Source of the DNA: Roseateles aquatilis
GTDB taxonomy: Bacteria > Pseudomonadota > Gammaproteobacteria > Burkholderiales > Burkholderiaceae_C
NCBI RefSeq assembly: GCF_002205645.1
Contig: NZ_NIOF01000001.1
Location: forward strand, 930,001 to 994,000
Direction of reading: 5' to 3'
DNA length: 64,000 nucleotides
Each line of letters opens with the position of its first letter. The first letter of the stretch is position 1. The position numbers and the translations under genes are program-made. Under the pieces are notes generated by a model, which saw nothing but the letters and a program-made list of their open reading frames with translations, searched no databases and was not told the DNA's origin. This document shows positions 1 through 64,000 of this stretch, one piece after another.

Positions 1-80
1 CGTCGCATCGCCGGACCGTGGGCACGAGCGCGCGCCAACGCCAGGGCGTCGGGTTTGGTGCGGTCGAGCAGCTTGGTCAT
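1..80 (-). CDS. possible 5' end of an unidentified gene, cut by the window edge
   Basis: An open frame of 26 codons starts at an ATG at 78-80 and runs off the left edge. The peptide begins MTKLLDRTKPDALALARA. There is no clear Shine-Dalgarno sequence and too little protein to name a family. Bases 81-216, between it and the next gene, show nothing I can assign. Confidence 0.25.
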   Translation of the reverse strand, partial: MTKLLDRTKPDALALARARAHGPAMR

Positions 81-216
81 GGTCGGTCGGCGGGCCCGCG
101 AGGGCCGGCGGTGCGGAGCTTCCGGGGAGGAAGAAGGCGCCGATGCTATCAGCGCCGGGTTGTCATCGGCAAGTGCGGAAAGGCAGGGGTGGGCGTGCTG
201 CGAGGACGCGCGCGGC

Positions 217-1848
217 TCACCAGCCCGCCGCCAGGCCGTCGCGGCGCGGATCGCTGGCGGCGACGTAACCCTCGACCGCCGGGTCGCCCAGGCGCCAGAT
301 GAATTGGCCGGCGCCGAAGTCCTGGTAGCTGTCGTGGATGTCGCCGATCTGATGGCCGAGCGAGCGCAGGCCCTCGATGGTGTCCGGGCGCATCGTCGGC
401 TCGATGTTGATCGACAGGCCCTCGTTGAAGCGCCAGCGCGGCGCGTCGCAAGCGGCCTGCGGGTGCTGGCGGTAGTCGAGCATCCGCACCAGCGTCTGCA
501 TGTGGCACTGCGGCTGGATGTTGGCGCCCATCACGCCGTAGCTCATGCGCGGCTGGCCGTCCTGCATCAGGAAGGCCGGGATGATGGTGTGGAACGGCCG
601 CTTGCCCGGCGCGACGACGTTGGCGCTGCCGGCCTCGCGCGTGAAGCCGTGACCGCGGTTCTGCAGCGACAGGCCGTACCCCGGCACGACGATGCCGGAG
701 CCGAAACCCAGGTAGTTGCTCTGGATGAAGCTGACCATCATGCCGCTCTCGTCCGCCGCGGTCAGGTAGATGGTGCCGCCCTTGACCGGGTTGCCGGCCT
801 TGAAGTCCTGCGCGCGCTTCATGTCGATGAGCTTCGCGCGCTGGGCGAGGTAGGCGGGATCCAGCATCTGCTCGACCGTGACGGCCATCGCGGCGGGGTC
901 GCTGACATAACGATAGACATCGGCGAAGGCGAGCTTCATCGCCTCGATCTGCAGGTGCTGCGAGGCGGTGCCATCCAGCGGCAGCGACGCGACGTCGAAG
1001 TTCTTGAGGATCCCCAGCGCGATCAGCGCCGCGATGCCCTGCCCGTTCGGCGGGATCTCGTGCAGCGTGTGGCCGGCGTAGTCCATCGCGATCGTGTCGA
1101 CCCATTGCGGCGTGTAGGACGCGAAGTCGGCCGCGGTGATGGCGCCGCCGGTCTCGCGGGCGTAGGCGCCCACGACGTCGGCGATCTCGCCGCGATAGAA
1201 GGCCTCGCCCTTCGTCTGCCCGATGAGGCGCAGCGTGCGCGCCGCCTCGGGGAAGCGGAAGACCTCGCCCACTTCGGGTGCCCGCCCCTTCGGCAGGAAG
1301 GCCTGCGCGAAGCCGGGCTGCGAGACGAGGTCCTGTACCTCGGAGGCCATGCGCCACTTGTTCTGCACGACCAGCGGCACGGCGTAGCCGCGCTCGGCGA
1401 TCTCGATCGCGGGCGCCATCAGGTCGGCGAAGGGCAGCTTGCCGTAGCGCTCGCTCAACGCGACCCAGCCGGCCACCGCGCCCGGCACCGTGACGGCGTC
1501 CCAGCCGCGACGGGGCATGGCCGTGCCAGGGCCGTACTTGCGGTCGAAGTACTCGGGCGTCCACGCCCGCGGCGCGATGCCGGAGGCATTCAGCCCCTGC
1601 AGCGACCGGCCGTCCCACACGATCGCGAAGGCGTCCGAGCCCAGGCCGTTGCTGCAGGGCTCGACGAGGGTCATGCAGGCGGCGGTGGCGATCGCGGCGT
1701 CGACCGCGTTGCCGCCTTGCGCCAGGATGCGCAGGCCGGCCTGCGCCGCCAGCGGGTGCGAGGTTGAGACGACATTGCGCGCGAAGACCGGGCTGCGCTG
1801 GCTGGGATAGGCGTGGCGCCAGTCGAAGGCGTGCGGGGAGGCGGGCAT
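217..1848 (-). CDS. gamma-glutamyltransferase family protein
   Basis: This 543-aa protein belongs to the Ntn-hydrolase gamma-glutamyltransferase family, which cleaves or transfers gamma-glutamyl groups after self-cleavage into two subunits. The N-terminal part has the family pattern HPLAAQAGLRILAQGGNAVD (about residues 31-50). Thr359 in GGTIYLTAADESG is the likely autocleavage nucleophile, followed by SFIQSNYLGFGSGIVVPGYG as in YwrD-like members. I chose the ATG at 1846-1848 because GGAGA lies just upstream; an in-frame extension to 1914 has no such support. No signal peptide is evident, so it is probably cytoplasmic. The substrate cannot be read from the sequence. Confidence 0.85.
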   Translation of the reverse strand: MPASPHAFDWRHAYPSQRSPVFARNVVSTSHPLAAQAGLRILAQGGNAVDAAIATAACMTLVEPCSNGLGSDAFAIVWDGRSLQGLNASGIAPRAWTPEYFDRKYGPGTAMPRRGWDAVTVPGAVAGWVALSERYGKLPFADLMAPAIEIAERGYAVPLVVQNKWRMASEVQDLVSQPGFAQAFLPKGRAPEVGEVFRFPEAARTLRLIGQTKGEAFYRGEIADVVGAYARETGGAITAADFASYTPQWVDTIAMDYAGHTLHEIPPNGQGIAALIALGILKNFDVASLPLDGTASQHLQIEAMKLAFADVYRYVSDPAAMAVTVEQMLDPAYLAQRAKLIDMKRAQDFKAGNPVKGGTIYLTAADESGMMVSFIQSNYLGFGSGIVVPGYGLSLQNRGHGFTREAGSANVVAPGKRPFHTIIPAFLMQDGQPRMSYGVMGANIQPQCHMQTLVRMLDYRQHPQAACDAPRWRFNEGLSINIEPTMRPDTIEGLRSLGHQIGDIHDSYQDFGAGQFIWRLGDPAVEGYVAASDPRRDGLAAGW

Positions 1849-2038
1849 GGGGAGGTCTCCGATGTTCTTGGCGAGCGATCTTGCCCGATGCCTGGCGCCG
1901 CCGACAGCGCGCAAGACCTGACCCGGGCGCGTGGCGTGCGATGAACGTAACGCATTGCAAAGCAGTGGGGGCGTGTCAACACAATGCGAACCGGTGTCGT
2001 TGTTAGCTCACCTTGTTCAACCCGCTGGAGTAACCCAG

Positions 2039-2305
2039 ATGCAAGCCTTCAAGACCGTCAAGACCCTGGCCCTGATCCCCGCCCTGCTGATTGCCGGCGT
2101 CGCGATGGCCCAGACCCCGGCAACGCCGACCACCGCGCCGACCACCGCCATCGCGCCGGCCGCCGCCGCGGCCCCGGCTTCGGACGCCAAGGCCGAGCAC
2201 AAGGCCAAGCATCACAAGGCCGCCGGCGACAAGACCGCGCACAAGAGCCACAAGAAGGAAAAGGCCGCGAAGCCCGCCGACGCCGCCTCCGCCGCGGCCA
2301 AGTAA
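2039..2305 (+). CDS. small secreted Ala/Lys-rich protein
   Basis: This 88-aa protein has a clear signal peptide (MQAFKTVKTLALIPALLIAG, with a cleavage-like VAMA-Q) and then a low-complexity mature part rich in Ala, Thr, Pro, Lys and His. GGAG at 2027-2030 supports the ATG at 2039. Similar short Ala/Lys-rich periplasmic proteins are common in Burkholderiales, but I know of no assigned function. A strong hairpin terminator follows directly, so it is probably a single-gene transcript. Confidence 0.7.
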   Translation: MQAFKTVKTLALIPALLIAGVAMAQTPATPTTAPTTAIAPAAAAAPASDAKAEHKAKHHKAAGDKTAHKSHKKEKAAKPADAASAAAK

Positions 2306-2345
2306 GCCTCCTGCCCCCGGGCGCCCCTCGGGACGCCCAGGACGC

Positions 2346-2386
2346 AAAAAACCGCAGCACCGGTCACCCGGTCTGCGGTTTTCTCT
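2346..2386. terminator. bidirectional rho-independent terminator
   Basis: The arms AAAACCGCAG (2348-2357) and CTGCGGTTTT (2373-2382) pair perfectly and enclose a smaller ACCGG/CCGGT stem. A-rich and T-rich flanks let it work in both directions, between the small secreted protein and bfd. Confidence 0.8.
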
Positions 2387-2433
2387 TTGGGCGCGCGGAT
2401 CGTCGGATCCGGGCTTGTGCGGAGGCGGTCCGC

Positions 2434-2682
2434 TCAGGCGGTCAGTTGCGCGATAGGGATCACACGCGACTGACCGTGCCCATGACTGGCGCACGTGACG
2501 CCGTGCGCCGCGGCGCAGGCCCGCAGGGCCTCATCGAAGACTTCGCGGGCGCAGTCGTGGCAGCTGCCGCAGGCGGAGGCGACATGCGTCTCGTCCTGCA
2601 GGACATCGAAGTTGTGCACGCCGTCGGCGACGGTGCGGCGGATGTCGCGGTCGGAAACTCGGTGGCAGAGGCAAACGATCAT
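2434..2682 (-). CDS. bfd: bacterioferritin-associated ferredoxin (Bfd)
   Basis: This 82-aa [2Fe-2S] protein is expected to give electrons to bacterioferritin so that stored Fe(III) is released as Fe(II). The cluster ligands are visible: CLCHR near the N terminus and CGSCHDC in the middle. The start is taken at the ATG 2680-2682, giving MIVCLCHR; a TTG seven codons upstream is possible, and neither start has a strong Shine-Dalgarno. The C-terminal tail with a His/Gly/Ser stretch is longer than in the shortest Bfd proteins. Its place directly downstream of bfr on the same strand fits the partnership. Confidence 0.88.
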   Translation of the reverse strand: MIVCLCHRVSDRDIRRTVADGVHNFDVLQDETHVASACGSCHDCAREVFDEALRACAAAHGVTCASHGHGQSRVIPIAQLTA

Positions 2683-2830
2683 GGCGGCGGCGGTCAGGAT
2701 CAACCTGGAATGGCCGTGATACTAACGCAAACGCGAATTCCTCTCAATTAGCCCAACAAGCCCCTGCCATTCGTCGGTGAACAACCACACGAAAGTGCCA
2801 CGCCGGTGCGCCATCGCCCGCGGCGGGCGC

Positions 2831-2856
2831 AAAAAAGCCCCGGCTGGCCGGGGCTT
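2831..2856 (-). terminator. rho-independent terminator of bfr
   Basis: A perfect 10-bp stem (2835-2844 with 2847-2856) is followed on the minus strand by six T residues. It lies 23 bp after the bfr stop codon and should largely separate bfr from bfd. Confidence 0.85.
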
Positions 2857-2878
2857 GGAGGATGAACGTGGCTGGCGA

Positions 2879-3355
2879 TCAGTTGGCTTCGCCCATCTGG
2901 CTTTGCAGCCAGTTCTGCTCGCCGAGTTGCGCGACCAGCTCGATCTGGGTTTCCAGATGGTCGATGTGCTCCTCGGTGTCGGACAGGATCTCTTCGAGGA
3001 CCTCGCGCGAGACGTAATCGCGGACGGTCTCGCAGTACGCGATGGCTTCCTTCAGCAGCGGATGGCTGCCGGTCTCGATCTTCAGGTCGCAGTGCAGCAC
3101 CTCGACGGCGTTCTCGCCGATGTACAGCTTGCCCAGGTCCTGCAGGTTCGGCAGGCCTTCCAGCATCAGGATGCGGTCCATCAGCTTGTCGGCGTGCTTC
3201 ATTTCCTCGATGGATTCCTGGTACTCGTGCTTGGCCAGGCGCTCCAGGCCCCAGCTCTTGAGCATGCGGTAATGCAGGAAGTACTGGTTGATCGCGGTCA
3301 GCTCGTTCTTCAGCTGAGCGTTCAGATATTCGATGACCTTGGCATCGCCCTTCAT
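2879..3355 (-). CDS. bfr: bacterioferritin
   Basis: This 158-aa protein, the exact length of E. coli Bfr, forms the 24-subunit haem-containing iron store. AGGAGA just upstream of the ATG at 3353-3355 fixes the start. The ferroxidase ligands Glu18, Glu51, His54, Glu94 and His130 and the haem ligand Met52 are all present. Position 127, a bridging Glu in E. coli, is Thr here (motif DTEEH at 126-130). It lies upstream of bfd and is divergent from the haem uptake locus, with a candidate Fur site between them, so iron-dependent regulation is likely. Confidence 0.95.
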
Positions 3356-3528
3356 GTTCTTCTCCTGGAATTCCGGTGTGGGATGGGGCGCATTGTCTCC
3401 ATCCACACGGCCAGTGGGGACAAGACCCGCCAAGCCCGTTCTGCATGCGAAGCGTTCGCAGCCCCATTCGGTTCCCCTTGCAACCCTGATTCCGTCAAAA
3501 GAAAACAATCGCGGCGATTCTCTGTTGC

Positions 3529-3548
3529 AATTGCGAATGGTTCTCATT
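3529..3548. promoter_or_regulatory. candidate Fur box
   Basis: The segment TGCGAATGGTTCTCATT resembles betaproteobacterial Fur sites built from GCGAAT-N-ATTCTCAT halves. It lies just in front of hemP and between the divergent bfr and haem-uptake genes, where Fur control is expected. It was identified by eye; no matrix score was computed. Confidence 0.55.
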
Positions 3549-3560
3549 AAGATGCCACGC

Positions 3561-3791
3561 ATGACTGCCTACCACCACACCCACACCGAGGCCCTGCAAG
3601 CCGCCGCGCTGGACAGCGCGCGCGTCGTCGCAGGTTCGCCGCGCGTCGAAGCGGCTCCCGTCGTGATCCAGCGTCGCCGCGTCAGCAGCCAGGCCCTGCT
3701 GGGTAACGACCGCGAGGTCGAGATCGAGCACTGCGGCCAGCTCTATCGGCTGCGGGTGACGTCGCTGGGCAAGCTCATCCTCACGAAGTGA
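3561..3791 (+). CDS. hemP: hemin uptake protein HemP/HmuP
   Basis: This 76-aa protein ends with the HemP-family core: [20 protein letters not shown] followed by [15 protein letters not shown]. Members are short proteins placed upstream of haem receptor genes, and HmuP in other bacteria is a co-activator of receptor transcription. Two in-frame ATG codons (3552 and 3561) are possible, and the Shine-Dalgarno is weak at both. The start lies only a few bases after the candidate Fur box, so the transcript leader must be short or the promoter overlaps the box. Confidence 0.85.
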
Positions 3792-4016
3792 TCGGCTGAT
3801 CCGCCGGTCCGCCCCGCGCGGCGACCGGCACAGCCGTTCAAACCCGCTCTCCGAGCCTCCAGGAACGCCCGCGGGCCGCTCGCCGGCCGCTGCCGTACCA
3901 CCGCGATTTCCGTTTTCGACTCCCTGATCCCGGGCCGCGCCTTCGCGCCGGCCACCGCACCAGCCCGCGTCCAGCCAGCCCGTGCGAGATCCAAGAACTC
4001 CAAGGACCTCGTCACC

Positions 4017-6236
4017 ATGCTTCTGCGCCAGACGCCCGTCGCGCTCGCTCTCTCGCTCGCCTTCCCGCTCGCCCTGTCGGTGGCTCAGGCACAGACCCAG
4101 CCGGCGCCCGCCCAGCCCCCTTCCGCCGCCGAGGCGCCGCATCAGCTCGGCGAGCTGACCGTCTCCGCGACGCGCACCGAGCGCTCGACCGACGCGGTGC
4201 CGAGCACGGTCACCGTGAAGAACCGCAAGCAGCTCGAGCGCCGCGACGCGCGCGATCTGAAGGACCTGCTGTCCGACGAGGTCGACATCGACGTGCGCGC
4301 GATGACGCCGCGCTTCTCCGCCGCCGGCTCGTCGCTGGGCCGCGCGGGCAACGAGGGCCTCAACATCCGGGGCCTGGACGGCAACCGCGTCCTCATGATG
4401 ATCGACGGCATCCGCGTGCCGCAGTCCTTCTCGTTCGGTCCCTTCGCCAGCGGCCGGGCCGACTTCGTCGATCTCTACAGCCTGACCAGCGCCGAGGTGC
4501 TGCGCGGCCCGACGTCCACCTCCTTCGGCAGTGACGGCCTGGCCGGCGCGCTGAGCCTGCGCACGCTGTCGCCGGAGGACTTCCTGCGCGGCGGCAAGAC
4601 CTTCGGCGGTACCGCGCGCATCGGCGCCAACAGCGTCGACGACTCCAAGGTCGCCACGGCCGCCGTGGCCTTCGGCTGGGGTGACTGGAGCAGCCTGGTG
4701 CAAGCGTCGGTGCGCCGCGGCCACGAGACCAGGAACCAGGGCGACAACGACGCGCCCAACAGCAACCGCACCAAGCCCAACCCGACCGACATCGACACGG
4801 ACAGCGTGATGGCCAAGCTCGGCTATCGCGTCAACGCCAACCACCGCCTGACGGGCACGGTGGAGTACCGCACCCGCAAGACCGACACCAACGGCCTGAG
4901 CGCCGTCGCGCCGGCCGCGACCCAACCGACCTCGGTGCTGGCCCTGGACGCGCACGACAAGATGGAGCGCCGCCGGGTCTCGCTGGAGCATCGCTACGAG
5001 GACCTGAACGCGCCGTGGATCCAGCAGTGGACGACGCAGCTCTACGCCCAGAACAGCGAGACGCGCCAGTACAGCTTCGAGGATCGCAACACCTCGGCCG
5101 ACCGCATCCGTGACAGCAACTACAAGGAACGCCTGATCGGCCTGACGACGCAGGCGCAGACACAGTTGACCGGCCAGCGCCTGAGCTACGGGCTGGACGT
5201 CAGCCGCAATCGCATCTCCAGCGTGCGGGACGGCACCGTGCCGCCGGCCGGCGAAACCTTCCCCTCCAAGGCCTTCCCCGACACCGACTACACCACCGCC
5301 GGCGCCTTCCTGCAGGACGAGATCGACGCGGGCGACTTCACGGTCATCCCGGCGCTGCGCTACGAGACCTACAAGCTCAAGCCCAAGACCGCCGGCTACA
5401 CCGGTGCCGTGGTGTCGCTGAGCGACAGCGCGGTGACGCCGCGCATCGGGGTGATCTGGCGCGCGTTGCCGGCGCTGCAGCCGTACGTGCAGTGGTCGCA
5501 GGGCTTCCGCGCGCCGACGCCGGACCAGGTCAACAACGGCTTCGCCAACCCGGTGCAGGGCTACCGCAGCATCGGCAACCCCGACCTGAAGCCGGAACAC
5601 GCCACCAGCTGGGAACTGGGCGTGCGCGGCCAATGGGCCGAGGTGCTGCGCTGGCAGTTGAGCGCCTACGACAACCGCTACCGCGACTTCATCTCGCAGG
5701 AGCAGGTCGGCGGCGCCTTCACGCCGTCGAACCCCGCGATCTTCCAGTTCGTGAACCTCGCGCAAGCCCGCATCAAGGGCGTCGAGGCGCGCGCGGCCTG
5801 GGCGGTGACATCGGGCCTGAGCGTGAACGCGTCGGTCGCGAAGTCGCGCGGCCACAGCATCCTGGCCGGCGAGGAGCGCCCGCTGAACAGCGTGCAGCCG
5901 CTGCGCGGCAAGCTCGGCCTGCGCTACGACGCCGGCCCCTGGACGGCGGACGCCACCTGGGTGCACAGCTCGGGCAAGAAGCCCTCGGACATCTACATGA
6001 CGCAGGGCGTCGTCCAGTACGCGCCCAAGAAGTACGACGTCGTCGACGCCGGCGCGAGCTACCGCCTCACGCCGACCTGGACCGTCGCCGCCGTCGTGAC
6101 CAACGTCTTCGACAAGAAGTACTGGCGCTGGAGCGACGTCATCGGCGCCACCAGCACCACGTCGAGCTTCCCGACCATCGATGCCTTCACCGCCCCCGGC
6201 CGCGCCATCCAGGTGTCCCTGCGCGCCGATTTCTGA
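4017..6236 (+). CDS. hmuR: TonB-dependent haem/haemoprotein receptor
   Basis: This 739-aa outer-membrane receptor has a signal peptide ending near VAQAQ (residues 1-26), a TonB-box-like LGELTVSATR, a plug domain (NIRGLDGNRVLMMIDGIRVP) and a C-terminal beta-barrel ending in Phe (SLRADF). The haem-receptor boxes FRAP (497-500) and NPDL (521-524, variant of NPNL) are present. It imports haem using energy from TonB. The start is the ATG at 4017, with AAGGA upstream. A 225-bp gap separates it from hemP, and hmuS follows after 16 bp. No His lies between the FRAP and NPDL boxes, unlike Yersinia HemR. Confidence 0.93.
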   Translation: MLLRQTPVALALSLAFPLALSVAQAQTQPAPAQPPSAAEAPHQLGELTVSATRTERSTDAVPSTVTVKNRKQLERRDARDLKDLLSDEVDIDVRAMTPRFSAAGSSLGRAGNEGLNIRGLDGNRVLMMIDGIRVPQSFSFGPFASGRADFVDLYSLTSAEVLRGPTSTSFGSDGLAGALSLRTLSPEDFLRGGKTFGGTARIGANSVDDSKVATAAVAFGWGDWSSLVQASVRRGHETRNQGDNDAPNSNRTKPNPTDIDTDSVMAKLGYRVNANHRLTGTVEYRTRKTDTNGLSAVAPAATQPTSVLALDAHDKMERRRVSLEHRYEDLNAPWIQQWTTQLYAQNSETRQYSFEDRNTSADRIRDSNYKERLIGLTTQAQTQLTGQRLSYGLDVSRNRISSVRDGTVPPAGETFPSKAFPDTDYTTAGAFLQDEIDAGDFTVIPALRYETYKLKPKTAGYTGAVVSLSDSAVTPRIGVIWRALPALQPYVQWSQGFRAPTPDQVNNGFANPVQGYRSIGNPDLKPEHATSWELGVRGQWAEVLRWQLSAYDNRYRDFISQEQVGGAFTPSNPAIFQFVNLAQARIKGVEARAAWAVTSGLSVNASVAKSRGHSILAGEERPLNSVQPLRGKLGLRYDAGPWTADATWVHSSGKKPSDIYMTQGVVQYAPKKYDVVDAGASYRLTPTWTVAAVVTNVFDKKYWRWSDVIGATSTTSSFPTIDAFTAPGRAIQVSLRADF

Positions 6237-6252
6237 TCAGGAGTCCCTTTCC

Positions 6253-7347
6253 ATGCAAGCCAGCTTCACCGCCCTGCGACACGCCTTCGCCACCGCACGC
6301 CAGGAGCGCAAGGCCCGCCACCGCGACATCGCCAGCGCCCTGAGCATCTCCGAGGGCGAATTGCTCGCCGCCCACATCGGCCCCTTCGCGGACGACGAGT
6401 CCCCGCTGCGCGCACGCCGCCTGCGCGCCGAGTGGCAGGACCTGATCGCCGCGCTCGAGCCGCTCGGCCCGCTGATGGCGCTGACCCGCAACGAGTCCTG
6501 CGTGCACGAGAAAGTCGGCGTCTACCAGGACGTCAGCGCGCAAGGCCCTCAACGCCTGGTCGGCCTGGTGCTGGGCGGCGCGATCGACCTGCGCGTCTTC
6601 TACAGCCACTGGCGCCACGGCGTCGCCGTCGCCGAGCGCCTGTCCGACGGCGCGCTGCAGCGCAGCCTGCAGTTCTTCGACGCCGCCGGCCTGGCGATCC
6701 ACAAGGTGTTCCTGCGGCCCGAGAGCGATGTCGCCGCCTACGAGGCGCTGGTCGCGCGCTTCCTGTCCGACGACCAGCAACCCGGCCTCGAGCCGGGCGA
6801 GGTCTTTCAAGACCCGGCCGAGACGCCGGACGAGCGCATCGACGTCGCGACCTTCCGCGGCGAGTGGGCGTCGCTGCGCGACACGCACGAGTTCTTCGGC
6901 CTGCTCAAGCGCCACGGCCTGAGCCGCACGCAGGCGCTGCGCCTGGCGGAGCCGCGCTTCGCGCAGCCGCTGCCACTGTCCAGCGCGCAGGAGCTGCTCA
7001 GCCGTGCCGCGCAGGAAGGCGTGTCCATCATGGTCTTCGTCGGCAATCCCGGGATGATCCAGATCCACAGCGGCCCGGTGCACAAGGTCGCGATGATGGG
7101 GCCGTGGATCAACGTGCTGGACGCGGGCTTCAACCTGCATCTGCGCGAGGACCACATCGCCAGCGCCTGGCTGGTCCGCAAGCCGACGGTGGACGGGCTG
7201 GTCTGCTCGCTGGAGCTGTTCGACGCGCAGGGCCGCACGATCGCGATGCTCTTCGGCGAGCGCAAGCCCGGCCAGGCCGAGCGTTGCGACTGGCGCAACC
7301 TGCTGGAAAGCCTGGTGGAAGGCGCGCCGGAGGCGGTGCCATGCTGA
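6253..7347 (+). CDS. hmuS: haem-degrading/haem-carrier protein (HmuS/ChuS family)
   Basis: This 364-aa cytoplasmic protein has the two-repeat structure of the HemS/ChuS/HmuS family, which binds haem after import and releases iron by breaking the ring. The first repeat contains ALTRNESCVHEKVGVYQDV and the second VFVGNPGMIQIHSGPVHKV with GFNLHLREDHIASAWLVRKP, both typical. AGGAG at 6239-6243 supports the ATG at 6253. Its stop overlaps the hmuT start by 7 bp, so the two are probably translationally coupled. Confidence 0.92.
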   Translation: MQASFTALRHAFATARQERKARHRDIASALSISEGELLAAHIGPFADDESPLRARRLRAEWQDLIAALEPLGPLMALTRNESCVHEKVGVYQDVSAQGPQRLVGLVLGGAIDLRVFYSHWRHGVAVAERLSDGALQRSLQFFDAAGLAIHKVFLRPESDVAAYEALVARFLSDDQQPGLEPGEVFQDPAETPDERIDVATFRGEWASLRDTHEFFGLLKRHGLSRTQALRLAEPRFAQPLPLSSAQELLSRAAQEGVSIMVFVGNPGMIQIHSGPVHKVAMMGPWINVLDAGFNLHLREDHIASAWLVRKPTVDGLVCSLELFDAQGRTIAMLFGERKPGQAERCDWRNLLESLVEGAPEAVPC

Positions 7348-8216
7348 GCCGCCGCCATGTCCTGTCGCTGGCGCCGGCCGCGGCGCTGCTGTCCGTCACC
7401 GGTCGCGCCTGGGCCGCGCCGCAACGCATCATCAGCGTCGGCGGCGCGCTGACCGAGCTGATCTACGCGCTCGGCGCGCAAGGCGAGCTGGTCGGCGTGG
7501 ACAGCACCTCGCTGTATCCCGCCGCGGCGCTGAAGCTGCCCAACGTCGGTTACGCGCGGACGTTGGCCGCCGAGGGCCTGCTGTCGCTGGCGCCGACGAT
7601 GATCGTCGCCACCGAGGAGGCGGGCCCGCCCGCGGTGCTGCGTCAGCTCGAAGCGGCCAAGGTGCCGCTGCACGTGCTGCGCGCGGAGCACCGCTTCGAG
7701 GGCATCGTCGACCGCACCCGGCAGCTCGGCGAGCTGCTGGGCCGCCGGACGCAGGCCGCGGCCCTCGCGCAGGCGCTGCAGACCGACTGGGCCGCGAGCC
7801 GCCAGCAGGTGGCGCGCGTCGCCGCCGGCCATCGCGCGCCGCGCGTGCTGTTCATCCTTTCGAATGCCGCCAACCAGGCGCGCATCGCCGGCAGCCAGAC
7901 GGCGGCGGACTCGATGATCGTCTACGCCGGCGGCGTCAATGCGCTCGGCGACGCGCAGGGCTACAAGATGCTCTCGCCGGAGGCGGCGATCGCCGCGGCG
8001 CCGGACGTGATCCTCGCGACCACGCAAGGCGTGGAGGCCAGCGGCGGCGTCGACGGCTTGCTGAAGCTGCCCGGCCTGGCGCAGACGCCGGCCGGCCAGC
8101 AGCGCCGGGTCGTCGTGATGGAGACGATGGCGTTGCTCGGCTTCGGGCCGCGCACGCCGCAGGCGCTCAGGGCACTCGCGCAGGACCTGCATGCACCGGC
8201 GGGCAAAACCGCGTGA
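7341..8216 (+). CDS. hmuT: haem ABC transporter, periplasmic haem-binding protein
   Basis: This 291-aa protein has an N-terminal export signal (MLSRRHVLSLAPAAALLSVT, cleavage near AWAAP) and the class III solute-binding fold of haem and siderophore-binding proteins, with the opening RIISVGGALTELIYALG. It receives haem from the receptor in the periplasm and passes it to the inner-membrane permease. The ATG at 7341 lies inside the last codons of hmuS. The order receptor, HmuS, HmuT, permease, ATPase is the standard haem operon order. Confidence 0.93.
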   Translation: MLSRRHVLSLAPAAALLSVTGRAWAAPQRIISVGGALTELIYALGAQGELVGVDSTSLYPAAALKLPNVGYARTLAAEGLLSLAPTMIVATEEAGPPAVLRQLEAAKVPLHVLRAEHRFEGIVDRTRQLGELLGRRTQAAALAQALQTDWAASRQQVARVAAGHRAPRVLFILSNAANQARIAGSQTAADSMIVYAGGVNALGDAQGYKMLSPEAAIAAAPDVILATTQGVEASGGVDGLLKLPGLAQTPAGQQRRVVVMETMALLGFGPRTPQALRALAQDLHAPAGKTA

Positions 8217-8268
8217 TCACGGTGGTCCGAGCCCCGCGCGCCCTGCCCCGACACCGGACGGCCCCACG

Positions 8269-9342
8269 ATGAGCGCCCTCGGCTCCACCCTGCCCACGGC
8301 CGCCGCCGCTTCCGGCACGCGGCCCGCGTGGCCGCGCCCGGCGCTGCTCGCGCTGACGCTGGTGATCGTCGTCATCGTCGTCGTGCAGTTCGGCGCCGTA
8401 CCGATCGCGATGGCGGACTGGTTCAACGGCCCCTGGAGCGATGCCGCCAAGACCGGCGGCGCGCATGTGCTGTGGCAACTGCGCCTGCCGCGCATCGGCC
8501 TGACGCTGGCCGTCGGCGCGGCGCTCGGCCTGGCCGGCGGGCTCAGCCAGGCGCTGTTCCGCAATCCGATGGCGGAGCCCAGCCTGCTCGGCGTCACCAG
8601 CGGCGCCGCGGCGGCCGTGGCGCTGACGCTGACGGTCTTCGCCGGCATGCACGCGGTCATTCCGCCGGACGCGCGGCTGTGGCTGCTGCCGGCGGTGGGA
8701 TTCGTCGGCGCGCTGTCGGTGTGCTTCGCGCTGGACCGGCTGTCGCGCTGGCTGGCGCCGGGCTCGATCGCGGCGCTGCTGCTGTGCGGCCTGGCGCTGC
8801 AGGCGATGACCTTCGCGATCGTCGGCCTGTGCAGCTTCCTCGCCAACGACGAGCAACTGCGCGCGATCAACTTCTGGACGCTGGGCTCGCTGGCCGGCGC
8901 CAACTGGACGATGGCCGTGGTGATGGGCGGCGCGCTGCTGCTGCTGGGCGCCTTCGCGCTGCGCCTGGCACCCCGCCTGAACGCGATGGCGCTGGGCGAG
9001 GCCGCCGCGGCGCATGTCGGCATCGACGTCGAGCGCCTGCGCTGGCAGAGCATCGCGATCGTGGCGCTGCTGTCGGCGCTGGCGGTCGCGTGGTGCGGCA
9101 ACATCGGCTTCATCGGTCTGATGGCGCCGCATCTGGCGCGCCAGCTGGTCGGCGCGGACCAGCGCCGCGTGCTGCCATGCGCGATGCTGGCCGGCGCACT
9201 GCTGCTGGTGATCGCGGACACGCTGGCACGCACGCTGGCGGTGCCGGCGGAGATCCCCGTCGGTGTCTTCAGCGCGCTGATCGGCGCGCCATGGTTCCTG
9301 TTCCTGCTGCGCGGCGCGGTGCGCCGCATGGGGAGCGCGTGA
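8269..9342 (+). CDS. hmuU: haem ABC transporter permease
   Basis: This 357-aa FecCD/BtuC-type permease has about ten hydrophobic membrane segments. It carries the family region RLPRIGLTLAVGAALGLAGG and the conserved end GFIGLMAPHLARQLVG. It forms the inner-membrane haem channel with HmuV. The start is taken at the ATG 8269; an upstream in-frame ATG at 8191 would overlap hmuT by 26 bp and adds a non-hydrophobic leader. No good Shine-Dalgarno is seen for either. The stop codon shares bases with the hmuV start. Confidence 0.92.
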   Translation: MSALGSTLPTAAAASGTRPAWPRPALLALTLVIVVIVVVQFGAVPIAMADWFNGPWSDAAKTGGAHVLWQLRLPRIGLTLAVGAALGLAGGLSQALFRNPMAEPSLLGVTSGAAAAVALTLTVFAGMHAVIPPDARLWLLPAVGFVGALSVCFALDRLSRWLAPGSIAALLLCGLALQAMTFAIVGLCSFLANDEQLRAINFWTLGSLAGANWTMAVVMGGALLLLGAFALRLAPRLNAMALGEAAAAHVGIDVERLRWQSIAIVALLSALAVAWCGNIGFIGLMAPHLARQLVGADQRRVLPCAMLAGALLLVIADTLARTLAVPAEIPVGVFSALIGAPWFLFLLRGAVRRMGSA

Positions 9343-10151
9343 TGGGGACGCTGCTCTGCCTGCAGGACGTGCGCGTGGCGCTGGGCGACACCACGATCGG
9401 ACCGCTGACGCTGAGGATGACCGCCGGTGAGCGCGTCGCAATCCTCGGTCCCAGCGGCGCCGGCAAGTCCACCTTGCTGCGCCTGATCGCCCGCGAGCTG
9501 CGACCGTCCTCCGGTGCCCTCGTCTTCGAGGGCCGCGCGCTGGTGGACTGGTCCGCCGCCGAGTTGGCGCGGCGCCGCGCGGTGCTGCCGCAACAGCACG
9601 GCGTGGCCTTCGGGCTGCCGGTCGAGCTGGTCGTCGCGCTGGGCCGCGTCGCGCGTCAGGGCGACGGCCATCAGGCGACGATCGTGCGAGAGGCGCTGGT
9701 CCAGGCCCAGGCGGAGCACCTGCTCGGCCGGCGCTTCGACACGCTGTCCGGCGGCGAGCAGGCGCGCGTGCAACTGGCCCGCGTCTTCGCGCAGGCCTGG
9801 GATGCGCGCGATGGCCTGCTGCTGGTCGACGAGCCGGTGGCCGCGCTCGATCCGGGGCTGAGCCTGTCGCTGATGGCGTCGATGTCGGACTTCGCCGCGC
9901 AACGCGGTCACGCGCTGGTCGCGGTGCTGCACGACCTGAACCTGGCGCTCAACCACTTCGACCGCCTCTGGCTCATGAAGGGCGGCCGGCTGCTGGCCGA
10001 TTGCGACGCGCTGCCGTCGACGCTGCCCCTGCTGGAGCAGCTCTACGACACGCGCCTGCGGCTGCTGAGCGACGAGCACGGCCTGGCGGTGCTGCCGCTG
10101 AGGAGCACCACCGCCAACGCGGCACGCCAGCGCGAAAGGACTCGCGCATGA
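9342..10151 (+). CDS. hmuV: haem ABC transporter ATP-binding protein
   Basis: This 269-aa ABC ATPase drives haem import through HmuU. It shows Walker A GPSGAGKST, signature LSGGEQARVQLARV, Walker B LLLVDEPVAALDPG and the switch His in LHDLNLALNHFD. The start ATG overlaps the hmuU stop (TGATG), and the end overlaps the tonB start (ATGA), which indicates coupled translation throughout. Confidence 0.95.
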   Translation: MGTLLCLQDVRVALGDTTIGPLTLRMTAGERVAILGPSGAGKSTLLRLIARELRPSSGALVFEGRALVDWSAAELARRRAVLPQQHGVAFGLPVELVVALGRVARQGDGHQATIVREALVQAQAEHLLGRRFDTLSGGEQARVQLARVFAQAWDARDGLLLVDEPVAALDPGLSLSLMASMSDFAAQRGHALVAVLHDLNLALNHFDRLWLMKGGRLLADCDALPSTLPLLEQLYDTRLRLLSDEHGLAVLPLRSTTANAARQRERTRA

Positions 10152-10885
10152 AGTTGCAGGGCGTGCCGCGCTGGCGTGGGTGGGCGGTGACCGGCGTGGT
10201 GCACGTCGCGATGCTGTTCGCGCTGGCAAGCGCCTTCACGCCGGCACGCCCGCCGCTGCCCTCGCCGCCGACCATCAGCGCGCGGCTCCTGCCGTCCTCG
10301 CCACCCCGGCCGTCCACCCGCGTGGCGCCGCCACTGCCGATCACGCTGCCCCGCTCCGCGCTGGTCCTGCCGCCGATGCCGGAGATTCCTCCACCGTCCG
10401 TGCAGATCGTCGCCACGCCGACCGCCGCGGTGGCCGCGACCCCGCTGCGCTTCGATCCGCCCGCCGCCGCGCCCGAGTCGGCAACGACCTCGGCCCGCCC
10501 GTCCCCTGTCGCGACAGCGATGGCCACGCCGACCGCGGCGACCGTTCCGACGCCGTCGACGGTGCTGCCGGCCACCGAATCGCCGGCCTCGCTGCCCGCC
10601 GACCATCGCCTGTGCAGCGAGCGCCAGATCGCGCGCCACTACCCCGCCATGCTGCGCGAGCGCGGCATCCAGGGCCAGGTGGTGCTGCGCGTGAAGGTCG
10701 ATGCCGACGGCCACGCGGCGGAGGTCGTCGTCTCCGGCGGCAGCGGCTGGCGCCTGCTCGACGAGGCCGCGCGCCGCGTCGCCGAGTCCTGCCCCTATCT
10801 CCCGGCCCGTCGCGGCGACCAGCGCCTGGTCAGTTGGGTCGAGTACCCGGTGCGCTTCGCGCTCCAGTCCCCCACCTTGCAGTAA
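10148..10885 (+). CDS. tonB: TonB family energy-transducing protein
   Basis: This 245-aa protein has one N-terminal membrane anchor (about residues 12-34), a Pro/Ala/Thr-rich periplasm-spanning linker (about 35-155) and a C-terminal TonB domain with HYPAMLRERGIQGQVVLRVK and WVEYPVRF. It transmits proton-motive force from ExbBD to outer-membrane receptors, and its place in this operon suggests a dedicated partner for HmuR. No exbB or exbD genes are in the window, so it must share ExbBD encoded elsewhere. Its start overlaps hmuV by ATGA. Confidence 0.9.
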   Translation: MKLQGVPRWRGWAVTGVVHVAMLFALASAFTPARPPLPSPPTISARLLPSSPPRPSTRVAPPLPITLPRSALVLPPMPEIPPPSVQIVATPTAAVAATPLRFDPPAAAPESATTSARPSPVATAMATPTAATVPTPSTVLPATESPASLPADHRLCSERQIARHYPAMLRERGIQGQVVLRVKVDADGHAAEVVVSGGSGWRLLDEAARRVAESCPYLPARRGDQRLVSWVEYPVRFALQSPTLQ

Positions 10886-10898
10886 GGAGTCCGCCGCC

Positions 10899-12314
10899 AT
10901 GTGCGACAAGCCCTCCCAGACCTCGCTCCTGAGCCTGCTGGCACGCGACGCCGCGTCCGGCACCACGGGCATCGGCCCGGCCGCCAACGCGCCCTTCCCC
11001 GCCGCCGACGCGATGCCCGCCGCGGTGGCCGGCCTGCCGCTGGCGCAAGCGCTGGCGCGCGGCGACGCACCGTCCGCATCGGACGAGACGCCGGTGCCGC
11101 GCGGCTCGCGCCGTCGCCGGTTGTGGGAGCTGCCGTCGCAGGCGCTGTGCCCGGTCATCGGCGTGTGCCTGCCGATGCCGGTGCTGCGACGCAAGCTGGG
11201 CAAGGTGCTCGGCGGACAGGCGATCGCCAACGACTACGAGCTCCATTGCGGCGCCATCAACGAATGCGCGCGACGCGGCCCGGTGTCCGAGATGCTGCAG
11301 AAGGAACTGGACCATCGCTTCGCGATCGCGCTGCGCCAATCCTCCCAACACAAGACCGCCGAGGCGCTGACGCGCTGGTGGAACGCCGCGCAGATGGGCA
11401 ACGACGTGGCCGGCGCGCTGTGGGGCGCGCTGACGCACGCGCGCTGTGACGCGGCCTTGCAGGAGCAGGTCCTGCGGGACATCCACATGCTGCAGCACCA
11501 GGTCGGCTCGGCCAACCGCGCGGACCTTCAGCGCATGGAATCGCTGGAAGACGAGAACGCCGTGCTGGCGCGCGAGCTGGGCCAGGCCCAGTCGCGCAGC
11601 ACGCGGCTGCTGGCCGAGCGCGCCCGCGAGCTCGAAGCGTCGCAAGCCGAGTGCCTGCGGCTGCGCGGCGAGCTGATGGCCCGCGACACGCTGGCCGCCG
11701 GCCTGCGCGACGAGCTTCAACAACTGGAAGAGAGCGTGCCGGGCCTGCGTCATCGGCATGAGCAGGCCAGGCACCTGCAGTCGCAACAGGAGCGCATCCA
11801 TCAGCTGGAACGCGCGCTGCTCACCGCGCGCCAGCAGGCCGAGCGCGAGCAACGCCGCGCCGAAGAAGCGCAACTCGCGCTGGAGCAGATGGAGCAGCAG
11901 CAGGCGCAATGGGCGACCCAGATGGCGTCCACCCAGCCCCCCGCGCCCGAGGCCGCGATGCCGTCGCTGGACGAGCGCTCGGTGCTGTGCGTCGGCGGCC
12001 GCCCGGCCGTCGTGCCGATCTACCGGCAACTGATCGAGCGCACCGGCGGCCGCTTCCTCCACCACGACGGCGGCGAGGAAGACGCGGTCGCGAAACTCGA
12101 CGCCAGCCTGGCCGCGGCGGACCTGGTCATCTGCCAGACCGGCTGCATCAGCCACGACGCGTACTGGCGCGTGAAGGACCATTGCAAGCGGCACAACAAG
12201 AAGTGCGTGTACATCGAGTCGCCGAGCGCCAGCGGTCTTCGGCGTGCGCTGGGCTCATTGGGCAGCGACTACCCGACGGAAGCGACGGCCGTTCAGCCGG
12301 GCGATCGAGACTGA
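10899..12314 (+). CDS. DUF2325 domain protein at the end of the haem operon
   Basis: This 471-aa protein has a predicted coiled coil in the middle (about residues 200-350, rich in Glu, Arg, Gln and Leu) and a C-terminal DUF2325 domain: VLCVGGRPAVVPIYRQLIER, then LVICQTGCISHDAYWRVKDH and CKRHNKKCVYIESPS. DUF2325 has no established activity. The conserved Cys and His residues in this segment (TGCISH, HCKRH, KKC) could bind metal or haem, which is my inference from the context. A strong AAGGAGT at 10884-10890 precedes the ATG, and tonB ends 13 bp upstream, so it is probably co-transcribed with haem uptake. Confidence 0.85.
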   Translation: MCDKPSQTSLLSLLARDAASGTTGIGPAANAPFPAADAMPAAVAGLPLAQALARGDAPSASDETPVPRGSRRRRLWELPSQALCPVIGVCLPMPVLRRKLGKVLGGQAIANDYELHCGAINECARRGPVSEMLQKELDHRFAIALRQSSQHKTAEALTRWWNAAQMGNDVAGALWGALTHARCDAALQEQVLRDIHMLQHQVGSANRADLQRMESLEDENAVLARELGQAQSRSTRLLAERARELEASQAECLRLRGELMARDTLAAGLRDELQQLEESVPGLRHRHEQARHLQSQQERIHQLERALLTARQQAEREQRRAEEAQLALEQMEQQQAQWATQMASTQPPAPEAAMPSLDERSVLCVGGRPAVVPIYRQLIERTGGRFLHHDGGEEDAVAKLDASLAAADLVICQTGCISHDAYWRVKDHCKRHNKKCVYIESPSASGLRRALGSLGSDYPTEATAVQPGDRD

Positions 12315-12330
12315 ATCGGCGCGGACACCG

Positions 12331-13344
12331 TCATTCGACAGACGCGGACTCGTTCTCCGTTTGCCGGGCGGGCTCCGTGACGCGGAGGATCTCGTTCAGA
12401 ACGGACGTGGCGTAGTTTCCGGCGGGCAAAGAGAACGTGAGCACCAGTTGATTGGCTTGCGGCCATTCCCATGACATCTCCGCCGGGCTCGCCACCAGGG
12501 CGCGGCGCTCCTGATCCAGACCGGCGTGTTCCATGCCGTCGCACAGGATGGCGTGACGCTCGGCCACGCCGTTCTCCAGGGCTTGCGCCTGATCCGTGGC
12601 GGTCACGCGGCCACGTCCCCAGAGCGGCCCGGTGGGGCGGCCCGCCTCGTCCATCACGTCACCGGGCAGGGTCTGGCCCCAGAGTCCCTGCTGAACTCGC
12701 AGCGCCAGCACTTCATTGAAGACGAAGGAGCGCACCGCAGACAGGTAGATGCCTTTCTTCTTCGGGTTGCGCACGCGGATTTCGCGCGCCAACATGGCCC
12801 GGCCCTGCTCGACGTTGCCGCCGTCGTGGCCGAAACGCTGGGCGCCGAAGTAGTTGGGCACGCCGCGTGACGCGACGGCCTTGAGGTTGGCCTCGATGGC
12901 GTCGCGGTCGCCGGTCACGTCACGCAGCACGATGCGGAACCGGTTGCCCTGCAGATCGCCGGGACGCAGCTTCTTCACGTGGCGGCTCTGGCTCAGGACC
13001 TTGAACTCCGGGTGCTGAAGCAGGGTCAGGTCAGGTGTCTCGCCCTTCGGCAGATAGATGCTGAACCACTGACGGGTGATGGCGTAGCGGTCCTTGAGGC
13101 CGGCATATCCCACGTCCCTGTCCTGCACGCCGGCGGCCTCGGCCAGTTGCTGGGCGACGAAGGCGGTGTTGGCGCCGTTCTTTTCGATGTCCAGCCAGAT
13201 GTGTTCGCCCTCGCCGGAGGGCAGTTGCAGCGGCAGTTCGGTCACGATGAAATCCTCGTTGAGGAGTTTCAGGGTGGCGCTGGCGCCGCTGGCCGGATAA
13301 GCGTTGGGCCACTGCGGCAAGGTCGTGTATTGAGCGTCGGTCAT
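12331..13344 (-). CDS. truD: tRNA pseudouridine synthase D
   Basis: This 337-aa enzyme makes pseudouridine at position 13 of tRNA-Glu. The catalytic Asp is Asp85 in the TruD signature GLKDRYAITRQWFSI, and the family motif GVPNYFGAQRFG is present. I took the start at the ATG 13342-13344, giving MTDAQYTTLPQ; the frame is open further upstream but that part looks non-coding. It converges on the DUF2325 gene with a 16-bp gap. Confidence 0.94.
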   Translation of the reverse strand: MTDAQYTTLPQWPNAYPASGASATLKLLNEDFIVTELPLQLPSGEGEHIWLDIEKNGANTAFVAQQLAEAAGVQDRDVGYAGLKDRYAITRQWFSIYLPKGETPDLTLLQHPEFKVLSQSRHVKKLRPGDLQGNRFRIVLRDVTGDRDAIEANLKAVASRGVPNYFGAQRFGHDGGNVEQGRAMLAREIRVRNPKKKGIYLSAVRSFVFNEVLALRVQQGLWGQTLPGDVMDEAGRPTGPLWGRGRVTATDQAQALENGVAERHAILCDGMEHAGLDQERRALVASPAEMSWEWPQANQLVLTFSLPAGNYATSVLNEILRVTEPARQTENESASVE

Positions 13345-13501
13345 GAGCGGTCTGACTGCACCAGCTGTGGATACGGACAGGCTGTCCAGCCGACCAGGGG
13401 CAGTCCGGACAGCGATTCTCTCCTGACCCGCATGCCTCGCGCGCCGCGATGGCTTGCCGTCCACGCGACTTGTGGACCTGCTCGCCAAAGGCGCTGGCGA
13501 G

Positions 13502-14926
13502 TCAGGCAGCCCCGCCCTGGCGCACGAGCGCCTTTGCAATCTGCCCCAAGGTCCTCAGCGCCCCTTCGACGCGCGGGTTGTCCGGATGCCCGAAGTTGAG
13601 CCTCAAGTGGTGCGTGAATCGGTGTTCGGTCGAGAACAGATGCCCCGGCGCGATGCTGATGTCATGAGAGAGGGCGACCCTGTGCAGTTCCAGCGCGTCG
13701 ATCTGGGCGGGCAACTCGACCCAGACGCAATAGCCGCCCTCCGGTTGCGTGATACGGGTGCCCTGGGGAAAGCACTTGGCGATGGTCCTCAGCACGGCTT
13801 GGCGGTTCGTGACGAGCGCTTGCCGAAGCTGCCGCAGGTGCCGGTCGTAGCCGCCCCGCCGGAGGTATTCGCTCAAGCCTTCCTGTATCGGCACGGGGGT
13901 GGCCAATGAACTCATGAGCTTGCGGCGGCTGACGTCCCGCGCGAACCGGCCGGCGGCCGCCCAGCCGACGCGGAACCCGGGCGCCAGCGACTTCGAGAAC
14001 GAGCTGCAGTGCAGCACCAGGCCGGACTTGTCCCAGCCCTTGGCGGGCCGTGGGCGAGCGCCGAAGTACAACTCGCCGTAGACGTCATCCTCGATGAGCG
14101 GAATCTCGCGCTCGGCGAGCAACGCCACCAGCGCCGCTTTGGCCGCGTCGGGCATCAGGCTGCCCAACGGGTTCTGGAAATTCGGCATCAGCCAGCACGC
14201 CTTGACGGGATGGCGTTCGACGACGGCCGCCAGCGCCGCGACGTCGATGCCGGTGCGTGCATGGGTGGCCACCTCGACGGCCTTGAGCCCGCGGCGCTCC
14301 AGCGCCTGCAAGGCGCCGTAGAAGGTCGGCGACTCGATGGCGACCAGGTCCCCCGGCTTCGTGACCACTTCCAGGCACAGGTTCAAGGCCTCCATCGCGC
14401 CGTTGGTCACGACGATTTCGTCCGCGTCGACCTTGCACCCGGCGCCCAGATAGCGCAGGCCGATCTGGCGTCGCAGTTCGGCGCTGCCCGGCGACAGGTC
14501 CTCGACCGTGCGCCAGGGGTCCAGCCCGCGCGCGGCCTTGCCAAGAGACAGTGCCAGCTTGTCCAGGGGAAACAAGGTCGGACTCGGAAACGCCGATCCC
14601 AGCGGCACGACGGCCCGGTTGCGCGCCAGCCCCAGCACCTGGAACACCAGCTCCGACACCTCGACGCTGCGCTCTTCGGCCAACGGGTCCGACGCGTGGG
14701 GTTCAGGGTGCGGAAACGCCGCCTGGTTGACGAAATAGCCCGACCGCGGCCGCGCCTCGATCAAGCCGCGGGCCTCGAGCAGGTAGTAGGCCTCGAAGAC
14801 GGTGGAAGGGCTGACGCCGCGGTCCTTGCTCGCTTCGCGGACCGAAGGCAGACGGTCTCCGGGGCGAAGTTGCCCTGCGGCGATGGATGCCGCCAAGTCA
14901 TCGGCCAGGACTTCGTAGCGCTTCAT
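13502..14926 (-). CDS. MocR-type GntR regulator with aminotransferase domain
   Basis: This 474-aa protein joins an N-terminal winged helix of the GntR family (LRPGDRLPSVREASKDRGVS, then STVFEAYYLLEARGLIEARP) to a PLP-binding fold-type-I aminotransferase domain. The PLP lysine is Lys312 in SSFSKSLAPGFRVGW. Such MocR proteins are usually transcription factors that sense PLP or an amino-acid adduct, rather than enzymes. The start is taken at the ATG 14924-14926; a GTG at 14966-14968 is possible. The divergent target may be the membrane-protein pair at 15147, which is inference from position. Confidence 0.9.
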   Translation of the reverse strand: MKRYEVLADDLAASIAAGQLRPGDRLPSVREASKDRGVSPSTVFEAYYLLEARGLIEARPRSGYFVNQAAFPHPEPHASDPLAEERSVEVSELVFQVLGLARNRAVVPLGSAFPSPTLFPLDKLALSLGKAARGLDPWRTVEDLSPGSAELRRQIGLRYLGAGCKVDADEIVVTNGAMEALNLCLEVVTKPGDLVAIESPTFYGALQALERRGLKAVEVATHARTGIDVAALAAVVERHPVKACWLMPNFQNPLGSLMPDAAKAALVALLAEREIPLIEDDVYGELYFGARPRPAKGWDKSGLVLHCSSFSKSLAPGFRVGWAAAGRFARDVSRRKLMSSLATPVPIQEGLSEYLRRGGYDRHLRQLRQALVTNRQAVLRTIAKCFPQGTRITQPEGGYCVWVELPAQIDALELHRVALSHDISIAPGHLFSTEHRFTHHLRLNFGHPDNPRVEGALRTLGQIAKALVRQGGAA

Positions 14927-15146
14927 GAAGAGGGATGCTGATATGGCTCGTGGCGTGGAACGCCGCACTGTATTGGCAACGACCGTTCACAGCCAGCCTC
15001 CTCTCGGACACCCATCTGATCCGGTGTTTTTCCAAGAATCTGAATCTGTACTTTCCCTACCTTCGCGAGCACAGTGCCAATCGGCGCCCCGAGGTCGTGC
15101 TCCTCACGATGGCTGGCGTCGAGGAAAAGTCTGGAAGATCGAAATC

Positions 15147-15386
15147 ATGGAATGGGTGCCCACCGTCTTCATTGCGTTCAAGGTCAGCGTGCTGGCCATT
15201 GGCATGTTCTACGCCATCAAGTGGCACTACGACAAAGCAAGGAAGGAGAACGGGGCGCAGAAGCAGCGCGCGCTGCTCCGCGCGGGCGGCGTCGTGGTCG
15301 TTGTCTTCGTGTTCTTGCTCGCCGCCCTCTTGCTCCTGACCTTCGGCCTTGGCTCCATGCTCGGCATCGACTTGACCTTCTCGTGA
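15147..15386 (+). CDS. small membrane protein
   Basis: This 79-aa protein has two hydrophobic helices (VFIAFKVSVLAIGMFYAI and VVVVVFVFLLAALLLLTFGL) separated by a short basic loop. I recognise no family. GGAAG lies upstream of the ATG at 15147. It is followed after three bases by the next gene, so the two probably form an operon. Base composition is less GC-rich than the neighbours. Confidence 0.6.
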   Translation: MEWVPTVFIAFKVSVLAIGMFYAIKWHYDKARKENGAQKQRALLRAGGVVVVVFVFLLAALLLLTFGLGSMLGIDLTFS

Positions 15387-15389
15387 CGC

Positions 15390-15818
15390 GTGGGAATCAT
15401 CGGATCGATGCTGTTCGACTACTTCAAACCAAAGAGCTTCGAGACGGTCAATGGTAGGAGCGTCTATCGCTACCTGGGGATCGACTTCTTCAAGAAGCAC
15501 TTGCTCTTGACGGACCTGATCTTGTTCCGTGCCCGCGGAAAGCCTCAATTCGATCTGAACGCAGGCGGAAGGCAAAAAGAACTCGAGCGGCTGGAGTGGC
15601 AGACACGGCGTGATGAATCAATACACCTCGCGTTCATGGGCGTGGTTGCCGCCATTGCGCTGGCAAAAGGCGATGACCTGTCCGCAGGTCAATGGATTGG
15701 AATATTCCTGATCAATCTCTACGCCAATGTCTATCCGATCTTCCTGCAGAGGCACAACAGGATTCGTCTCCTCAAGCTGCTCGCGCCTCTGACATGCGCC
15801 ATGCGACGTGGCAGTTGA
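15390..15818 (+). CDS. membrane protein, possibly CrtO-like acyltransferase family
   Basis: This 142-aa protein begins at a GTG (15390) three bases after the previous stop; an ATG at 15408 is the alternative. It has hydrophobic segments near residues 80-93 and 102-120. Its C-terminal motif NVYPIFLQRHNRIRLLK resembles the NxYPIxxQRYNRxR ending of proteins annotated as glycosyl-diaponeurosporenoate acyltransferase CrtO family. The enzymatic name is uncertain, since most such homologues are uncharacterised. Confidence 0.55.
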   Translation: MGIIGSMLFDYFKPKSFETVNGRSVYRYLGIDFFKKHLLLTDLILFRARGKPQFDLNAGGRQKELERLEWQTRRDESIHLAFMGVVAAIALAKGDDLSAGQWIGIFLINLYANVYPIFLQRHNRIRLLKLLAPLTCAMRRGS

Positions 15819-16010
15819 GGCAGGTGTCCGGTTGAATCCGCCCTGCATGGCGGCCCGCCACACCTGCCTTCCGATCCATCGGCCGCCCTTCGCGCGAAGC
15901 GCCCCACCCTGACCAAAGGCACCCCACCTGACCAGGGGCACAATCGTCGCCCACCGCCCCGCCGGTCATGAGCCGCGGGACGGGGTCCACGACTCCCAGG
16001 AGCTCACCGC

Positions 16011-18200
16011 ATGAATTCCCGTCTTTCGCTGACCGCCGCGCTGGTGGTCGGACTCGGCACCGGCCTGACCGCCACCGCGCAGTCGTCCGCCCCCATCGCG
16101 CCCACCTCGATCGCCGCACAGGGCCTGACCTACCCGGTCACCCGCAAGGTCGATCAGACCGACAACTACCACGGCACCGTCGTGGCCGACCCGTACCGCT
16201 GGCTGGAGGACGACAACAGCGCCGACACCAAGGCCTGGGTGAAGGCGCAGAACGCCGTCACCGACAGCTACCTGGGCGCCATGCCGCAGCGCCTGCCCAC
16301 GCGCAAGCTCTATACCGACCTGTACAACTTCGAGAAATTCGGCGTCCCGTACAAGGAAGGCGGCCGCTACTTCTGGAGCCGCAACGACGGCCTGCAGCAG
16401 CAATCGGTGCTCTACACCGCGCGCAGCCTGAAGGACACGCCCACCATCGCGCTGGACCCGAACACGCTGTCCAAGGACGGCACCGTCGCGCTGACCGGCA
16501 CCGCCGTCTCGCGCGACGGCAAGCTGATGGCCTACGGCATCGCCGGCGCCGGCTCCGACTGGCAGACCTGGAAGGTGCGCGACCTCACCACCGGCAAGGA
16601 CCTGCCCGACACCATCGAGTGGGTGAAGTTCTCCGTCGCGTCCTGGACGCCGGACGGCAAGGGCTTCTTCTACGCCCGCTACGACGCGCCCAAGGCCGGC
16701 GAGGCGCTGACCGCCGCCAACTACTTCCAGAAGGTCTACTACCACCGCCTGGGCACGCCGCAGAGCACCGACACGCTGGTGCTGGAGAACCCGGCCGAGA
16801 AGCAATGGGGCTTCGGCACCGACGTCACCGACGACGGCCGCGTCGCGCTGATCACCATCAGCCGCGGCACCGAGCGCACCAACGGCCTGATGGTCCTGCC
16901 GCTGGACGGCAAGGGCGGCTACGCCGGCGCCAAGCCGATCCCGGTCACGCTGAGCTTCGACGCGGAGTACAGCCCGGTCGTGCTCGACGGCCATCGCCTG
17001 GTCGTCAAGACCGACAAGGACGCGCCGCGCGGCCGCCTGATCACCATCGACCTGGGCAAGGACTGGCGCGCCAAGGATCCCAAGACCTGGGCCACGCTGG
17101 TGCCCGAGTCCAAGGACGCGCTGGTCAACGCCAACGGCGTCGGCGGCGAGCTGCTGCTGAGCTACCTGCAGGACGCGTCGACCCTGGTGCGCGTGCACGC
17201 GCCCAGCGGCAAGCATGTGCGCGACATCGCCCTGCCCGGCGTCGGCACCGCGGCCGGCTTCGGCGGCCGGTGGCACGACCCCGAGACCTTCTTCAGCTAC
17301 ACCAGCCTGACCACGCCGGGCGAGATCTATCGCCTCGATGCCAGGAGCGGCAAGACCGAGCTGTTCAAGCGCGCGCAGACCGCGTTCGACGCCGACCAGT
17401 ACGAGAGCAAGCGCGTCTTCGTCACCAGCAAGGACGGCACGAAGTTCCCGATCTTCATCGCCCACCGCAAGGGCCTGAAGCTGGACGGCACCAACCCGAC
17501 GCTGCTCTACGGCTACGGCGGCTTCAACGTGCCGATGACGCCGGGCTACGGCGTCACCGCCGCGACCTGGATGAAGATGGGCGGCGTCTACGTGCTGGCG
17601 GTCCTGCGCGGCGGCGGCGAGTACGGCTCCGCCTGGCACGAGGCCGGCACCAAGCTCAAGAAGCAGAACGTCTTCGACGACTTCATCGCCGCCGGCGAGT
17701 ACCTCGTCGCCAGCAAGTACACCCAGCCCGCCAAGCTCGCCATCAACGGCGGCTCCAACGGCGGCCTGCTGATCGGCGCGGTGGTCAACCAGCGCCCCGA
17801 GCTGTTCGGCGCGGCCGTGCCGCAGGTCGGCGTGATGGACATGCTGCGCTTCCACAAGTTCACCATCGGCTGGGCCTGGACGTCGGACTACGGCAGCTCG
17901 GAGAACGCCGACGAGTTCAAGGCACTCTACGCCTACTCGCCGCTGCACACGATCAAGAACGGCCAGCGGTATCCGGCCATCCTGGTCACCACCGGCGACC
18001 ACGACGACCGGGTCGTCCCGGCCCACAGCTTCAAGTACACCGCGACGCTGCAGGCCGCCGACACTGGCCCGGCGCCCAAGCTGATCCGCATCGAGACGCA
18101 GGCCGGCCACGGCGCCGGCAAGCCGACCTCGAAGATCATCGAGGAGCGGGCCGACATGCTGGCGTTCATCGCCAACACCTTCGGGCTGGACGTGAAGTGA
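16011..18200 (+). CDS. prolyl oligopeptidase, exported
   Basis: This 729-aa S9A serine peptidase is expected to cut short peptides after proline. It has a signal peptide (residues 1 to about 23, GLTATAQS), an N-terminal beta-propeller and a C-terminal alpha/beta-hydrolase. The triad is visible: Ser582 in GGSNGGLLIG, Asp666 in DHDDRVVP and His700 in QAGHGAGK. AGGAG precedes the ATG at 16011. A strong terminator follows at 18268, so it is probably transcribed alone. Confidence 0.94.
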   Translation: MNSRLSLTAALVVGLGTGLTATAQSSAPIAPTSIAAQGLTYPVTRKVDQTDNYHGTVVADPYRWLEDDNSADTKAWVKAQNAVTDSYLGAMPQRLPTRKLYTDLYNFEKFGVPYKEGGRYFWSRNDGLQQQSVLYTARSLKDTPTIALDPNTLSKDGTVALTGTAVSRDGKLMAYGIAGAGSDWQTWKVRDLTTGKDLPDTIEWVKFSVASWTPDGKGFFYARYDAPKAGEALTAANYFQKVYYHRLGTPQSTDTLVLENPAEKQWGFGTDVTDDGRVALITISRGTERTNGLMVLPLDGKGGYAGAKPIPVTLSFDAEYSPVVLDGHRLVVKTDKDAPRGRLITIDLGKDWRAKDPKTWATLVPESKDALVNANGVGGELLLSYLQDASTLVRVHAPSGKHVRDIALPGVGTAAGFGGRWHDPETFFSYTSLTTPGEIYRLDARSGKTELFKRAQTAFDADQYESKRVFVTSKDGTKFPIFIAHRKGLKLDGTNPTLLYGYGGFNVPMTPGYGVTAATWMKMGGVYVLAVLRGGGEYGSAWHEAGTKLKKQNVFDDFIAAGEYLVASKYTQPAKLAINGGSNGGLLIGAVVNQRPELFGAAVPQVGVMDMLRFHKFTIGWAWTSDYGSSENADEFKALYAYSPLHTIKNGQRYPAILVTTGDHDDRVVPAHSFKYTATLQAADTGPAPKLIRIETQAGHGAGKPTSKIIEERADMLAFIANTFGLDVK

Positions 18201-18267
18201 GGTGATCCCCGGTGAGGCAAGCCGGCCTCGGCCCTGCTGACGCCGCTTCACCGAACGATCGGAAATA

Positions 18268-18316
18268 GGCGCAAATTCCAGCCACTTGTTTGGCTGGATT
18301 TGCGCCGTTTTCTTTC
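18268..18316 (+). terminator. rho-independent terminator after the prolyl oligopeptidase
   Basis: A 16-bp stem with one bulged T (18268-18284 with 18291-18306, loop CTTGTT) is followed by a T-rich stretch. It lies 68 bp after the stop codon. Confidence 0.88.
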
Positions 18317-18591
18317 CGGCTCGGACTTTTTCCACGCGGCGATGATGCGAAGCATGAAGACACGCCGCACCCCCGCCGCCCCGCAGCCCACGCCCCCGCG
18401 TCCCTGCTCGCGAAGGCCGGTGCCGGCGCAGGACCCGCCGCCGCGGACCTGAGCTTCGCCCCTCGTCAAGCGCCCAGGCCGCGTCCCGCACGGGTCGCCC
18501 CATGGCCGGCGCTCACGCGCTCCCCATTCGCCACGCCGCAGCGCCACGCCCCAGCAGTCCGGGGCGTTCAGGCGGCGTCTTCAGCGCTCTT
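18317..18591. other. gap between two terminators, no supported gene
   Basis: About 275 bp lie between two plus-strand terminators. The only plus-strand reading frame beginning with ATG (18354) gives a Pro/Arg-rich 32-residue peptide that does not look like a gene. The second terminator has no visible gene to terminate, so a short untranslated RNA is possible. A promoter could not be picked out by eye. Bases 18624-18802 hold nothing I can assign. Confidence 0.4.
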
Positions 18592-18623
18592 GCCCGACCC
18601 CCGCCATGGGTCGGGCTTTTTTT
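18592..18623 (+). terminator. rho-independent terminator without an obvious gene
   Basis: A perfect 9-bp stem GCCCGACCC/GGGTCGGGC (18592-18600 with 18608-18616) is followed by seven or more T residues. No plus-strand gene ends nearby other than the one already served by the terminator at 18268. Confidence 0.82.
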
Positions 18624-18802
18624 CGTCGCCGTCGCCTGCATCGAGGCCAGCGCACCTCGCCACATACGCTGTGGCGCCACGGGGGCTTCACTTCCAGCCC
18701 GGCATGCGGGGCGCTCGCAGGCGGCGCCAGTCAACAACGCCGGGGCCTCCGGCATCCGGGCGCGCCTGCTTCAAAGCCTGCGTCGTTGAGCAGGCCCCCG
18801 CG

Positions 18803-21238
18803 TCAGCGCTTCTCCAGCGCATACGCCCGCACCGAGTCGCCGGGCCGCGTCCCCGTCGACCCGTGCCCGCCCGCGATCACCAGCAGGTACTGCCGTCCGT
18901 CGGCGCCCAGGTAGCTCATCGGCGTCGCCTGGCCGCCGGCCGGCAGGCGGCTTTCCCACAGCTGGCGGCCGTTGTTGACGTCGTAGGCGCGCACGTAGTC
19001 GTCCATGCTGCCCGACAGGAAGGCCACGCCGCCGGCCGTCATCAGCGGGCCGCCCAGGCTGGGCACGCCCAGGCGGATCGGCAGCGGCACCGGCGACAGG
19101 TCGCGCACCGTGCCGTTGCGGTGGCGCCAGACGACCCGCCCATCGGTCAGATCGACACCCGCCACCGTGCCCCACGGCGGCGCCTGGCACGGGATGCCCA
19201 GCGGCGACGTGAAGGGCTTCATGCGGGCGGCGAACGGCGCGCCGAAGTTCTCGTTGAGCGCCGGCAGCGCGCCGGTGGGCTTGCCGTCGTCCTGCACCAG
19301 CTGCGTGGTGTCGTCGTGGCGCGGCACCAGCTGGGAGGTGAAGGCCAGCACGGCCGGCGTCGTGAACGCGATGCCGCGCACCGGATCCACCGCGATGCTG
19401 CCCCAGTTGAAGACACCGAAGTTGCCCGGATTGATGATCGACCCGCCGGTGGACGGCGGCGTGAAGCGGCCCTCGTAACGCAGCTTGTGGAAGGCGATGC
19501 GGCACCACAGCTGGTCGAACATCGTCACGCCCCACATGTCGCGCTCGGTCAGTTCCGGCGGATTGAACGAGATCGCCGACACCGGCTGTGTCGGCGCGGT
19601 GAAATCGCCCGCCGCGGCACCCTGCGGCGCCGGCGTCTCGGTGACCCGCAGCACCGGCCGGCCGTCGCGCCGGTCGAGCACGAACAGCTCGCCCTGCTTC
19701 GTCGGCTGTACCAGCGCCGGCACGGGCGGACCGTCCTGCCCCTTCAGGCGCAGCTCGATCAGCACCGGCTGCGCCGGGACGTCGTAGTCCCACAGGTCGT
19801 GGTGCACCGTCTGGAAGGCCCAGCGCACCTGGCCGGTGGCCAGGTCCAGCGCCACCACCGACGAGGAGTACTTCTCCACCGCCGGCGAGCGCTTGCCGCC
19901 CCACTGGTCCGGCGGCTGGTTGCCCATCGGCAGGTAGACCATGCCCAGCGCCTCGTCGACGCTCGCCACCGACCAGCTGTTGGGCGAGTTCGGCGTGTAC
20001 TTCTGGCCGGCGGCGATCGGCGCGGTGGCCTCCGGATTGGCCGAGTCCCAGTTCCACACCAGCGCGCCGGTCTCGATGTCGTAGGCGCGGATCACGCCGG
20101 ACTGCTCCTTCGTCGAGGCGTTGTCCAGCACGGTGCCGCCGACGATCACCAGCCGGCTCGACACCGCCACCGGCGAGGTCGAGTAGTACGCGCCCGCCTG
20201 CACATTGGGCATGCCGGCCCACAGGTCGACCGCGCCGTTGTGGCCGAAGCGGGGGCAGGTCTTGCCGGTGGCCGGGTCGAGCGCGATCAGGCGGCCGTCC
20301 GCCGTCGGCATGAACAGCTTGGCGGCGCACGCGCCGGCCTGCGCGCCGGCCGCGGCCATCGGGTCGGCGGGCGGCTGGTACGACAGGCCGCGGCAGGTCA
20401 GATGCTGCAAGGCCAGCTCGCCGCGCACCTGCGGATCGAAGCGCCACAACTCGCGGCCCGTCGTGGCGTCGAGCGCGAGCACCGTCTGATGCGGCGTGCA
20501 CAGGAACAGCCGCTCGCCGACCTTCAGCGGCGTGACCTCGAAGGTGGTTTCCTTCGGGTCGCCGGGCCGGCCGCGCTTGTCGCCGGTGTGGAACTCCCAG
20601 GCCAGCTTCAGCTCGCCGACGTTGGCGGCGGTGATCTGCGCCAGCGGCGAGTACCGCTGACCCTGGCCGGTCCGGCCGTAGGCATGCCACTCCCCGTCGG
20701 GGATGCCGGACACCGCGGACGCCGACGAGGCCGACGCCTTCGGCGAATCCGGCATCGAGCCCTCGACCGCGTGCAGGTCCTGCGACATCGCGAACAGCGC
20801 GACGACGACGAAGGCCACCAGCACCAGCGTCAACGCGGTCCCCGGCGGGCTGCGCAGCGTGACGCGGCGCGGATCGTCGGCGGGCAGATGGCGGCGCATC
20901 GTCGGCACCAGCACCAGCAAGGCCAGGCCCGCAAGGAAAGGCACGCCCAGCCGCGCGCCCAGAGGCCACCAGTCCAGCCCGACCTCCCAGAGACTCCAGA
21001 CCAGCGTCGCGGCGAAATACAGCGCGTAGCCGAAGACCGCCTCGCGCAAGCGCCCCCACATCAGCGCGCCGATCACCGCCCAGCACAGGCCCGTCAGCGC
21101 GTAGTACCAACTGCCGCCGACCGAGGCCAGCCAGCCCCCCGCGGCCAGCAACACGAAGCCGAACACCAGCAGCACCCCGCCGATGACACGGGCCAGCCAG
21201 GGAACGGGAGCCGGGGACGGCGCGAGGAGATGGGACAT
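18803..21238 (-). CDS. gcd: membrane-bound PQQ-dependent glucose dehydrogenase
   Basis: This 811-aa quinoprotein (E. coli Gcd has 796) oxidises glucose to gluconolactone in the periplasm and passes electrons to ubiquinone. Five N-terminal membrane helices (to about residue 145) precede an eight-bladed PQQ propeller containing GRTGQGQRYSPLAQI, QTVHHDLWDYDVPAQPVL and TTPAVLAFTSQL. A strong GGAGGAT ahead of the ATG at 21236-21238 fixes the start. No pqq biosynthesis genes are in the window. Gluconic acid made this way is often linked to mineral phosphate solubilisation, which is known for the family but not shown here. Confidence 0.95.
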   Translation of the reverse strand: MSHLLAPSPAPVPWLARVIGGVLLVFGFVLLAAGGWLASVGGSWYYALTGLCWAVIGALMWGRLREAVFGYALYFAATLVWSLWEVGLDWWPLGARLGVPFLAGLALLVLVPTMRRHLPADDPRRVTLRSPPGTALTLVLVAFVVVALFAMSQDLHAVEGSMPDSPKASASSASAVSGIPDGEWHAYGRTGQGQRYSPLAQITAANVGELKLAWEFHTGDKRGRPGDPKETTFEVTPLKVGERLFLCTPHQTVLALDATTGRELWRFDPQVRGELALQHLTCRGLSYQPPADPMAAAGAQAGACAAKLFMPTADGRLIALDPATGKTCPRFGHNGAVDLWAGMPNVQAGAYYSTSPVAVSSRLVIVGGTVLDNASTKEQSGVIRAYDIETGALVWNWDSANPEATAPIAAGQKYTPNSPNSWSVASVDEALGMVYLPMGNQPPDQWGGKRSPAVEKYSSSVVALDLATGQVRWAFQTVHHDLWDYDVPAQPVLIELRLKGQDGPPVPALVQPTKQGELFVLDRRDGRPVLRVTETPAPQGAAAGDFTAPTQPVSAISFNPPELTERDMWGVTMFDQLWCRIAFHKLRYEGRFTPPSTGGSIINPGNFGVFNWGSIAVDPVRGIAFTTPAVLAFTSQLVPRHDDTTQLVQDDGKPTGALPALNENFGAPFAARMKPFTSPLGIPCQAPPWGTVAGVDLTDGRVVWRHRNGTVRDLSPVPLPIRLGVPSLGGPLMTAGGVAFLSGSMDDYVRAYDVNNGRQLWESRLPAGGQATPMSYLGADGRQYLLVIAGGHGSTGTRPGDSVRAYALEKR

Positions 21239-21481
21239 GGGCGGCGATCCTCCGGGAACGGCGATGAGCAATCCCGCCAGAGGGCAAGTTCCGTTCCCCT
21301 CACGTCGATCTCACGGCACGCTCACGCCCGCGTGACAGGTCGCCCGCGAAGGCCTGTGGATGACTGCCGCGCGCGAGGCAAGTGCCGTGCCGGTTGCCCA
21401 CGCCGGCTGTGGACAAGTCGTGGGAAAAGCTGAGGTTCGAGCATGCAAGTCGTTGATCCACCGGCGACTTGCTTGTGTTGC

Positions 21482-22756
21482 TCAAAGATGAGGCAGCTTC
21501 CCCTCGACCCGCAGCAAGGTCTCCAGCGCCTGCCCGCGCAGTCCGTAGAAGCGCTTGATCTCGTCCAGTTGGCCGAGCAGCTCGGCGCGCCGGGCCGCGG
21601 TCGGCTCCTGCGCGCGCTTGATCGCCAGGACCATCTTGTTCTTGCTGGTGTGCTCCAGCGCGATGAACTCGATCACCTGCGTGTCGTAGCCCATCAGCTC
21701 CAGCAGCAGCGCGCGCAGCGAGTCCGTCACCATCTCCGCCTCCTGGCCAAGGTGGATACCGTGCTGCAGCAGCGGGCGCAGCGCCGCTGGCGTGGTCATC
21801 TGCGGGCGGATTTCCTTGTGGCAGCACGGGGCGCACATGATGATGCGCGCGCCGCTGCGCAGGCCGAAGTGCATGGCGTAGTCGGTCGCGATGTCGCAGG
21901 CATGCAGCGCGACCATCACGTCCAGCGGCTGGTCGCCGCGCTCGCGCACGTCGCCGTGCTCGAAGCTCAGGCCTTGCAGCCCGTGCCGCGCCACGGCGGC
22001 GTTGCCCAGCGCGACCATGTCCTGCTTCAGCTCCACGCCCTGCACCCGTGGGGCCAGGCCCTGCCGCTGCAGGTAGTCGTGCATCGCGAAGGTCAGGTAG
22101 CCCTTGCCGGAGCCGAAGTCGGCCAGCCGCACCGCCGTGCCGCGCTCGGCCAGCCCGGCGTTGCGCACGGCCGCGCCGAAGATCTCGATGAACTTGTTGA
22201 TCTGCTTCCACTTGCGGGCCATCGCCGGCACCAGCACGGCCTGGCCCTTGACCTCGTGGGACACGCCCAGTTCGCGCCAGAACGGGCTCTCGATCGCCAG
22301 GTCCCGCGGCTTGCTGCGGTCATGGCCCGCGGGCGCGGCGCGGGCTTCGCCGGCCTCGCCCGCGTCGCCCGCTGGCGCGCCGCGCTTGCCGACCTGCAGC
22401 AGCGGCTTGCCCTTGCGGCTGAAGCGCAGTTGCACCTCCTCGCCGACGGTGTCCAGGTGCGCCTGCATGAAGTCGCGGCCCAGCAGGCCGTCGATCAACG
22501 CCAGCCCCTCGTCGAGCGAATGGTTCTTCGTGATGTCCTTGGTCTGGTGCCGCCACAGGAAACTCAGCGCGTGCTCGCCGCGGAGCTCGATGTCGCGCAC
22601 GGTCAGGCGCTCGATGCTGGCGTCCGCGCCCTCGTGGCGCCCCAGCAGCAAGCGCTGGAAGCGACGTTCGACGAGGGCGGTGCGGAGCAACCGCATGAAG
22701 CGCTGGCGCTCGTCGGACGGCGCGGCGGAATCGGGGGAGACGAGGGAGCTGAACAT
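21482..22756 (-). CDS. SAM-dependent methyltransferase, METTL25/RRNAD1-like
   Basis: This 424-aa protein has a class I methyltransferase motif (LADFGSGKGYLTFAMHDYL), then VALHACDIATDYAMHFGL and IMCAPCCHKEIRPQM. These match the methyltransferase family that includes eukaryotic METTL25 and RRNAD1. The N-terminal 180 residues are a separate region with a low-complexity Ala/Gly linker. The substrate is unknown. The start is taken at the ATG 22754-22756; no Shine-Dalgarno is visible. It is divergent from the 845-aa gene. The gap to gcd (21239-21481) holds no clear signals. Confidence 0.8.
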   Translation of the reverse strand: MFSSLVSPDSAAPSDERQRFMRLLRTALVERRFQRLLLGRHEGADASIERLTVRDIELRGEHALSFLWRHQTKDITKNHSLDEGLALIDGLLGRDFMQAHLDTVGEEVQLRFSRKGKPLLQVGKRGAPAGDAGEAGEARAAPAGHDRSKPRDLAIESPFWRELGVSHEVKGQAVLVPAMARKWKQINKFIEIFGAAVRNAGLAERGTAVRLADFGSGKGYLTFAMHDYLQRQGLAPRVQGVELKQDMVALGNAAVARHGLQGLSFEHGDVRERGDQPLDVMVALHACDIATDYAMHFGLRSGARIIMCAPCCHKEIRPQMTTPAALRPLLQHGIHLGQEAEMVTDSLRALLLELMGYDTQVIEFIALEHTSKNKMVLAIKRAQEPTAARRAELLGQLDEIKRFYGLRGQALETLLRVEGKLPHL

Positions 22757-22821
22757 GGGGCGGACGGAGCGAAGGCCGCGATTGTCCCGCCAAACGCCGG
22801 CCGAGACGCACTGACGCCGCC

Positions 22822-25359
22822 ATGCACCTTCTAAGCTCGCTCGCCCGCTCGCACGGATTCGATCCTCACTTGTTCGACGCACCCACGCCGGAAGTTTCAG
22901 CCTCGACGGCATCCGCTCACGGCACGACCTTTTCGGCGGCGCCATCGGCGCGCTGCTACGCGCCGCCCGCCACGCTTGATCCCGACCTCGATCAGCGCCA
23001 AATGCTCGACTTCGTCCGCGGCGCCGACTTCGAGCAGGCACGCGCGCAGTGGAACGACGCCATGACATGGCTCCTGAGCTTCGCCCGCAGCCATCTGGCC
23101 GCCAGCGACGTCCAGCTTTTCGAGACCTTTGCGAGGGCGCCCTCGCTCAAGGCGGTGTCCTCCAAGAGCACGGACTTCCGGGGCTCGGAAGTGGAGTACT
23201 ACCGCCCGGAATTCAAACAAACGCTGGAAACGTTCGCGCGTCAGCTATCCCTTCCCGGCACGCCGATCCAGGCACGTCGGGAGGCGATGCAGGTGGTCGC
23301 GGAAGGCTTGAATCTGTGCCGAGAACGCATCATCGCGGACATGAGGAACCAGACACTGCGACTGGCCAGCCTGGACCCGTCACTGCCCGCCGAAGTGCGG
23401 CGTGCCTTCAACGACATGACACAGGTCCATTTGCAGGAGTTGCTCAGGCTGGAGCCGGCATTGAAGTCAGAAGACCTGAGCACGCCGCACCTGCTCGGCA
23501 ACTATGCGCGCGCCATGGGGTTGCCGTTCGGCGGCGATCCCACCAAGATCGACGAGTTCGGCCGCGACGTCCGAGCAAGCCAGGAACTGACGCAGCGCTG
23601 CAGGATGCAGCTGTCGCAACGCGTGACGCCGCTGACGGTGACCGAACTGCTCGCGGAGAACTTCGTGGAAACGCTCAAGCACACGATATCGCTCCGCTTG
23701 AAAGGCGCGGCACTGGACCTGCGGCATGACGTCAACCATTGGTGGCTGGTCGACAATGCCGTCCAGGAACTCGGCGCGCGTTTCGGCCCCGTGCCGACGG
23801 GCAACGCCGTTGAGTTCAGCGACACGCTGGAGCCGGACCGACTCTGTCGTCATCCCGGATTGGTGGCGATCGCGATCCGCCGCAACATGGCCGATCAACG
23901 CTTGGCCCCGCCGCCTGTGGAAACCCTGCTGGAAGAGGTCGTCGAAGGCGAATCGATTCGGCGCTTCATCGTGCTGGACGAGCGATTGCCCTGTGTCCAG
24001 GAAGGTCGACCGGGCGCCTGGCATGAGCGACTGCCCTCCCTCGACGAGGTGCGACGCATCCTTGCCGGATCGGACGGCCCGGACGGCCCGTCCAGCCCAC
24101 AGCTGAGCGACGACCTGCGGGAGCGTCTCGCCGAAATCGCCTTGGCCGGCGTCTCGCTCGACGACGCCAAGCGGTGGGCTATCGACATCCCCAGCCGGAC
24201 TGCCGTCCGTGTGGTGCTCACGAGATCGGAGCCGACGGGCATGCTGGACTGGTTGTCTCGTCTGGCTACGCCGCGGACGCCAGAGGGTGTGATGGAGGAA
24301 GCGTTCATGCAATTGCTCCAGAACAAGTCGGAGCCCGCCTTGCGGATGCTGCTGGACCGGTGGTCCGGACCAGGCTTGGGCGACGCCTGGATCCGGCAGC
24401 TCCGGGCCGAGGCATTGCGCGGCAGGATGCAAAACACCGACCTACGCAACGCGGATGAAGTCGGGACATGGTCCTCGTTGTCTGAGGTGAGTCGCAATCC
24501 AGAGGCGGAGCTGATGGATCGCGTCGTCTCGGTGCTGAAGAGCGGCCCTGCTGTTGCCGACTGCCGCGCTTCGCTGCGCGAGTTCAGTCAACGAGAGCCG
24601 CTAGGGAAGGCGCGTGGCGTGACGGAGGGTTCACTGAACCGGGCGCTCGCTCCGCTGGTTGCGTTGAGAAAAGAGCCAGAGGGCCGACTGACGGCCCCGA
24701 TGCTGCGCGAGGACGGCAAGCTCTCCGAAGCCTTGCACGCGGCTTGTGGCTGGATCGATGCGCGCGCCCTGCTCGCGGAGTTGGCCTTGATCCGCCGTTT
24801 GGCCCAGAAACTCGCCCTCTCTGGAGACGAGATCGGTGCCTTGCTTCACGTGAGGGGCGGAGACTTTCCCGTGCCGTATCCGCTCATCGGCATCGTGGTC
24901 CAGAACGGTCGGCAGGCGCAGACGAGGGCCCTGATCGACTGGCTGCGAGACCTGCACGCGCAAGGCCTCGTGGACGCGAAGACGGCCGGACGGATTCTGC
25001 TGCCGGACACCGCGGCCGCGGAGCGGGAACATCCGAACGTCAGCAAGTGGCCCATCGCGCACGCCTTGAAGGCCTACCTCGACGGTCTGCTCGCGGCGCA
25101 GCGGGCCGGCTGGTTGACTTGTGACGATCTGCGGACCGCCGTGGGCCTGGCCCCGCCGTCGCCGCCCCATTGGATGATCGAGTTGGTCGTCGGCCGCGCG
25201 GGCGCGCCCGGTCAGCGGTGGCTGGACGAGTGGAAGAAGGACTTGGCATCCGGGCCTCCTCAACGCTCACCGCGGAGGGCGGCTCGCGCGGACGTCGCGG
25301 CCTCCTCCGGCCCGGCCGCCGACAGTCGCTCGCACAACGCCGTCAGCCGTTCGCGATAG
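22822..25359 (+). CDS. 845-aa protein of unknown function with a NEL-like (E3 ubiquitin ligase) segment
   Basis: The first 40 residues are rich in Ser, Thr, Pro and Ala and look disordered, as in type III secreted effectors. Residues about 140-260 resemble the NEL domain of IpaH/SspH ubiquitin ligases: a helix, then EGLNLCRERI with Cys166 in the place of the catalytic Cys of the CxDR motif, then LLRLEPALKS, then KIDEFGRDVRASQELTQRC where NEL domains have DEIEVYLAYQ. The expected Asp is Glu168 here. No leucine-rich repeats are seen and the remaining 580 residues match nothing I know. The ATG at 22822 has no clear Shine-Dalgarno. The last 100 bp overlap the next gene on the opposite strand. Confidence 0.65.
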   Translation: MHLLSSLARSHGFDPHLFDAPTPEVSASTASAHGTTFSAAPSARCYAPPATLDPDLDQRQMLDFVRGADFEQARAQWNDAMTWLLSFARSHLAASDVQLFETFARAPSLKAVSSKSTDFRGSEVEYYRPEFKQTLETFARQLSLPGTPIQARREAMQVVAEGLNLCRERIIADMRNQTLRLASLDPSLPAEVRRAFNDMTQVHLQELLRLEPALKSEDLSTPHLLGNYARAMGLPFGGDPTKIDEFGRDVRASQELTQRCRMQLSQRVTPLTVTELLAENFVETLKHTISLRLKGAALDLRHDVNHWWLVDNAVQELGARFGPVPTGNAVEFSDTLEPDRLCRHPGLVAIAIRRNMADQRLAPPPVETLLEEVVEGESIRRFIVLDERLPCVQEGRPGAWHERLPSLDEVRRILAGSDGPDGPSSPQLSDDLRERLAEIALAGVSLDDAKRWAIDIPSRTAVRVVLTRSEPTGMLDWLSRLATPRTPEGVMEEAFMQLLQNKSEPALRMLLDRWSGPGLGDAWIRQLRAEALRGRMQNTDLRNADEVGTWSSLSEVSRNPEAELMDRVVSVLKSGPAVADCRASLREFSQREPLGKARGVTEGSLNRALAPLVALRKEPEGRLTAPMLREDGKLSEALHAACGWIDARALLAELALIRRLAQKLALSGDEIGALLHVRGGDFPVPYPLIGIVVQNGRQAQTRALIDWLRDLHAQGLVDAKTAGRILLPDTAAAEREHPNVSKWPIAHALKAYLDGLLAAQRAGWLTCDDLRTAVGLAPPSPPHWMIELVVGRAGAPGQRWLDEWKKDLASGPPQRSPRRAARADVAASSGPAADSRSHNAVSRSR

Positions 25360-26285
25360 CTCGCCTCGGCCAGTCCCAGCGCGCGCGCACGTTCGTCGAG
25401 TGGGGCCGGCCCGAGCAGGCCGAACAGCAGCTCGGCGTCGGCGGTCGGCAGTTGCAGCACGCTGGCGAGGCGGGCGATGCTGGCCGCCTCGTCGGCCTCG
25501 TGCAGCACCATCAGCCAGTGGCCCTCGCCGATGACCGCGTCGTCCGCGGCCATCAGGTTGAAGCTGAGCCGCTGCCGCCGCGCGCCCGCCGGCGGCGCGA
25601 CCGTCAGCGAGGACGGCGCGGCGCCCGCCCGGCGCCGCAGCGCCTCGCGATGCAGCCAGGCCAGCACCTCCGGCGGCAGCCGTGCGTGCTCGGACCACGG
25701 CGGCGGGAAGTAGGCGGCCATCAGCGCCCGCGCCTGCGGCGTCTGCCAGGCGCAATGGCCGTCGCGCTCGCGCACCGTCATGCTGGCCATCGGCCGGCGC
25801 GGCTCGGCAGGGCCCGGCACGGCCCCGGGCCGCAGCAGCCGCTCGATGCGCGCCAGCAGGTCGCTCATCCGGACCGGCTTGACCAGGCACTCGGCCGCGC
25901 CCGCCTCGATCAGCGTGCTCAACCGGTGCGGCTGCTGGCGGCGGCTGAGCGTCAGCACCGGCACGCCGCTCGCGGTGAGCCGGCGCAGCAACGCCAGCGG
26001 ACCGTCGCCGGGCAGGTCCGGCAGCTCCATGTCCATGATCACCAGCCGGGGTCGCGCGCCCAGGCCGTCCAACGCGGCGATGCCGTCGGCGGCGCGCAGC
26101 AGTTCGTAGCCGCTCTCCTCCAGCACGGCGGCCAGCGGCTGGACGCACAGCGCCTGCACGACCAGCAGCCGCTGCGGCGCGCCGGCAGACGCCGCGCGCC
26201 GATCAGGCTGGCCGTCGGAGGACCCGTCGGGCGGTGGGCTGGGCGGCATGTCGGCGTACGGCAGGGTCGGCATGCGCATCACCAT
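25260..26285 (-). CDS. response-regulator-like protein with a degenerate receiver domain
   Basis: This 341-aa protein has a receiver-like domain at about residues 38-152: VIMDMELPDLPGDGPLALLR with the Asp, VLTLSRR at the Thr/Ser position and LVKPVR with the Lys. The acidic pair normally in LLVVDDE is missing, the sequence being LLVVQALCVQ. The C-terminal half (PASM onward) is not a domain I recognise, though its last 70 residues are helical and could bind DNA. The ATG at 26283-26285 is used, with further in-frame ATG codons two and four residues later. No partner histidine kinase is nearby. Confidence 0.7.
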   Translation of the reverse strand: MVMRMPTLPYADMPPSPPPDGSSDGQPDRRAASAGAPQRLLVVQALCVQPLAAVLEESGYELLRAADGIAALDGLGARPRLVIMDMELPDLPGDGPLALLRRLTASGVPVLTLSRRQQPHRLSTLIEAGAAECLVKPVRMSDLLARIERLLRPGAVPGPAEPRRPMASMTVRERDGHCAWQTPQARALMAAYFPPPWSEHARLPPEVLAWLHREALRRRAGAAPSSLTVAPPAGARRQRLSFNLMAADDAVIGEGHWLMVLHEADEAASIARLASVLQLPTADAELLFGLLGPAPLDERARALGLAEASYRERLTALCERLSAAGPEEAATSARAALRGER

Positions 26286-26466
26286 ACAAGTCCCATGCCC
26301 GGTTCTCGAAGACCGCGCATGGCTCGCCCCGCGGGGTGGACCGGGCCGCGCGGGACCAGGTCATGGGCGAATCACTGGCGGACCGGCCTGAAACCTCGAA
26401 TTCCGGGGCGATCCGCCCCGTCGCCCGGCGATCGCGCGCCGGAGGCTGACGCACAATGGCCGCGCC

Positions 26467-27894
26467 ATGGACGATACGCCCATCCCGCCCCCTGCCGATC
26501 CCCAAGGCATGCCCACTGCCGGGGACGCGCCGGTCGATGCGCCCGCGCCCGCCGCTGGTCCGGCGACGCCGTGGGAAGGTCCCTCGCCGGACGTGGTCGC
26601 CTGGCTGCTGGTCAACTGGCACAACAAGCACCCGCTGGCCCGACGCCTGAGCATCAAGGACGTCCACACCGTCGGCGCGGTCGCCCTGCCCTTCATGGCG
26701 CAGGCGCTGCCCAAGGAGCCCAGCCTGGAGGGCGGATCAACCGAGGCCACCGCGCCGCCGGCCGCCAAGCGCCGCCTGCCGTGGCAACGCAAGACGCCCG
26801 CCGCCGGTCCGCGGCCACTGTGGACCGAGGCCTTCATTCCCGGCTTGCCCGCCGCCGCCGTGGCCGCGATGGCGCTCGATCACGGCTTCACCACCGCGCC
26901 GGACGACCTGCCCCTGCGCCGCGTCGACATCGCCGACAGCGAACTGGCCGGCGACGCGAACCAGGCTGGTGCATGGCCGATGGAATTGGTGCTGCTGAGC
27001 GCCGCTTTCGATGCGGGCCCGGCCCGCCGCCGCGTGCTGGTCGGACGCCGCGACCGCGTGCTGGGTCGGCGCAGCCTCGATCCGGTGCGCCTGGGCATCG
27101 CGGGTGGCGTCGTGGCGCTGCTGCTGATCGTGGCCGTCTGGGCGATGTGGCCGTCGTCCAGGCCGTCCGCCGAGGATTCCGCGCGGGCCGCCGCCATGGC
27201 GGCATCCGCTGCCTCCGCGGCTGAAATGGCCGAGGCCGCATCGGCCGCCTCCGCGGCGGCCGCGGCCAGGGCGGCGGCCGCCGCGCCCGTGCCAGCCTCC
27301 GAGGCCAGCGACGCGGCCTCCCCGGCATCGGCGGCTTCCGAAGCCCAGCCCGCGGCCTCGGCCGCGACTGCCGCATCAGCGGTGGACGGCGCGGCCTCCA
27401 CGCCCGTGCGACTGGGCGTGATCCCGAACCTGCGTCCATCCCTGCACAGCGGCATCGAACGCAAGCAGGAGCAGGACAAGAAGGCGTCGGACAAGCATGA
27501 GCCCGACAAGAAGGACGGCGCCAAGGACGACAAACCCGCGGACGCGGCGAAGTCCGCCGCCTCCGCGCCGGTCTCCGAGGCCGAACGCCGCCTGAGCGTC
27601 GACGACGCCGGCCTGAGCAACCTCATGAAACGCGGCGCCGCGCCGGGCGGCAAGCTGGTCGCGCTGGTCACGCTGCCGCAGAAGAACAAGGCCGATGCGC
27701 AGGCCCAACTGGTCCGCATGCGGGAGATGATCGCGCAGACGACAGGCGGCAGCGCCGCCGCCAACGGCGAGGTCTTCCAGACCAAGGAAGGCTGGCGCGC
27801 GGCGGTGTGGCCGTTCGGCAGCCGCGAGGAAGCGCAGTTGATCAACGCCACGCTGCTGGCCCGCGGGATGCGGGCACGCGCCGTGGACTTCTGA
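26467..27894 (+). CDS. single-span membrane protein with C-terminal SPOR-like domain
   Basis: This 475-aa protein has a cytoplasmic Pro/Ala-rich N-terminal part, one membrane helix (about residues 209-230, LGIAGGVVALLLIVAVWAMW), a long Ala/Ser/Glu-rich stretch (about 237-310), a charged Lys/Asp stretch, and a C-terminal domain of about 80 residues resembling SPOR (KLVALVTLPQKNKADAQAQL to INATLLARGMRARAVDF). SPOR domains bind denuded septal peptidoglycan. The topology and domain order fit a cell-division or envelope protein of the FtsN/DedD type, but the N-terminal half is unlike them. Confidence 0.75.
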   Translation: MDDTPIPPPADPQGMPTAGDAPVDAPAPAAGPATPWEGPSPDVVAWLLVNWHNKHPLARRLSIKDVHTVGAVALPFMAQALPKEPSLEGGSTEATAPPAAKRRLPWQRKTPAAGPRPLWTEAFIPGLPAAAVAAMALDHGFTTAPDDLPLRRVDIADSELAGDANQAGAWPMELVLLSAAFDAGPARRRVLVGRRDRVLGRRSLDPVRLGIAGGVVALLLIVAVWAMWPSSRPSAEDSARAAAMAASAASAAEMAEAASAASAAAAARAAAAAPVPASEASDAASPASAASEAQPAASAATAASAVDGAASTPVRLGVIPNLRPSLHSGIERKQEQDKKASDKHEPDKKDGAKDDKPADAAKSAASAPVSEAERRLSVDDAGLSNLMKRGAAPGGKLVALVTLPQKNKADAQAQLVRMREMIAQTTGGSAAANGEVFQTKEGWRAAVWPFGSREEAQLINATLLARGMRARAVDF

Positions 27895-28006
27895 GCGACT
27901 CCCGACGGCACATCGCGCCGGGCGCGCGACGCCCCGGACCACCACGCGACGACGCCGCGCGGCGCCATCCGATGGCACCTCCCGGCGCCGTCGCCTCACT
28001 CGTCGA

Positions 28007-29236
28007 TCAGGAGCGGTAGTCCGCGTTGATCGTCACGTACTCGTGGCTCAGGTCGCAGGTCCACACCGTGGTCTCGGCCCGGCCGCGGTTCAGGCCCACG
28101 CGCACGGTGATCTCGCTCTGCTTCATCACGCGCTGGCCGTCTTCTTCCTTGTAGGCGGGATGACGACCGCCCTGCGTGACGACATGGACGTCGTCCAGGT
28201 GCAGCTCGATCAGGCTTTGGTCCAGGTCGTCGATGCCGGCGTAGCCGACGGCGGCCAGGATGCGGCCCAGGTTGGGATCGCTGGCGAAGAACGCCGTCTT
28301 GACCAGCGGCGAGTGCGCGATCGCGTAGGCGGCCTTGCGGCACTCGTCCTCGTCCTTGCCGCCCTGCACCACCACGGAGATGAACTTGGTCGCGCCCTCG
28401 CCGTCGCGCACGATGGCCTGCGCCAGTTGCTGCGACACGGCCACCACCGCGTCGCGCAGCGCGCGGCCCTCGGCGCTGCTCAGCGACGTGATGCGCTCGT
28501 GGCCCGCCTGGTGCGTGGCGATCAGCACGAAGGAATCGTTGGTCGACGTGTCGCCGTCGATGGTGATGCGGTTGAAGGACAGGTCCGCGGCCTCCTTGAC
28601 CAGCGGCTGCAGCAGCTCGGGCGCGATGACGGCGTCGGTGGCGACGTAGCCCAGCATCGTCGCCATGTTCGGGCGGATCATGCCGGCGCCCTTGGAGATG
28701 CCGGAGATCGTCACCGTCCTGCCGCCGACGGTCACCTGGCGCGAGGCGGCCTTGGGCAGCGTGTCCGTGGTCATGATGCCGGCGGCGGCCTCGGCCCAGT
28801 TGTCCGCCTTCAGCGCGGCGATCGCGGCGGGCAGGCCGGCGACGATGCGGTCCACCGGCAGCGTCTCCATGATCACGCCGGTGGAGAACGGCAGCACCTG
28901 CCGCGCCTCGATGCCGAGCTCCGCGGCCAGCGCGTCGCAGGTCTGGCGCGCGCGGGCCAGGCCGTCGGCGCCGGTGCCGGCGTTGGCGTTGCCGGTGTTG
29001 ATCACGATCGCGCGGATCGCGGTGCCCGCGGCCAGGTGCTCGCGGCAGACCTGCACCGGCGCCGCGCAGAAGCGGTTGGCGGTGAACACGCCGGCAACGC
29101 TGCTGCCCTCGTCCAGCGCGATCACGGTCAGGTCACGGCGATTGGCCTTGCGCACCCCCGCCATCGTGATGCCCAGGCGCACGCCGGGCACGGGCAGGAG
29201 GGACTGGGGATCGGGAGCGGTCAGATTGACGGGCAT
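28007..29236 (-). CDS. argJ: glutamate N-acetyltransferase / amino-acid N-acetyltransferase
   Basis: This 409-aa enzyme makes N-acetylglutamate by moving the acetyl group from N-acetylornithine, which closes the cyclic arginine pathway. It matures by self-cleavage before the Thr in the motif [21 protein letters not shown] just upstream and the end [11 protein letters not shown] are typical. The frame stays open far upstream into the next gene, but the ATG at 29234-29236 gives the family N terminus [20 protein letters not shown]. Its neighbours are not arginine genes. Confidence 0.95.
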
Positions 29237-29369
29237 GGCGGGAAATGCGGTGGGGTGGACGGCCGCCGGACGTGTCGGTCCGGGTCGAATGGGCGCGATT
29301 GTAGGAGCGGCCCATGACCCCGCGCCGCGCGTGCCCCGCCCCGTCCGCGCCATGCGAGGCCCCATGAGA

Positions 29370-29392
29370 AACGCCCCGACGTGCGGGGCGTT
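29370..29392 (-). terminator. hairpin terminator of the PEP-CTERM gene
   Basis: AACGCCCC (29370-29377) pairs perfectly with GGGGCGTT (29385-29392). On the minus strand the stem ends in TTTCTC, a weak T tract. It lies 50 bp after the stop of the PEP-CTERM gene. Confidence 0.65.
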
Positions 29393-29442
29393 GCGGGGAC
29401 GGGCGCGAGGGCCCGGGTTCGGACGGCGCGGGCCCTCGCCGC

Positions 29443-30534
29443 TCAGGCCTGGGGGCGGCGGCGCTTGCCCAGCGTGATCGCCATCAGGCCCAGGCCGGCG
29501 ATGAACATCGCATAGCTCTGCGGCTCCGGCACGGCGCTGGCCGGCAGCACGTTGAAGGTGCCCGAGTAGCTGGCCGAGATGCCGGTCGTGCCCGCGGCCA
29601 GCTGGCCGCCGGCATAACCCTTCACCACCAGCGTGTAGTCGCCGGGCACCAGCGTGCGCGGCAGGCTGGCGCTGGTCCAGGTCGTGCCGTCCTTGGTCTT
29701 GGGCTCGCCGATGTCCAGCGCCTGACCGTTCAGCCACGCGTCGGTGAAGGTGATCTGCTGGTTCTGGCCGAAGCCCACCGTGATCAGCGACGCATCCACC
29801 CAGCCGGTGCCGGTGAAGCTGAAGCGGAAGGTATCCAGGAAGCTGCCCGCCTCGGTGTGAACGGCGTAGGGCGCGGCGGTGAAGCCGCCGCCGGCGCCGG
29901 ACAGCGTGATGTCCTGGGTCTGGTTCAGGTCGGACGCCTGCGCGCCGGTGGCGGCCACGGCCAGCAGTGCCGCGGCGGCGATGCCGCGACGACGACGACG
30001 CGCCGTGAAGGCGACGCCCGTCAGGGCGAGCGCGGCCAGCGCCAGGCTGCCGGGTTCCGGCACCTGCGTGACGTTGAGCGTGCCGGAGTAGCTCGCGCTG
30101 ATCGGCGTGCCCACCGCCAGGCCCTGGCCGGCGTAGCCGCGCACCGTCAGCACCAGCGGGCCGCTCAGGCGGATGTCCTGCAACGCGGCGATCTCCAGCG
30201 CGTTCTGGAAGCCGCCCATCGTCGTGCGGGTGAAGTTGTAGACCGCGCCGTTGATGACCGCGCTGATGAAGTCGATGTTGAAGTTGGCCGACATGCCGAT
30301 CGTGGTCAGGCTGCCGTTCACCATGCCCCAGCGGTCGATGCTGTTGAAGGTGAAGGTGTCCACGAACTCGCCCGCGACCGAGTGGACCATGCTGAACCCG
30401 GCCGTCTTGGTGTCGGCGGTCACGCCCTGCTGGAGCGCGACGGATTGGGCCGCGGTCACCGGCGCGGCCAACGCGACGGTCATGGAGGCGGCAACCAGGG
30501 CGGCGGCGGCGAACAGGCGGGTCGTGAGCTTCAT
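29443..30534 (-). CDS. tandem FxDxF-PEP-CTERM protein with an internal sorting signal
   Basis: This 363-aa reading frame contains two complete exported PEP-CTERM proteins in series. Unit 1 has a signal peptide (1-24), FVDTF (57-61), [10 protein letters not shown] and a PEP-CTERM tail: VPEP from 158, a hydrophobic helix and RRRRR at 179-183. Unit 2 starts at once with a second signal-like helix (184-200, ending TGAQA), FLDTF (232-236), [10 protein letters not shown] and a second tail (VPEP from 335, helix, GKRRRPQA). PEP-CTERM tails are recognised by exosortase and its substrates are usually linked to exopolysaccharide. No exosortase is in the window. There is no stop codon or ATG at the junction. 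Confidence 0.85.
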
Positions 30535-30718
30535 GGCTTGGCGGGTCCGGAGACCGTGTGCACCTGCGGTCGCAGGTCGATGGAATGGACTCTATCGAGG
30601 GGGACCGCCGACGCGTCCCCCGCGCCACAGGGGGAAAAACCATCGCTTTCGCGCCTCGCGTGAGAAACCTCACGCACCAGGCGCTCGACAACGCCCCTGG
30701 AAACAGCCTCGGAAACGC

Positions 30719-30745
30719 CGACGGCGCCCGCAGGGGGCGCCGTCG
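30719..30745 (-). terminator. candidate terminator of secA
   Basis: CGACGGCGCC (30719-30728) pairs with GGCGCCGTCG (30736-30745) in a perfect 10-bp stem, 29 bp after the secA stop. The minus-strand T tract is short (GTTTCC). Confidence 0.5.
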
Positions 30746-30774
30746 CAGGTCCCGGGGGACCGTTGGGGGTCAGG

Positions 30775-33534
30775 TCAGGCCAGCTTGCCGTGGCAGGCCT
30801 TGAACTTCTTGCCGCTGCCGCACGGGCAGGGATCGTTGCGGCCGACATGGCCCCACTCGGCCGGCACGCCTTGCGGACCCGCCGCCGACGGTGCCGCCTC
30901 GCGGGAGACCGAGCCGTCCTCGTTCGGGTGGGTGTAGGTCACGTTGCTGACGTTCTCGGCACGTTCCTCGATCGCCTCGGCGGCGGCGGTGGCCTCCTCC
31001 TGCGACTGGATGCGCACGTTCAGCAGCACGCGGGTGACTTCCAGCTTGACCGCGTCCAGCAGTTGCGAGAACAGCTCGAAGGCCTCGCGCTTGTACTCCT
31101 GCTTCGGGTTCTTCTGGGCATAACCGCGCAGATGGATGCCCTGGCGCAGGTAGTCCAGCGAGGCCAGATGCTCGCGCCAGTGCTGGTCGATGCTCTGCAG
31201 CAGCACCATGCGCATGAACGGCATGAACTGCTCCAGGCCGACGCGGTCCAGCTTGTCCTGGAACGCGACGTCGCCGGCCTTCAGCACGGCGTCCAGCACG
31301 TCCTCGTCGGTCAGCGTCTCGCTCTTCTTGAGCATCTCGCCCAGCGGCACCTCGAGCTTCCACTCGTCGCGCAGCACGCGCTCCAGCGCCGCCAGGTCCC
31401 ACTGCTCCTCCAGCGACTCTTCCGGCACGAAGCCGCGGACCACGTCCGTCAGCGTGCCCTTGCGCAGGTGCGAGATCTGGTCCAGCACTTCCTGCGCCTC
31501 GAGGATCTCGTTGCGCTGCTGGTAGATGACCTTGCGCTGATCGTTCGAGACGTCGTCGTATTCGAGCAGCTGCTTGCGGATGTCGAAGTTGCGGGCCTCG
31601 ACCTTGCGCTGCGCGCTCTCGATCGAGCGGGTCACGATGCCGGCCTCGATCGCCTCGCCCTCGGGCATCTTCAGGCGGTCCATGATCGCGCGCACGCGGT
31701 CGCCGGCGAAGATGCGCATCAGCTGATCGTCCAGCGACAGGTAGAAGCGCGACGAGCCCGGATCGCCCTGGCGACCCGAGCGGCCGCGCAGCTGGTTGTC
31801 GATACGGCGGCTCTCGTGACGCTCGGTGGAGATCACGCGCAGGCCGCCCGCGGCCTTGACCTGCTCGTGCACCGCCTGCCAGTCGGCCTTGAGCTTGGCG
31901 ATGCGGGCGTGCTTGTCGGCGTCGGAGAGCGACTCGTCGTTCTCGATGGCGACGACGTCCTTCTCGATGCTGCCGCCCAGCACGATGTCGGTGCCGCGGC
32001 CGGCCATGTTGGTCGCGATCGTGATCACGCCCGGACGGCCGGCCTGGGTGATGATGTCCGCCTCACGGGCATGCTGCTTGGCGTTCAGCACCTGGTGCGG
32101 CAGCTTCGCCTTGGTCAGCAGCTCCGAGACCATCTCGGAGTTCTCGATCGACGTCGTCCCCACCAGCACCGGCTGGCCGCGCTCGTGGCAGTCGCGGATG
32201 TCCTGGGTGACGGCGTCGTACTTTTCCTTGTTGGTCTTGTAGACCAGGTCCAGCTCGTCCTTGCGCACCGTCGGGCGGTTGGGCGGGATCACCACGGTCT
32301 CCAGGCCGTAGATCTCCTGGAACTCGTAGGCCTCGGTGTCGGCCGTGCCGGTCATGCCCGACAGCTTGCCGTACATGCGGAAGTAGTTCTGGAAGGTGAC
32401 CGAGGCCAGCGTCTGGTTCTCGGCCTGGATCTGCGCGCCTTCCTTGGCCTCGACGGCCTGGTGCAGGCCGTCGCTCCAGCGGCGGCCGGTCATCAGGCGG
32501 CCGGTGAACTCGTCCACGATGATGACTTCGCCGTTCTGCACGACGTAATGCGTGTCGCGGTGATACACGTGGTGCGCCCGCAGCGAGGCGTACAGGTGGT
32601 GCATCAGCGTGATGTTGGCGGCGTCGTACAGCGACGCGCCCTCGGCCAGCAGGCCGGCCTGGCCCAGCAGGCGCTCGGCGTTCTCGTGGCCGTCCTCGGT
32701 CAGGTAGATCTGGTGCGACTTCTCGTCGACGGTGAAGTCGCCCGGCTCGATGACGCCCTCGCCGGTGCGCGGATCCAGCTCGCCGATCTGGCGCTTGAGC
32801 CGCGGCGCGACCGCGTTGATCGCCACGTACAGCTGGGTGTGGTCCTCGGCCTGGCCGGAGATGATCAGCGGCGTGCGGGCCTCGTCGATCAGGATCGAGT
32901 CCACCTCGTCGACGATCGCGTAGGCCAGCCCGCGCTGCACGCGGTCGCGGACCTCGTAGACCATGTTGTCGCGCAGGTGGTCGAAGCCGTATTCGTTGTT
33001 GGTGCCGTAGGTGACGTCGGCGTTGTAGGCGGCCTGCTTCTCGTCGCGCGGCAGGCCCGAGTAGTTGATGCCGACCGTCAGGCCCAGGAAGGTGTACAGG
33101 CGGCCCATCCACTCGGCGTCGCGGCGCGCGAGATAGTCGTTGACCGTCACGACATGGACGCCCTTGCCCGTCAGCGCGTTCAGGTAGACCGGCAGCGTCG
33201 CCATCAGCGTCTTGCCTTCGCCGGTGCGCATTTCAGCGATCTTGCCGGCGTTCAGGACCATGCCGCCAATCAGTTGCACGTCGAAGTGACGCATCTTGAG
33301 GACGCGCTTGCTGCCCTCGCGGCAGACGGCGAACGCTTCCGGCAGGATGTCGTCGACGCTTTCGCCGTTGGCGATGCGCTGCTTGAACTCTTCCGTCTTG
33401 GCGCGCAACTGCTCGTCGCTCAGGCCCTCGAACTGCGGTTCCAGCGCGTTGATCTGCTGGACGTCCTTGCGATAGGTCTTGAGCAGGCGCTCATTGCGAC
33501 TGCCGAAAATCTGGGTCAAAAGCTTGGGCAACAT
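30775..33534 (-). CDS. secA: preprotein translocase ATPase SecA
   Basis: This 919-aa motor pushes unfolded preproteins through SecYEG. It shows the Walker A motif [26 protein letters not shown], the DEAD-type [20 protein letters not shown], helicase motif [13 protein letters not shown] and the C-terminal zinc SEC-C motif [14 protein letters not shown], which binds SecB and lipid. The start is the ATG at 33532-33534. The divergent dciA gene upstream is the usual neighbour in Burkholderiales. Confidence 0.98.
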
Positions 33535-33757
33535 GCAGCTTTGGGAGTTCTTTTATTGGGCCCGGTCAACCAGGCTGGGACGCCTGGCAAGACCACCTTG
33601 TGGGCGGCTGCCGTCGAGGCGACGACCGACGAATCCGCGCGACCGATGCAGGTGAGGGACGAGGCCCAGGTTTGCAAGCTTCGGCGCGGAAAAAAACCGG
33701 CAGAGTCTAGCACCCGGCCCCAACGGGTTTTCCCGCCCCAGGACTACACTGCCGCCC

Positions 33758-34093
33758 ATGGTCACCCGCTATCTGCCGCCCCGCGCGAAGCCCCAGGCGC
33801 CCGATCCGCTGGATTTCGGTCGGGCGATGTCGCAGCACGGCGTGCTGGCCCGCCTGGGCCAGCAACTGGCGCTGTCGCAGCGGCACCTGGCCACGGTGAG
33901 CGTGGCCCTGCCCGGGGCGATGAAGCGCTTCGTCCAGGCCGGGACGCTGGACGAGCAAGGCTGGACCATCGTGGCCGACAACGCCGCCATCGCCGCCAAG
34001 CTCCGCCACCTGCAGCCGACGCTGCTGCGCCTGCTGCGCGAGGAAGGCCTGCTGCAGGAGGGCGAACTGCGCATCCGCGTGCGGCAGTCCTGA
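33758..34093 (+). CDS. dciA: DUF721 / DciA family protein
   Basis: This 111-aa protein contains a DUF721 core (LSQRHLATVSVALPGAMKRF to LRIRV). DciA is the ancestral bacterial helper that loads the replicative helicase DnaB, and its gene often lies next to secA. The start is the ATG at 33758. Family members vary greatly in sequence, so the name rests partly on the neighbourhood. The 223-bp gap to secA holds the two divergent promoters, which I could not define. Confidence 0.75.
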   Translation: MVTRYLPPRAKPQAPDPLDFGRAMSQHGVLARLGQQLALSQRHLATVSVALPGAMKRFVQAGTLDEQGWTIVADNAAIAAKLRHLQPTLLRLLREEGLLQEGELRIRVRQS

Positions 34094-34133
34094 CGCGCCG
34101 CGGCCAGGCAAGACCCGACCCCGCCCGCCGGCG

Positions 34134-34802
34134 TCAGGATGCGGCCAGTTCCATGCTCCGGAGCACGTTCTCCGCGGCCTTGCGCACGTGCTCGCGGCTC
34201 AATCGGGCCGCCGTCTCGCCGTCGCGCCGCTCGATCGCGGTGACGATCGCGTCGAGCTCCTTCAGCGTGTTGGCCAGCCGTCCCGGCTGCGCCATCGAGA
34301 TGCGCCGCAGCACCGTCACGCGATTGTTCAGTTGCCGCAGCATCTGTCCGGCGACCTTGTTGCCGCAGCCCTCGATCAGGATGTCGTAGAACTGGTTCTT
34401 CACGACCAGCATCGCCGCGCGGTCGGCCGCGACCTGGCCCAGCTCGGCCAGCTTCGCCCGCAGCGCGCGGCGCTGCTCGTCCGTCGCATCGAGCGCGAAG
34501 CCCTGCGCCGCCAGGCTCTCCAGGCTGGCGCGCACCTCGTAGATGTCGCGCACCTCCTGCGGCGAGATGCTGGTCACCTCCGGCCCGCGGTGCGGAATGA
34601 TGGTGATCAGCCCTTCGGCCTGCAGGTGCTGCAGCGACTCCCGCACGCAGGAGCGACTGACCTCCAGGCTCTCGCACAGCTCCCGCTCGGAGAGCTTCTG
34701 CCCCGGCGCCAGCACGCCGTCCAGGATGGCGGTGCGCAGCGCCTGCGTCGCCCGCTGGCGCAACGAGGTCTCTTCCCTGGCGACTTTCAGAATCTGGTTC
34801 AT
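34134..34802 (-). CDS. GntR-family (FadR/FCD) transcriptional regulator
   Basis: This 222-aa regulator has an N-terminal winged helix (LAPGQKLSERELCESLEVSR, then SCVRESLQHLQAEGLITIIP) and an all-helical FCD ligand-binding domain (IYEVRASLESLAAQGFAL onward). Two ATG codons four residues apart (34812-34814 and 34800-34802) compete; GGGAG precedes both, and I chose the inner one for its spacing to AGGGAG. It is divergent from the catabolic operon starting at 35032, and two likely operators lie between them, so it probably represses that operon and itself until an organic-acid ligand binds. Confidence 0.9.
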   Translation of the reverse strand: MNQILKVAREETSLRQRATQALRTAILDGVLAPGQKLSERELCESLEVSRSCVRESLQHLQAEGLITIIPHRGPEVTSISPQEVRDIYEVRASLESLAAQGFALDATDEQRRALRAKLAELGQVAADRAAMLVVKNQFYDILIEGCGNKVAGQMLRQLNNRVTVLRRISMAQPGRLANTLKELDAIVTAIERRDGETAARLSREHVRKAAENVLRSMELAAS

Positions 34803-34876
34803 CTCCCGGCCCATCTCCCTGTTTGCTTTCCTTCCCGTCCCCGCGCGCCGTGCCGAGCGCGTGACAGACAGGCGGA

Positions 34877-34887
34877 TTGTCATACAA
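34877..34887. promoter_or_regulatory. GntR/FCD operator 1
   Basis: The sequence TTGTCATACAA is a palindrome of the form TTGT-N3-ACAA, typical of FCD-type GntR regulators. It is 53 bp centre to centre from operator 2. Confidence 0.6.
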
Positions 34888-34927
34888 CAGCCTGCCGCCC
34901 TTGGCAATCCAGACATTCATCACGTCC

Positions 34928-34942
34928 GATTGTCTGACAATC
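34928..34942. promoter_or_regulatory. GntR/FCD operator 2
   Basis: GATTGTCTGACAATC is a 15-bp perfect palindrome around one central T and contains TTGT-N3-ACAA. It lies between the regulator and the operon starting at 35032, where a divergent repressor should bind. Confidence 0.7.
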
Positions 34943-35031
34943 CGACTAAATTTAAACCATCGATGCGGCGACCCGGCGTCGCCCGCATCGTCCGCTTTCC
35001 TCACCCGACACGCATCCCCAGGAGACCCCCG

Positions 35032-35430
35032 ATGACCCGACCGTACGCTCCCAAGAACCAGGCCTTGTTCGACCAGGGGCTCGCCACGCGCCGCGAGGTG
35101 CTGGGCGCCGAGTACGTCGACGCGTCGATCAAGAACGCCACCGACTTCAACATCGACATGCAGGAGCTGGTGACCCAGTACTGCTGGGGCGATGTCTGGA
35201 ACCGCCCCGGACTGGACCGCCGCACCCGGTCCTTCCTGAACCTGGCCATGATCACCGCGCTGAACCGCCCGCACGAGCTGAAGCTGCATGTGCGCGGCGC
35301 CATCAACAACGGCCTGAGCAAGGACGAGATCAAGGAGGTCTTCCTGCAGGCCGCCATCTACTGCGGCGTGCCGGCGGCGATCGATTCGTTCCGGGTCGCC
35401 TCGGAAGTGTTCAAGGACATGGACCTCTGA
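35032..35430 (+). CDS. carboxymuconolactone decarboxylase (CMD) family protein
   Basis: This 132-aa protein resembles PcaC-type 4-carboxymuconolactone decarboxylase, with YCWGDVWNRPGLDRRTRSFL, ITALNRPHELKLHVRGAINNG and CGVPAAIDSFRVA. AGGAG precedes the ATG at 35032. PcaC acts in the protocatechuate branch of the beta-ketoadipate pathway, but no other pca genes are here, so the true substrate may be a different lactone or acid. It is the first gene of a four-gene operon. Confidence 0.85.
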   Translation: MTRPYAPKNQALFDQGLATRREVLGAEYVDASIKNATDFNIDMQELVTQYCWGDVWNRPGLDRRTRSFLNLAMITALNRPHELKLHVRGAINNGLSKDEIKEVFLQAAIYCGVPAAIDSFRVASEVFKDMDL

Positions 35431-35441
35431 GGACCCGCGCC

Positions 35442-36305
35442 ATGACTCGCATCGGATTCATCGGCCTGGGCATGATGGGCACGCCCATGGCCCACCTGCT
35501 GCATGGCGCCGGCCACGCGCTGGTGGTGCAGGACGCCAACCCCGCCACCCAGGCCGCCTTCGTCGCCGCCCATCCCGGCGCCGCCGCCGCCATGGGGCCC
35601 CAGTCGTTCGCCGACTGCGGCGTCGTGTTCACGATGCTGCCCAACTCGGACATCGTCGACAGCGTCGTGGACGCGCTGCTGCCGCGCCTGCCGGCCGGCG
35701 CCTGCGTGATCGAGATGAGCTCGGCGGACCCCAACCGCACCCGCGCGCTGGCCGGCCGGCTCGCCGGGCGCCAGGTCGCGCTGATCGACGCGCCCGTCTC
35801 CGGCGGCGTGAAGAAGGCCGTGGCCGGCACGCTGGCGATCATGGTCGGCGGCGACACGGCGGTCTTCGAGCGCCACCGTCCGCTGCTGGAGGTCATGGGC
35901 CAGGCCATCACGCATGTCGGCCCGGTCGGCGCCGGCCATGCGTTGAAGGCCTTGAACAACTACGTGTCGGCCGCCGCGCTGATCGCGACCGCCGAGGCCA
36001 TTCACGTCGGCGCCGCGTTCGGCATCGACGCGAAGACCATCGTGGACGTGATCAACGCCTCCACCGGCAAGAACAACACGACCGAGAACAAGGCCCATCA
36101 GTTCATGCTGAACGGCGCCTTCAACTCCGGCTTCTCGCTGGCGCTGCAGGCCAAGGACGTGGGCATCGCGGCGGCGCTCGGCCGCTCGCTGGACCAGCCG
36201 ATGGCGCTGGCCCAGCAGGTCTACGCGATGACGGCCGAGGCGTCGACGACGCTGGGCCCGGCCGCCGACCACACCGAGCTGTATCGCTTCGTCGGCAAGG
36301 ACTGA
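35442..36305 (+). CDS. NAD(P)-dependent beta-hydroxyacid dehydrogenase (HIBADH / tartronate-semialdehyde reductase type)
   Basis: This 287-aa enzyme of the 3-hydroxyisobutyrate dehydrogenase family has the dinucleotide-binding GFIGLGMMGTPMA, the substrate-binding DAPVSGGVKKA and the catalytic Lys region GAGHALKALNNYV. It oxidises a beta-hydroxyacid to a semialdehyde or does the reverse. The aldehyde dehydrogenase gene begins 7 bp after its stop, which suggests the semialdehyde is passed on and oxidised. The precise substrate cannot be told. Confidence 0.9.
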   Translation: MTRIGFIGLGMMGTPMAHLLHGAGHALVVQDANPATQAAFVAAHPGAAAAMGPQSFADCGVVFTMLPNSDIVDSVVDALLPRLPAGACVIEMSSADPNRTRALAGRLAGRQVALIDAPVSGGVKKAVAGTLAIMVGGDTAVFERHRPLLEVMGQAITHVGPVGAGHALKALNNYVSAAALIATAEAIHVGAAFGIDAKTIVDVINASTGKNNTTENKAHQFMLNGAFNSGFSLALQAKDVGIAAALGRSLDQPMALAQQVYAMTAEASTTLGPAADHTELYRFVGKD

Positions 36306-36311
36306 CCCCGC

Positions 36312-37772
36312 GTGAGCCCCGTCCTCGTCTCCCTTGCCGACGGCCTCGGCCATGGCCTGATCGGCGACCGCGTGCTGTCCGAGGCCGGCCGCGCGACGAT
36401 CGCCATCGAGAACCCGGCCACCGGCCGGGTCTTCGCCCGGGTCGGCGCCGCGACCGCCACGGATGCCCGGGCCGCCATCGAGACCGCCCGTGTCGCCCAG
36501 CTCGACTGGAAGCGCCGCGGCGGCCATGAGCGCGGCCGGTTGCTCGAACGCTGGTTCGACCGCATCACCGCGCAGGCGCGCGACCTCGCGCACGTGATGG
36601 TGCTGGAGCAGGGCAAGCCGATGGCGGAGGCGCTGGCGGAAGTCGCCTACGCCGCCAGCTACGTGAAGTTCTATGCCGAGGAGGCCAAACGCCTGCACGG
36701 CGAGGCGATCCCGTCGAGCTCGGGCCAGCGCCGCCAGTTCGTCGTGCGCGAGCCGGTGGGCGTCTGCGCCGCGATCACGCCCTGGAATTTCCCCGCCGCC
36801 ATGGTGACCCGCAAGGCCGCGCCCGCGTTGGCGGCCGGCTGCGCGATGGTGCTCAAGCCGTCGGAGCTGACGCCGCTGACCGCGCTGTTGCTGGTGGAGC
36901 TGGCGCTGGCGGCCGGGCTGCCGCCGGGGCTGCTCAACGTCGTCGTCGGCGACGCGGCGGAGATCGGCGGCGTGCTGACGGCCTCCCCCGTCGTGCGGAT
37001 GCTGAGCTTCACCGGCTCCACCCGCGTCGGCCAACTGCTGATGGCGCAATGCGCGCCGACGGTCAAGAAGCTGGGACTGGAGCTCGGCGGCAACGCGCCC
37101 TTCATCGTCTTCGACGATGCGGACCTCGACGACGCGGTCGAGGGCGCGCTCGCGTCCAAGTTCCGCAATGCCGGCCAGACCTGCGTCTGCGCCAACCGGC
37201 TGTACGTGCAGGACGGCATCCATGACGCCTTCGCCGCGAAGCTCACCGCCCGGGTGCGCGAGCTGCGGCCGGGGTCCGGCTTCGACGAGCGCTCGACGCA
37301 AGGGCCGCTGATCAACCGCGCGGCGCGGGACAAGGCGATGGCGCACATCCACGACGCGCGGGCCCATGGCGCGCGTGTCGTCTGCGGCGGCGAGATCGTC
37401 GACGGGCCGGGCCACTTCATGCAGCCGACGGTGCTGACCGACGTCACGCCGCAGATGCTGTGCCACCGCGAGGAAACCTTCGGCCCGGTCGCGCCGCTGA
37501 TCCGTTTCCAGTCCGAGGACCAGGTCGTCGCCTGGGCCAACGCCAGCGAATTCGGGCTGGCGAGTTATTTCTTCTCGCGCGACATCGCCCGCTGCTTCCG
37601 CGTCGCGGAAGCGATCGAGGCGGGCATGGTGGGCATCAACACCGGCCTGATCTCCAGCGAGGACGTGCCCTTCGGGGGCGTCAAGCAATCCGGCCTGGGG
37701 CGCGAAGGGTCCCGCCACGGCCTGGACGAATACACCGAACTGAAGCTCATGAGCTTCGGATCGCTGCGATAG
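36312..37772 (+). CDS. NAD(P)-dependent aldehyde dehydrogenase, succinate-semialdehyde type
   Basis: This 486-aa enzyme shows the ALDH hallmarks: TPWNFPAAMVTRKAAPALAA, FTGSTRVGQLL, the general-base Glu in LELGGNAPF and the catalytic Cys in NAGQTCVCANR. It is closest by eye to GabD-like succinate-semialdehyde dehydrogenases. The start is a GTG at 36312, six bases after the previous stop, so coupling with the upstream dehydrogenase is likely. In this operon it probably oxidises the semialdehyde made by that enzyme. Confidence 0.9.
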   Translation: MSPVLVSLADGLGHGLIGDRVLSEAGRATIAIENPATGRVFARVGAATATDARAAIETARVAQLDWKRRGGHERGRLLERWFDRITAQARDLAHVMVLEQGKPMAEALAEVAYAASYVKFYAEEAKRLHGEAIPSSSGQRRQFVVREPVGVCAAITPWNFPAAMVTRKAAPALAAGCAMVLKPSELTPLTALLLVELALAAGLPPGLLNVVVGDAAEIGGVLTASPVVRMLSFTGSTRVGQLLMAQCAPTVKKLGLELGGNAPFIVFDDADLDDAVEGALASKFRNAGQTCVCANRLYVQDGIHDAFAAKLTARVRELRPGSGFDERSTQGPLINRAARDKAMAHIHDARAHGARVVCGGEIVDGPGHFMQPTVLTDVTPQMLCHREETFGPVAPLIRFQSEDQVVAWANASEFGLASYFFSRDIARCFRVAEAIEAGMVGINTGLISSEDVPFGGVKQSGLGREGSRHGLDEYTELKLMSFGSLR

Positions 37773-37863
37773 GACCTGCACCGCGCGATCGACGACCCCG
37801 GCGCAGACCGTTGCGCGATCCCGCCCTTCCCTTGACCTGAACTCGATCCATGAGGAGACATCC

Positions 37864-38910
37864 ATGCGAACCGCCCTGCCTTCCCTTTTGTCCACGCCGG
37901 CCACGGCCGCCACGGCCTCGACGGCTTCCTCCAGCGGGCTCGGGCGCTTCGCCCGCCGACTGGTCGCGGCGGCGCTGGCGACCTGCTCGGCCGCCGCCCT
38001 GGCCGCCTATCCCGAGAAGCCGATCACGCTGGTGGTGCCCTACGCGGCCGGCGGCTCGACCGACGTGCTGGCGCGGGTGATCGCCGAGCTGATGACGCGC
38101 GACCTGGGCCAGCAGGTCATCGTGGACAACGCCGGCGGCGCCGGCGGCACGATCGGCACGTCCAAGGTCGTGCGCGCGTCCAACGACGGCTACACGCTGC
38201 TGCTGCACAACATGGGCATCGCCACCGCGCCGGCGCTGTACCCCAAGCTGACCTTCGACGTGAACACCGACCTGGCACCGATCGCGCTGGCCGGCGACGT
38301 GCCGATGATCCTGGTCCGCAACAAGAATTTCGAGCCGGCCACCGTCGCCGACCTCGTCAAGTACATGAAGGCCAAGCCGGGCGAGGTCCGCTTCTCGCAT
38401 GCCGGCGTGGGCGCGACATCGCACCTGTGCGCGATGCTGTTCAACCAGACCGCCGACACGACGGTGACGATGGTGCCGTACCGCGGCACCGGTCCGGCGT
38501 TGCAGGACCTGATCGCCGGCAACGTGGACCTGATCTGCGACCAGCCGGTGGCGACCGGCCCGCACGTCCAGGCCGGGCTACTCAAGGCCGTGGCCATGGC
38601 GACGAAGACCCGCGTGCCGACGATGCCCGAGGTGCCCACCTTCGCCGAGTCCGGCATGCCCGGCTTCGAGCTCGCGGTGTGGCACGGCGTCTACGCGCCC
38701 AAGGGCACGTCGCCCGCGATCATCGCGCGGCTGAACAAGGCGGTGCGGGCGGCGCTGGCGGATCCGGGCCTGGTCAAGCGCTTCGGCGAGATGGGGGTGT
38801 CGATCCCCAAGGGCGACCGGCTGAAGCCGGAGGCGCTTCGCGCGCACACCGCCGCGGAGATCAAGCGCTGGGCGCCGGTGATCAAGGCCGCGGGGGCAAA
38901 GGCGGAGTAA
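37864..38910 (+). CDS. Bug-family periplasmic solute-binding protein (tripartite tricarboxylate transporter type)
   Basis: This 348-aa protein has an unusually long signal region (about 48 residues, ending SAAALAA) and then the Bug-family start YPEKPITLVVPYAAGGSTD. Later motifs include GEVRFSHAGVGATSHL and VPYRGTGPALQDLIAG. Bug proteins bind carboxylates and related compounds, and most are orphans without TctAB membrane partners, as here. AGGAG lies close upstream of the ATG at 37864. It probably captures the substrate of the operon. Confidence 0.92.
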   Translation: MRTALPSLLSTPATAATASTASSSGLGRFARRLVAAALATCSAAALAAYPEKPITLVVPYAAGGSTDVLARVIAELMTRDLGQQVIVDNAGGAGGTIGTSKVVRASNDGYTLLLHNMGIATAPALYPKLTFDVNTDLAPIALAGDVPMILVRNKNFEPATVADLVKYMKAKPGEVRFSHAGVGATSHLCAMLFNQTADTTVTMVPYRGTGPALQDLIAGNVDLICDQPVATGPHVQAGLLKAVAMATKTRVPTMPEVPTFAESGMPGFELAVWHGVYAPKGTSPAIIARLNKAVRAALADPGLVKRFGEMGVSIPKGDRLKPEALRAHTAAEIKRWAPVIKAAGAKAE

Positions 38911-39017
38911 GGGCCGAGACGGGCCGACGAGGTTCCACGACGCTCCAGGCGGCCCCGTGCCGGGGCTCGGGTCCGACAAGACCCGAGCGGTCTGGTCGGA
39001 CCGATGACGGAAAAAAC

Positions 39018-39065
39018 AAAGCCCTGATTCAGGAGCGCGAACGACGCTCGTGAATCAGGGCTTTT
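39018..39065. terminator. strong bidirectional terminator at the chromosome-element border
   Basis: AAAGCCCTGATTCA (39018-39031) pairs with TGAATCAGGGCTTT (39051-39064), with a further GAGCG/CGCTC stem inside. It ends the upstream catabolic operon and originally would also have faced the tRNA-Thr gene. A shorter stem without a T tract lies at 38966-38987. Confidence 0.88.
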
Positions 39066-39075
39066 GACGTGGGGG

Positions 39076-39124
39076 TGGTGCCGGCTATCGGATTCGAACT
39101 GATGACCTACCGCTTACAAGGCGG
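39076..39124. repeat. attL: 49-bp orphan copy of the tRNA-Thr 3' end
   Basis: This segment matches 60811-60859 base for base, including the CCA end, T arm and anticodon arm up to GGCGG, and then diverges. It lacks the 5' half of the tRNA and cannot be a working gene. Confidence 0.93.
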
Positions 39125-39200
39125 AAACACAGTTAGAGCGTCGATGCACTAAGCCCGAATTTACTGGGCGCAAGTGTTAGCACACACCAACATCAAGTCC

Positions 39201-39223
39201 GCGTTTGGTCCACGTTTGGTCTG
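39201..39223. repeat. candidate recombinase arm site, left end
   Basis: Two copies of CGTTTGGT in tandem, 12 bp apart start to start, lie 77 bp inside the left repeat. A 23-bp stretch here matches 60618-60640 at 20 positions, in the same orientation. Confidence 0.6.
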
Positions 39224-39267
39224 ATGGCTAAACCTGAGTTGAGTCACTGCACTTTAAGGAGTGCAGG

Positions 39268-40726
39268 ATGTCCACCGACACCTACGTGAAGAAGAAGGTC
39301 CTTGCCAAGGGCAAGGTGAAGTACCAAGCCCAGGTCTGGTTCCAAGGGGTGTTCTACGGCGCGAAGACGTTCGACACCGAGAAGTTGGCCAGAGAGTTCA
39401 AGGAAGCAAGTCTGCTGGCCGTCCTCCGCGGTGAGCTTCAGCCAGCTGCGGCACGGAAAGCCCAACGGCGGGTGGAAGAAGCACTGGACCTGCCGATGTC
39501 CCACTGGGCCTCTCTCTACTCTCTATATAGAGGAGGTGAGCCATGGCAAGTCTCGCCTTGCCGAATACCTGCTCGTTGGCCGTCTTTTGGCGGGTAAGAC
39601 ACTTCGCCACTTCAGCGGCCGGGACGGCGCCCGCCTTATCAAGCAGTTGGTCATCGACTGGCGGCAGGACCGTCAGCCGCGCAGCAAGAAGCCGGCCAAG
39701 GACGGTTCGCCCCCGCCTAAGCCGTTGAGAGACCAGACTCTGCGTCTGCGGTTTTACGCGCTGACGCGCATCATCGGCTTCGCAAAAGACAAGCTGCCAG
39801 CTCAAACGCCGTTCGAGACGCCGGACATGGGGGACCTGTTCGAGTTCGCACCCCCTCCAGCACACGCAGCACCGCGCACGCGTCAGCCGTCGGACGCTGA
39901 GTTCGCACTGGTGCTGACGCAACTTGGCGTGGAATCTGAACTCGGCCAGTTCCTGAGGAGCATCTACGAGACCGGCTGCCGGCTCAGCGAGGTCCGGACT
40001 GCGACCGGCGCGAACACGCTGTTCAACACCGTCGGAGACGAGGTCGTCGGCGGCCACATCACCCTTCACAAGCACAAGACGCGGAAGAAGGTCGGCGTCC
40101 GCGAGGTCCCGCTGTCGCTGTTTGCGGCGCAGATGCTCCATGACCGCAAGCTCAAGCATGGTGATGGCCTGCTGTTCCCAGAGCTCGGCGACACCGACTG
40201 GGTCTGCAAGAAGTTCGATGATGCCTGCAGGGCCGCCGGCATTGCCGACCTCCTCATCAAGGACTTCCGCCGCGCCTTTATCAACCGCAACAAGTACTGC
40301 GTTGCCCACGTTGACCTGCTCAAGGTAGTCGGACCGTCGTCTCTGCTGGACGCAAAGAGCGTTTCCCCGTCTGAGCGTGCGGTGCAAAGTGCCATCGGGC
40401 ATACCAGCATCCAGATGATGGGCGACTACTCCCACCCGGAACTCGCTCACATGTCGATGGTTTTCACGGGCACCAGCCGATGGACGCAAATCGCCAAGCT
40501 CGTCGAGAACACGCAGTCGGTTCCGACGGAAACCGGCCAAGGCACAGAGGTCGACGTTCCCGCGCTGCAGCAGCTCTTGGCCGAAACGCTCGCCAAGCTG
40601 CGCAGCGCTGGCGTCATGGGTTCACCCGTGAGCCGCTTGAGCGGCGCGGCTGGCGCCTGCCCGTCCGAGAATGCGGTGTCGCAACTCTGGCGACGTTCCG
40701 AACGCAGCGATATGCAGCGGGACTAG
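39268..40726 (+). pseudogene. int: tyrosine recombinase (integrase), split by a frameshift
   Basis: The N-terminal domain starts at the ATG 39268 (MSTDTYVKKKVLAKGKVKYQ...) and reads on to about 39530. The rest of the protein continues in the next frame (39431-40726), from about IEEVSHGKSRLAEYL. One base change in the CT/TA-rich run at 39511-39531 would join them into about 485 aa. The catalytic set is visible in the second frame: Arg in ETGCRLSEVR, Lys in HKHKTRKK, the second Arg in KDFRRAF and GHTSIQMMGDYSHPEL with the nucleophilic Tyr. It should recombine the tRNA-Thr att sites. If the shift is real the enzyme is inactive or made by frameshifting; a sequencing error is also possible. Confidence 0.8.
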
Positions 40727-40827
40727 AGGCGTCCCGTTCGCTGCCGACCAAGGTTTGCGGCAGGCGATGCCTGCAGAAAATGGACCGCACCTTGTCAGGC
40801 GCGGTCCGTGAATGTGGTCGCTATGGC

Positions 40828-41052
40828 CTATCGCTCAGTTGATTGCGCAGCTTCGGGCGATTCGAGCGCCCGAGCGTCGCCACGACCGTCTGTCCGCAAT
40901 AGCGCCAGCCGCCGCAAGTGGCGGCCAATGGTTCGGTAGCTGCCACGCCCAAGTTCGAGCCGCAAGTTGAACGGGCCAGCTACACGTCCCTGCTTTCTCA
41001 GCGCAACGGTCGCACGAATGACGTCGACCAAGCTGATGCCTCTCCTTCCCAT
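40828..41052 (-). CDS. small KfrA_N-like DNA-binding protein
   Basis: This 74-aa protein resembles the N-terminal DNA-binding domain of plasmid protein KfrA: VIRATVALRKQGRVAGPFNL followed by RLELGRGSYRTIGRHLRRL, matching the GrGS-tv--L pattern. The long coiled coil of full KfrA is absent. AGGAA lies about 7 bases before the ATG at 41050-41052. It may act as a regulator of the element, which is inference. Confidence 0.6.
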   Translation of the reverse strand: MGRRGISLVDVIRATVALRKQGRVAGPFNLRLELGRGSYRTIGRHLRRLALLRTDGRGDARALESPEAAQSTER

Positions 41053-41236
41053 AGGGGTTCCTCATTGCTGGGCGAATGCCCTGCCCGTGAGGTCTAGCCA
41101 ATGCGGCCCTACGCCCTGAAATCCGAATGCACTAGATATAGAGGCTGCGCGCGACCAGCGGATTTGGTAATCGTCTTTGCTTGCCGCGCCAGGCGCCCGC
41201 TGCAAACAATGCGCGCACCACAGAACTGGAGCAAAC

Positions 41237-41656
41237 ATGTCGCAGACCACATCGCCGCATCGACCTGGCATCCGCGTCGTCATGCACGTCAGTCCCGCCG
41301 GTTACGTCGCCGGCATCCTGGCAGCACAGCGTCGCAAGCAGTCCTTCGGCGAGTTCCTCGACGGCGCCATCTCGTCCGCCTGCGCCACCGACCAAGATAG
41401 CGCCGACGAGCTCCTACCTTGGTCGCCTCACGCGATGGACCTCTTTCTGCAACTGGCAGACACGCTGCCTGAAGCCCTACGCGGCCACTGGAAAGTCCTG
41501 TACGCCAAGGTGCTCGAGGAGCCGGACCTGTGGGTGACGCCCCAGGCAACAGTCGGTGACCATGAGGCCGGAGACTTCTCGCCTGACTGGCATATCAATG
41601 AAGCTGCCCTGCGCAAGGCTTGGCCGCGGTTGGTGAGCAGCGTTTTCCTGTGCTGA
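41237..41656 (+). CDS. hypothetical protein of the element
   Basis: This 139-aa protein is soluble and matches no family I know. It has no signal peptide or membrane segment. GGAG at 41228-41231 supports the ATG at 41237, giving MSQTTSPHRPGIRVVMHVS. It is convergent with the next gene. Confidence 0.6.
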   Translation: MSQTTSPHRPGIRVVMHVSPAGYVAGILAAQRRKQSFGEFLDGAISSACATDQDSADELLPWSPHAMDLFLQLADTLPEALRGHWKVLYAKVLEEPDLWVTPQATVGDHEAGDFSPDWHINEAALRKAWPRLVSSVFLC

Positions 41657-41697
41657 GCCCAATCCAATTTCAACAGTGAAACTCGGGCGGCGCCCCG

Positions 41698-42432
41698 TCA
41701 GCGCGCCTTCGTCTTGCGGCTCGTCGGACCGCCTCGGCGGCCGGTCATCAGCCCAGCTGACTTGCAGGCGGCTTCGAAAGCATTGAAAGCCTTAACCCGC
41801 AACGCCAGCGTCATTTCCAACAACTCGGCGACAGCGGGGTCCTGATAGCCGCGGCTTCCAGCTCGCCGGGCCGTCAGACGATGGCCAGCGGACGCCAACC
41901 GCTCTGCGTCGTCACGCACGGCAACGCAGGCTGATTCCAATGCAGCGATGGCTTCGACGAGCGGGTGCCCCCGACGGGTCTCGATGTCCTTCGCCACCTC
42001 TGCCTGTATTTGCGAGCGAAGCTGCGTAGCCAGCTCAGCACGCAGTTGAAGCTCGAGCTGAGCGCGCTCTTCGGAAACGCGGCGGTCGCGGTCAGCACGG
42101 TACTGCTCCACAGTCTTCTGCGTCCGAGCCCAGCTGCCGTGTTCCATCAGCCACGCACGGATGTCCTGGATATCAGCGGCACAAAGCTCGAAAGGGCGGT
42201 CGCCCAGCATCACCGGCTTGACTGTCACCCCATGGCCATCGTCGCCAGGGCCGATTCGCTCAACACCTTCAAGACGGCGCGGGTCAAGGTGCGAGGAAAA
42301 GCTCCCTAGATAAATGGACATCGTGCCCCTCTCACATCCGGCTGCCGCCGCCTCGGCCTTGTTGAGGTACTTCTGCCCCCGCAGCGTGACGGTGCTCCTG
42401 CCGGGTGCAGCCTTGATAACAAATCGCTTCAT
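41698..42432 (-). CDS. hypothetical protein with a coiled-coil middle
   Basis: This 244-aa protein has a basic N-terminal segment (MKRFVIKAAPGRSTVTLRGQ), a Glu/Arg/Gln/Leu-rich region at about residues 110-170 that should form a coiled coil, and a basic C-terminal tail (GRRGGPTSRKTKAR). No family is recognised. AAGGAAC lies upstream of the ATG at 42430-42432. DNA binding is possible given the basic ends, but unproven. Confidence 0.6.
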   Translation of the reverse strand: MKRFVIKAAPGRSTVTLRGQKYLNKAEAAAAGCERGTMSIYLGSFSSHLDPRRLEGVERIGPGDDGHGVTVKPVMLGDRPFELCAADIQDIRAWLMEHGSWARTQKTVEQYRADRDRRVSEERAQLELQLRAELATQLRSQIQAEVAKDIETRRGHPLVEAIAALESACVAVRDDAERLASAGHRLTARRAGSRGYQDPAVAELLEMTLALRVKAFNAFEAACKSAGLMTGRRGGPTSRKTKAR

Positions 42433-42639
42433 CGTCTTGTTCCTTGTTCGATACAGCTTCGTGTCTGCGCGCGAGCGCATCGACAAGGTGTAGCCAAGCA
42501 GCGTTTAGTCCGAACAGCAGCCGGCGACCTGCCGGAAATCCACTCGCAGCTACAAGTGATGTCCATTCGCAGCGACGCCATACTCACCGCGCAGATACAA
42601 GGAGCGACGCCGCGCGAACACACATGCTGTAGCCGCGCG

Positions 42640-43262
42640 GAGAGCTTGTCGTCGCCTCGCGGCGACGACCATGTAGCAGCGCGGAGTTCGCAGTGCATTC
42701 ACGCGAGTTCTTGCCCCCGACGTCCAGGAGGGGACTGATGTGCGCCCCCGAACGGGGGGCGGCCCGCCTCCAGGCGGGCCGCCATCGCGAGGTCCACGCC
42801 GCGTCGAGCTTCGCCTCGACCAAGTGGACCGGTGGGCCCCTAGGCCCACGCGATGCGCGGGGGAGCCGCGAAGGACAGGAGGCCGCGGGCTCGGACGAGG
42901 CACAGCCTCGCCTAGACCGAGGGTGAGTGCCGAGTGGGGGTCGAAGACCCGGCGGTCCGCAGTTTTCCTGGAGAGAAGACGGCTGCGGGAACCCCCGCAA
43001 TCCGTCTCGCCCGAAGGGCCCGCTACGGGGTCCCCGCTTTTTGAGAAGTCCGCGCAGCGGGCTGAACAAAAAGATGGGGGCGGGACCGATGGCGAGACCA
43101 AGCGACTTCGGCGGCCTTAAGGCCGGCGATGGCGCGCAGCCCCTCTCATTCCTGCGAGCGGCAGCAAGCAGGAATGAAGGGGGGTTTGGGGGGGTTCCCG
43201 CAGGCGGCACCGCCGCCGAAGGACCGCCCGACGTGAAGCACTCGCACCCTAGTGCGAGAGAC
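42640..43262 (+). other. hairpin-packed non-coding region (structured RNA, oriT or origin candidate)
   Basis: The gap 42433-43382 has no credible gene; open frames in it are GC-rich Pro/Arg/Gly artefacts. From 42648 to 43258 I find at least ten short perfect stems: 42648-42669, 42758-42783 (11 bp), 42791-42830 with an inner GTCGAG/CTCGAC stem, 42832-42849, 42896-42910, 42938-42950, 42977-43007 (nested), a CGGCCTTAAGGCCG stem near 43110, 43147-43176 and 43241-43258. Several have GAA or CCTA loops. The density suggests a folded RNA, or single-strand DNA as at a transfer or replication origin. It points toward the Replic_Relax gene. The strand is assumed from that. Confidence 0.55.
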
Positions 43263-43382
43263 AAAACCAAGCGACAGCGCAGTGTTTTGACGGTGCTGGT
43301 TCTGCTCGAGAACCGGAAGGCACGCAAGTTCGGGCACATGTGGGGGGTGTCGCGGGGCGGTGTTTATACGCAGGACAACCTC

Positions 43383-44438
43383 ATGGAGAACCTGATGCAC
43401 ACCGCCCCACCGCCCGTCACGCAGCACATACCAAACAGGGAGCGCTTTCTCATCGTCGACGCACTACTGGCCAGACGGCACTACCTGCTGGAAGCGCTTG
43501 AGCTGCTGATGCGATACGGCACGCTACGCGTACAGGGCCTCGCGTTCGGGCTTTTCCCAAACCGCAGCCAGCCGGCAGCTCTGGCAGCCGCGCAGCGCGT
43601 TGTCGCGAACGCAGTCCATCGCGGCTTCATGGTCAGCGCCGACGACGCGGCCAGCCGATTCCGCTACTACGCACTCAGCGCGGCCGGCGCCCGCTTTATC
43701 CGCGACGAAGGTGGCACCGACACCGCGGCGCCAACGACCTACCTGTTGAGGAAGCTCACCCGCGCCCACCATCGCGAATGGACCAACATCTGCTCCATTG
43801 CGGCGAGACGGCGTGGCTTGGAAAGCTATGCTGAGACCGACTATCTCGGCCAGTCCTTCCGGGCCGACCTGAACGAGCGCTTCGGACACATTCCCGACGC
43901 ACTCACCTTCGCAGACCTCGGCAACCGACCCACCGTCGTATGGCATGAGATTGAGCTGTCGCGCAGGTCCATGCGCAATCTCCAGCTCAGGCCGCTCAAG
44001 CCCGACGAACAGGATAACTCCGGCATCGGCAAGTGGCGTCAGCTGCTGCACACGCTGCGCCAACGATGCGCGCTTACCCACCAAGGCATCGACCACCGGC
44101 TGATGCTGGTGGTGCATTGCGCCTCGAGCACGCTGCTCAGCATCCTGGCCAAGCACCTCGGCCTGTATGCTGAGCAGCAGCGGCTCCCCTGCCACGGCGG
44201 CCTGCATTTCACGGGCGGCGAGCCAGCCCCTGCGCAGGCGACGGCCAATTGGGCGAGCTTCGCACTGCCATTCGAATCACGGGGCGCCGGCATGCTCGAA
44301 GTGCGGCTCTACCGGCTGCCCGAGGGCGGCGTAGACCCCGGTAAGGTCTGGCACGACAGCGACAGCTTTCCGTGGCAGAACGTCGATGAGGGCTTCGAGC
44401 TCGATGAAGGCTACAACGAACAATTCATGGTGCCGTAG
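43383..44438 (+). CDS. Replic_Relax-family protein
   Basis: This 351-aa protein resembles the replication-relaxation family found on plasmids and integrative elements. It has a winged-helix-like N-terminal part (RFLIVDALLARRHYLLEALE, LRVQGLAFGLFPNRSQPAAL), YYALSAAGARFI and a later region with TVVWHEIELSRRSMRNLQL. Family members are linked to plasmid replication or mobilisation, but their chemistry is not settled. The ATG at 43383 follows CAGGAC; the frame is open far upstream through the structured region, which I do not count as coding. The last 14 bp overlap the convergent ATPase gene. Confidence 0.6.
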   Translation: MENLMHTAPPPVTQHIPNRERFLIVDALLARRHYLLEALELLMRYGTLRVQGLAFGLFPNRSQPAALAAAQRVVANAVHRGFMVSADDAASRFRYYALSAAGARFIRDEGGTDTAAPTTYLLRKLTRAHHREWTNICSIAARRRGLESYAETDYLGQSFRADLNERFGHIPDALTFADLGNRPTVVWHEIELSRRSMRNLQLRPLKPDEQDNSGIGKWRQLLHTLRQRCALTHQGIDHRLMLVVHCASSTLLSILAKHLGLYAEQQRLPCHGGLHFTGGEPAPAQATANWASFALPFESRGAGMLEVRLYRLPEGGVDPGKVWHDSDSFPWQNVDEGFELDEGYNEQFMVP

Positions 44439-46419
44439 GCGCCGCATCATCGGACGCCTGGCCCTCAGAAAAGTCGCCCACCAAATATGGAATGAGGGGC
44501 GGGTTGTTCGGGTCACCATTGACGAGATGGCGGCTGCTTATCGGAAGGTCTATGTCGTCAGGCACGGCATTGAACTCGTTGTCGATGATGACGAACTGCG
44601 TCTCCACCAACTCGCCTACAGCGAGTTCGTAGACCAGACGAAAGAAAGCCGCAATCACCTCGGGGTTCTCGACCGAGCTGACGTTTTTGGTCGGTGTGTC
44701 AATGACAAGTATGGGCGGCAACCTGGCATCGCCGGCTCGGGCGCAGACCCGATGCAAGGCCAACGCGTAGCAGGTCTTGAACAGCGCTTTCATTCCGCCG
44801 CTACCAGCGTTGTCGAATGAAAGCACCACAAGGGCCTCATTCACCCCCAAAGGAATGCGCGGATAGAAGGTAGCCGGGTCAATCTCCACACGATAGTTTG
44901 CTCGGACATCTGGAAACTTGGCTCGCACCAGACAGTCGAGAAAAAGCTCGCCCAGAAGGTCAACATTCTTTCGGTCGTTGAAGGCTGACTTCTTCGCCGT
45001 CTCCAGCTTGGCCCGCAACTCAGCCTCGTCAATCTTCAATGCCTCTGCCTGCGCCTGCTGCTCTTGAAGCACGTCCGGTAGCTTTCGATACTTCAGCATC
45101 GCATCAAGCCGCTGCTCCAACGTGGCTACGGCACGCTCGTGCTGCAATGCTTGAGAGAGGAACGCCGAGTCATACTCTTTCAGCCTGACCTCTAGAGAGC
45201 GGTCTGCCGCATTTCGCGCCGTCGCAATCTCAACGGCGCGACGCTGAATGGCGCGCTTCTGAGCACGCATGCGGGCCAAGGTTTCCTTCAGCTCGGCCTG
45301 ACGGGCGCGCAGGTCCTCGTTGACGACTGATTCGCCAAGTGCGCCGGCTGCATCTGTGATGTGCTCAGGCTGCCCGCAAACCATGCAGAGTCCAGCCTCT
45401 CGAGCCGGGAGGGTTTGGGTGCATCGAGGACACGAGGAAAAGTCCACGCCACCGAGAACCATCCGCGCGGATGCGGTTCGCTGGAAGCGAACCGACAACA
45501 TCTGCAACTCATTTGCGTGGCGCTCAAGCTCTCCGATGCGGATGTCGATGTCCGAAGAGGCCTGCTCAAGCGCAATCTGTTCTTGAGCAAGACGTCGCGC
45601 ATGGTCCCGCAGTTCCTCTGCAGCATGCGGCGCCGGCGCACGTTGCAGCCTCGCGACCTGTGCGGCCTCGCGCGCGCGGTCAATTTCTGCCTTGATAGAT
45701 TCAATCTTCGCGTCGTAGGCGTTGATGTCGTCAAGGCCGACATCTATTAGCGCCTTCGCAAGCGCCTGAGCTCCAGACAGCAGGCCCAAGCGTTGCTCAC
45801 GGACCTCTTGGAGGCGCGATTCCAGCTCGGCGACCTGTTCAGTGCGGTATCCAAGAACATATCGCAAAGCATCAACGCTTTTTGCACGGATAGGGTAGTT
45901 GTCGGAGTCCAACCGGAAGAAGACGTTGTCCATCCCCTCCTGGTCGAGATAACAAAATCGGAATAGGTCCCGGAAGCTCAAGCGCTCGAGACGCTCGTCG
46001 GGCGCGCCCTTGCGCCGACGGACGTAAGGTGGCTCCTCTTTCGCAAGATAGAAAATCAGGTCGGACAACACCACGACACCCAGGTTGGGCAGCACTTCGT
46101 TAGTCCCGGTCCGTGCGGGGATGAGCACCTGCAAGGTCTCATCCCCCTCCTGCCAAGCCGCCATCACCTGATTCGAATCCCTGTCACGATGCAACGTCAC
46201 AGGGACGTCATTGACAGACATCTCCAAAGCCGCCGACACCATTTCTGCCTGCAGTGCAGGCGTCCAGGCGTAACTGCCACCAAGGCAAAAGTCGATGAGT
46301 CGCCCAATGCTGGATTTGCCGGACCCGATGGGGCCAAAAAAGTAGACGACACCAGGTAGGTCGATTCGCTCAATCGACTTGTGGAGCGAAAGATGCAATT
46401 TTTTTAGCGCAAGTCTCAT
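44425..46419 (-). CDS. ABC-three-component system: SMC/Rad50-like ATPase with zinc hook
   Basis: This 664-aa protein has a Walker A motif at residues 29-36 (GPIGSGKSS), long coiled coils, a zinc-hook-like pair of CxxC motifs (Cys330/333 and Cys345/348) in the middle, and a C-terminal ATPase half with SFDNAGSGGMKALFKTCYAL and the Walker-B-like ILVIDTPTKNVSSVENP. This architecture is that of the ATPase of ABC-3C defence systems. AGAGGA lies upstream of the ATG at 46417-46419, which overlaps the stop of the middle component (ATGA). It probably senses invasion and licenses the nuclease encoded upstream. Confidence 0.8.
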   Translation of the reverse strand: MRLALKKLHLSLHKSIERIDLPGVVYFFGPIGSGKSSIGRLIDFCLGGSYAWTPALQAEMVSAALEMSVNDVPVTLHRDRDSNQVMAAWQEGDETLQVLIPARTGTNEVLPNLGVVVLSDLIFYLAKEEPPYVRRRKGAPDERLERLSFRDLFRFCYLDQEGMDNVFFRLDSDNYPIRAKSVDALRYVLGYRTEQVAELESRLQEVREQRLGLLSGAQALAKALIDVGLDDINAYDAKIESIKAEIDRAREAAQVARLQRAPAPHAAEELRDHARRLAQEQIALEQASSDIDIRIGELERHANELQMLSVRFQRTASARMVLGGVDFSSCPRCTQTLPAREAGLCMVCGQPEHITDAAGALGESVVNEDLRARQAELKETLARMRAQKRAIQRRAVEIATARNAADRSLEVRLKEYDSAFLSQALQHERAVATLEQRLDAMLKYRKLPDVLQEQQAQAEALKIDEAELRAKLETAKKSAFNDRKNVDLLGELFLDCLVRAKFPDVRANYRVEIDPATFYPRIPLGVNEALVVLSFDNAGSGGMKALFKTCYALALHRVCARAGDARLPPILVIDTPTKNVSSVENPEVIAAFFRLVYELAVGELVETQFVIIDNEFNAVPDDIDLPISSRHLVNGDPNNPPLIPYLVGDFSEGQASDDAAPTAP

Positions 46420-46970
46420 ATGGCGATTTCCTCTCCCCACTTCATGTCGGTCAGCTCTGGGAACGTGGCGTAGACAAAATTCTTTAAATCGGACCCGCTG
46501 CGATTGCCGAAATTCTTCGCCACGAGCTTCGCGCGCGCCGCAAGGTTCTCAAGCGGCTCTTGGTCGGCAAGTGCCGTAGCCGCGAGCTGTCCCTCCGGCG
46601 TAGGCCACAGTTGAACGGTCTTGCCTTTGACATCGACGGCGACCAGTCCCCTGGCCGCCATCAAAGCGACCCATCGGCGATACCGGTGGTCCCACTGACC
46701 GTATCGGAACCGAACCATCCTGCTTTCGATAGTCGTTCTTTCAAACTCGGCCACATCCGCCTTCGCTGGGTCCTTCCCCGCCGCTGTTAGAGCGCGCTCA
46801 AGGCAATTGGGATAGCGCAGCAGGAAGTCCAGCTTTGCCAGCTTTGTTAGACCCTCGACCGGACGGCTCTTGTCGCCCGCATGCGCGGCCATCAGCAGTA
46901 GCAGCCGAGCCATATGAAGGTTGTCGTCTCGCTCGGTTGCAGCGAGCGCGCGAGCAAGTTCAAGCGCCAT
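46416..46970 (-). CDS. ABC-three-component system: middle component
   Basis: This 184-aa protein is helical and has a probable winged helix (LTKLAKLDFLLRYPNCLERA at about 39-58, then RYRRWVALMAARGLVAVD). Size, fold and position between the nuclease and ATPase genes match ABC-3C middle components, which are thought to bridge the ATPase and the effector. The ATG at 46968-46970 lies inside the end of the nuclease gene (11-bp overlap). Recognition rests mainly on context. Confidence 0.7.
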   Translation of the reverse strand: MALELARALAATERDDNLHMARLLLLMAAHAGDKSRPVEGLTKLAKLDFLLRYPNCLERALTAAGKDPAKADVAEFERTTIESRMVRFRYGQWDHRYRRWVALMAARGLVAVDVKGKTVQLWPTPEGQLAATALADQEPLENLAARAKLVAKNFGNRSGSDLKNFVYATFPELTDMKWGEEIAI

Positions 46971-48258
46971 CTTGGGCCTCCTCTTCCAGCGGGGTACCCC
47001 ACGCGAACTTGCATTCGCCCGACAGCATGCCGGCAATGCCCATCAACGTGTCCTTCGGCTCGCGGCACACACGCTCGGGCTCCTCCTTCGCAAGGCTGTC
47101 CATCCGTTGCAGGATTTGCTTGTAAATCGCAAGCCCGCGTGTTTTCTCATCGGCATGGTCAAAGGCCATCGCCTCGACGTCCTTGCACTCGACCAACACG
47201 GTGCTGACAAGTTGGTTGGCAATAGCGTCGAAGCCATCTGGCTCCAGCAAGGCGCGCTCCATCAAACGCTGGTCTGCCGAGTCCATGCGCATGCGCAAAG
47301 GCTCAAACTGACTGCCCAGGTAGGCATTCCGCATCTTCCGGTTGAGCACATCGGCTCGACCAGCCGGGGCACCAATTTCTATGCCCGCGCCGCTACCGAC
47401 AAACCGGAAGGCTGGCTGCCGAACCCGGGTTATCACCTCAGCCGCTGACTCTGGGGTAATGCATTTCCCCCGAATCGCAACGTCAGGTTTACCGTTTGTG
47501 GCGAGATACGCCACAGCGCCGTCTATCCCATCCGCACGCAGCCTACAGGCTGCTTGAACAAGCCCTATGAGCTCGTCCCTCAAACGACAGCACGAAACTG
47601 TTGTAAGAACTCCGCAGCCGGGCAGCTTCGGGACAATCGAAGCCGCGAACGTATCGTCATACCCGCGAAGGACTGGCCCTTGCGCGAATTTGAGCTTTCG
47701 CAGGACTTGAAACAGGACCACCGCATCGCCACCGGTCTTACCTACCAGCCCGGCGAAGGCCGTTTTGTACGGTTCCTCCAAGGCGGAGTGGTTCGAGGCT
47801 CGAGAGCAGCACTGGACTAGGCGGTCAGGACTGGCCGCGAGCGAGTCGTCCCTTTTCGTCGTTGCCGCCGGCACATATGGCGCAGCGTTCGAGACGAACT
47901 CGTAGCCGTCAATGGCGGCTCCATACATCTTCTCGAACACGCAGAAACGAAGGACGGATTCGACCAATGCGTCGTCACTCCACCGCCAGCGCGCGTTCTC
48001 GCGGCTGTCAGTCTTGACTTGGACAGCGACGTAGCGCCCGGTCTGCAACTCCAGCAGATAGTCATCGTGATGCTCGCACCAAAGGGCACGTATGGCGCGC
48101 GCGCTGGTCAGGCTCTGCGCCAGTAGCCACACGCCTATGGCCCATTGGTAGCGAAACCGCTCCTGAGTCTCGTCTCCTCGGTCCGCAGGCGCCGTGGCAA
48201 GTCCATCGACCTGTTCCGGCAATCCAAGTGGCAAGGGTTGGTTTTTTTTCAGTCCCAT
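46960..48258 (-). CDS. ABC-three-component system: Cap4/DUF4297-like nuclease effector
   Basis: This 432-aa protein has an N-terminal restriction-type nuclease fold: GDETQERFRYQWAIGVWLLA, then DDYLLELQTGRYVAVQVKTD, where the acidic residues and the QVK form a PD-(D/E)xK-type site as in DUF4297/Cap4 endonucleases. The C-terminal 230 residues would be the sensing or docking part. GGAGG in front of the ATG at 48256-48258 fixes the start. It is the first gene of a tightly overlapping three-gene operon, so it is the likely effector that degrades DNA on infection. Confidence 0.75.
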   Translation of the reverse strand: MGLKKNQPLPLGLPEQVDGLATAPADRGDETQERFRYQWAIGVWLLAQSLTSARAIRALWCEHHDDYLLELQTGRYVAVQVKTDSRENARWRWSDDALVESVLRFCVFEKMYGAAIDGYEFVSNAAPYVPAATTKRDDSLAASPDRLVQCCSRASNHSALEEPYKTAFAGLVGKTGGDAVVLFQVLRKLKFAQGPVLRGYDDTFAASIVPKLPGCGVLTTVSCCRLRDELIGLVQAACRLRADGIDGAVAYLATNGKPDVAIRGKCITPESAAEVITRVRQPAFRFVGSGAGIEIGAPAGRADVLNRKMRNAYLGSQFEPLRMRMDSADQRLMERALLEPDGFDAIANQLVSTVLVECKDVEAMAFDHADEKTRGLAIYKQILQRMDSLAKEEPERVCREPKDTLMGIAGMLSGECKFAWGTPLEEEAQDGA

Positions 48259-48308
48259 CTGCCCTCCTCCCAAAAAATTCGCCCATCAGGGCGCGACAAG
48301 CTACATCG

Positions 48309-51300
48309 TCAAGAGACCACCCAATCCGCCGAAAGCGACTCCGCCTGCCTCAACACGGTTTCCGTCGCTTCTTCCTGTCGGTCCGGCGGGTACTTGTAGC
48401 GGCGCAGCAGCGTCTTCACCATCACGCGCAGTTTGGCCCGCACGGTCTCGCGCTTGGCCCAGTCCACGGTGACCGACTTGCGCAGGCTCTGGGTCAACTC
48501 GACGGCTATCTTCTTCAGCGTCTCATCGCCCAAGCCGCGGACTGCGGCCTCGTTCATGGCCAGCGCGTCATAGAAGGCCATCTCGTCATGGTTGAGCCCC
48601 AGGCTCTCACCGCGTTGCGCGGCGGCCTGGAACTTCTTGGCCATCTCGATGAGTTCTTCGATGACCTGCGCCGTCTCGATGGCACGGTTGCGGTAGCGGG
48701 TCAGGCTCTGCTGCAGCAGCTCTGAGAACTTAGCGCTCTGCACCACGTTGGTCTTGAAGCGCGACTTGATTTCGCCCTTCAGCAGGCGCTCCAGCAACTC
48801 GACGGCCAGGTTGCGCTCCTTCATGTGGCGCACGTCTTCCAGGAACTCGTTGGACAGCACGCCGATGTCCGGCCGCTTCAAGCCGGCGGCCGAGAAAATG
48901 TCGATGACCTCGTCGCTGACAACCGCTCGACTGATGATTTGCCGCAGCGCGTGTTCCTTCTGCTCGTCGGTCAGCTTCTTGTCGGTGCCCGCGTGCTTGG
49001 TCAGCGCGGCCTTCACCGCTTGCAGGAAGGCCAGTTCGTCGCGATAGGCCAGTGCCTCGTCCAGAGTGCAGCACAGCGCGAACGCCTTGCTGGCGGCGAG
49101 CACCGTGTCGGCGAAGCGCTTCTTTCCATCGTCCAGCCCTAGCACATGGTTGGCCACGGCCGGCAGCAGCTGCCAGGCCCTGCTGCGGAAGTCGGTGTAC
49201 TCGACGCCATGCAGCATGTCGTGCAGCACGTCCATCTGCTCCTGCAGCACGGCCAGCGCCTCATGCGCGTCGATGGTCGGCTTGCCGCGCCCGTGGGCCT
49301 GGGTGTAATCGGCCAGGGCAGCCTTCAGCTCGTTGGCGATACCGATGTAGTCCACCACCAAGCCGCCGGGCTTGTCCTTGAACACACGGTTTACCCGTGC
49401 AATAGCCTGCATCAGGTTGTGGCCGCGCATGGGCTTGTCCACGTACATCGTGTGCAGGCAAGGCGCGTCGAAGCCGGTGAGCCACATGTCGCGGACGATG
49501 ACCAGCTTGAACGGGTCGGTCGGATTCTTGAAGCGCGTCTCCAGGCGCTTGCGCACGTCCTTGGGGTAGATGTGCGGCTTGAGCAGCGCCTTGTCCGAGG
49601 CCGAGCCGGTCATCACTACCTTGATGGCGCCCTGCATCGGGTCATCACTGTGCCAGTCGGGCCGCAGCGCGACGATGGCGTTGTAGAGGTGCACGCAGAT
49701 GTCGCGGCTCATCGCCACGACCATCGCCTTGCCATCCATGGCCGTCAGGCGGTTCTCAAAGTGACTCACGATGTCTGCGGCCACCTTCTGGACTCGCGGC
49801 GGCGCGCCAACCAGTTGCTCCAGCGCTGCCCAGCGACGCAGCTTGGCCACCTTGGCGGCGTCGCCTTCTTCGTCCTCGGTCAGCTCATCCACCTCGCTGT
49901 CGAGCTGGGTGACATCGGCTTCCTTCAGCTCCAGGCGAGCTAACCGGCTCTCGTAGTAGATAGGCACGGTGGCGCCGTCGCGCACCGCCTGCTCGATGTC
50001 GTAGATGTGGACGTAATCGCCGAACACGGCGCGCGTGTCGCGGTCGCTCAGCGAAACCGGCGTGCCGGTGAAGGCAACAAAGGTGGCGCCAGGCAGCGCG
50101 TCGCGCAGGTGCTGGGCGTAGCCATAGCGCACGGCGCTGGTGGCCTGGTAGTCGGCACGCGGCTCCGCCGCCTGCAGCGCCTGGCCGTCGTTGGCCACCG
50201 GCTCGGCCGACTTGCCCTTGCCGTTGACCAGCCGCGCCTCGAAACCGTACTGCGTGCGGTGCGCCTCGTCACAGATGACGACGATGTTGCGACGGTCGGA
50301 GAGCACAGGGAACGTGTCCTCGTCCTCGCCTGGCGTGAACTTCTGGATGGTCGTGAAGATGATGCCGCCCGAGGGGCGGTTGGCGAGCAGCCGGCGTAGC
50401 TCGGGCCGGGTGTCGGCCTGGGCCGGCGTCTCGCGGAGCATCTCGCTGGCAGCGGCGAACACGCCGAATAGCTGGTTGTCCAGGTCGTTGCGGTCGGTCA
50501 TCACCAGCAGCGTCGGGTTGCCCATGTCCGGGTGCGCCATCAACGCTCCGGCCAGGCATGTCATTTCGATGCTCTTGCCGGCGCCCTGCGTATGCCAGAC
50601 GACGCCGCCCTTGCGCGTGCCGCCCGGCGCCGAGGCCACCAACACGCTCTGAACCACCGCCCGCACCGCGTGGAACTGGTGATAGCCGGCCACCTTCTTG
50701 ACCAGCCGGCCGTCATCCTCGAACAGCACGAAGTGGCGCAGGTACTCCAGCAGCAACTCGCGCTGACACAGACCCAACACCAGAGTCTCCAACTCGCGCA
50801 TCGCGCCGAGCGGGTCGGTGGCCACGCCGTCGATGGTGCGCCAGGCCATGAAGCGCTCGCGGTCACTGGTCAACGAGCCCATGCGCGCCTGGATGCCGTC
50901 GCTGATGACTTGAAGCACGTTGGCGTGGAACAGGTCGGGGATGTCTTGCTGGTAGGTCTGGAGCTGGTTCCACGCAGCCCAGATGTCGGCGTCTTCGTCG
51001 CCCGGGTTCTTCAGCTCGAACAGCACCAGCGGCAGGCCGTTGACGAACAGCAGCACATCGGGCCGGCGGGTCTGCTTCGGCCCCTGCACGCTGAACTGGT
51101 TGACGGCCAGCCAATCGTTGGCCGCCACGTCGGCGAAGTCCAGCAACCGCACCCTGTCGCCGCGTGTCTCGCCGTCCTTCTGGAACTCTACTGGAACGCC
51201 ATCCACCAGCCAGCGATGGACTTGGCGGTTGGCGCTGACCAGACCCGGGACGCTTGGATTGAGCACGCGGCGCAGCGCGTCGTCTCGGGTGCCAAGCGGG

Positions 51301-51494
51301 ATGTGCGGGTTCAGCCGCGCGATGGCCTCGCGCAGCCGGCCGGCCAGCACCACCTCGCGGTGGCTGGCGCGGTCGGTGCCTGGGGTCTTGGCATCCGGCG
51401 GGGAGATGTCGGGACCGTGGGCGGCGGACCAACCCAGGCCAGCTAGCCATTCGAGCGCGGCTTGTTCTACGTGGTCTTCCGTTATCGCGCTCAT
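48309..51494 (-). CDS. hsdR: type I restriction enzyme, R subunit
   Basis: This 1061-aa protein has the N-terminal PD-ExK nuclease site (RRPDVLLF and [12 protein letters not shown]), helicase motif I in [12 protein letters not shown], motif [25 protein letters not shown] and motif VI region [18 protein letters not shown]. It translocates DNA with ATP and cuts it when HsdM/HsdS meet an unmethylated site. The start is the ATG at 51492-51494, 8 bp after the SIR2 gene. It is the last gene of the operon. Confidence 0.95.
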
Positions 51495-51502
51495 CGTGCC
51501 CC

Positions 51503-53263
51503 CTACCACCCCCAACGACCGTTCAGCTTGGCAGCCCAAGCTTCGAATGCCGCGATTGCCTGCTGCACTTCCAAAACCGTGTCTCCAAATAAACGCGAAG
51601 TCACGTATGGGGACTGAGCACCATGCAACTCAAGGCTGCCCTTGATTCGTTGAACCACTCTTTCACGGTTGGAGGTTCTATAGCCATAGCAACCCGGCGG
51701 ATGGAACTCTTTGTTGAACACCGGTGGGCAGAGCTTGTGGTTCGCTATTGCAAGAACAACTTCAACCCAATCGAATCGAAGCTCGAAGTCTTTCCGCGAG
51801 TCAAATTCGGCGCCGAATCGGTCCCATAGAAGGTCGGCCAACCAGTCGTTCAACGGCGCATGCCGCTTCTCCTTCCCTTCGAGCAACTGTCCCCATCGCT
51901 GGGGGTCGTCGCTCAGCAAGCAAAAGGGCGGTGCAACATCTACGGCGAGAACGGGCTGCCGGCTCGGCGCTTCAAGCTCGTTGTTCAGAAGAGTGGCAAC
52001 AACATCACAGCGTCCATCGAATGACGCACCCAGCAGGGCTGAGTAGGTCATGAGCGTGACCGGATACCCCTGATAGGCAAGCCACAACGTCAGGCCCTGA
52101 GACGCCTTCATGCTGAACAGGCGCCGCTGGGCAGCCGCCAGAAAGGCGACGGCCTGAGGCGTCCCCCATCGTCCAATTTCGAACGAGAGGGCTGAGAGCG
52201 TGTGACAAATGCCTTCGTATTGCCGGACTCGCGCCGTAACCGAGGCGGTGTTCACGTCCACAGAATTTTCAGCAAGGCGTGCTGATGTCAACTCTTTGCC
52301 AACCTGTCGACTCTCGTCAGCAATCAGGTCGGCCAGCCGGATGCGAGACGAATCCGGCTCGGCGAGATATCGCTTGCAGGCCGCGACAGCTGCCTTGACA
52401 GAAATAGGATGAGGTTGCGAAAACTGCTCGATTGCTCTGACCTTTTGCTCCAAGCCGTCAAAGAAGGTATCAGCGTCAGCAATGGAAATGTGCTGCCCTC
52501 CGCGTCGAGCCAACAACGCGGCAGCGCGTTCGCCCGGTTCTCCGCGCGCCGCGAAGAAGGTGGAGTAGCGGCGGCTCGGCGCTCGCTCAATTGCAGCGCG
52601 CAGTGCGTCGTCCCAGTCAGCCGACCAGCCGCAAACAATCAATCCGAACTCGTCGAATACACGGTCTAGGAGGCGGTCCAGCCTGCCGTCATACGTCGCG
52701 AGCTCTTCCGGCGTATTCAGGATGCGGGTGTCGAGATAGTCACCATGCAGTTTCACAACGCAGGCCTTGATGTGTGCAAGCGGCACTGCCCCCTCAATCT
52801 GGTCAGGTGTGCTGATTACGGTGGGCGCCACACCGACATCCTCCAGCGCTCGCTCCATCAAGCGGTCGAAATTGGTGGTCAAGACAACGCGAATTTGTCC
52901 ACTCGCCATCAGATTTGCGATGGCGCGGTGGGCCTTGGTCGGCGCCTTGGCACCTTCCTTCCGCTCTTCGTCAGACGGCTCGAAATACGTGCGAAGAAGC
53001 TGCTGTCGTTCACTCGGCGTTTTGGCCAATGCGTCCAGCAGTTGCGAATACCCCGGCTGAACTCCGTATGTCGCCTCGTACCAAGCAGCAGGGTCGGGCT
53101 CGCAGTCAGCGCCCTGAGCGCCCGCCAGCTTGCGGACCAAGTCAAGAACCACTTCCCAGCCTGTCGGAATCCGCGCCGCTCGCGAAACGCCGGAACCTAA
53201 AAGTAGCGCGTACACGCCAGGGCTCGACTGGAGGGCAAACGCTAGCGAAACCTCGGGCGTCAT
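51503..53263 (-). CDS. SIR2-domain protein inside the hsd operon
   Basis: This 586-aa protein has an N-terminal SIR2-like domain: [33 protein letters not shown] with Asn131, and [14 protein letters not shown] with His173, the usual catalytic His/Asn pair of bacterial NAD+-consuming SIR2 defence proteins. The C-terminal 330 residues are a mostly helical region I do not recognise and are the likely sensor. The start ATG (53261-53263) overlaps the hsdS stop by 4 bp (ATGA), and hsdR follows after 8 bp, so it is translated as part of the restriction operon. NAD+ depletion and abortive infection is the expected but unproven role. Confidence 0.85.
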
Positions 53264-54598
53264 GCGGGCACCTCCTCGGCACGGACTTCCGCATTCGGCA
53301 CAGTCAGCGTTCCCGCGATGAGACGAGGAAGCACAGCGTCGCGAACTTCTTCCAAGGTCTTTGTGTGCGCATCGTTCAACGTGATTCGCCTTTCCAAAGG
53401 GCCCACCAGTTCCTCGAAGCGCTTCAGCACTTCGGGAACAGGACTCAGGAGCGGCAATGCTTCCAAGATGCCAGTGTTCAGGTTCGGCATGGTTGCGCCG
53501 ACGGCATGACGCTGCAGCCACTCGATGGACAGCGGGTATGCCAATGCCTGAGACAGGAAGGCCGGCGATTGAGATTGCGGCCCCGGACGGACCAACAAGC
53601 AGCCCGTGCCACATAGCCAGCCTACTTCCCGCTCCGACACCGTCGCATGCCTGCCCACATCGCCACGTCTGCTAAACACGATGTCGCCGATTTCGAGCTT
53701 GTGCTTTGAGAGGCGGTCGGCATTGGACTGGGAAACGCGCGCGATACGGTCCTCCGAAACGCGGCGCCCTTTCATATCCTGTGGCATGACTACGGGGATG
53801 CCCGCATCGAGGTAATCGCTCGCGTGCAGTTGGCTGCCGAATGGACCTGTTTGTATCCAGCCGCCGGCCGCCTTGCACAGTGCACCGAGGCTCGACGCCG
53901 CCCACCCCTTCGGAATCAACCCCAGCGCCGATGCCTCGAACTCGGCAGGGAACAGCGCCGCCGTGGCGGCGTCCATGCCTTCGGGCTCGCGGCCCTCGGC
54001 CTTGGTGCGCACCGGGTCGAAGTCGATGAACCAGCTCTTGAAGAGGGCTTGGGCGATGGACTCGAGACTGGTGTTGGTTTGGCGCAAGAGGTCGATGCGA
54101 CGGTCAAGTTCCCGTAGTACTTCGACGGTCTCGTCTTGATACGAACGCTCAGGCAGCAATAGCTCGAATCCGCCAAGTTGTTTCGCGTTGGCGCCAGGCT
54201 GAGCCGAGCCGCCGCGAACGGCCATGACGTAGTCCCGAAATCGCTGCGTTCGAAGCTGATACCCGACAAAAAATGGGTTTGCCTTTTTCGGGTCAACTCG
54301 AAATCTAATCAAGTAGGACGCAAAGACAGCAGGGCCGTCGAGTGCCCAGACCTGAGCATTCTCACCAGTCGAGTTTCCCGTGCGAGCGACAACGATGTCC
54401 CCAATCTGAAGCGCATACTTCTTCGCAGACTCCGCAGACGCGGTGCAGTATGGAACATTAGACCAGTCGAATCGACCTCCCTGAATGTCGGTAATGCGCA
54501 GGAATCGTGGCCCGACGGGTGCAGTCGTTGCGCTCTCTGTGTAGCCGTATGCGACATCGGAACAGACCCCGGCGAGCGCGAGAGCCGAGAGTTCTCCG

Positions 54599-54609
<11 letters not shown>
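53260..54609 (-). CDS. hsdS: type I restriction-modification specificity subunit
   Basis: This 449-aa subunit reads the DNA target. It has two target-recognition domains (about residues 15-170 and 230-410) separated by the conserved spacer [20 protein letters not shown], and the second domain contains [15 protein letters not shown] as the first has [16 protein letters not shown]. The recognised sequence cannot be predicted here. The start at 54607-54609 overlaps the hsdM end by 11 bp. Confidence 0.93.
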
Positions 54610-56191
<1,582 letters not shown>

Positions 56192-56243
56192 TCCGTCGTC
56201 TTGCTTGTTCTTTGCTATGGACGCGGCTCCCTGTTCAAGCCTG

Positions 56244-56444
56244 CTAGGTCGATTTGCGTGACCTGACTGGCTTGCTGGTTGGAGCCGGCGTCGCGCCGAT
56301 GCCATGCGCTTTGCAGTAGTCCAGCACCATGACCTCGACCATGGTGGCCAGGCTGCGCCGCTCCTGCTCAGCCGCGGCGACCAAGGCGGCCTTCACGTCC
56401 GGCGGGACGCGAATGCTGACGACTTCGGTTTTCGTGACGGGCAA
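56244..56444 (-). CDS. ribbon-helix-helix (Arc/CopG-like) protein
   Basis: This 66-aa protein has a ribbon-helix-helix pattern: [20 protein letters not shown] followed by [20 protein letters not shown]. The start is a TTG (56442-56444), supported by AGGAG seven bases upstream. It lies 52 bp upstream of hsdM on the same strand, so it may regulate the restriction operon so that methylation comes first. That role is inference. Confidence 0.7.
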
Positions 56445-56653
56445 GAGACGGCTCCTGTGCGCAAAACGCTAGCGCTTTGCAGGAGTATGGACGAAGCTTG
56501 CCTGCAGGACTCGCGGGCCTTCCCTGACTGCTGTCATCGCCCAGCTGAAGCGGCGACGGCCTGATGGTTCGCGGCCGCGCGACTTCCACAACGTGCGCTG
56601 AAGGCGGTTCAGGCTGACTGAGGACCAGCTTTCGCTTCCTCGCCCGACCGGCG

Positions 56654-57037
56654 TCACCAGTTTTGCCGTGCAGCAACCGAGACGCGCGCCGCGACGAATG
56701 GATTGACCAGCATCGGACCAGGATGCAGGCGGTCGTAAGCGCCCTCAAGGACCTCGAGCCGCCAGAGGATTTCTGGCAGGGACGCCCCACGCTGATGAAG
56801 ATTCAGAACCAGCCGAAGCACGTCCGGCCACGTTGCCTCTGTCAAGCCGGCCACGCCGGTCACCGCGACGAGCAAGTCCCCGTCGTTGACCTGGCCGCCA
56901 AGTCGCATGTAGCGCTTGGCGGCGTACGCTCTCAACAGCTTGGCAGCCGGCGAGAGGCGAGGCTCGATGCTGGCGGAAAGGATAGCGGGCGCATCAGCTT
57001 CGGCGGCGACGGGGATGGGTTGGAGGTCGAATGTCAT
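56654..57037 (-). CDS. hypothetical protein of the element
   Basis: This 127-aa protein is soluble and helical in its second half (DVLRLVLNLHQRGASLPEIL). No family is recognised. The ATG at 57035-57037 gives MTFDLQPIPV but has only a weak Shine-Dalgarno. It sits upstream of the RHH gene and downstream of a region with TTCACA repeats. Confidence 0.5.
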   Translation of the reverse strand: MTFDLQPIPVAAEADAPAILSASIEPRLSPAAKLLRAYAAKRYMRLGGQVNDGDLLVAVTGVAGLTEATWPDVLRLVLNLHQRGASLPEILWRLEVLEGAYDRLHPGPMLVNPFVAARVSVAARQNW

Positions 57038-57472
57038 CTCAAGTAAACAGTTGGAACTAGAAGGAAGGTGACGCGCATCACTGACCCGCACTGTGCCCAT
57101 CGACGTTTGACCGCGCGACCGCTATTTGGTTGGGTTTGTGGTCGCGTTCACACCTCGCCCTGACAATCGTTCGAAACATGTGCGTGGGCTCACACTTTTG
57201 AAAATTCGGGTGTGAATGCGTTCACATCGTTGGCCGCCCGGCCCCTCCTCTCCGCACCTCTCCACCCCTGCCAGCCCGCCACGGTCCCGACATCCCGAGA
57301 CATGCGCTCCCCCGATGCCGATGAGCCCCGTCTCGCTGGCCGCGCTTGATGGAATTTCTGTTCTTTGGCTTCGCACCAGGAGTTCCTCGAAACCGGCAGA
57401 CGCCGCGGCGCGCCCCGAACACCCCGGCATTGCCACCACCCAGATGTCGGGACGGACTTCGACATAGGCCGC
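57038..57472. other. intergenic region with TTCACA/TGTGAA repeats
   Basis: This 435-bp gap contains no supported gene. Between 57144 and 57230 there are two near-identical GCGTTCACA(C/T)C copies (57144 and 57218), an inverted GGTGTGAA (57209-57216) and a related CTCACACT (57189). Such a cluster fits an operator or iterons for the neighbouring replication-type protein. The remaining 240 bp show nothing I can assign. Confidence 0.45.
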
Positions 57473-58900
57473 TCAGCCCTTCAGGTAGCCGGCGACGGTG
57501 CTGCGCCCAACGCTGAGTGCGCACGCGATGGCGGACTGGCTCAGGCCCTGTACCCTGAGCTCGCGCGCCTGGTGGCGCTTGTCCGCCGACTGCTGAAGGT
57601 AGGCCACGCGCTCGATGGCTCCGGCCGCGCGGCGGGCTGCGCGATGCCGCTCCGTGTTGCGGCGCCGGGTTTCGTCGGCGGGCAGGATGGTGGCGAGCTG
57701 CCGCGCCTCTTCGTCGGTGATGCCCAGCCGGTCGACCAGGGTCGCGTTCTTGAACCAGTAGCACGGGTCCCGGGATTTGCCCTCGTACTCGACCATCTCT
57801 CCGCGAGCCGACGCCTCGGCGCGCGCAATGACGGCGCTGACGCAGGAGCGCACCTCTGCCGCTTGCCAGTCCGGCGCGAAGACGCTGGCGGCCAGGGTAT
57901 GGACTTCCTCTCGCAGATTTCGCACCAGCCGGGACTGGGCCAGGAAGCAGGCAGCCAGGAAAACAAAGGTGTTTCGCTGCCCGGCGGGCAGGCCATTGCC
58001 ATGACCGCGCAAGCTGGCCAGGGTGCGGAGGTCTTCCAGGCGGTCCCAGGCCAGTTGGGACGGGATGAGAGGGCGAGCCGATGCCTTGGCCAGCCCTCCG
58101 GCCGCTAGGCCGCCGGGCAGGACGACGAGCTTGCTGCGAACGGCCTCGCGGGCCTTCTGTTCACGGGCATCCTGCGCGCGCTGGGCATGGCGTGCAGCTC
58201 GCAATTCCGCGAGCTCGCGTCTGTCAAAGGGCAACAAGTGCTCAGCCAGAATGTCGAAGTCATAGCCAACCACGCCGGACGCCAACCGCTTACCACCCTG
58301 GGTGGGCGTCGTCGCACGGTGCAGCACGCGAATAAGCTCGCCCGAGCGGGAACTGTGAGAGCCCTCCAGGCGCAGCAGCTGCGTCGCGCCGAGCGCCGCA
58401 TCGTCCGCGCCAAAGTCCTTGAGCGCCGCGTTCAGCGCACGCTGGACCGCCGACCATCGCATCACGCCCGCTCTCGGCATGGCATCGGTCAGCAGCCATT
58501 TGGCCTGCAGGCCGCGCCCTGAGTAGACGACGACCGATGGCTCGGGCAGTTGGCGCTGCGAGCAGGCATAGAGCAGCTCTTCGAGTTGAGCCTCAGGTGC
58601 CAGGCCCTGCAAGCGCTCGACCTTGTAGGTGTCGAGGTCGGAGAAGGTCATTGGCATGCGCGCGAGGCTCACCAGCCGCCGATTGGGTTGGTGGAAAACG
58701 CCGACCGAGATGTAGCGGTCGGCCTGACCCAGATGGGCAGGCAAGGCGTCGGCCAACTGCGCCAGTTGGACCACGGTCTGGTTTCGCCCCGCCACGCGCT
58801 CGCGGCTGAACAGGCTCACGAAGCCGCGCTGGGACGGGTCGTGATAGAGGAGGGGCTCGGGTTCATCGAACCAAAGCGCGCGTTGGGCAAGGGCGGCCAT
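57473..58900 (-). CDS. replication/primase-like protein with C-terminal helix-turn-helix
   Basis: This 475-aa protein has a central part resembling primase or RepB-type replication proteins (PSVVVYSGRGLQAKWLLTDA, then GAdAALGATQLLRLEGSHSS) and ends in a helix-turn-helix of resolvase or sigma type (RVQGLSQSAIACALSVGRST). GGAGA precedes the ATG at 58898-58900. On an integrative element it could copy the excised circle. The match is by eye and the metal ligands of a primase are not all placed, so the activity is tentative. Confidence 0.6.
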   Translation of the reverse strand: MAALAQRALWFDEPEPLLYHDPSQRGFVSLFSRERVAGRNQTVVQLAQLADALPAHLGQADRYISVGVFHQPNRRLVSLARMPMTFSDLDTYKVERLQGLAPEAQLEELLYACSQRQLPEPSVVVYSGRGLQAKWLLTDAMPRAGVMRWSAVQRALNAALKDFGADDAALGATQLLRLEGSHSSRSGELIRVLHRATTPTQGGKRLASGVVGYDFDILAEHLLPFDRRELAELRAARHAQRAQDAREQKAREAVRSKLVVLPGGLAAGGLAKASARPLIPSQLAWDRLEDLRTLASLRGHGNGLPAGQRNTFVFLAACFLAQSRLVRNLREEVHTLAASVFAPDWQAAEVRSCVSAVIARAEASARGEMVEYEGKSRDPCYWFKNATLVDRLGITDEEARQLATILPADETRRRNTERHRAARRAAGAIERVAYLQQSADKRHQARELRVQGLSQSAIACALSVGRSTVAGYLKG

Positions 58901-59140
58901 CGGGGTCTCCGCAGTGCGGATAAATGCCGGTGCCTACACGTCGCATCGGTTCATCCGCGCCGCCCCTGTCTCTCCAGCCGACCAAAGCACGGAGACGGGG
59001 GCGTCTGTTTTAGGACCACACCGCGTGGCCCGTACTCGGCGTGTAGCGACGGGCGCTTTATTCCTGGCTGGCAACGGTGACCGGATTTCAGGCCGGCAGA
59101 TTTCCTGGCTACACGGGATACCAGGACACCCGGAGTACCC

Positions 59141-59779
59141 ATGGAATTTCTTTCGACGTTTGACGCACTGATGAAGTTGCGCCGAGGACGTGCGTTCTCG
59201 GCCAAGGACGTAGGAGAGCTGACTTCGTTGCTCGAGCAGCCGCTCGACATCCCAGCCCTGTTCGTCAGGGCACCCCACTGGCTGGTAGAGAGCCTCAACA
59301 GCGCGACGGACAGGAGTAAGCAGCAACTTGTCTTCCTCGAGGCCGATGACCGGAGCAACCCGCTCTTGGTCATCGTGATGCAGACCGGCTCAGCGCAGCT
59401 GAGGCTGGTGCTTCACCTCAATGACGCGCAGGTGCAGCACGTACTGCATCACGCGCTGGCCTGCGGTCTGCTCACGACGCTGGTATGCACTGAGCACGCG
59501 CCACTCTTTACGGGCGTGACCACGGCCGTGGAGGGGGAGGCTCAGGTGAAGCTCGCGGGCCTTCTTGACTCCGTCAAAGGAGTGACCGGCGACTTGAGCC
59601 GAGCGTTGCGGCTCGCTGCGGAGGTCACAAAGCCAGGCGACCTGCCGTCCGTGTTCAACGATACGGCCGTAATGGACGTTGTCACCGCACTGGTCGCAGG
59701 CGACGTCGACGAACTCTCTGACGACGCGGTGGCCGGGCTGACCCCGGGCATGCAGCCAACAGGAAATCGAGCGCATTGA
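59141..59779 (+). CDS. hypothetical protein of the element
   Basis: This 212-aa protein has no membrane segment or known motif. GGAG lies before the ATG at 59141. It is divergent from the replication-type gene; the 240 bp between them (58901-59140) presumably hold both promoters, which I could not define. Confidence 0.6.
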   Translation: MEFLSTFDALMKLRRGRAFSAKDVGELTSLLEQPLDIPALFVRAPHWLVESLNSATDRSKQQLVFLEADDRSNPLLVIVMQTGSAQLRLVLHLNDAQVQHVLHHALACGLLTTLVCTEHAPLFTGVTTAVEGEAQVKLAGLLDSVKGVTGDLSRALRLAAEVTKPGDLPSVFNDTAVMDVVTALVAGDVDELSDDAVAGLTPGMQPTGNRAH

Positions 59780-59852
59780 ATTGACTGAGCGGGGATGGGC
59801 AGCCATCCCCGCTTCTTCTGGCCGCGCGGGCCCAGCCACGAAAGGCAATATC

Positions 59853-60266
59853 GTGGCGTTGACCTCCGACGCAACCCTACTTAGATTGCAGCGGATGAGC
59901 TTTCCAGACGACGCAGACATCCTCGCCCGAAGTGAAGCCCTTGAGCGGCAGAGCTGCTCTCTGCTGGGCCGCGCGCTACAGGCGACATCCGGCGACGCGG
60001 TGTCCGTCAACGCCGCCTACCAAGCGGGCTACATCGCCCTGATGTCGGCGTTGTCCGTATCGGAGGTGGGCTCGTACAGCGACCACCCGAACAAGACTGC
60101 TGCAGCTCTGGGAGCGCAGCGCTTGCGGCTCAGCCCCGAAGACCAGTTGCTGGCACGGGATGGCGCTTCAACGTACTACTCGCCGGCTACGCGCTCGACA
60201 AGTGAGCTGAAGCAGCATGTCGGATGGGCGCGCCGCGCGCGTGCTGCGGCGGATTGGGCGCCGTGA
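59853..60266 (+). CDS. HEPN-like or unknown small protein of the element
   Basis: This 137-aa protein starts at a GTG (59853) with AAAGG seven bases upstream; a TTG at 59781 and an ATG at 59896 are alternatives. The central part (NAAYQAGYIALMSALSVSEV, then SDHPNKTA) resembles the helical AYxxxYxAL---G----HP pattern of HEPN-type proteins, without their catalytic RxxxxH. It follows the previous gene on the same strand. Function unknown. Confidence 0.5.
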   Translation: MALTSDATLLRLQRMSFPDDADILARSEALERQSCSLLGRALQATSGDAVSVNAAYQAGYIALMSALSVSEVGSYSDHPNKTAAALGAQRLRLSPEDQLLARDGASTYYSPATRSTSELKQHVGWARRARAAADWAP

Positions 60267-60381
60267 GCCGGTATCACCGTTGAAGCGTCGGCCCGAACCG
60301 CTCGAAAGATTGCACACAACCGTTCTCAAACTTCGTGAGAAGTTTTGAGAACTTCGTCACCCGGACCGCCCAGCCGGCAGT

Positions 60382-60555
60382 TCAGCGAAGCCCCTGACCG
60401 ACCTTCTTCGCGATGTCTTTCCGTATGAAGTACACCTTGCGAAAGTTGTGAATCTTGCGTGGCGCCGGCACGACGCCCTCGGCAATCATCCTGTAAAGGG
60501 TCCTGCGGCTGATTTTCAGCTCCTGGCACGCCTCTTTCACGGTCATCAAATCCAT
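60382..60555 (-). CDS. excisionase / AlpA-type helix-turn-helix protein
   Basis: This 57-aa protein is a small MerR-like DNA-binding domain (TVKEACQELKISRRTLYRMI, then AEGVVPAPRKI), the usual form of excisionases that help a tyrosine recombinase leave the chromosome. AGGAG precedes the ATG at 60553-60555. It lies at the right end of the element, facing inward, so that in the excised circle it would flank attP on the side opposite int. Confidence 0.85.
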   Translation of the reverse strand: MDLMTVKEACQELKISRRTLYRMIAEGVVPAPRKIHNFRKVYFIRKDIAKKVGQGLR

Positions 60556-60617
60556 TTCTTGCTCCTGGTTGGTTGCAAGACGGATAGGCACGGTTGTTTA
60601 GACGCCCGCAAGAACAT

Positions 60618-60640
60618 GCGTTTGGTGAGCGTTTGGTCTG
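60618..60640. repeat. candidate recombinase arm site, right end
   Basis: A tandem CGTTTGGT pair matching the left-end site at 20 of 23 positions, in the same orientation, lies 171 bp inside the right repeat. Confidence 0.6.
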
Positions 60641-60723
60641 GAAGGGGTGCCAATTGGCACGCTCTGACACACTGTTTCCCAATGCCATCGTCAGGCCAGC
60701 CAGCTCGAGTGCGGTATAAAAGC

Positions 60724-60765
60724 AAAAGTCCTTGTGTGATAAGTGACTATCACGCAAGGACTTTT
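60724..60765. terminator. bidirectional terminator at the right end of the element
   Basis: An 18-bp stem (60724-60741 with 60748-60765, one G-T pair) with A4 and T4 ends lies just downstream of the tRNA-Thr 3' end. It could end the tRNA transcript and isolate the element from it. Confidence 0.85.
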
Positions 60766-60810
60766 CAGAAACCCGCAGTGTCTTGACTCAGGACCCAGGG
60801 GCTGGATGGA

Positions 60811-60859
60811 TGGTGCCGGCTATCGGATTCGAACTGATGACCTACCGCTTACAAGGCGG
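60811..60859. repeat. attR: 49-bp repeat within the intact tRNA-Thr
   Basis: It is identical to 39076-39124 and covers the tRNA 3' half from the anticodon stem to CCA, so integration leaves the tRNA gene whole. Confidence 0.93.
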
Positions 60860-60886
60860 TTGCTCTACCAACTGAGCTAAGCCGGC
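60811..60886 (-). tRNA. tRNA-Thr (anticodon UGU)
   Basis: The 76-nt cloverleaf starts GCCGGCU, has the D arm AGCUCAGUUGGUAGAGC, the anticodon loop CUUGUAA with UGU, the T arm GUUCGAAUC and an encoded CCA. Its 3' half is the integration site of the element. Confidence 0.97.
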
Positions 60887-61022
60887 ACACGGAAAACTGG
60901 TGCGCCGCAATGATTGCGGCGCGGCTGCATTCTAGACGCAGCGACGGCACGTCTGGAGCGAAAACCGTCGCGCACCCCCTCGCCTGGACGGGGCGGCGCG
61001 CCGGCTCGCGCCTGGCGTCACC

Positions 61023-61562
61023 TCACTTGATGCGCTTCAACGCCGGACGGCCGCCCGACGGGCTGGTGCCCGGATCGTCGTCGTCCGGAGACGTCGACGC
61101 GCCGGATGCGGCCGCGGGATCGGCCTTGGGCGGTTGCTCGTCGCTGGCCGCGTCCGACGACGCCAGCCGCAGACCGCGCGACGCGCCCGGCGCCGGGCGC
61201 TGAGCCGCGGCCGAGTCGTCCGGCGTGGGCGGCGGGAAGGCCATGCCCTGGCCGTTCTCGCGCGCATAGATCGCCACCACGTGATCGACCGGCACGATGA
61301 TCTCGCGCGCCACGCCGCCGAACCGAGCCTTGAACTGGATCAGTTCATTGCCCAGGTCCAGGTTACTCGTGGCGTCGAAACCGACGTTGAGCACGATCTC
61401 GTTGTTGCTCACGTACTCCATCGGCACCTGTACCGTGCGGTCCACATGCACCGCGACATAGGGCGTGAAGCCGTTGTCGGTGCACCACTCGTGCAGGGCG
61501 CGGATCAGATACGGCCGCGTCGAGCTGGCGGCGATGGCGCCGCCGTCCTTGCTGTCATCCAT
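61023..61562 (-). CDS. sspB: ClpXP protease specificity-enhancing factor SspB
   Basis: This 179-aa adaptor carries ssrA-tagged proteins to ClpXP. The folded part is at residues 14-115 (STRPYLIRALHEWCTDNGFT, VLNVGFDATSNLDLGNELIQ, GGVAREIIVPVDHVVAIYAR), followed by a disordered tail that ends GGRPALKRIK, the ClpX-binding end. The start is the ATG at 61560-61562. It sits 14 bp after sspA, the normal order. Confidence 0.95.
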   Translation of the reverse strand: MDDSKDGGAIAASSTRPYLIRALHEWCTDNGFTPYVAVHVDRTVQVPMEYVSNNEIVLNVGFDATSNLDLGNELIQFKARFGGVAREIIVPVDHVVAIYARENGQGMAFPPPTPDDSAAAQRPAPGASRGLRLASSDAASDEQPPKADPAAASGASTSPDDDDPGTSPSGGRPALKRIK

Positions 61563-61576
61563 AGCGACGCAGTGTA

Positions 61577-62194
61577 TTACTTGCGCATCACCTTCTCGGA
61601 CGGCGTCAGCGCCTCGATGTAGGCCGGACGCGAGAAGATCCGCTCGGCGTACTTCAGCAGCGGCACGGCGTTCTTCGACATGTCGATGCCGTAATAGTCC
61701 AGGCGCCACAGCAGCGGCGCGATCGCGACGTCGAGCATCGAGAAATCGTCGCCCAGCATGTACTTGTTCTTCAAGAAGATGGGCGCCAGCTGCGTCAGGC
61801 GGTCGCGGATCTGCGAGCGGGCCTTCTCCAGTTGCTTCTCCGTCGGCTTGACGGCCTGGCCGCGGTTCTCCAGCACGTTGACGTGGGCGAACAGCTCCTT
61901 CTCGAAGTTGAACAGGAACAGGCGCACGCGGGCACGGGCGACCGGGTCTCCGGGCATCAGCTGCGGATGCGGGAAGCGCTCGTCGATGTACTCGTTGATG
62001 ATGTGCGACTCGTACAGGATGAGGTCACGTTCCACCAGGATGGGGACCTCGTTGTACGGGTTCATCAGCGCGATGTCTTCGGGCTTGGCGAACAAGTCGA
62101 CATCGCGGATCTCGAAGTCCATGCCCTTCTCGAACAGCACAAATCGGCAACGGTGCGAATAGGGGCAAGTGGTTCCGGAATAAAGCACCATCAT
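61577..62194 (-). CDS. sspA: stringent starvation protein A
   Basis: This 205-aa glutathione-S-transferase-fold protein binds RNA polymerase and changes transcription under starvation. It has the start MMVLYSGTTCPYSHRCRFVL, NEVPILVERDLILYESHIIN and a GST C-terminal domain. AGGAG precedes the ATG at 62192-62194. The order petB-petC-sspA-sspB is conserved in betaproteobacteria. Confidence 0.95.
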   Translation of the reverse strand: MMVLYSGTTCPYSHRCRFVLFEKGMDFEIRDVDLFAKPEDIALMNPYNEVPILVERDLILYESHIINEYIDERFPHPQLMPGDPVARARVRLFLFNFEKELFAHVNVLENRGQAVKPTEKQLEKARSQIRDRLTQLAPIFLKNKYMLGDDFSMLDVAIAPLLWRLDYYGIDMSKNAVPLLKYAERIFSRPAYIEALTPSEKVMRK

Positions 62195-62321
62195 GGCAGT
62201 GGACTCCTGATCGAAGCCTCGCGGCTTCCTCGTTATCTGACAAGCCAGCCAACGCCGGCGCAGTCAAGGACCAAACAAATGACAACGCAGTGGGGGCCTC
62301 CTCGGCGCCCCACTGCGCATG

Positions 62322-62341
62322 GGTCCGGCCAGGGCCGGACC
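62322..62341 (-). terminator. candidate hairpin(s) after petC
   Basis: GGTCCGGCC (62322-62330) pairs with GGCCGGACC (62333-62341), and a second 10-bp stem lies at 62286-62295 with 62308-62317. No T tract follows, so they may be attenuating or spacer hairpins rather than a terminator. Confidence 0.45.
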
Positions 62342-62348
62342 TTCGGAT

Positions 62349-63131
62349 TTACTTGACGTCCTTCCAGTAGGAAGCGTTCAAGCGCCAGGCGAACACAGTG
62401 AACCCCAGCAGGAACAGCACCACGATGATGCCGAGCCGGAATCGCAGACCTTGCGCCGGCTCGCCCATCCATTGAAGGTAGGCGACCAGGTCGGCGACGG
62501 TCTCGTCATACTGCTGCGGTGTCATCGTTCCGGGCGTGACCTGTTCGAAGCCCTTGAAGACATGCGCGACCTTGGCGGGGTCGTGCGGGTCTTTTTCTTC
62601 CTCGAACCTGGCGGTGCGGACGCCCTGGAGCTCCCACAGCACATGCGGCATGGCCACGCTGGGGAAGGCGAGATTATTCCATCCCGTGGCCTTCGTTTCG
62701 TCGCGGTAGTATTTTCGCAGGTAGGTATAGAGGTAATCCGCCCCCGTTCCCTTGCTGCCGTCGGCCCTGGATCGCGCGATCACGGTCAGGTCCGGCGGCA
62801 GCGCGCCGAACCAGTCCTTGGCCTGTTTCGGGTCCAGCGAGACCTTCATCGTCTCGCCCACCTTCTCTCCGGCGAACAGCAGATTGCCCTTGATCTGGTC
62901 GTCGGTCAGGCCGATGTCCTTCAGCCGGTTGTAGCGCATGAAACTGGCGCTGTGGCAGTTCAGGCAGTAGTTGACGAAGATCTTGGCGCCGTGCTGCAGC
63001 GCGGCCAGATCGTTCATCTTCTCGACGGGGAAGCGATCCCACTCGATGCCGCCCTCGGACGCGGACGCCGTCGACATCAGACCCGTGCCCAGGCACATGG
63101 ACGTCAGCAGCGTGGCGATGATTTTCTTCAT
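62349..63131 (-). CDS. petC: cytochrome c1 of the bc1 complex
   Basis: This 260-aa subunit of the ubiquinol-cytochrome c reductase has a signal peptide, the haem c motif CLNCH (Cys56, Cys59, His60), the axial Met region (AMPHVLWELQG) and one C-terminal membrane anchor (RLGIIVVLFLLGFTVFAW). It passes electrons from the Rieske protein to soluble cytochrome c. The frame is open upstream, but the ATG at 63129-63131 gives a proper signal peptide. petB lies 26 bp upstream. Confidence 0.95.
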   Translation of the reverse strand: MKKIIATLLTSMCLGTGLMSTASASEGGIEWDRFPVEKMNDLAALQHGAKIFVNYCLNCHSASFMRYNRLKDIGLTDDQIKGNLLFAGEKVGETMKVSLDPKQAKDWFGALPPDLTVIARSRADGSKGTGADYLYTYLRKYYRDETKATGWNNLAFPSVAMPHVLWELQGVRTARFEEEKDPHDPAKVAHVFKGFEQVTPGTMTPQQYDETVADLVAYLQWMGEPAQGLRFRLGIIVVLFLLGFTVFAWRLNASYWKDVK

Positions 63132-63157
63132 TCGTTCGACTCCGTGACGTTGGCGGT

Positions 63158-64000
63158 TCAATGCGGATGGAAGGTGACGCGGTCGGGTACGGGCTTGAAG
63201 GTGCCCATGCGGCTCCACCACGGCATCAGCAGGAAGAAGCCGAAGTAGAACAGCGTGCCCACCTGCGACACGAGCGTGCCCGCGTCCGACGGCGGCTTGA
63301 TGCCGAGGTAACCCAGCGCCAGGAACACGACGACGAAGATGCCGTACAGGTACTTGTGCCAGTTGGGGCGATAGCGAATCGACTTGACCGGGCTGTGATC
63401 CAGCCAGGGCAGGAAGAACAGGATGATCACCGCCCCGCCCATCACGACCACGCCCCAGAACTTGGCGTCGAAGGTCTTGAGCAGCGCGATGCCCACCAGC
63501 GCCAGCACCACCGTCGCGATCTTGCCCTTGGCCGAGAACGCGCCGCGCAGCACCGTCAGCACCGCCGCGGCCGCCACGACCACGCACAACACCGTGACCA
63601 TCACGTCGGTGGTGGCGCGCAGCATCGAGTAGAACGGCGTGAAGTACCAGACCGGCGCGATGTGCGGCGGTGTCTTCAGCGGGTCGGCGGGGATGAAGTT
63701 GTTGTACTCCAGGAAGTAGCCGCCCAGCTCCGGCGCGAAGAAGATGATCGCGGTGAAGGCCATCAGGAACAGGCCGACGCCGAACAGGTCGTGCACCGTG
63801 TAATACGGATGGAACGGGATGCCGTCGAGCGGCCGGCCCTGCGCGTCCTTCTTCGCCTTGATCTCGACGCCGTCCGGATTGTTCGAGCCCACCTCGTGCA
63901 GCGCGATGATGTGCGCCACCACCAGACCCAGCAGCACCAGCGGCACCGCGATCACGTGGAAGCTGAAGAAGCGGTTCAGCGTCGCGTCGCCGACGACGTA
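63158..64000 (-). CDS. petB: cytochrome b of the bc1 complex, 5' end outside the window
   Basis: The last 280 codons of the gene are present and the frame is open at the right edge (YVVGDATLNRFFSFHVIAVP). It contains the haem-binding HVIAVPLVLLGLVVAHIIAL, the Qo-site FAPELGGYFLEYNNFIPADP (PEWY appears as PEL-), and membrane helices of the C-terminal half. It oxidises ubiquinol and moves protons in the inner membrane. Full proteins have about 400-460 residues. Confidence 0.95.
   Translation of the reverse strand, partial: YVVGDATLNRFFSFHVIAVPLVLLGLVVAHIIALHEVGSNNPDGVEIKAKKDAQGRPLDGIPFHPYYTVHDLFGVGLFLMAFTAIIFFAPELGGYFLEYNNFIPADPLKTPPHIAPVWYFTPFYSMLRATTDVMVTVLCVVVAAAAVLTVLRGAFSAKGKIATVVLALVGIALLKTFDAKFWGVVVMGGAVIILFFLPWLDHSPVKSIRYRPNWHKYLYGIFVVVFLALGYLGIKPPSDAGTLVSQVGTLFYFGFFLLMPWWSRMGTFKPVPDRVTFHPH

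Follow-up and report, generated by a model that had tools for sequence, protein, structure and literature searches.

A hairpin-rich region beside a MOB_C relaxase-type gene, and its relatives in Burkholderiales: a candidate large structured RNA of mobilisation modules

The window analysed here, a 64-kb stretch of the Roseateles aquatilis genome, contains an integrative element bounded by identical 49-bp repeats (39076-39124 and 60811-60859), which are copies of the 3' part of tRNA-Thr(TGT); the tRNA-Thr gene itself lies at 60811-60886. Between the repeats are a tyrosine integrase, a divergent frame, the hairpin region studied here, a Replic_Relax-type gene, defence genes and a primase-like protein. 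An earlier sequence-only reading had likewise placed the hairpins on an integrative element. The features around the hairpin region are as follows.

39076..60859, strand not assigned: integrative element from attL to attR, about 21.8 kb, in tRNA-Thr(TGT) (identical 49-bp repeats)
41698..42432, minus: divergent frame of 244 aa from ATG 42432 (262 aa from TTG 42486), belonging to no family (ORF list, family searches)
42590..43262, plus: structured noncoding region, the hairpin array (hairpin count, fold)
43364..43370, plus: TTATACG, a possible diverged form of the GCTANAC box (sequence)
43383..44438, plus: Replic_Relax / MOB_C relaxase-type gene, ATG 43383, with AGGA at 43372-43375 (ORF list, relatives)

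The protein encoded at 43383..44438 matched no Pfam or NCBIfam family, PF13814 included, and the name Replic_Relax is owed to its relatives, at about 22-34% identity, and not to a match of its own. When the genomes were searched with a query starting at 43326, 19 codons before the likely ATG, relatives of 27-34% identity turned up in 13 of the 399 genomes searched in the family and in 4 of the 399 searched in the order (its own genome being counted in both), and a profile of eight proteins matched in 26 of 399 genomes. Protein alignment A5 has 14 members, of which 7 matched PF13814 at E up to 0.1 (the best at 5e-7), the window member not being among them; A5 consists of the window and 13 of 29 named loci, with L068 and L071 excluded for stops in the stretch used and L074 dropped with them. 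The P, D and E residues of a PD...E motif, of the PD-(D/E)XK type, were invariant in the alignments containing the window protein. In the literature, PF13814 is listed as the MobC relaxase class (PMC5357655), MOB_C enzymes are described as related to PD-(D/E)XK nucleases, and TraX of pAD1 has a winged helix and recognises repeats that lie some 70-120 bp away from nic (PMC12857230); the latter source and PMC9299015 state that no covalent intermediate has been observed for MOB_C relaxases. Related-locus searches with the window protein in genome contigs and viral contigs were unproductive, as was alignment A1 in viral contigs, and tblastn in plasmids gave nothing useful. One sequence search of the PDB returned no match and another only matches with E of 0.14 and worse. 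Near the relaxase-type gene, a GCTA(T/C/G)AC (GCTANAC-type) box was present in 34 of 56 loci versus 154 of 1872 control tiles. There was no exact match in the window, where TTATACG is the candidate. Either a nick site or part of a promoter is conceivable as its role.

The hairpin array of the window is real. In the 711-nt stretch 42590-43300, nine perfect hairpins (stem of at least 6 bp, loop of 3-8) were found, versus 1.75 ± 1.28 expected from 500 dinucleotide shuffles, none of which exceeded six. The RNA fold of this stretch was -397.5 kcal/mol (z -8.75), a value equalled by none of 20 shuffles. The excess described earlier therefore stands, although the figure of at least ten perfect stems is reached only with stems shorter than 6 bp. 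Nested stems, runs of six and seven G and recurring loops are all present in the sequence, CCTA occurring twice on 7-bp stems, and the GAA loops sit on shorter stems such as GGGTC-GAA-GACCC. What had been called a 600-bp gene-free stretch is indeed noncoding but longer, running from the divergent frame to the Replic_Relax-type gene (about 42433-43382). The individual features, all on the plus strand, are listed below; classes I and II are the groups of relatives defined further on.

42648..42669, plus: hairpin with 9-bp stem and loop TCGC (hairpin scan)
42715..42733, plus: CCCC/GGGG stem around a CGTCCAG motif (42721-42727) (motif as in relatives, pairing by eye)
42758..42783, plus: hairpin with 11-bp stem and loop TCCA (hairpin scan)
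42783..42855, plus: three-way junction, outer stem CATCGCG/CGCGATG around 42791-42830 and 42832-42849 (fold, sequence)
42832..42849, plus: hairpin GTGGGCC-CCTA-GGCCCAC, counterpart of class II hairpin b (hairpin scan, loop count, covariance model)
42859..42867, plus: GGGGGAGCC, motif conserved in class II (comparison with relatives, covariance model)
42906..42922, plus: CCTCG-CCTAGAC-CGAGG, possible counterpart of class II hairpin c (covariance model, sequence)
42934..42950, plus: GTGGGGGTCGAAGACCC, counterpart of class II hairpin d (comparison with relatives, covariance model)
42983..42996, plus: 5' arm of a 14-bp long-range stem, CTGCGGGAACCCCC, for which a local hairpin at 42984-42999 competes (stem pattern search)
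43179..43194, plus: G-rich tract of G6 (43179-43184), TTT and G7 (43188-43194), its 3' end within the long-range stem arm (sequence)
43190..43203, plus: 3' arm of the 14-bp long-range stem, GGGGGTTCCCGCAG (stem pattern search)
43241..43258, plus: hairpin CTCGCAC-CCTA-GTGCGAG (hairpin scan, loop count)

The loop TCCA is not among the enriched loops described below, and two further TCCA hairpins lie elsewhere in the window. Hairpin density is insufficient as proof, because another part of the window, at about 26.8-27.7 kb and inside an Ala-rich coding frame, equals or exceeds it with 9-10 hairpins per tile; density as the sole evidence was accordingly rejected. G.U pairs account for just 9 of the 242 in the minimum free energy fold of the hairpin region, and the fold is good on either strand, so that the window by itself does not discriminate between RNA and DNA. 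A promoter scan found none.

A conserved noncoding block was found upstream of many relaxase-type genes of Burkholderiales relatives, and those loci that match a profile of it are termed class I. The profile (14 sequences, 708 positions) was covered over at least 655 positions in 24 of 29 named loci; the match was partial in L072 and absent from four, one of which has only 231 nt of upstream DNA. Carriers of class I include Thiomonas delicata DSM 16361 and Polaromonas sp. C04. In an alignment of 29 class I sequences of 663-781 nt (mean identity 61%), the consensus fold has 62 pairs in 7 helices, one of which joins segments 169-273 nt apart, and 95.4% of cells are paired, a figure favoured by the derivation of the structure from the same alignment. 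Two-sided changes occurred in 39 of the 62 pairs versus 21.3 in shuffles (none of 500 shuffles was as good), and the covariation score was 0.359, whereas shuffles gave 0.107 and sliding the structure never gave more than 0.073. The class I fold is thus kept by compensatory change. A protein-coding origin was rejected because the longest stop-free frames of the 29 sequences differ in strand and position, one sequence having no such frame above 93 aa, and because the stems covary. Plasmids and phages held no useful blastn match to a class I region. Dropped from the set as repeats were L035 (= L034) and L050, L056, L057, L059, L062, L067 and L075-L077 (one locus, two ids), together with one of L109/L044 (97% alike over 944 nt), one of L115/L053 (same place), L123 and L124 (odd or partial frames), L072 (partial match) and L060 (231 nt upstream). 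At L055:3934-4038 and L037:565-670 the 5' end of the element occurs once more, about 1 kb upstream of the full copy, and in L064 the class I element has a DUF5906 protein nearby.

Class II relatives have no match to the class I profile, except L115, and the two classes have hairpin loops in common. In 53 loci of both classes, the window excluded, hairpins with the loop GTCCA were found 37 times upstream (30 loci) and never in 547 kb elsewhere; the corresponding counts were 24 (17 loci) versus 4 for CCCA and 9 (7 loci) versus 1 for CCTA. Seven more loops, among them GCGA, ACCG, ACGT and CCCAA, passed the same enrichment threshold. With one mismatch allowed and the window included, at least one loop hairpin was present in 43 of 56 loci versus 30 of 690 control tiles, and at least two in 28 of 56 versus 2 of 690; none was present in the remaining 13 loci. 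Fixed loops (GUCCA, CCCA and CCUA in RNA letters) therefore recur on varying stems in the relatives. For the class II core, aligned from 11 loci without the window (alignment A4; L137, L116, L117, L118, L122 and L138 left out), two-sided changes were seen in all 12 of 12 pairs, with a covariation of 0.998 versus 0.224. Homologous segments, compensatory stem changes and linkage to Replic_Relax genes, which the sequence-only reading had named as its tests, were thus all found among the relatives.

In one pair of loci the class II element (70-71 bits; L120:952-1095 and L121:690-833, both minus) lies about 5 kb from the relaxase-type gene and about 720 nt before a 607-aa protein that has no Pfam family. 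This distance indicates that the element can stand as a separate module. In the group's third locus (L119, L177) no model match exceeded 10.3 bits. A reverse transcriptase frame (10238-10999) occurs at the L120 locus, and L116 apparently has a tandem duplication, about 302 nt apart, of some of the hairpin array, at 861 to 478 nt upstream of its gene match.

The window region is very probably a diverged member of class II. This assignment is based on the loop hairpins, the motif order, the long-range stem and a modest covariance-model match in the expected place and on the expected strand. Both CCTA hairpins of the 64-kb window lie inside the region; the region has no perfect GTCCA hairpin, only the CGTCCAG motif at 42721-42727, and outside it the window has five hairpins whose loops are others of the enriched set (GCGA, ACCG). 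The order of motifs is equal in the window and the relatives: a CCYA hairpin, GGGGGAGCC, a second CCYA motif, GTGGGGG..GAAG..CCC and CGGGNAAC. The long-range CGGGNA stem, a pattern picked after inspection of the window and its relatives, has 14 bp in the window and is present in 10 of 17 class II-like relatives versus 1 of 358 and 0 of 69 control tiles; its arms are 193 nt apart in the window versus 40-90 in the relatives.

Covariance model R1, which was built without the window, gave its best window match at 42832-42953 on the plus strand (17.4 bits, E 0.038), which ranked first also in the unfiltered search, and a second at 43043-43172 (15.0 bits). Genome-wide, the window match is not listed at E up to 1, and an unexamined place elsewhere scores 25.2. 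Over 697 kb, loci outside the training set scored 71.0, 70.3, 48.6, 32.3, 26.5 and 21.9 bits, and one apparently false match, at 18.5 bits, outscored the window. The model had no match in L117 and L138, two of the six class II-like loci outside the training set, and gave 15.7-20.9 bits on the correct strand inside 5 of 30 class I regions. Neither blastn nor sequence HMMs linked the window to its relatives, and no close relative of the window was found: at E up to 10, nhmmer with 8 class II sequences gave nothing in the window region, which, like L044 and L049, was also unmatched by the class I nucleotide HMM, and blastn of the region gave no useful match in plasmids and only short pieces among 299 family genomes. 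The earlier proposal of a transfer or replication origin or an element-borne noncoding RNA thus has its support in the relatives, and extends to the window through the loop hairpins, motif order, long-range stem and modest model match. A second, clear class II element in the window's own genome (L113, contig C46:1065-1207, minus, 105.7 bits), itself part of the model's training set, lies near a contig end and adjoins a relaxase-type frame with one TGA.

The conservation is strand-specific. In 37 relatives the reverse-complement loops showed no enrichment, with 1 in 44 kb of upstream DNA and 17 in the 374 kb outside it, and this enrichment in one orientation only points to a single strand of plus sense. 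RNase P of the same bacterial family (27 of 30 loci; L162, L165 and L173 left out) served as the RNA control. In the ordinary consensus fold, observed/expected was 0.52 for G.T (RNase P 0.43) and 0.14 for A.C (RNase P 0.11), and the consensus energy was -104.3 on the plus and -85.0 on the minus strand (RNase P -117.2 and -88.2). Other mismatches were tolerated more than in RNase P (0.25 versus 0.11), and the G.T share of non-Watson-Crick cells was 0.37 versus 0.60, in an alignment whose lower identity (61% versus 81%) adds noise. With G.U switched off, G.T stood at 0.27 versus 0.24 for other mismatches (RNase P 0.30 versus 0.11), and the internal mismatches of 125 loop-anchored hairpins comprised 24 G.T, 25 A.G, 11 G.G and 3 A.C, with 21 G.T cells at one stem position. 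The reading of the G.U-free fold as showing that G.T is not favoured is no longer decisive, given the G.T and A.C comparison with RNase P in the ordinary fold. We read the element as a single strand of plus sense, for which RNA is somewhat more likely than DNA.

We propose, at a probability of about 0.5, that mobilisation modules contain a hitherto undescribed class of large structured nucleic acid to which the window region belongs as a diverged member, and that it is most likely an RNA made from the relaxase-gene strand. The main rival to the RNA reading is an origin of transfer (oriT), in which the plus strand would fold while single-stranded in conjugative transfer, the relaxase or its helpers would read the hairpins and the GCTANAC box would be a nick or binding site. 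This is a possibility of some weight: a relaxase-type gene is adjacent in many loci, PF13814 corresponds to the MobC relaxases (PMC5357655), MOB_C enzymes are of the PD-(D/E)XK kind with TraX repeats lying near nic (PMC12857230), the box is enriched near the gene, and the mismatch data of the G.U-free fold and of the loop-anchored hairpins also speak for it. However, a multi-branched fold of 663-781 nt far exceeds the pAD1 distances, the G.T/A.C bias and strand energies are near the RNase P values, the L120/L121 element is about 5 kb away from the relaxase-type gene, and the window contains no exact copy of the box.

A long 5' leader, controlling translation or transcription of the relaxase-type gene as an attenuator or switch, would account for the position of the element on the same strand and directly upstream of the gene in many loci, and for the terminator-like hairpin at 43016-43033. 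It is nevertheless unlikely: the terminator count of the region is 2, near the chance value of 0.9 ± 1.0, and a pure leader is weakened by L120/L121, where the element does not precede the relaxase-type gene. Least probable, and by a wide measure improbable, is that the window holds chance palindromes of GC-rich noncoding DNA, with the real conserved element in relatives only. The weak model score, the lack of a blastn or HMM match and the equally hairpin-dense GC-rich part of the window are what such palindromes would leave, but they would hardly give nine hairpins where 1.75 are expected, nor the two CCTA hairpins, the 14-bp stem and the best model match all in the expected place, strand and order.

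On the RNA reading, the element would be transcribed from the relaxase-gene strand of integrative elements that carry MOB_C-type (Replic_Relax) relaxase genes, and would serve mobilisation, which is the simplest reading since the element is linked to a MOB_C-type gene on such elements. One element-encoded factor, putatively the relaxase or a partner, might recognise the fixed loops, and the folded strand could then assemble or license the transfer complex, by analogy with SGI1, whose self-encoded sgm-sRNA, next to oriT, is essential for the island's mobilisation (PMC9299015). A more specific version is offered tentatively and is rather doubtful: the large RNA (663-781 nt in class I) may be a working part of an RNA-dependent relaxosome, in which a protein encoded by the element binds in several copies to repeated GUCCA- and CCYA-loop hairpins, thereby licensing the transfer of defence-carrying islands across Burkholderiales.

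At gathering score, Rfam 15 matched only tRNAs in the window and the relatives tested, in line with the earlier reading, which recognised no described RNA class. At E up to 1 one region of each class drew no match at all, and the window region two sub-threshold matches. Rfam contains the families OLE, GOLLD and ROOL, and some large ornate RNAs of this group are linked to mobile elements. The present element resembles them in size, many helices and conserved unpaired motifs but, unlike them, has no Rfam match at gathering scores.

Like sgm-sRNA, a primary transcript of 650-700 bases, the element would be an RNA of an integrative mobilizable element beside a mobilisation gene and oriT; by contrast, SGI1 has the tyrosine-recombinase-like relaxase MpsA and belongs to another host group, and the likeness is one of description, not sequence (PMC9299015). 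MOB_C oriT regions (pAD1 TraX, CloDF13 MobC) similarly combine noncoding DNA, a MOB_C-type relaxase and repeats away from the nick, whereas the oriT of pAD1 has five direct repeats in place of the covarying fixed-loop hairpins and the 663-781-nt class I fold (PMC12857230). The STAXI motif is likewise structured and near integrases and genes for DNA-handling proteins, but is a pseudoknot repeated two or three times, and the present element has no Rfam match (PMC2864571). The class is not described in the literature searched, including the accessible parts of PMC2864571, PMC11109978 and PMC8632094, which is not proof of its being unpublished. As a family the element looks new, given this and the Rfam 15 result, while large folded RNAs and oriTs are known kinds. 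The selection and processing of DNA by elements that use MOB_C relaxases is little understood, and a large conserved fold in their modules is a concrete part for deletion, probing and pull-down; a new RNA family could be built directly from the alignments.

The fold may also bear on how phage defence spreads, the window element itself carrying phage defence genes. Its defence cargo (44425-48273 and 48309-56305, minus) includes a SIR2 protein with a match to PDC-S65, genes for type I restriction and a Lamassu-like set, LmuB/LmuC/LmuA. Among those element frames that were searched, a subset of all frames, none was for type IV secretion, and 'mobilizable' is therefore a status that we infer for this element. 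A primase-like protein with a weak PriCT_1 match (57473-58900, minus) could serve replication of the excised element. Judging from the ORF list, the integrase is apparently split over two frames (39268-39597 and 39431-40726, plus) near 39510-39540, which seems to reflect a frameshift in the element or in the assembly. Terminator-like inverted repeats, read from the sequence, adjoin both ends of the element at 39018-39065 and 60724-60765.
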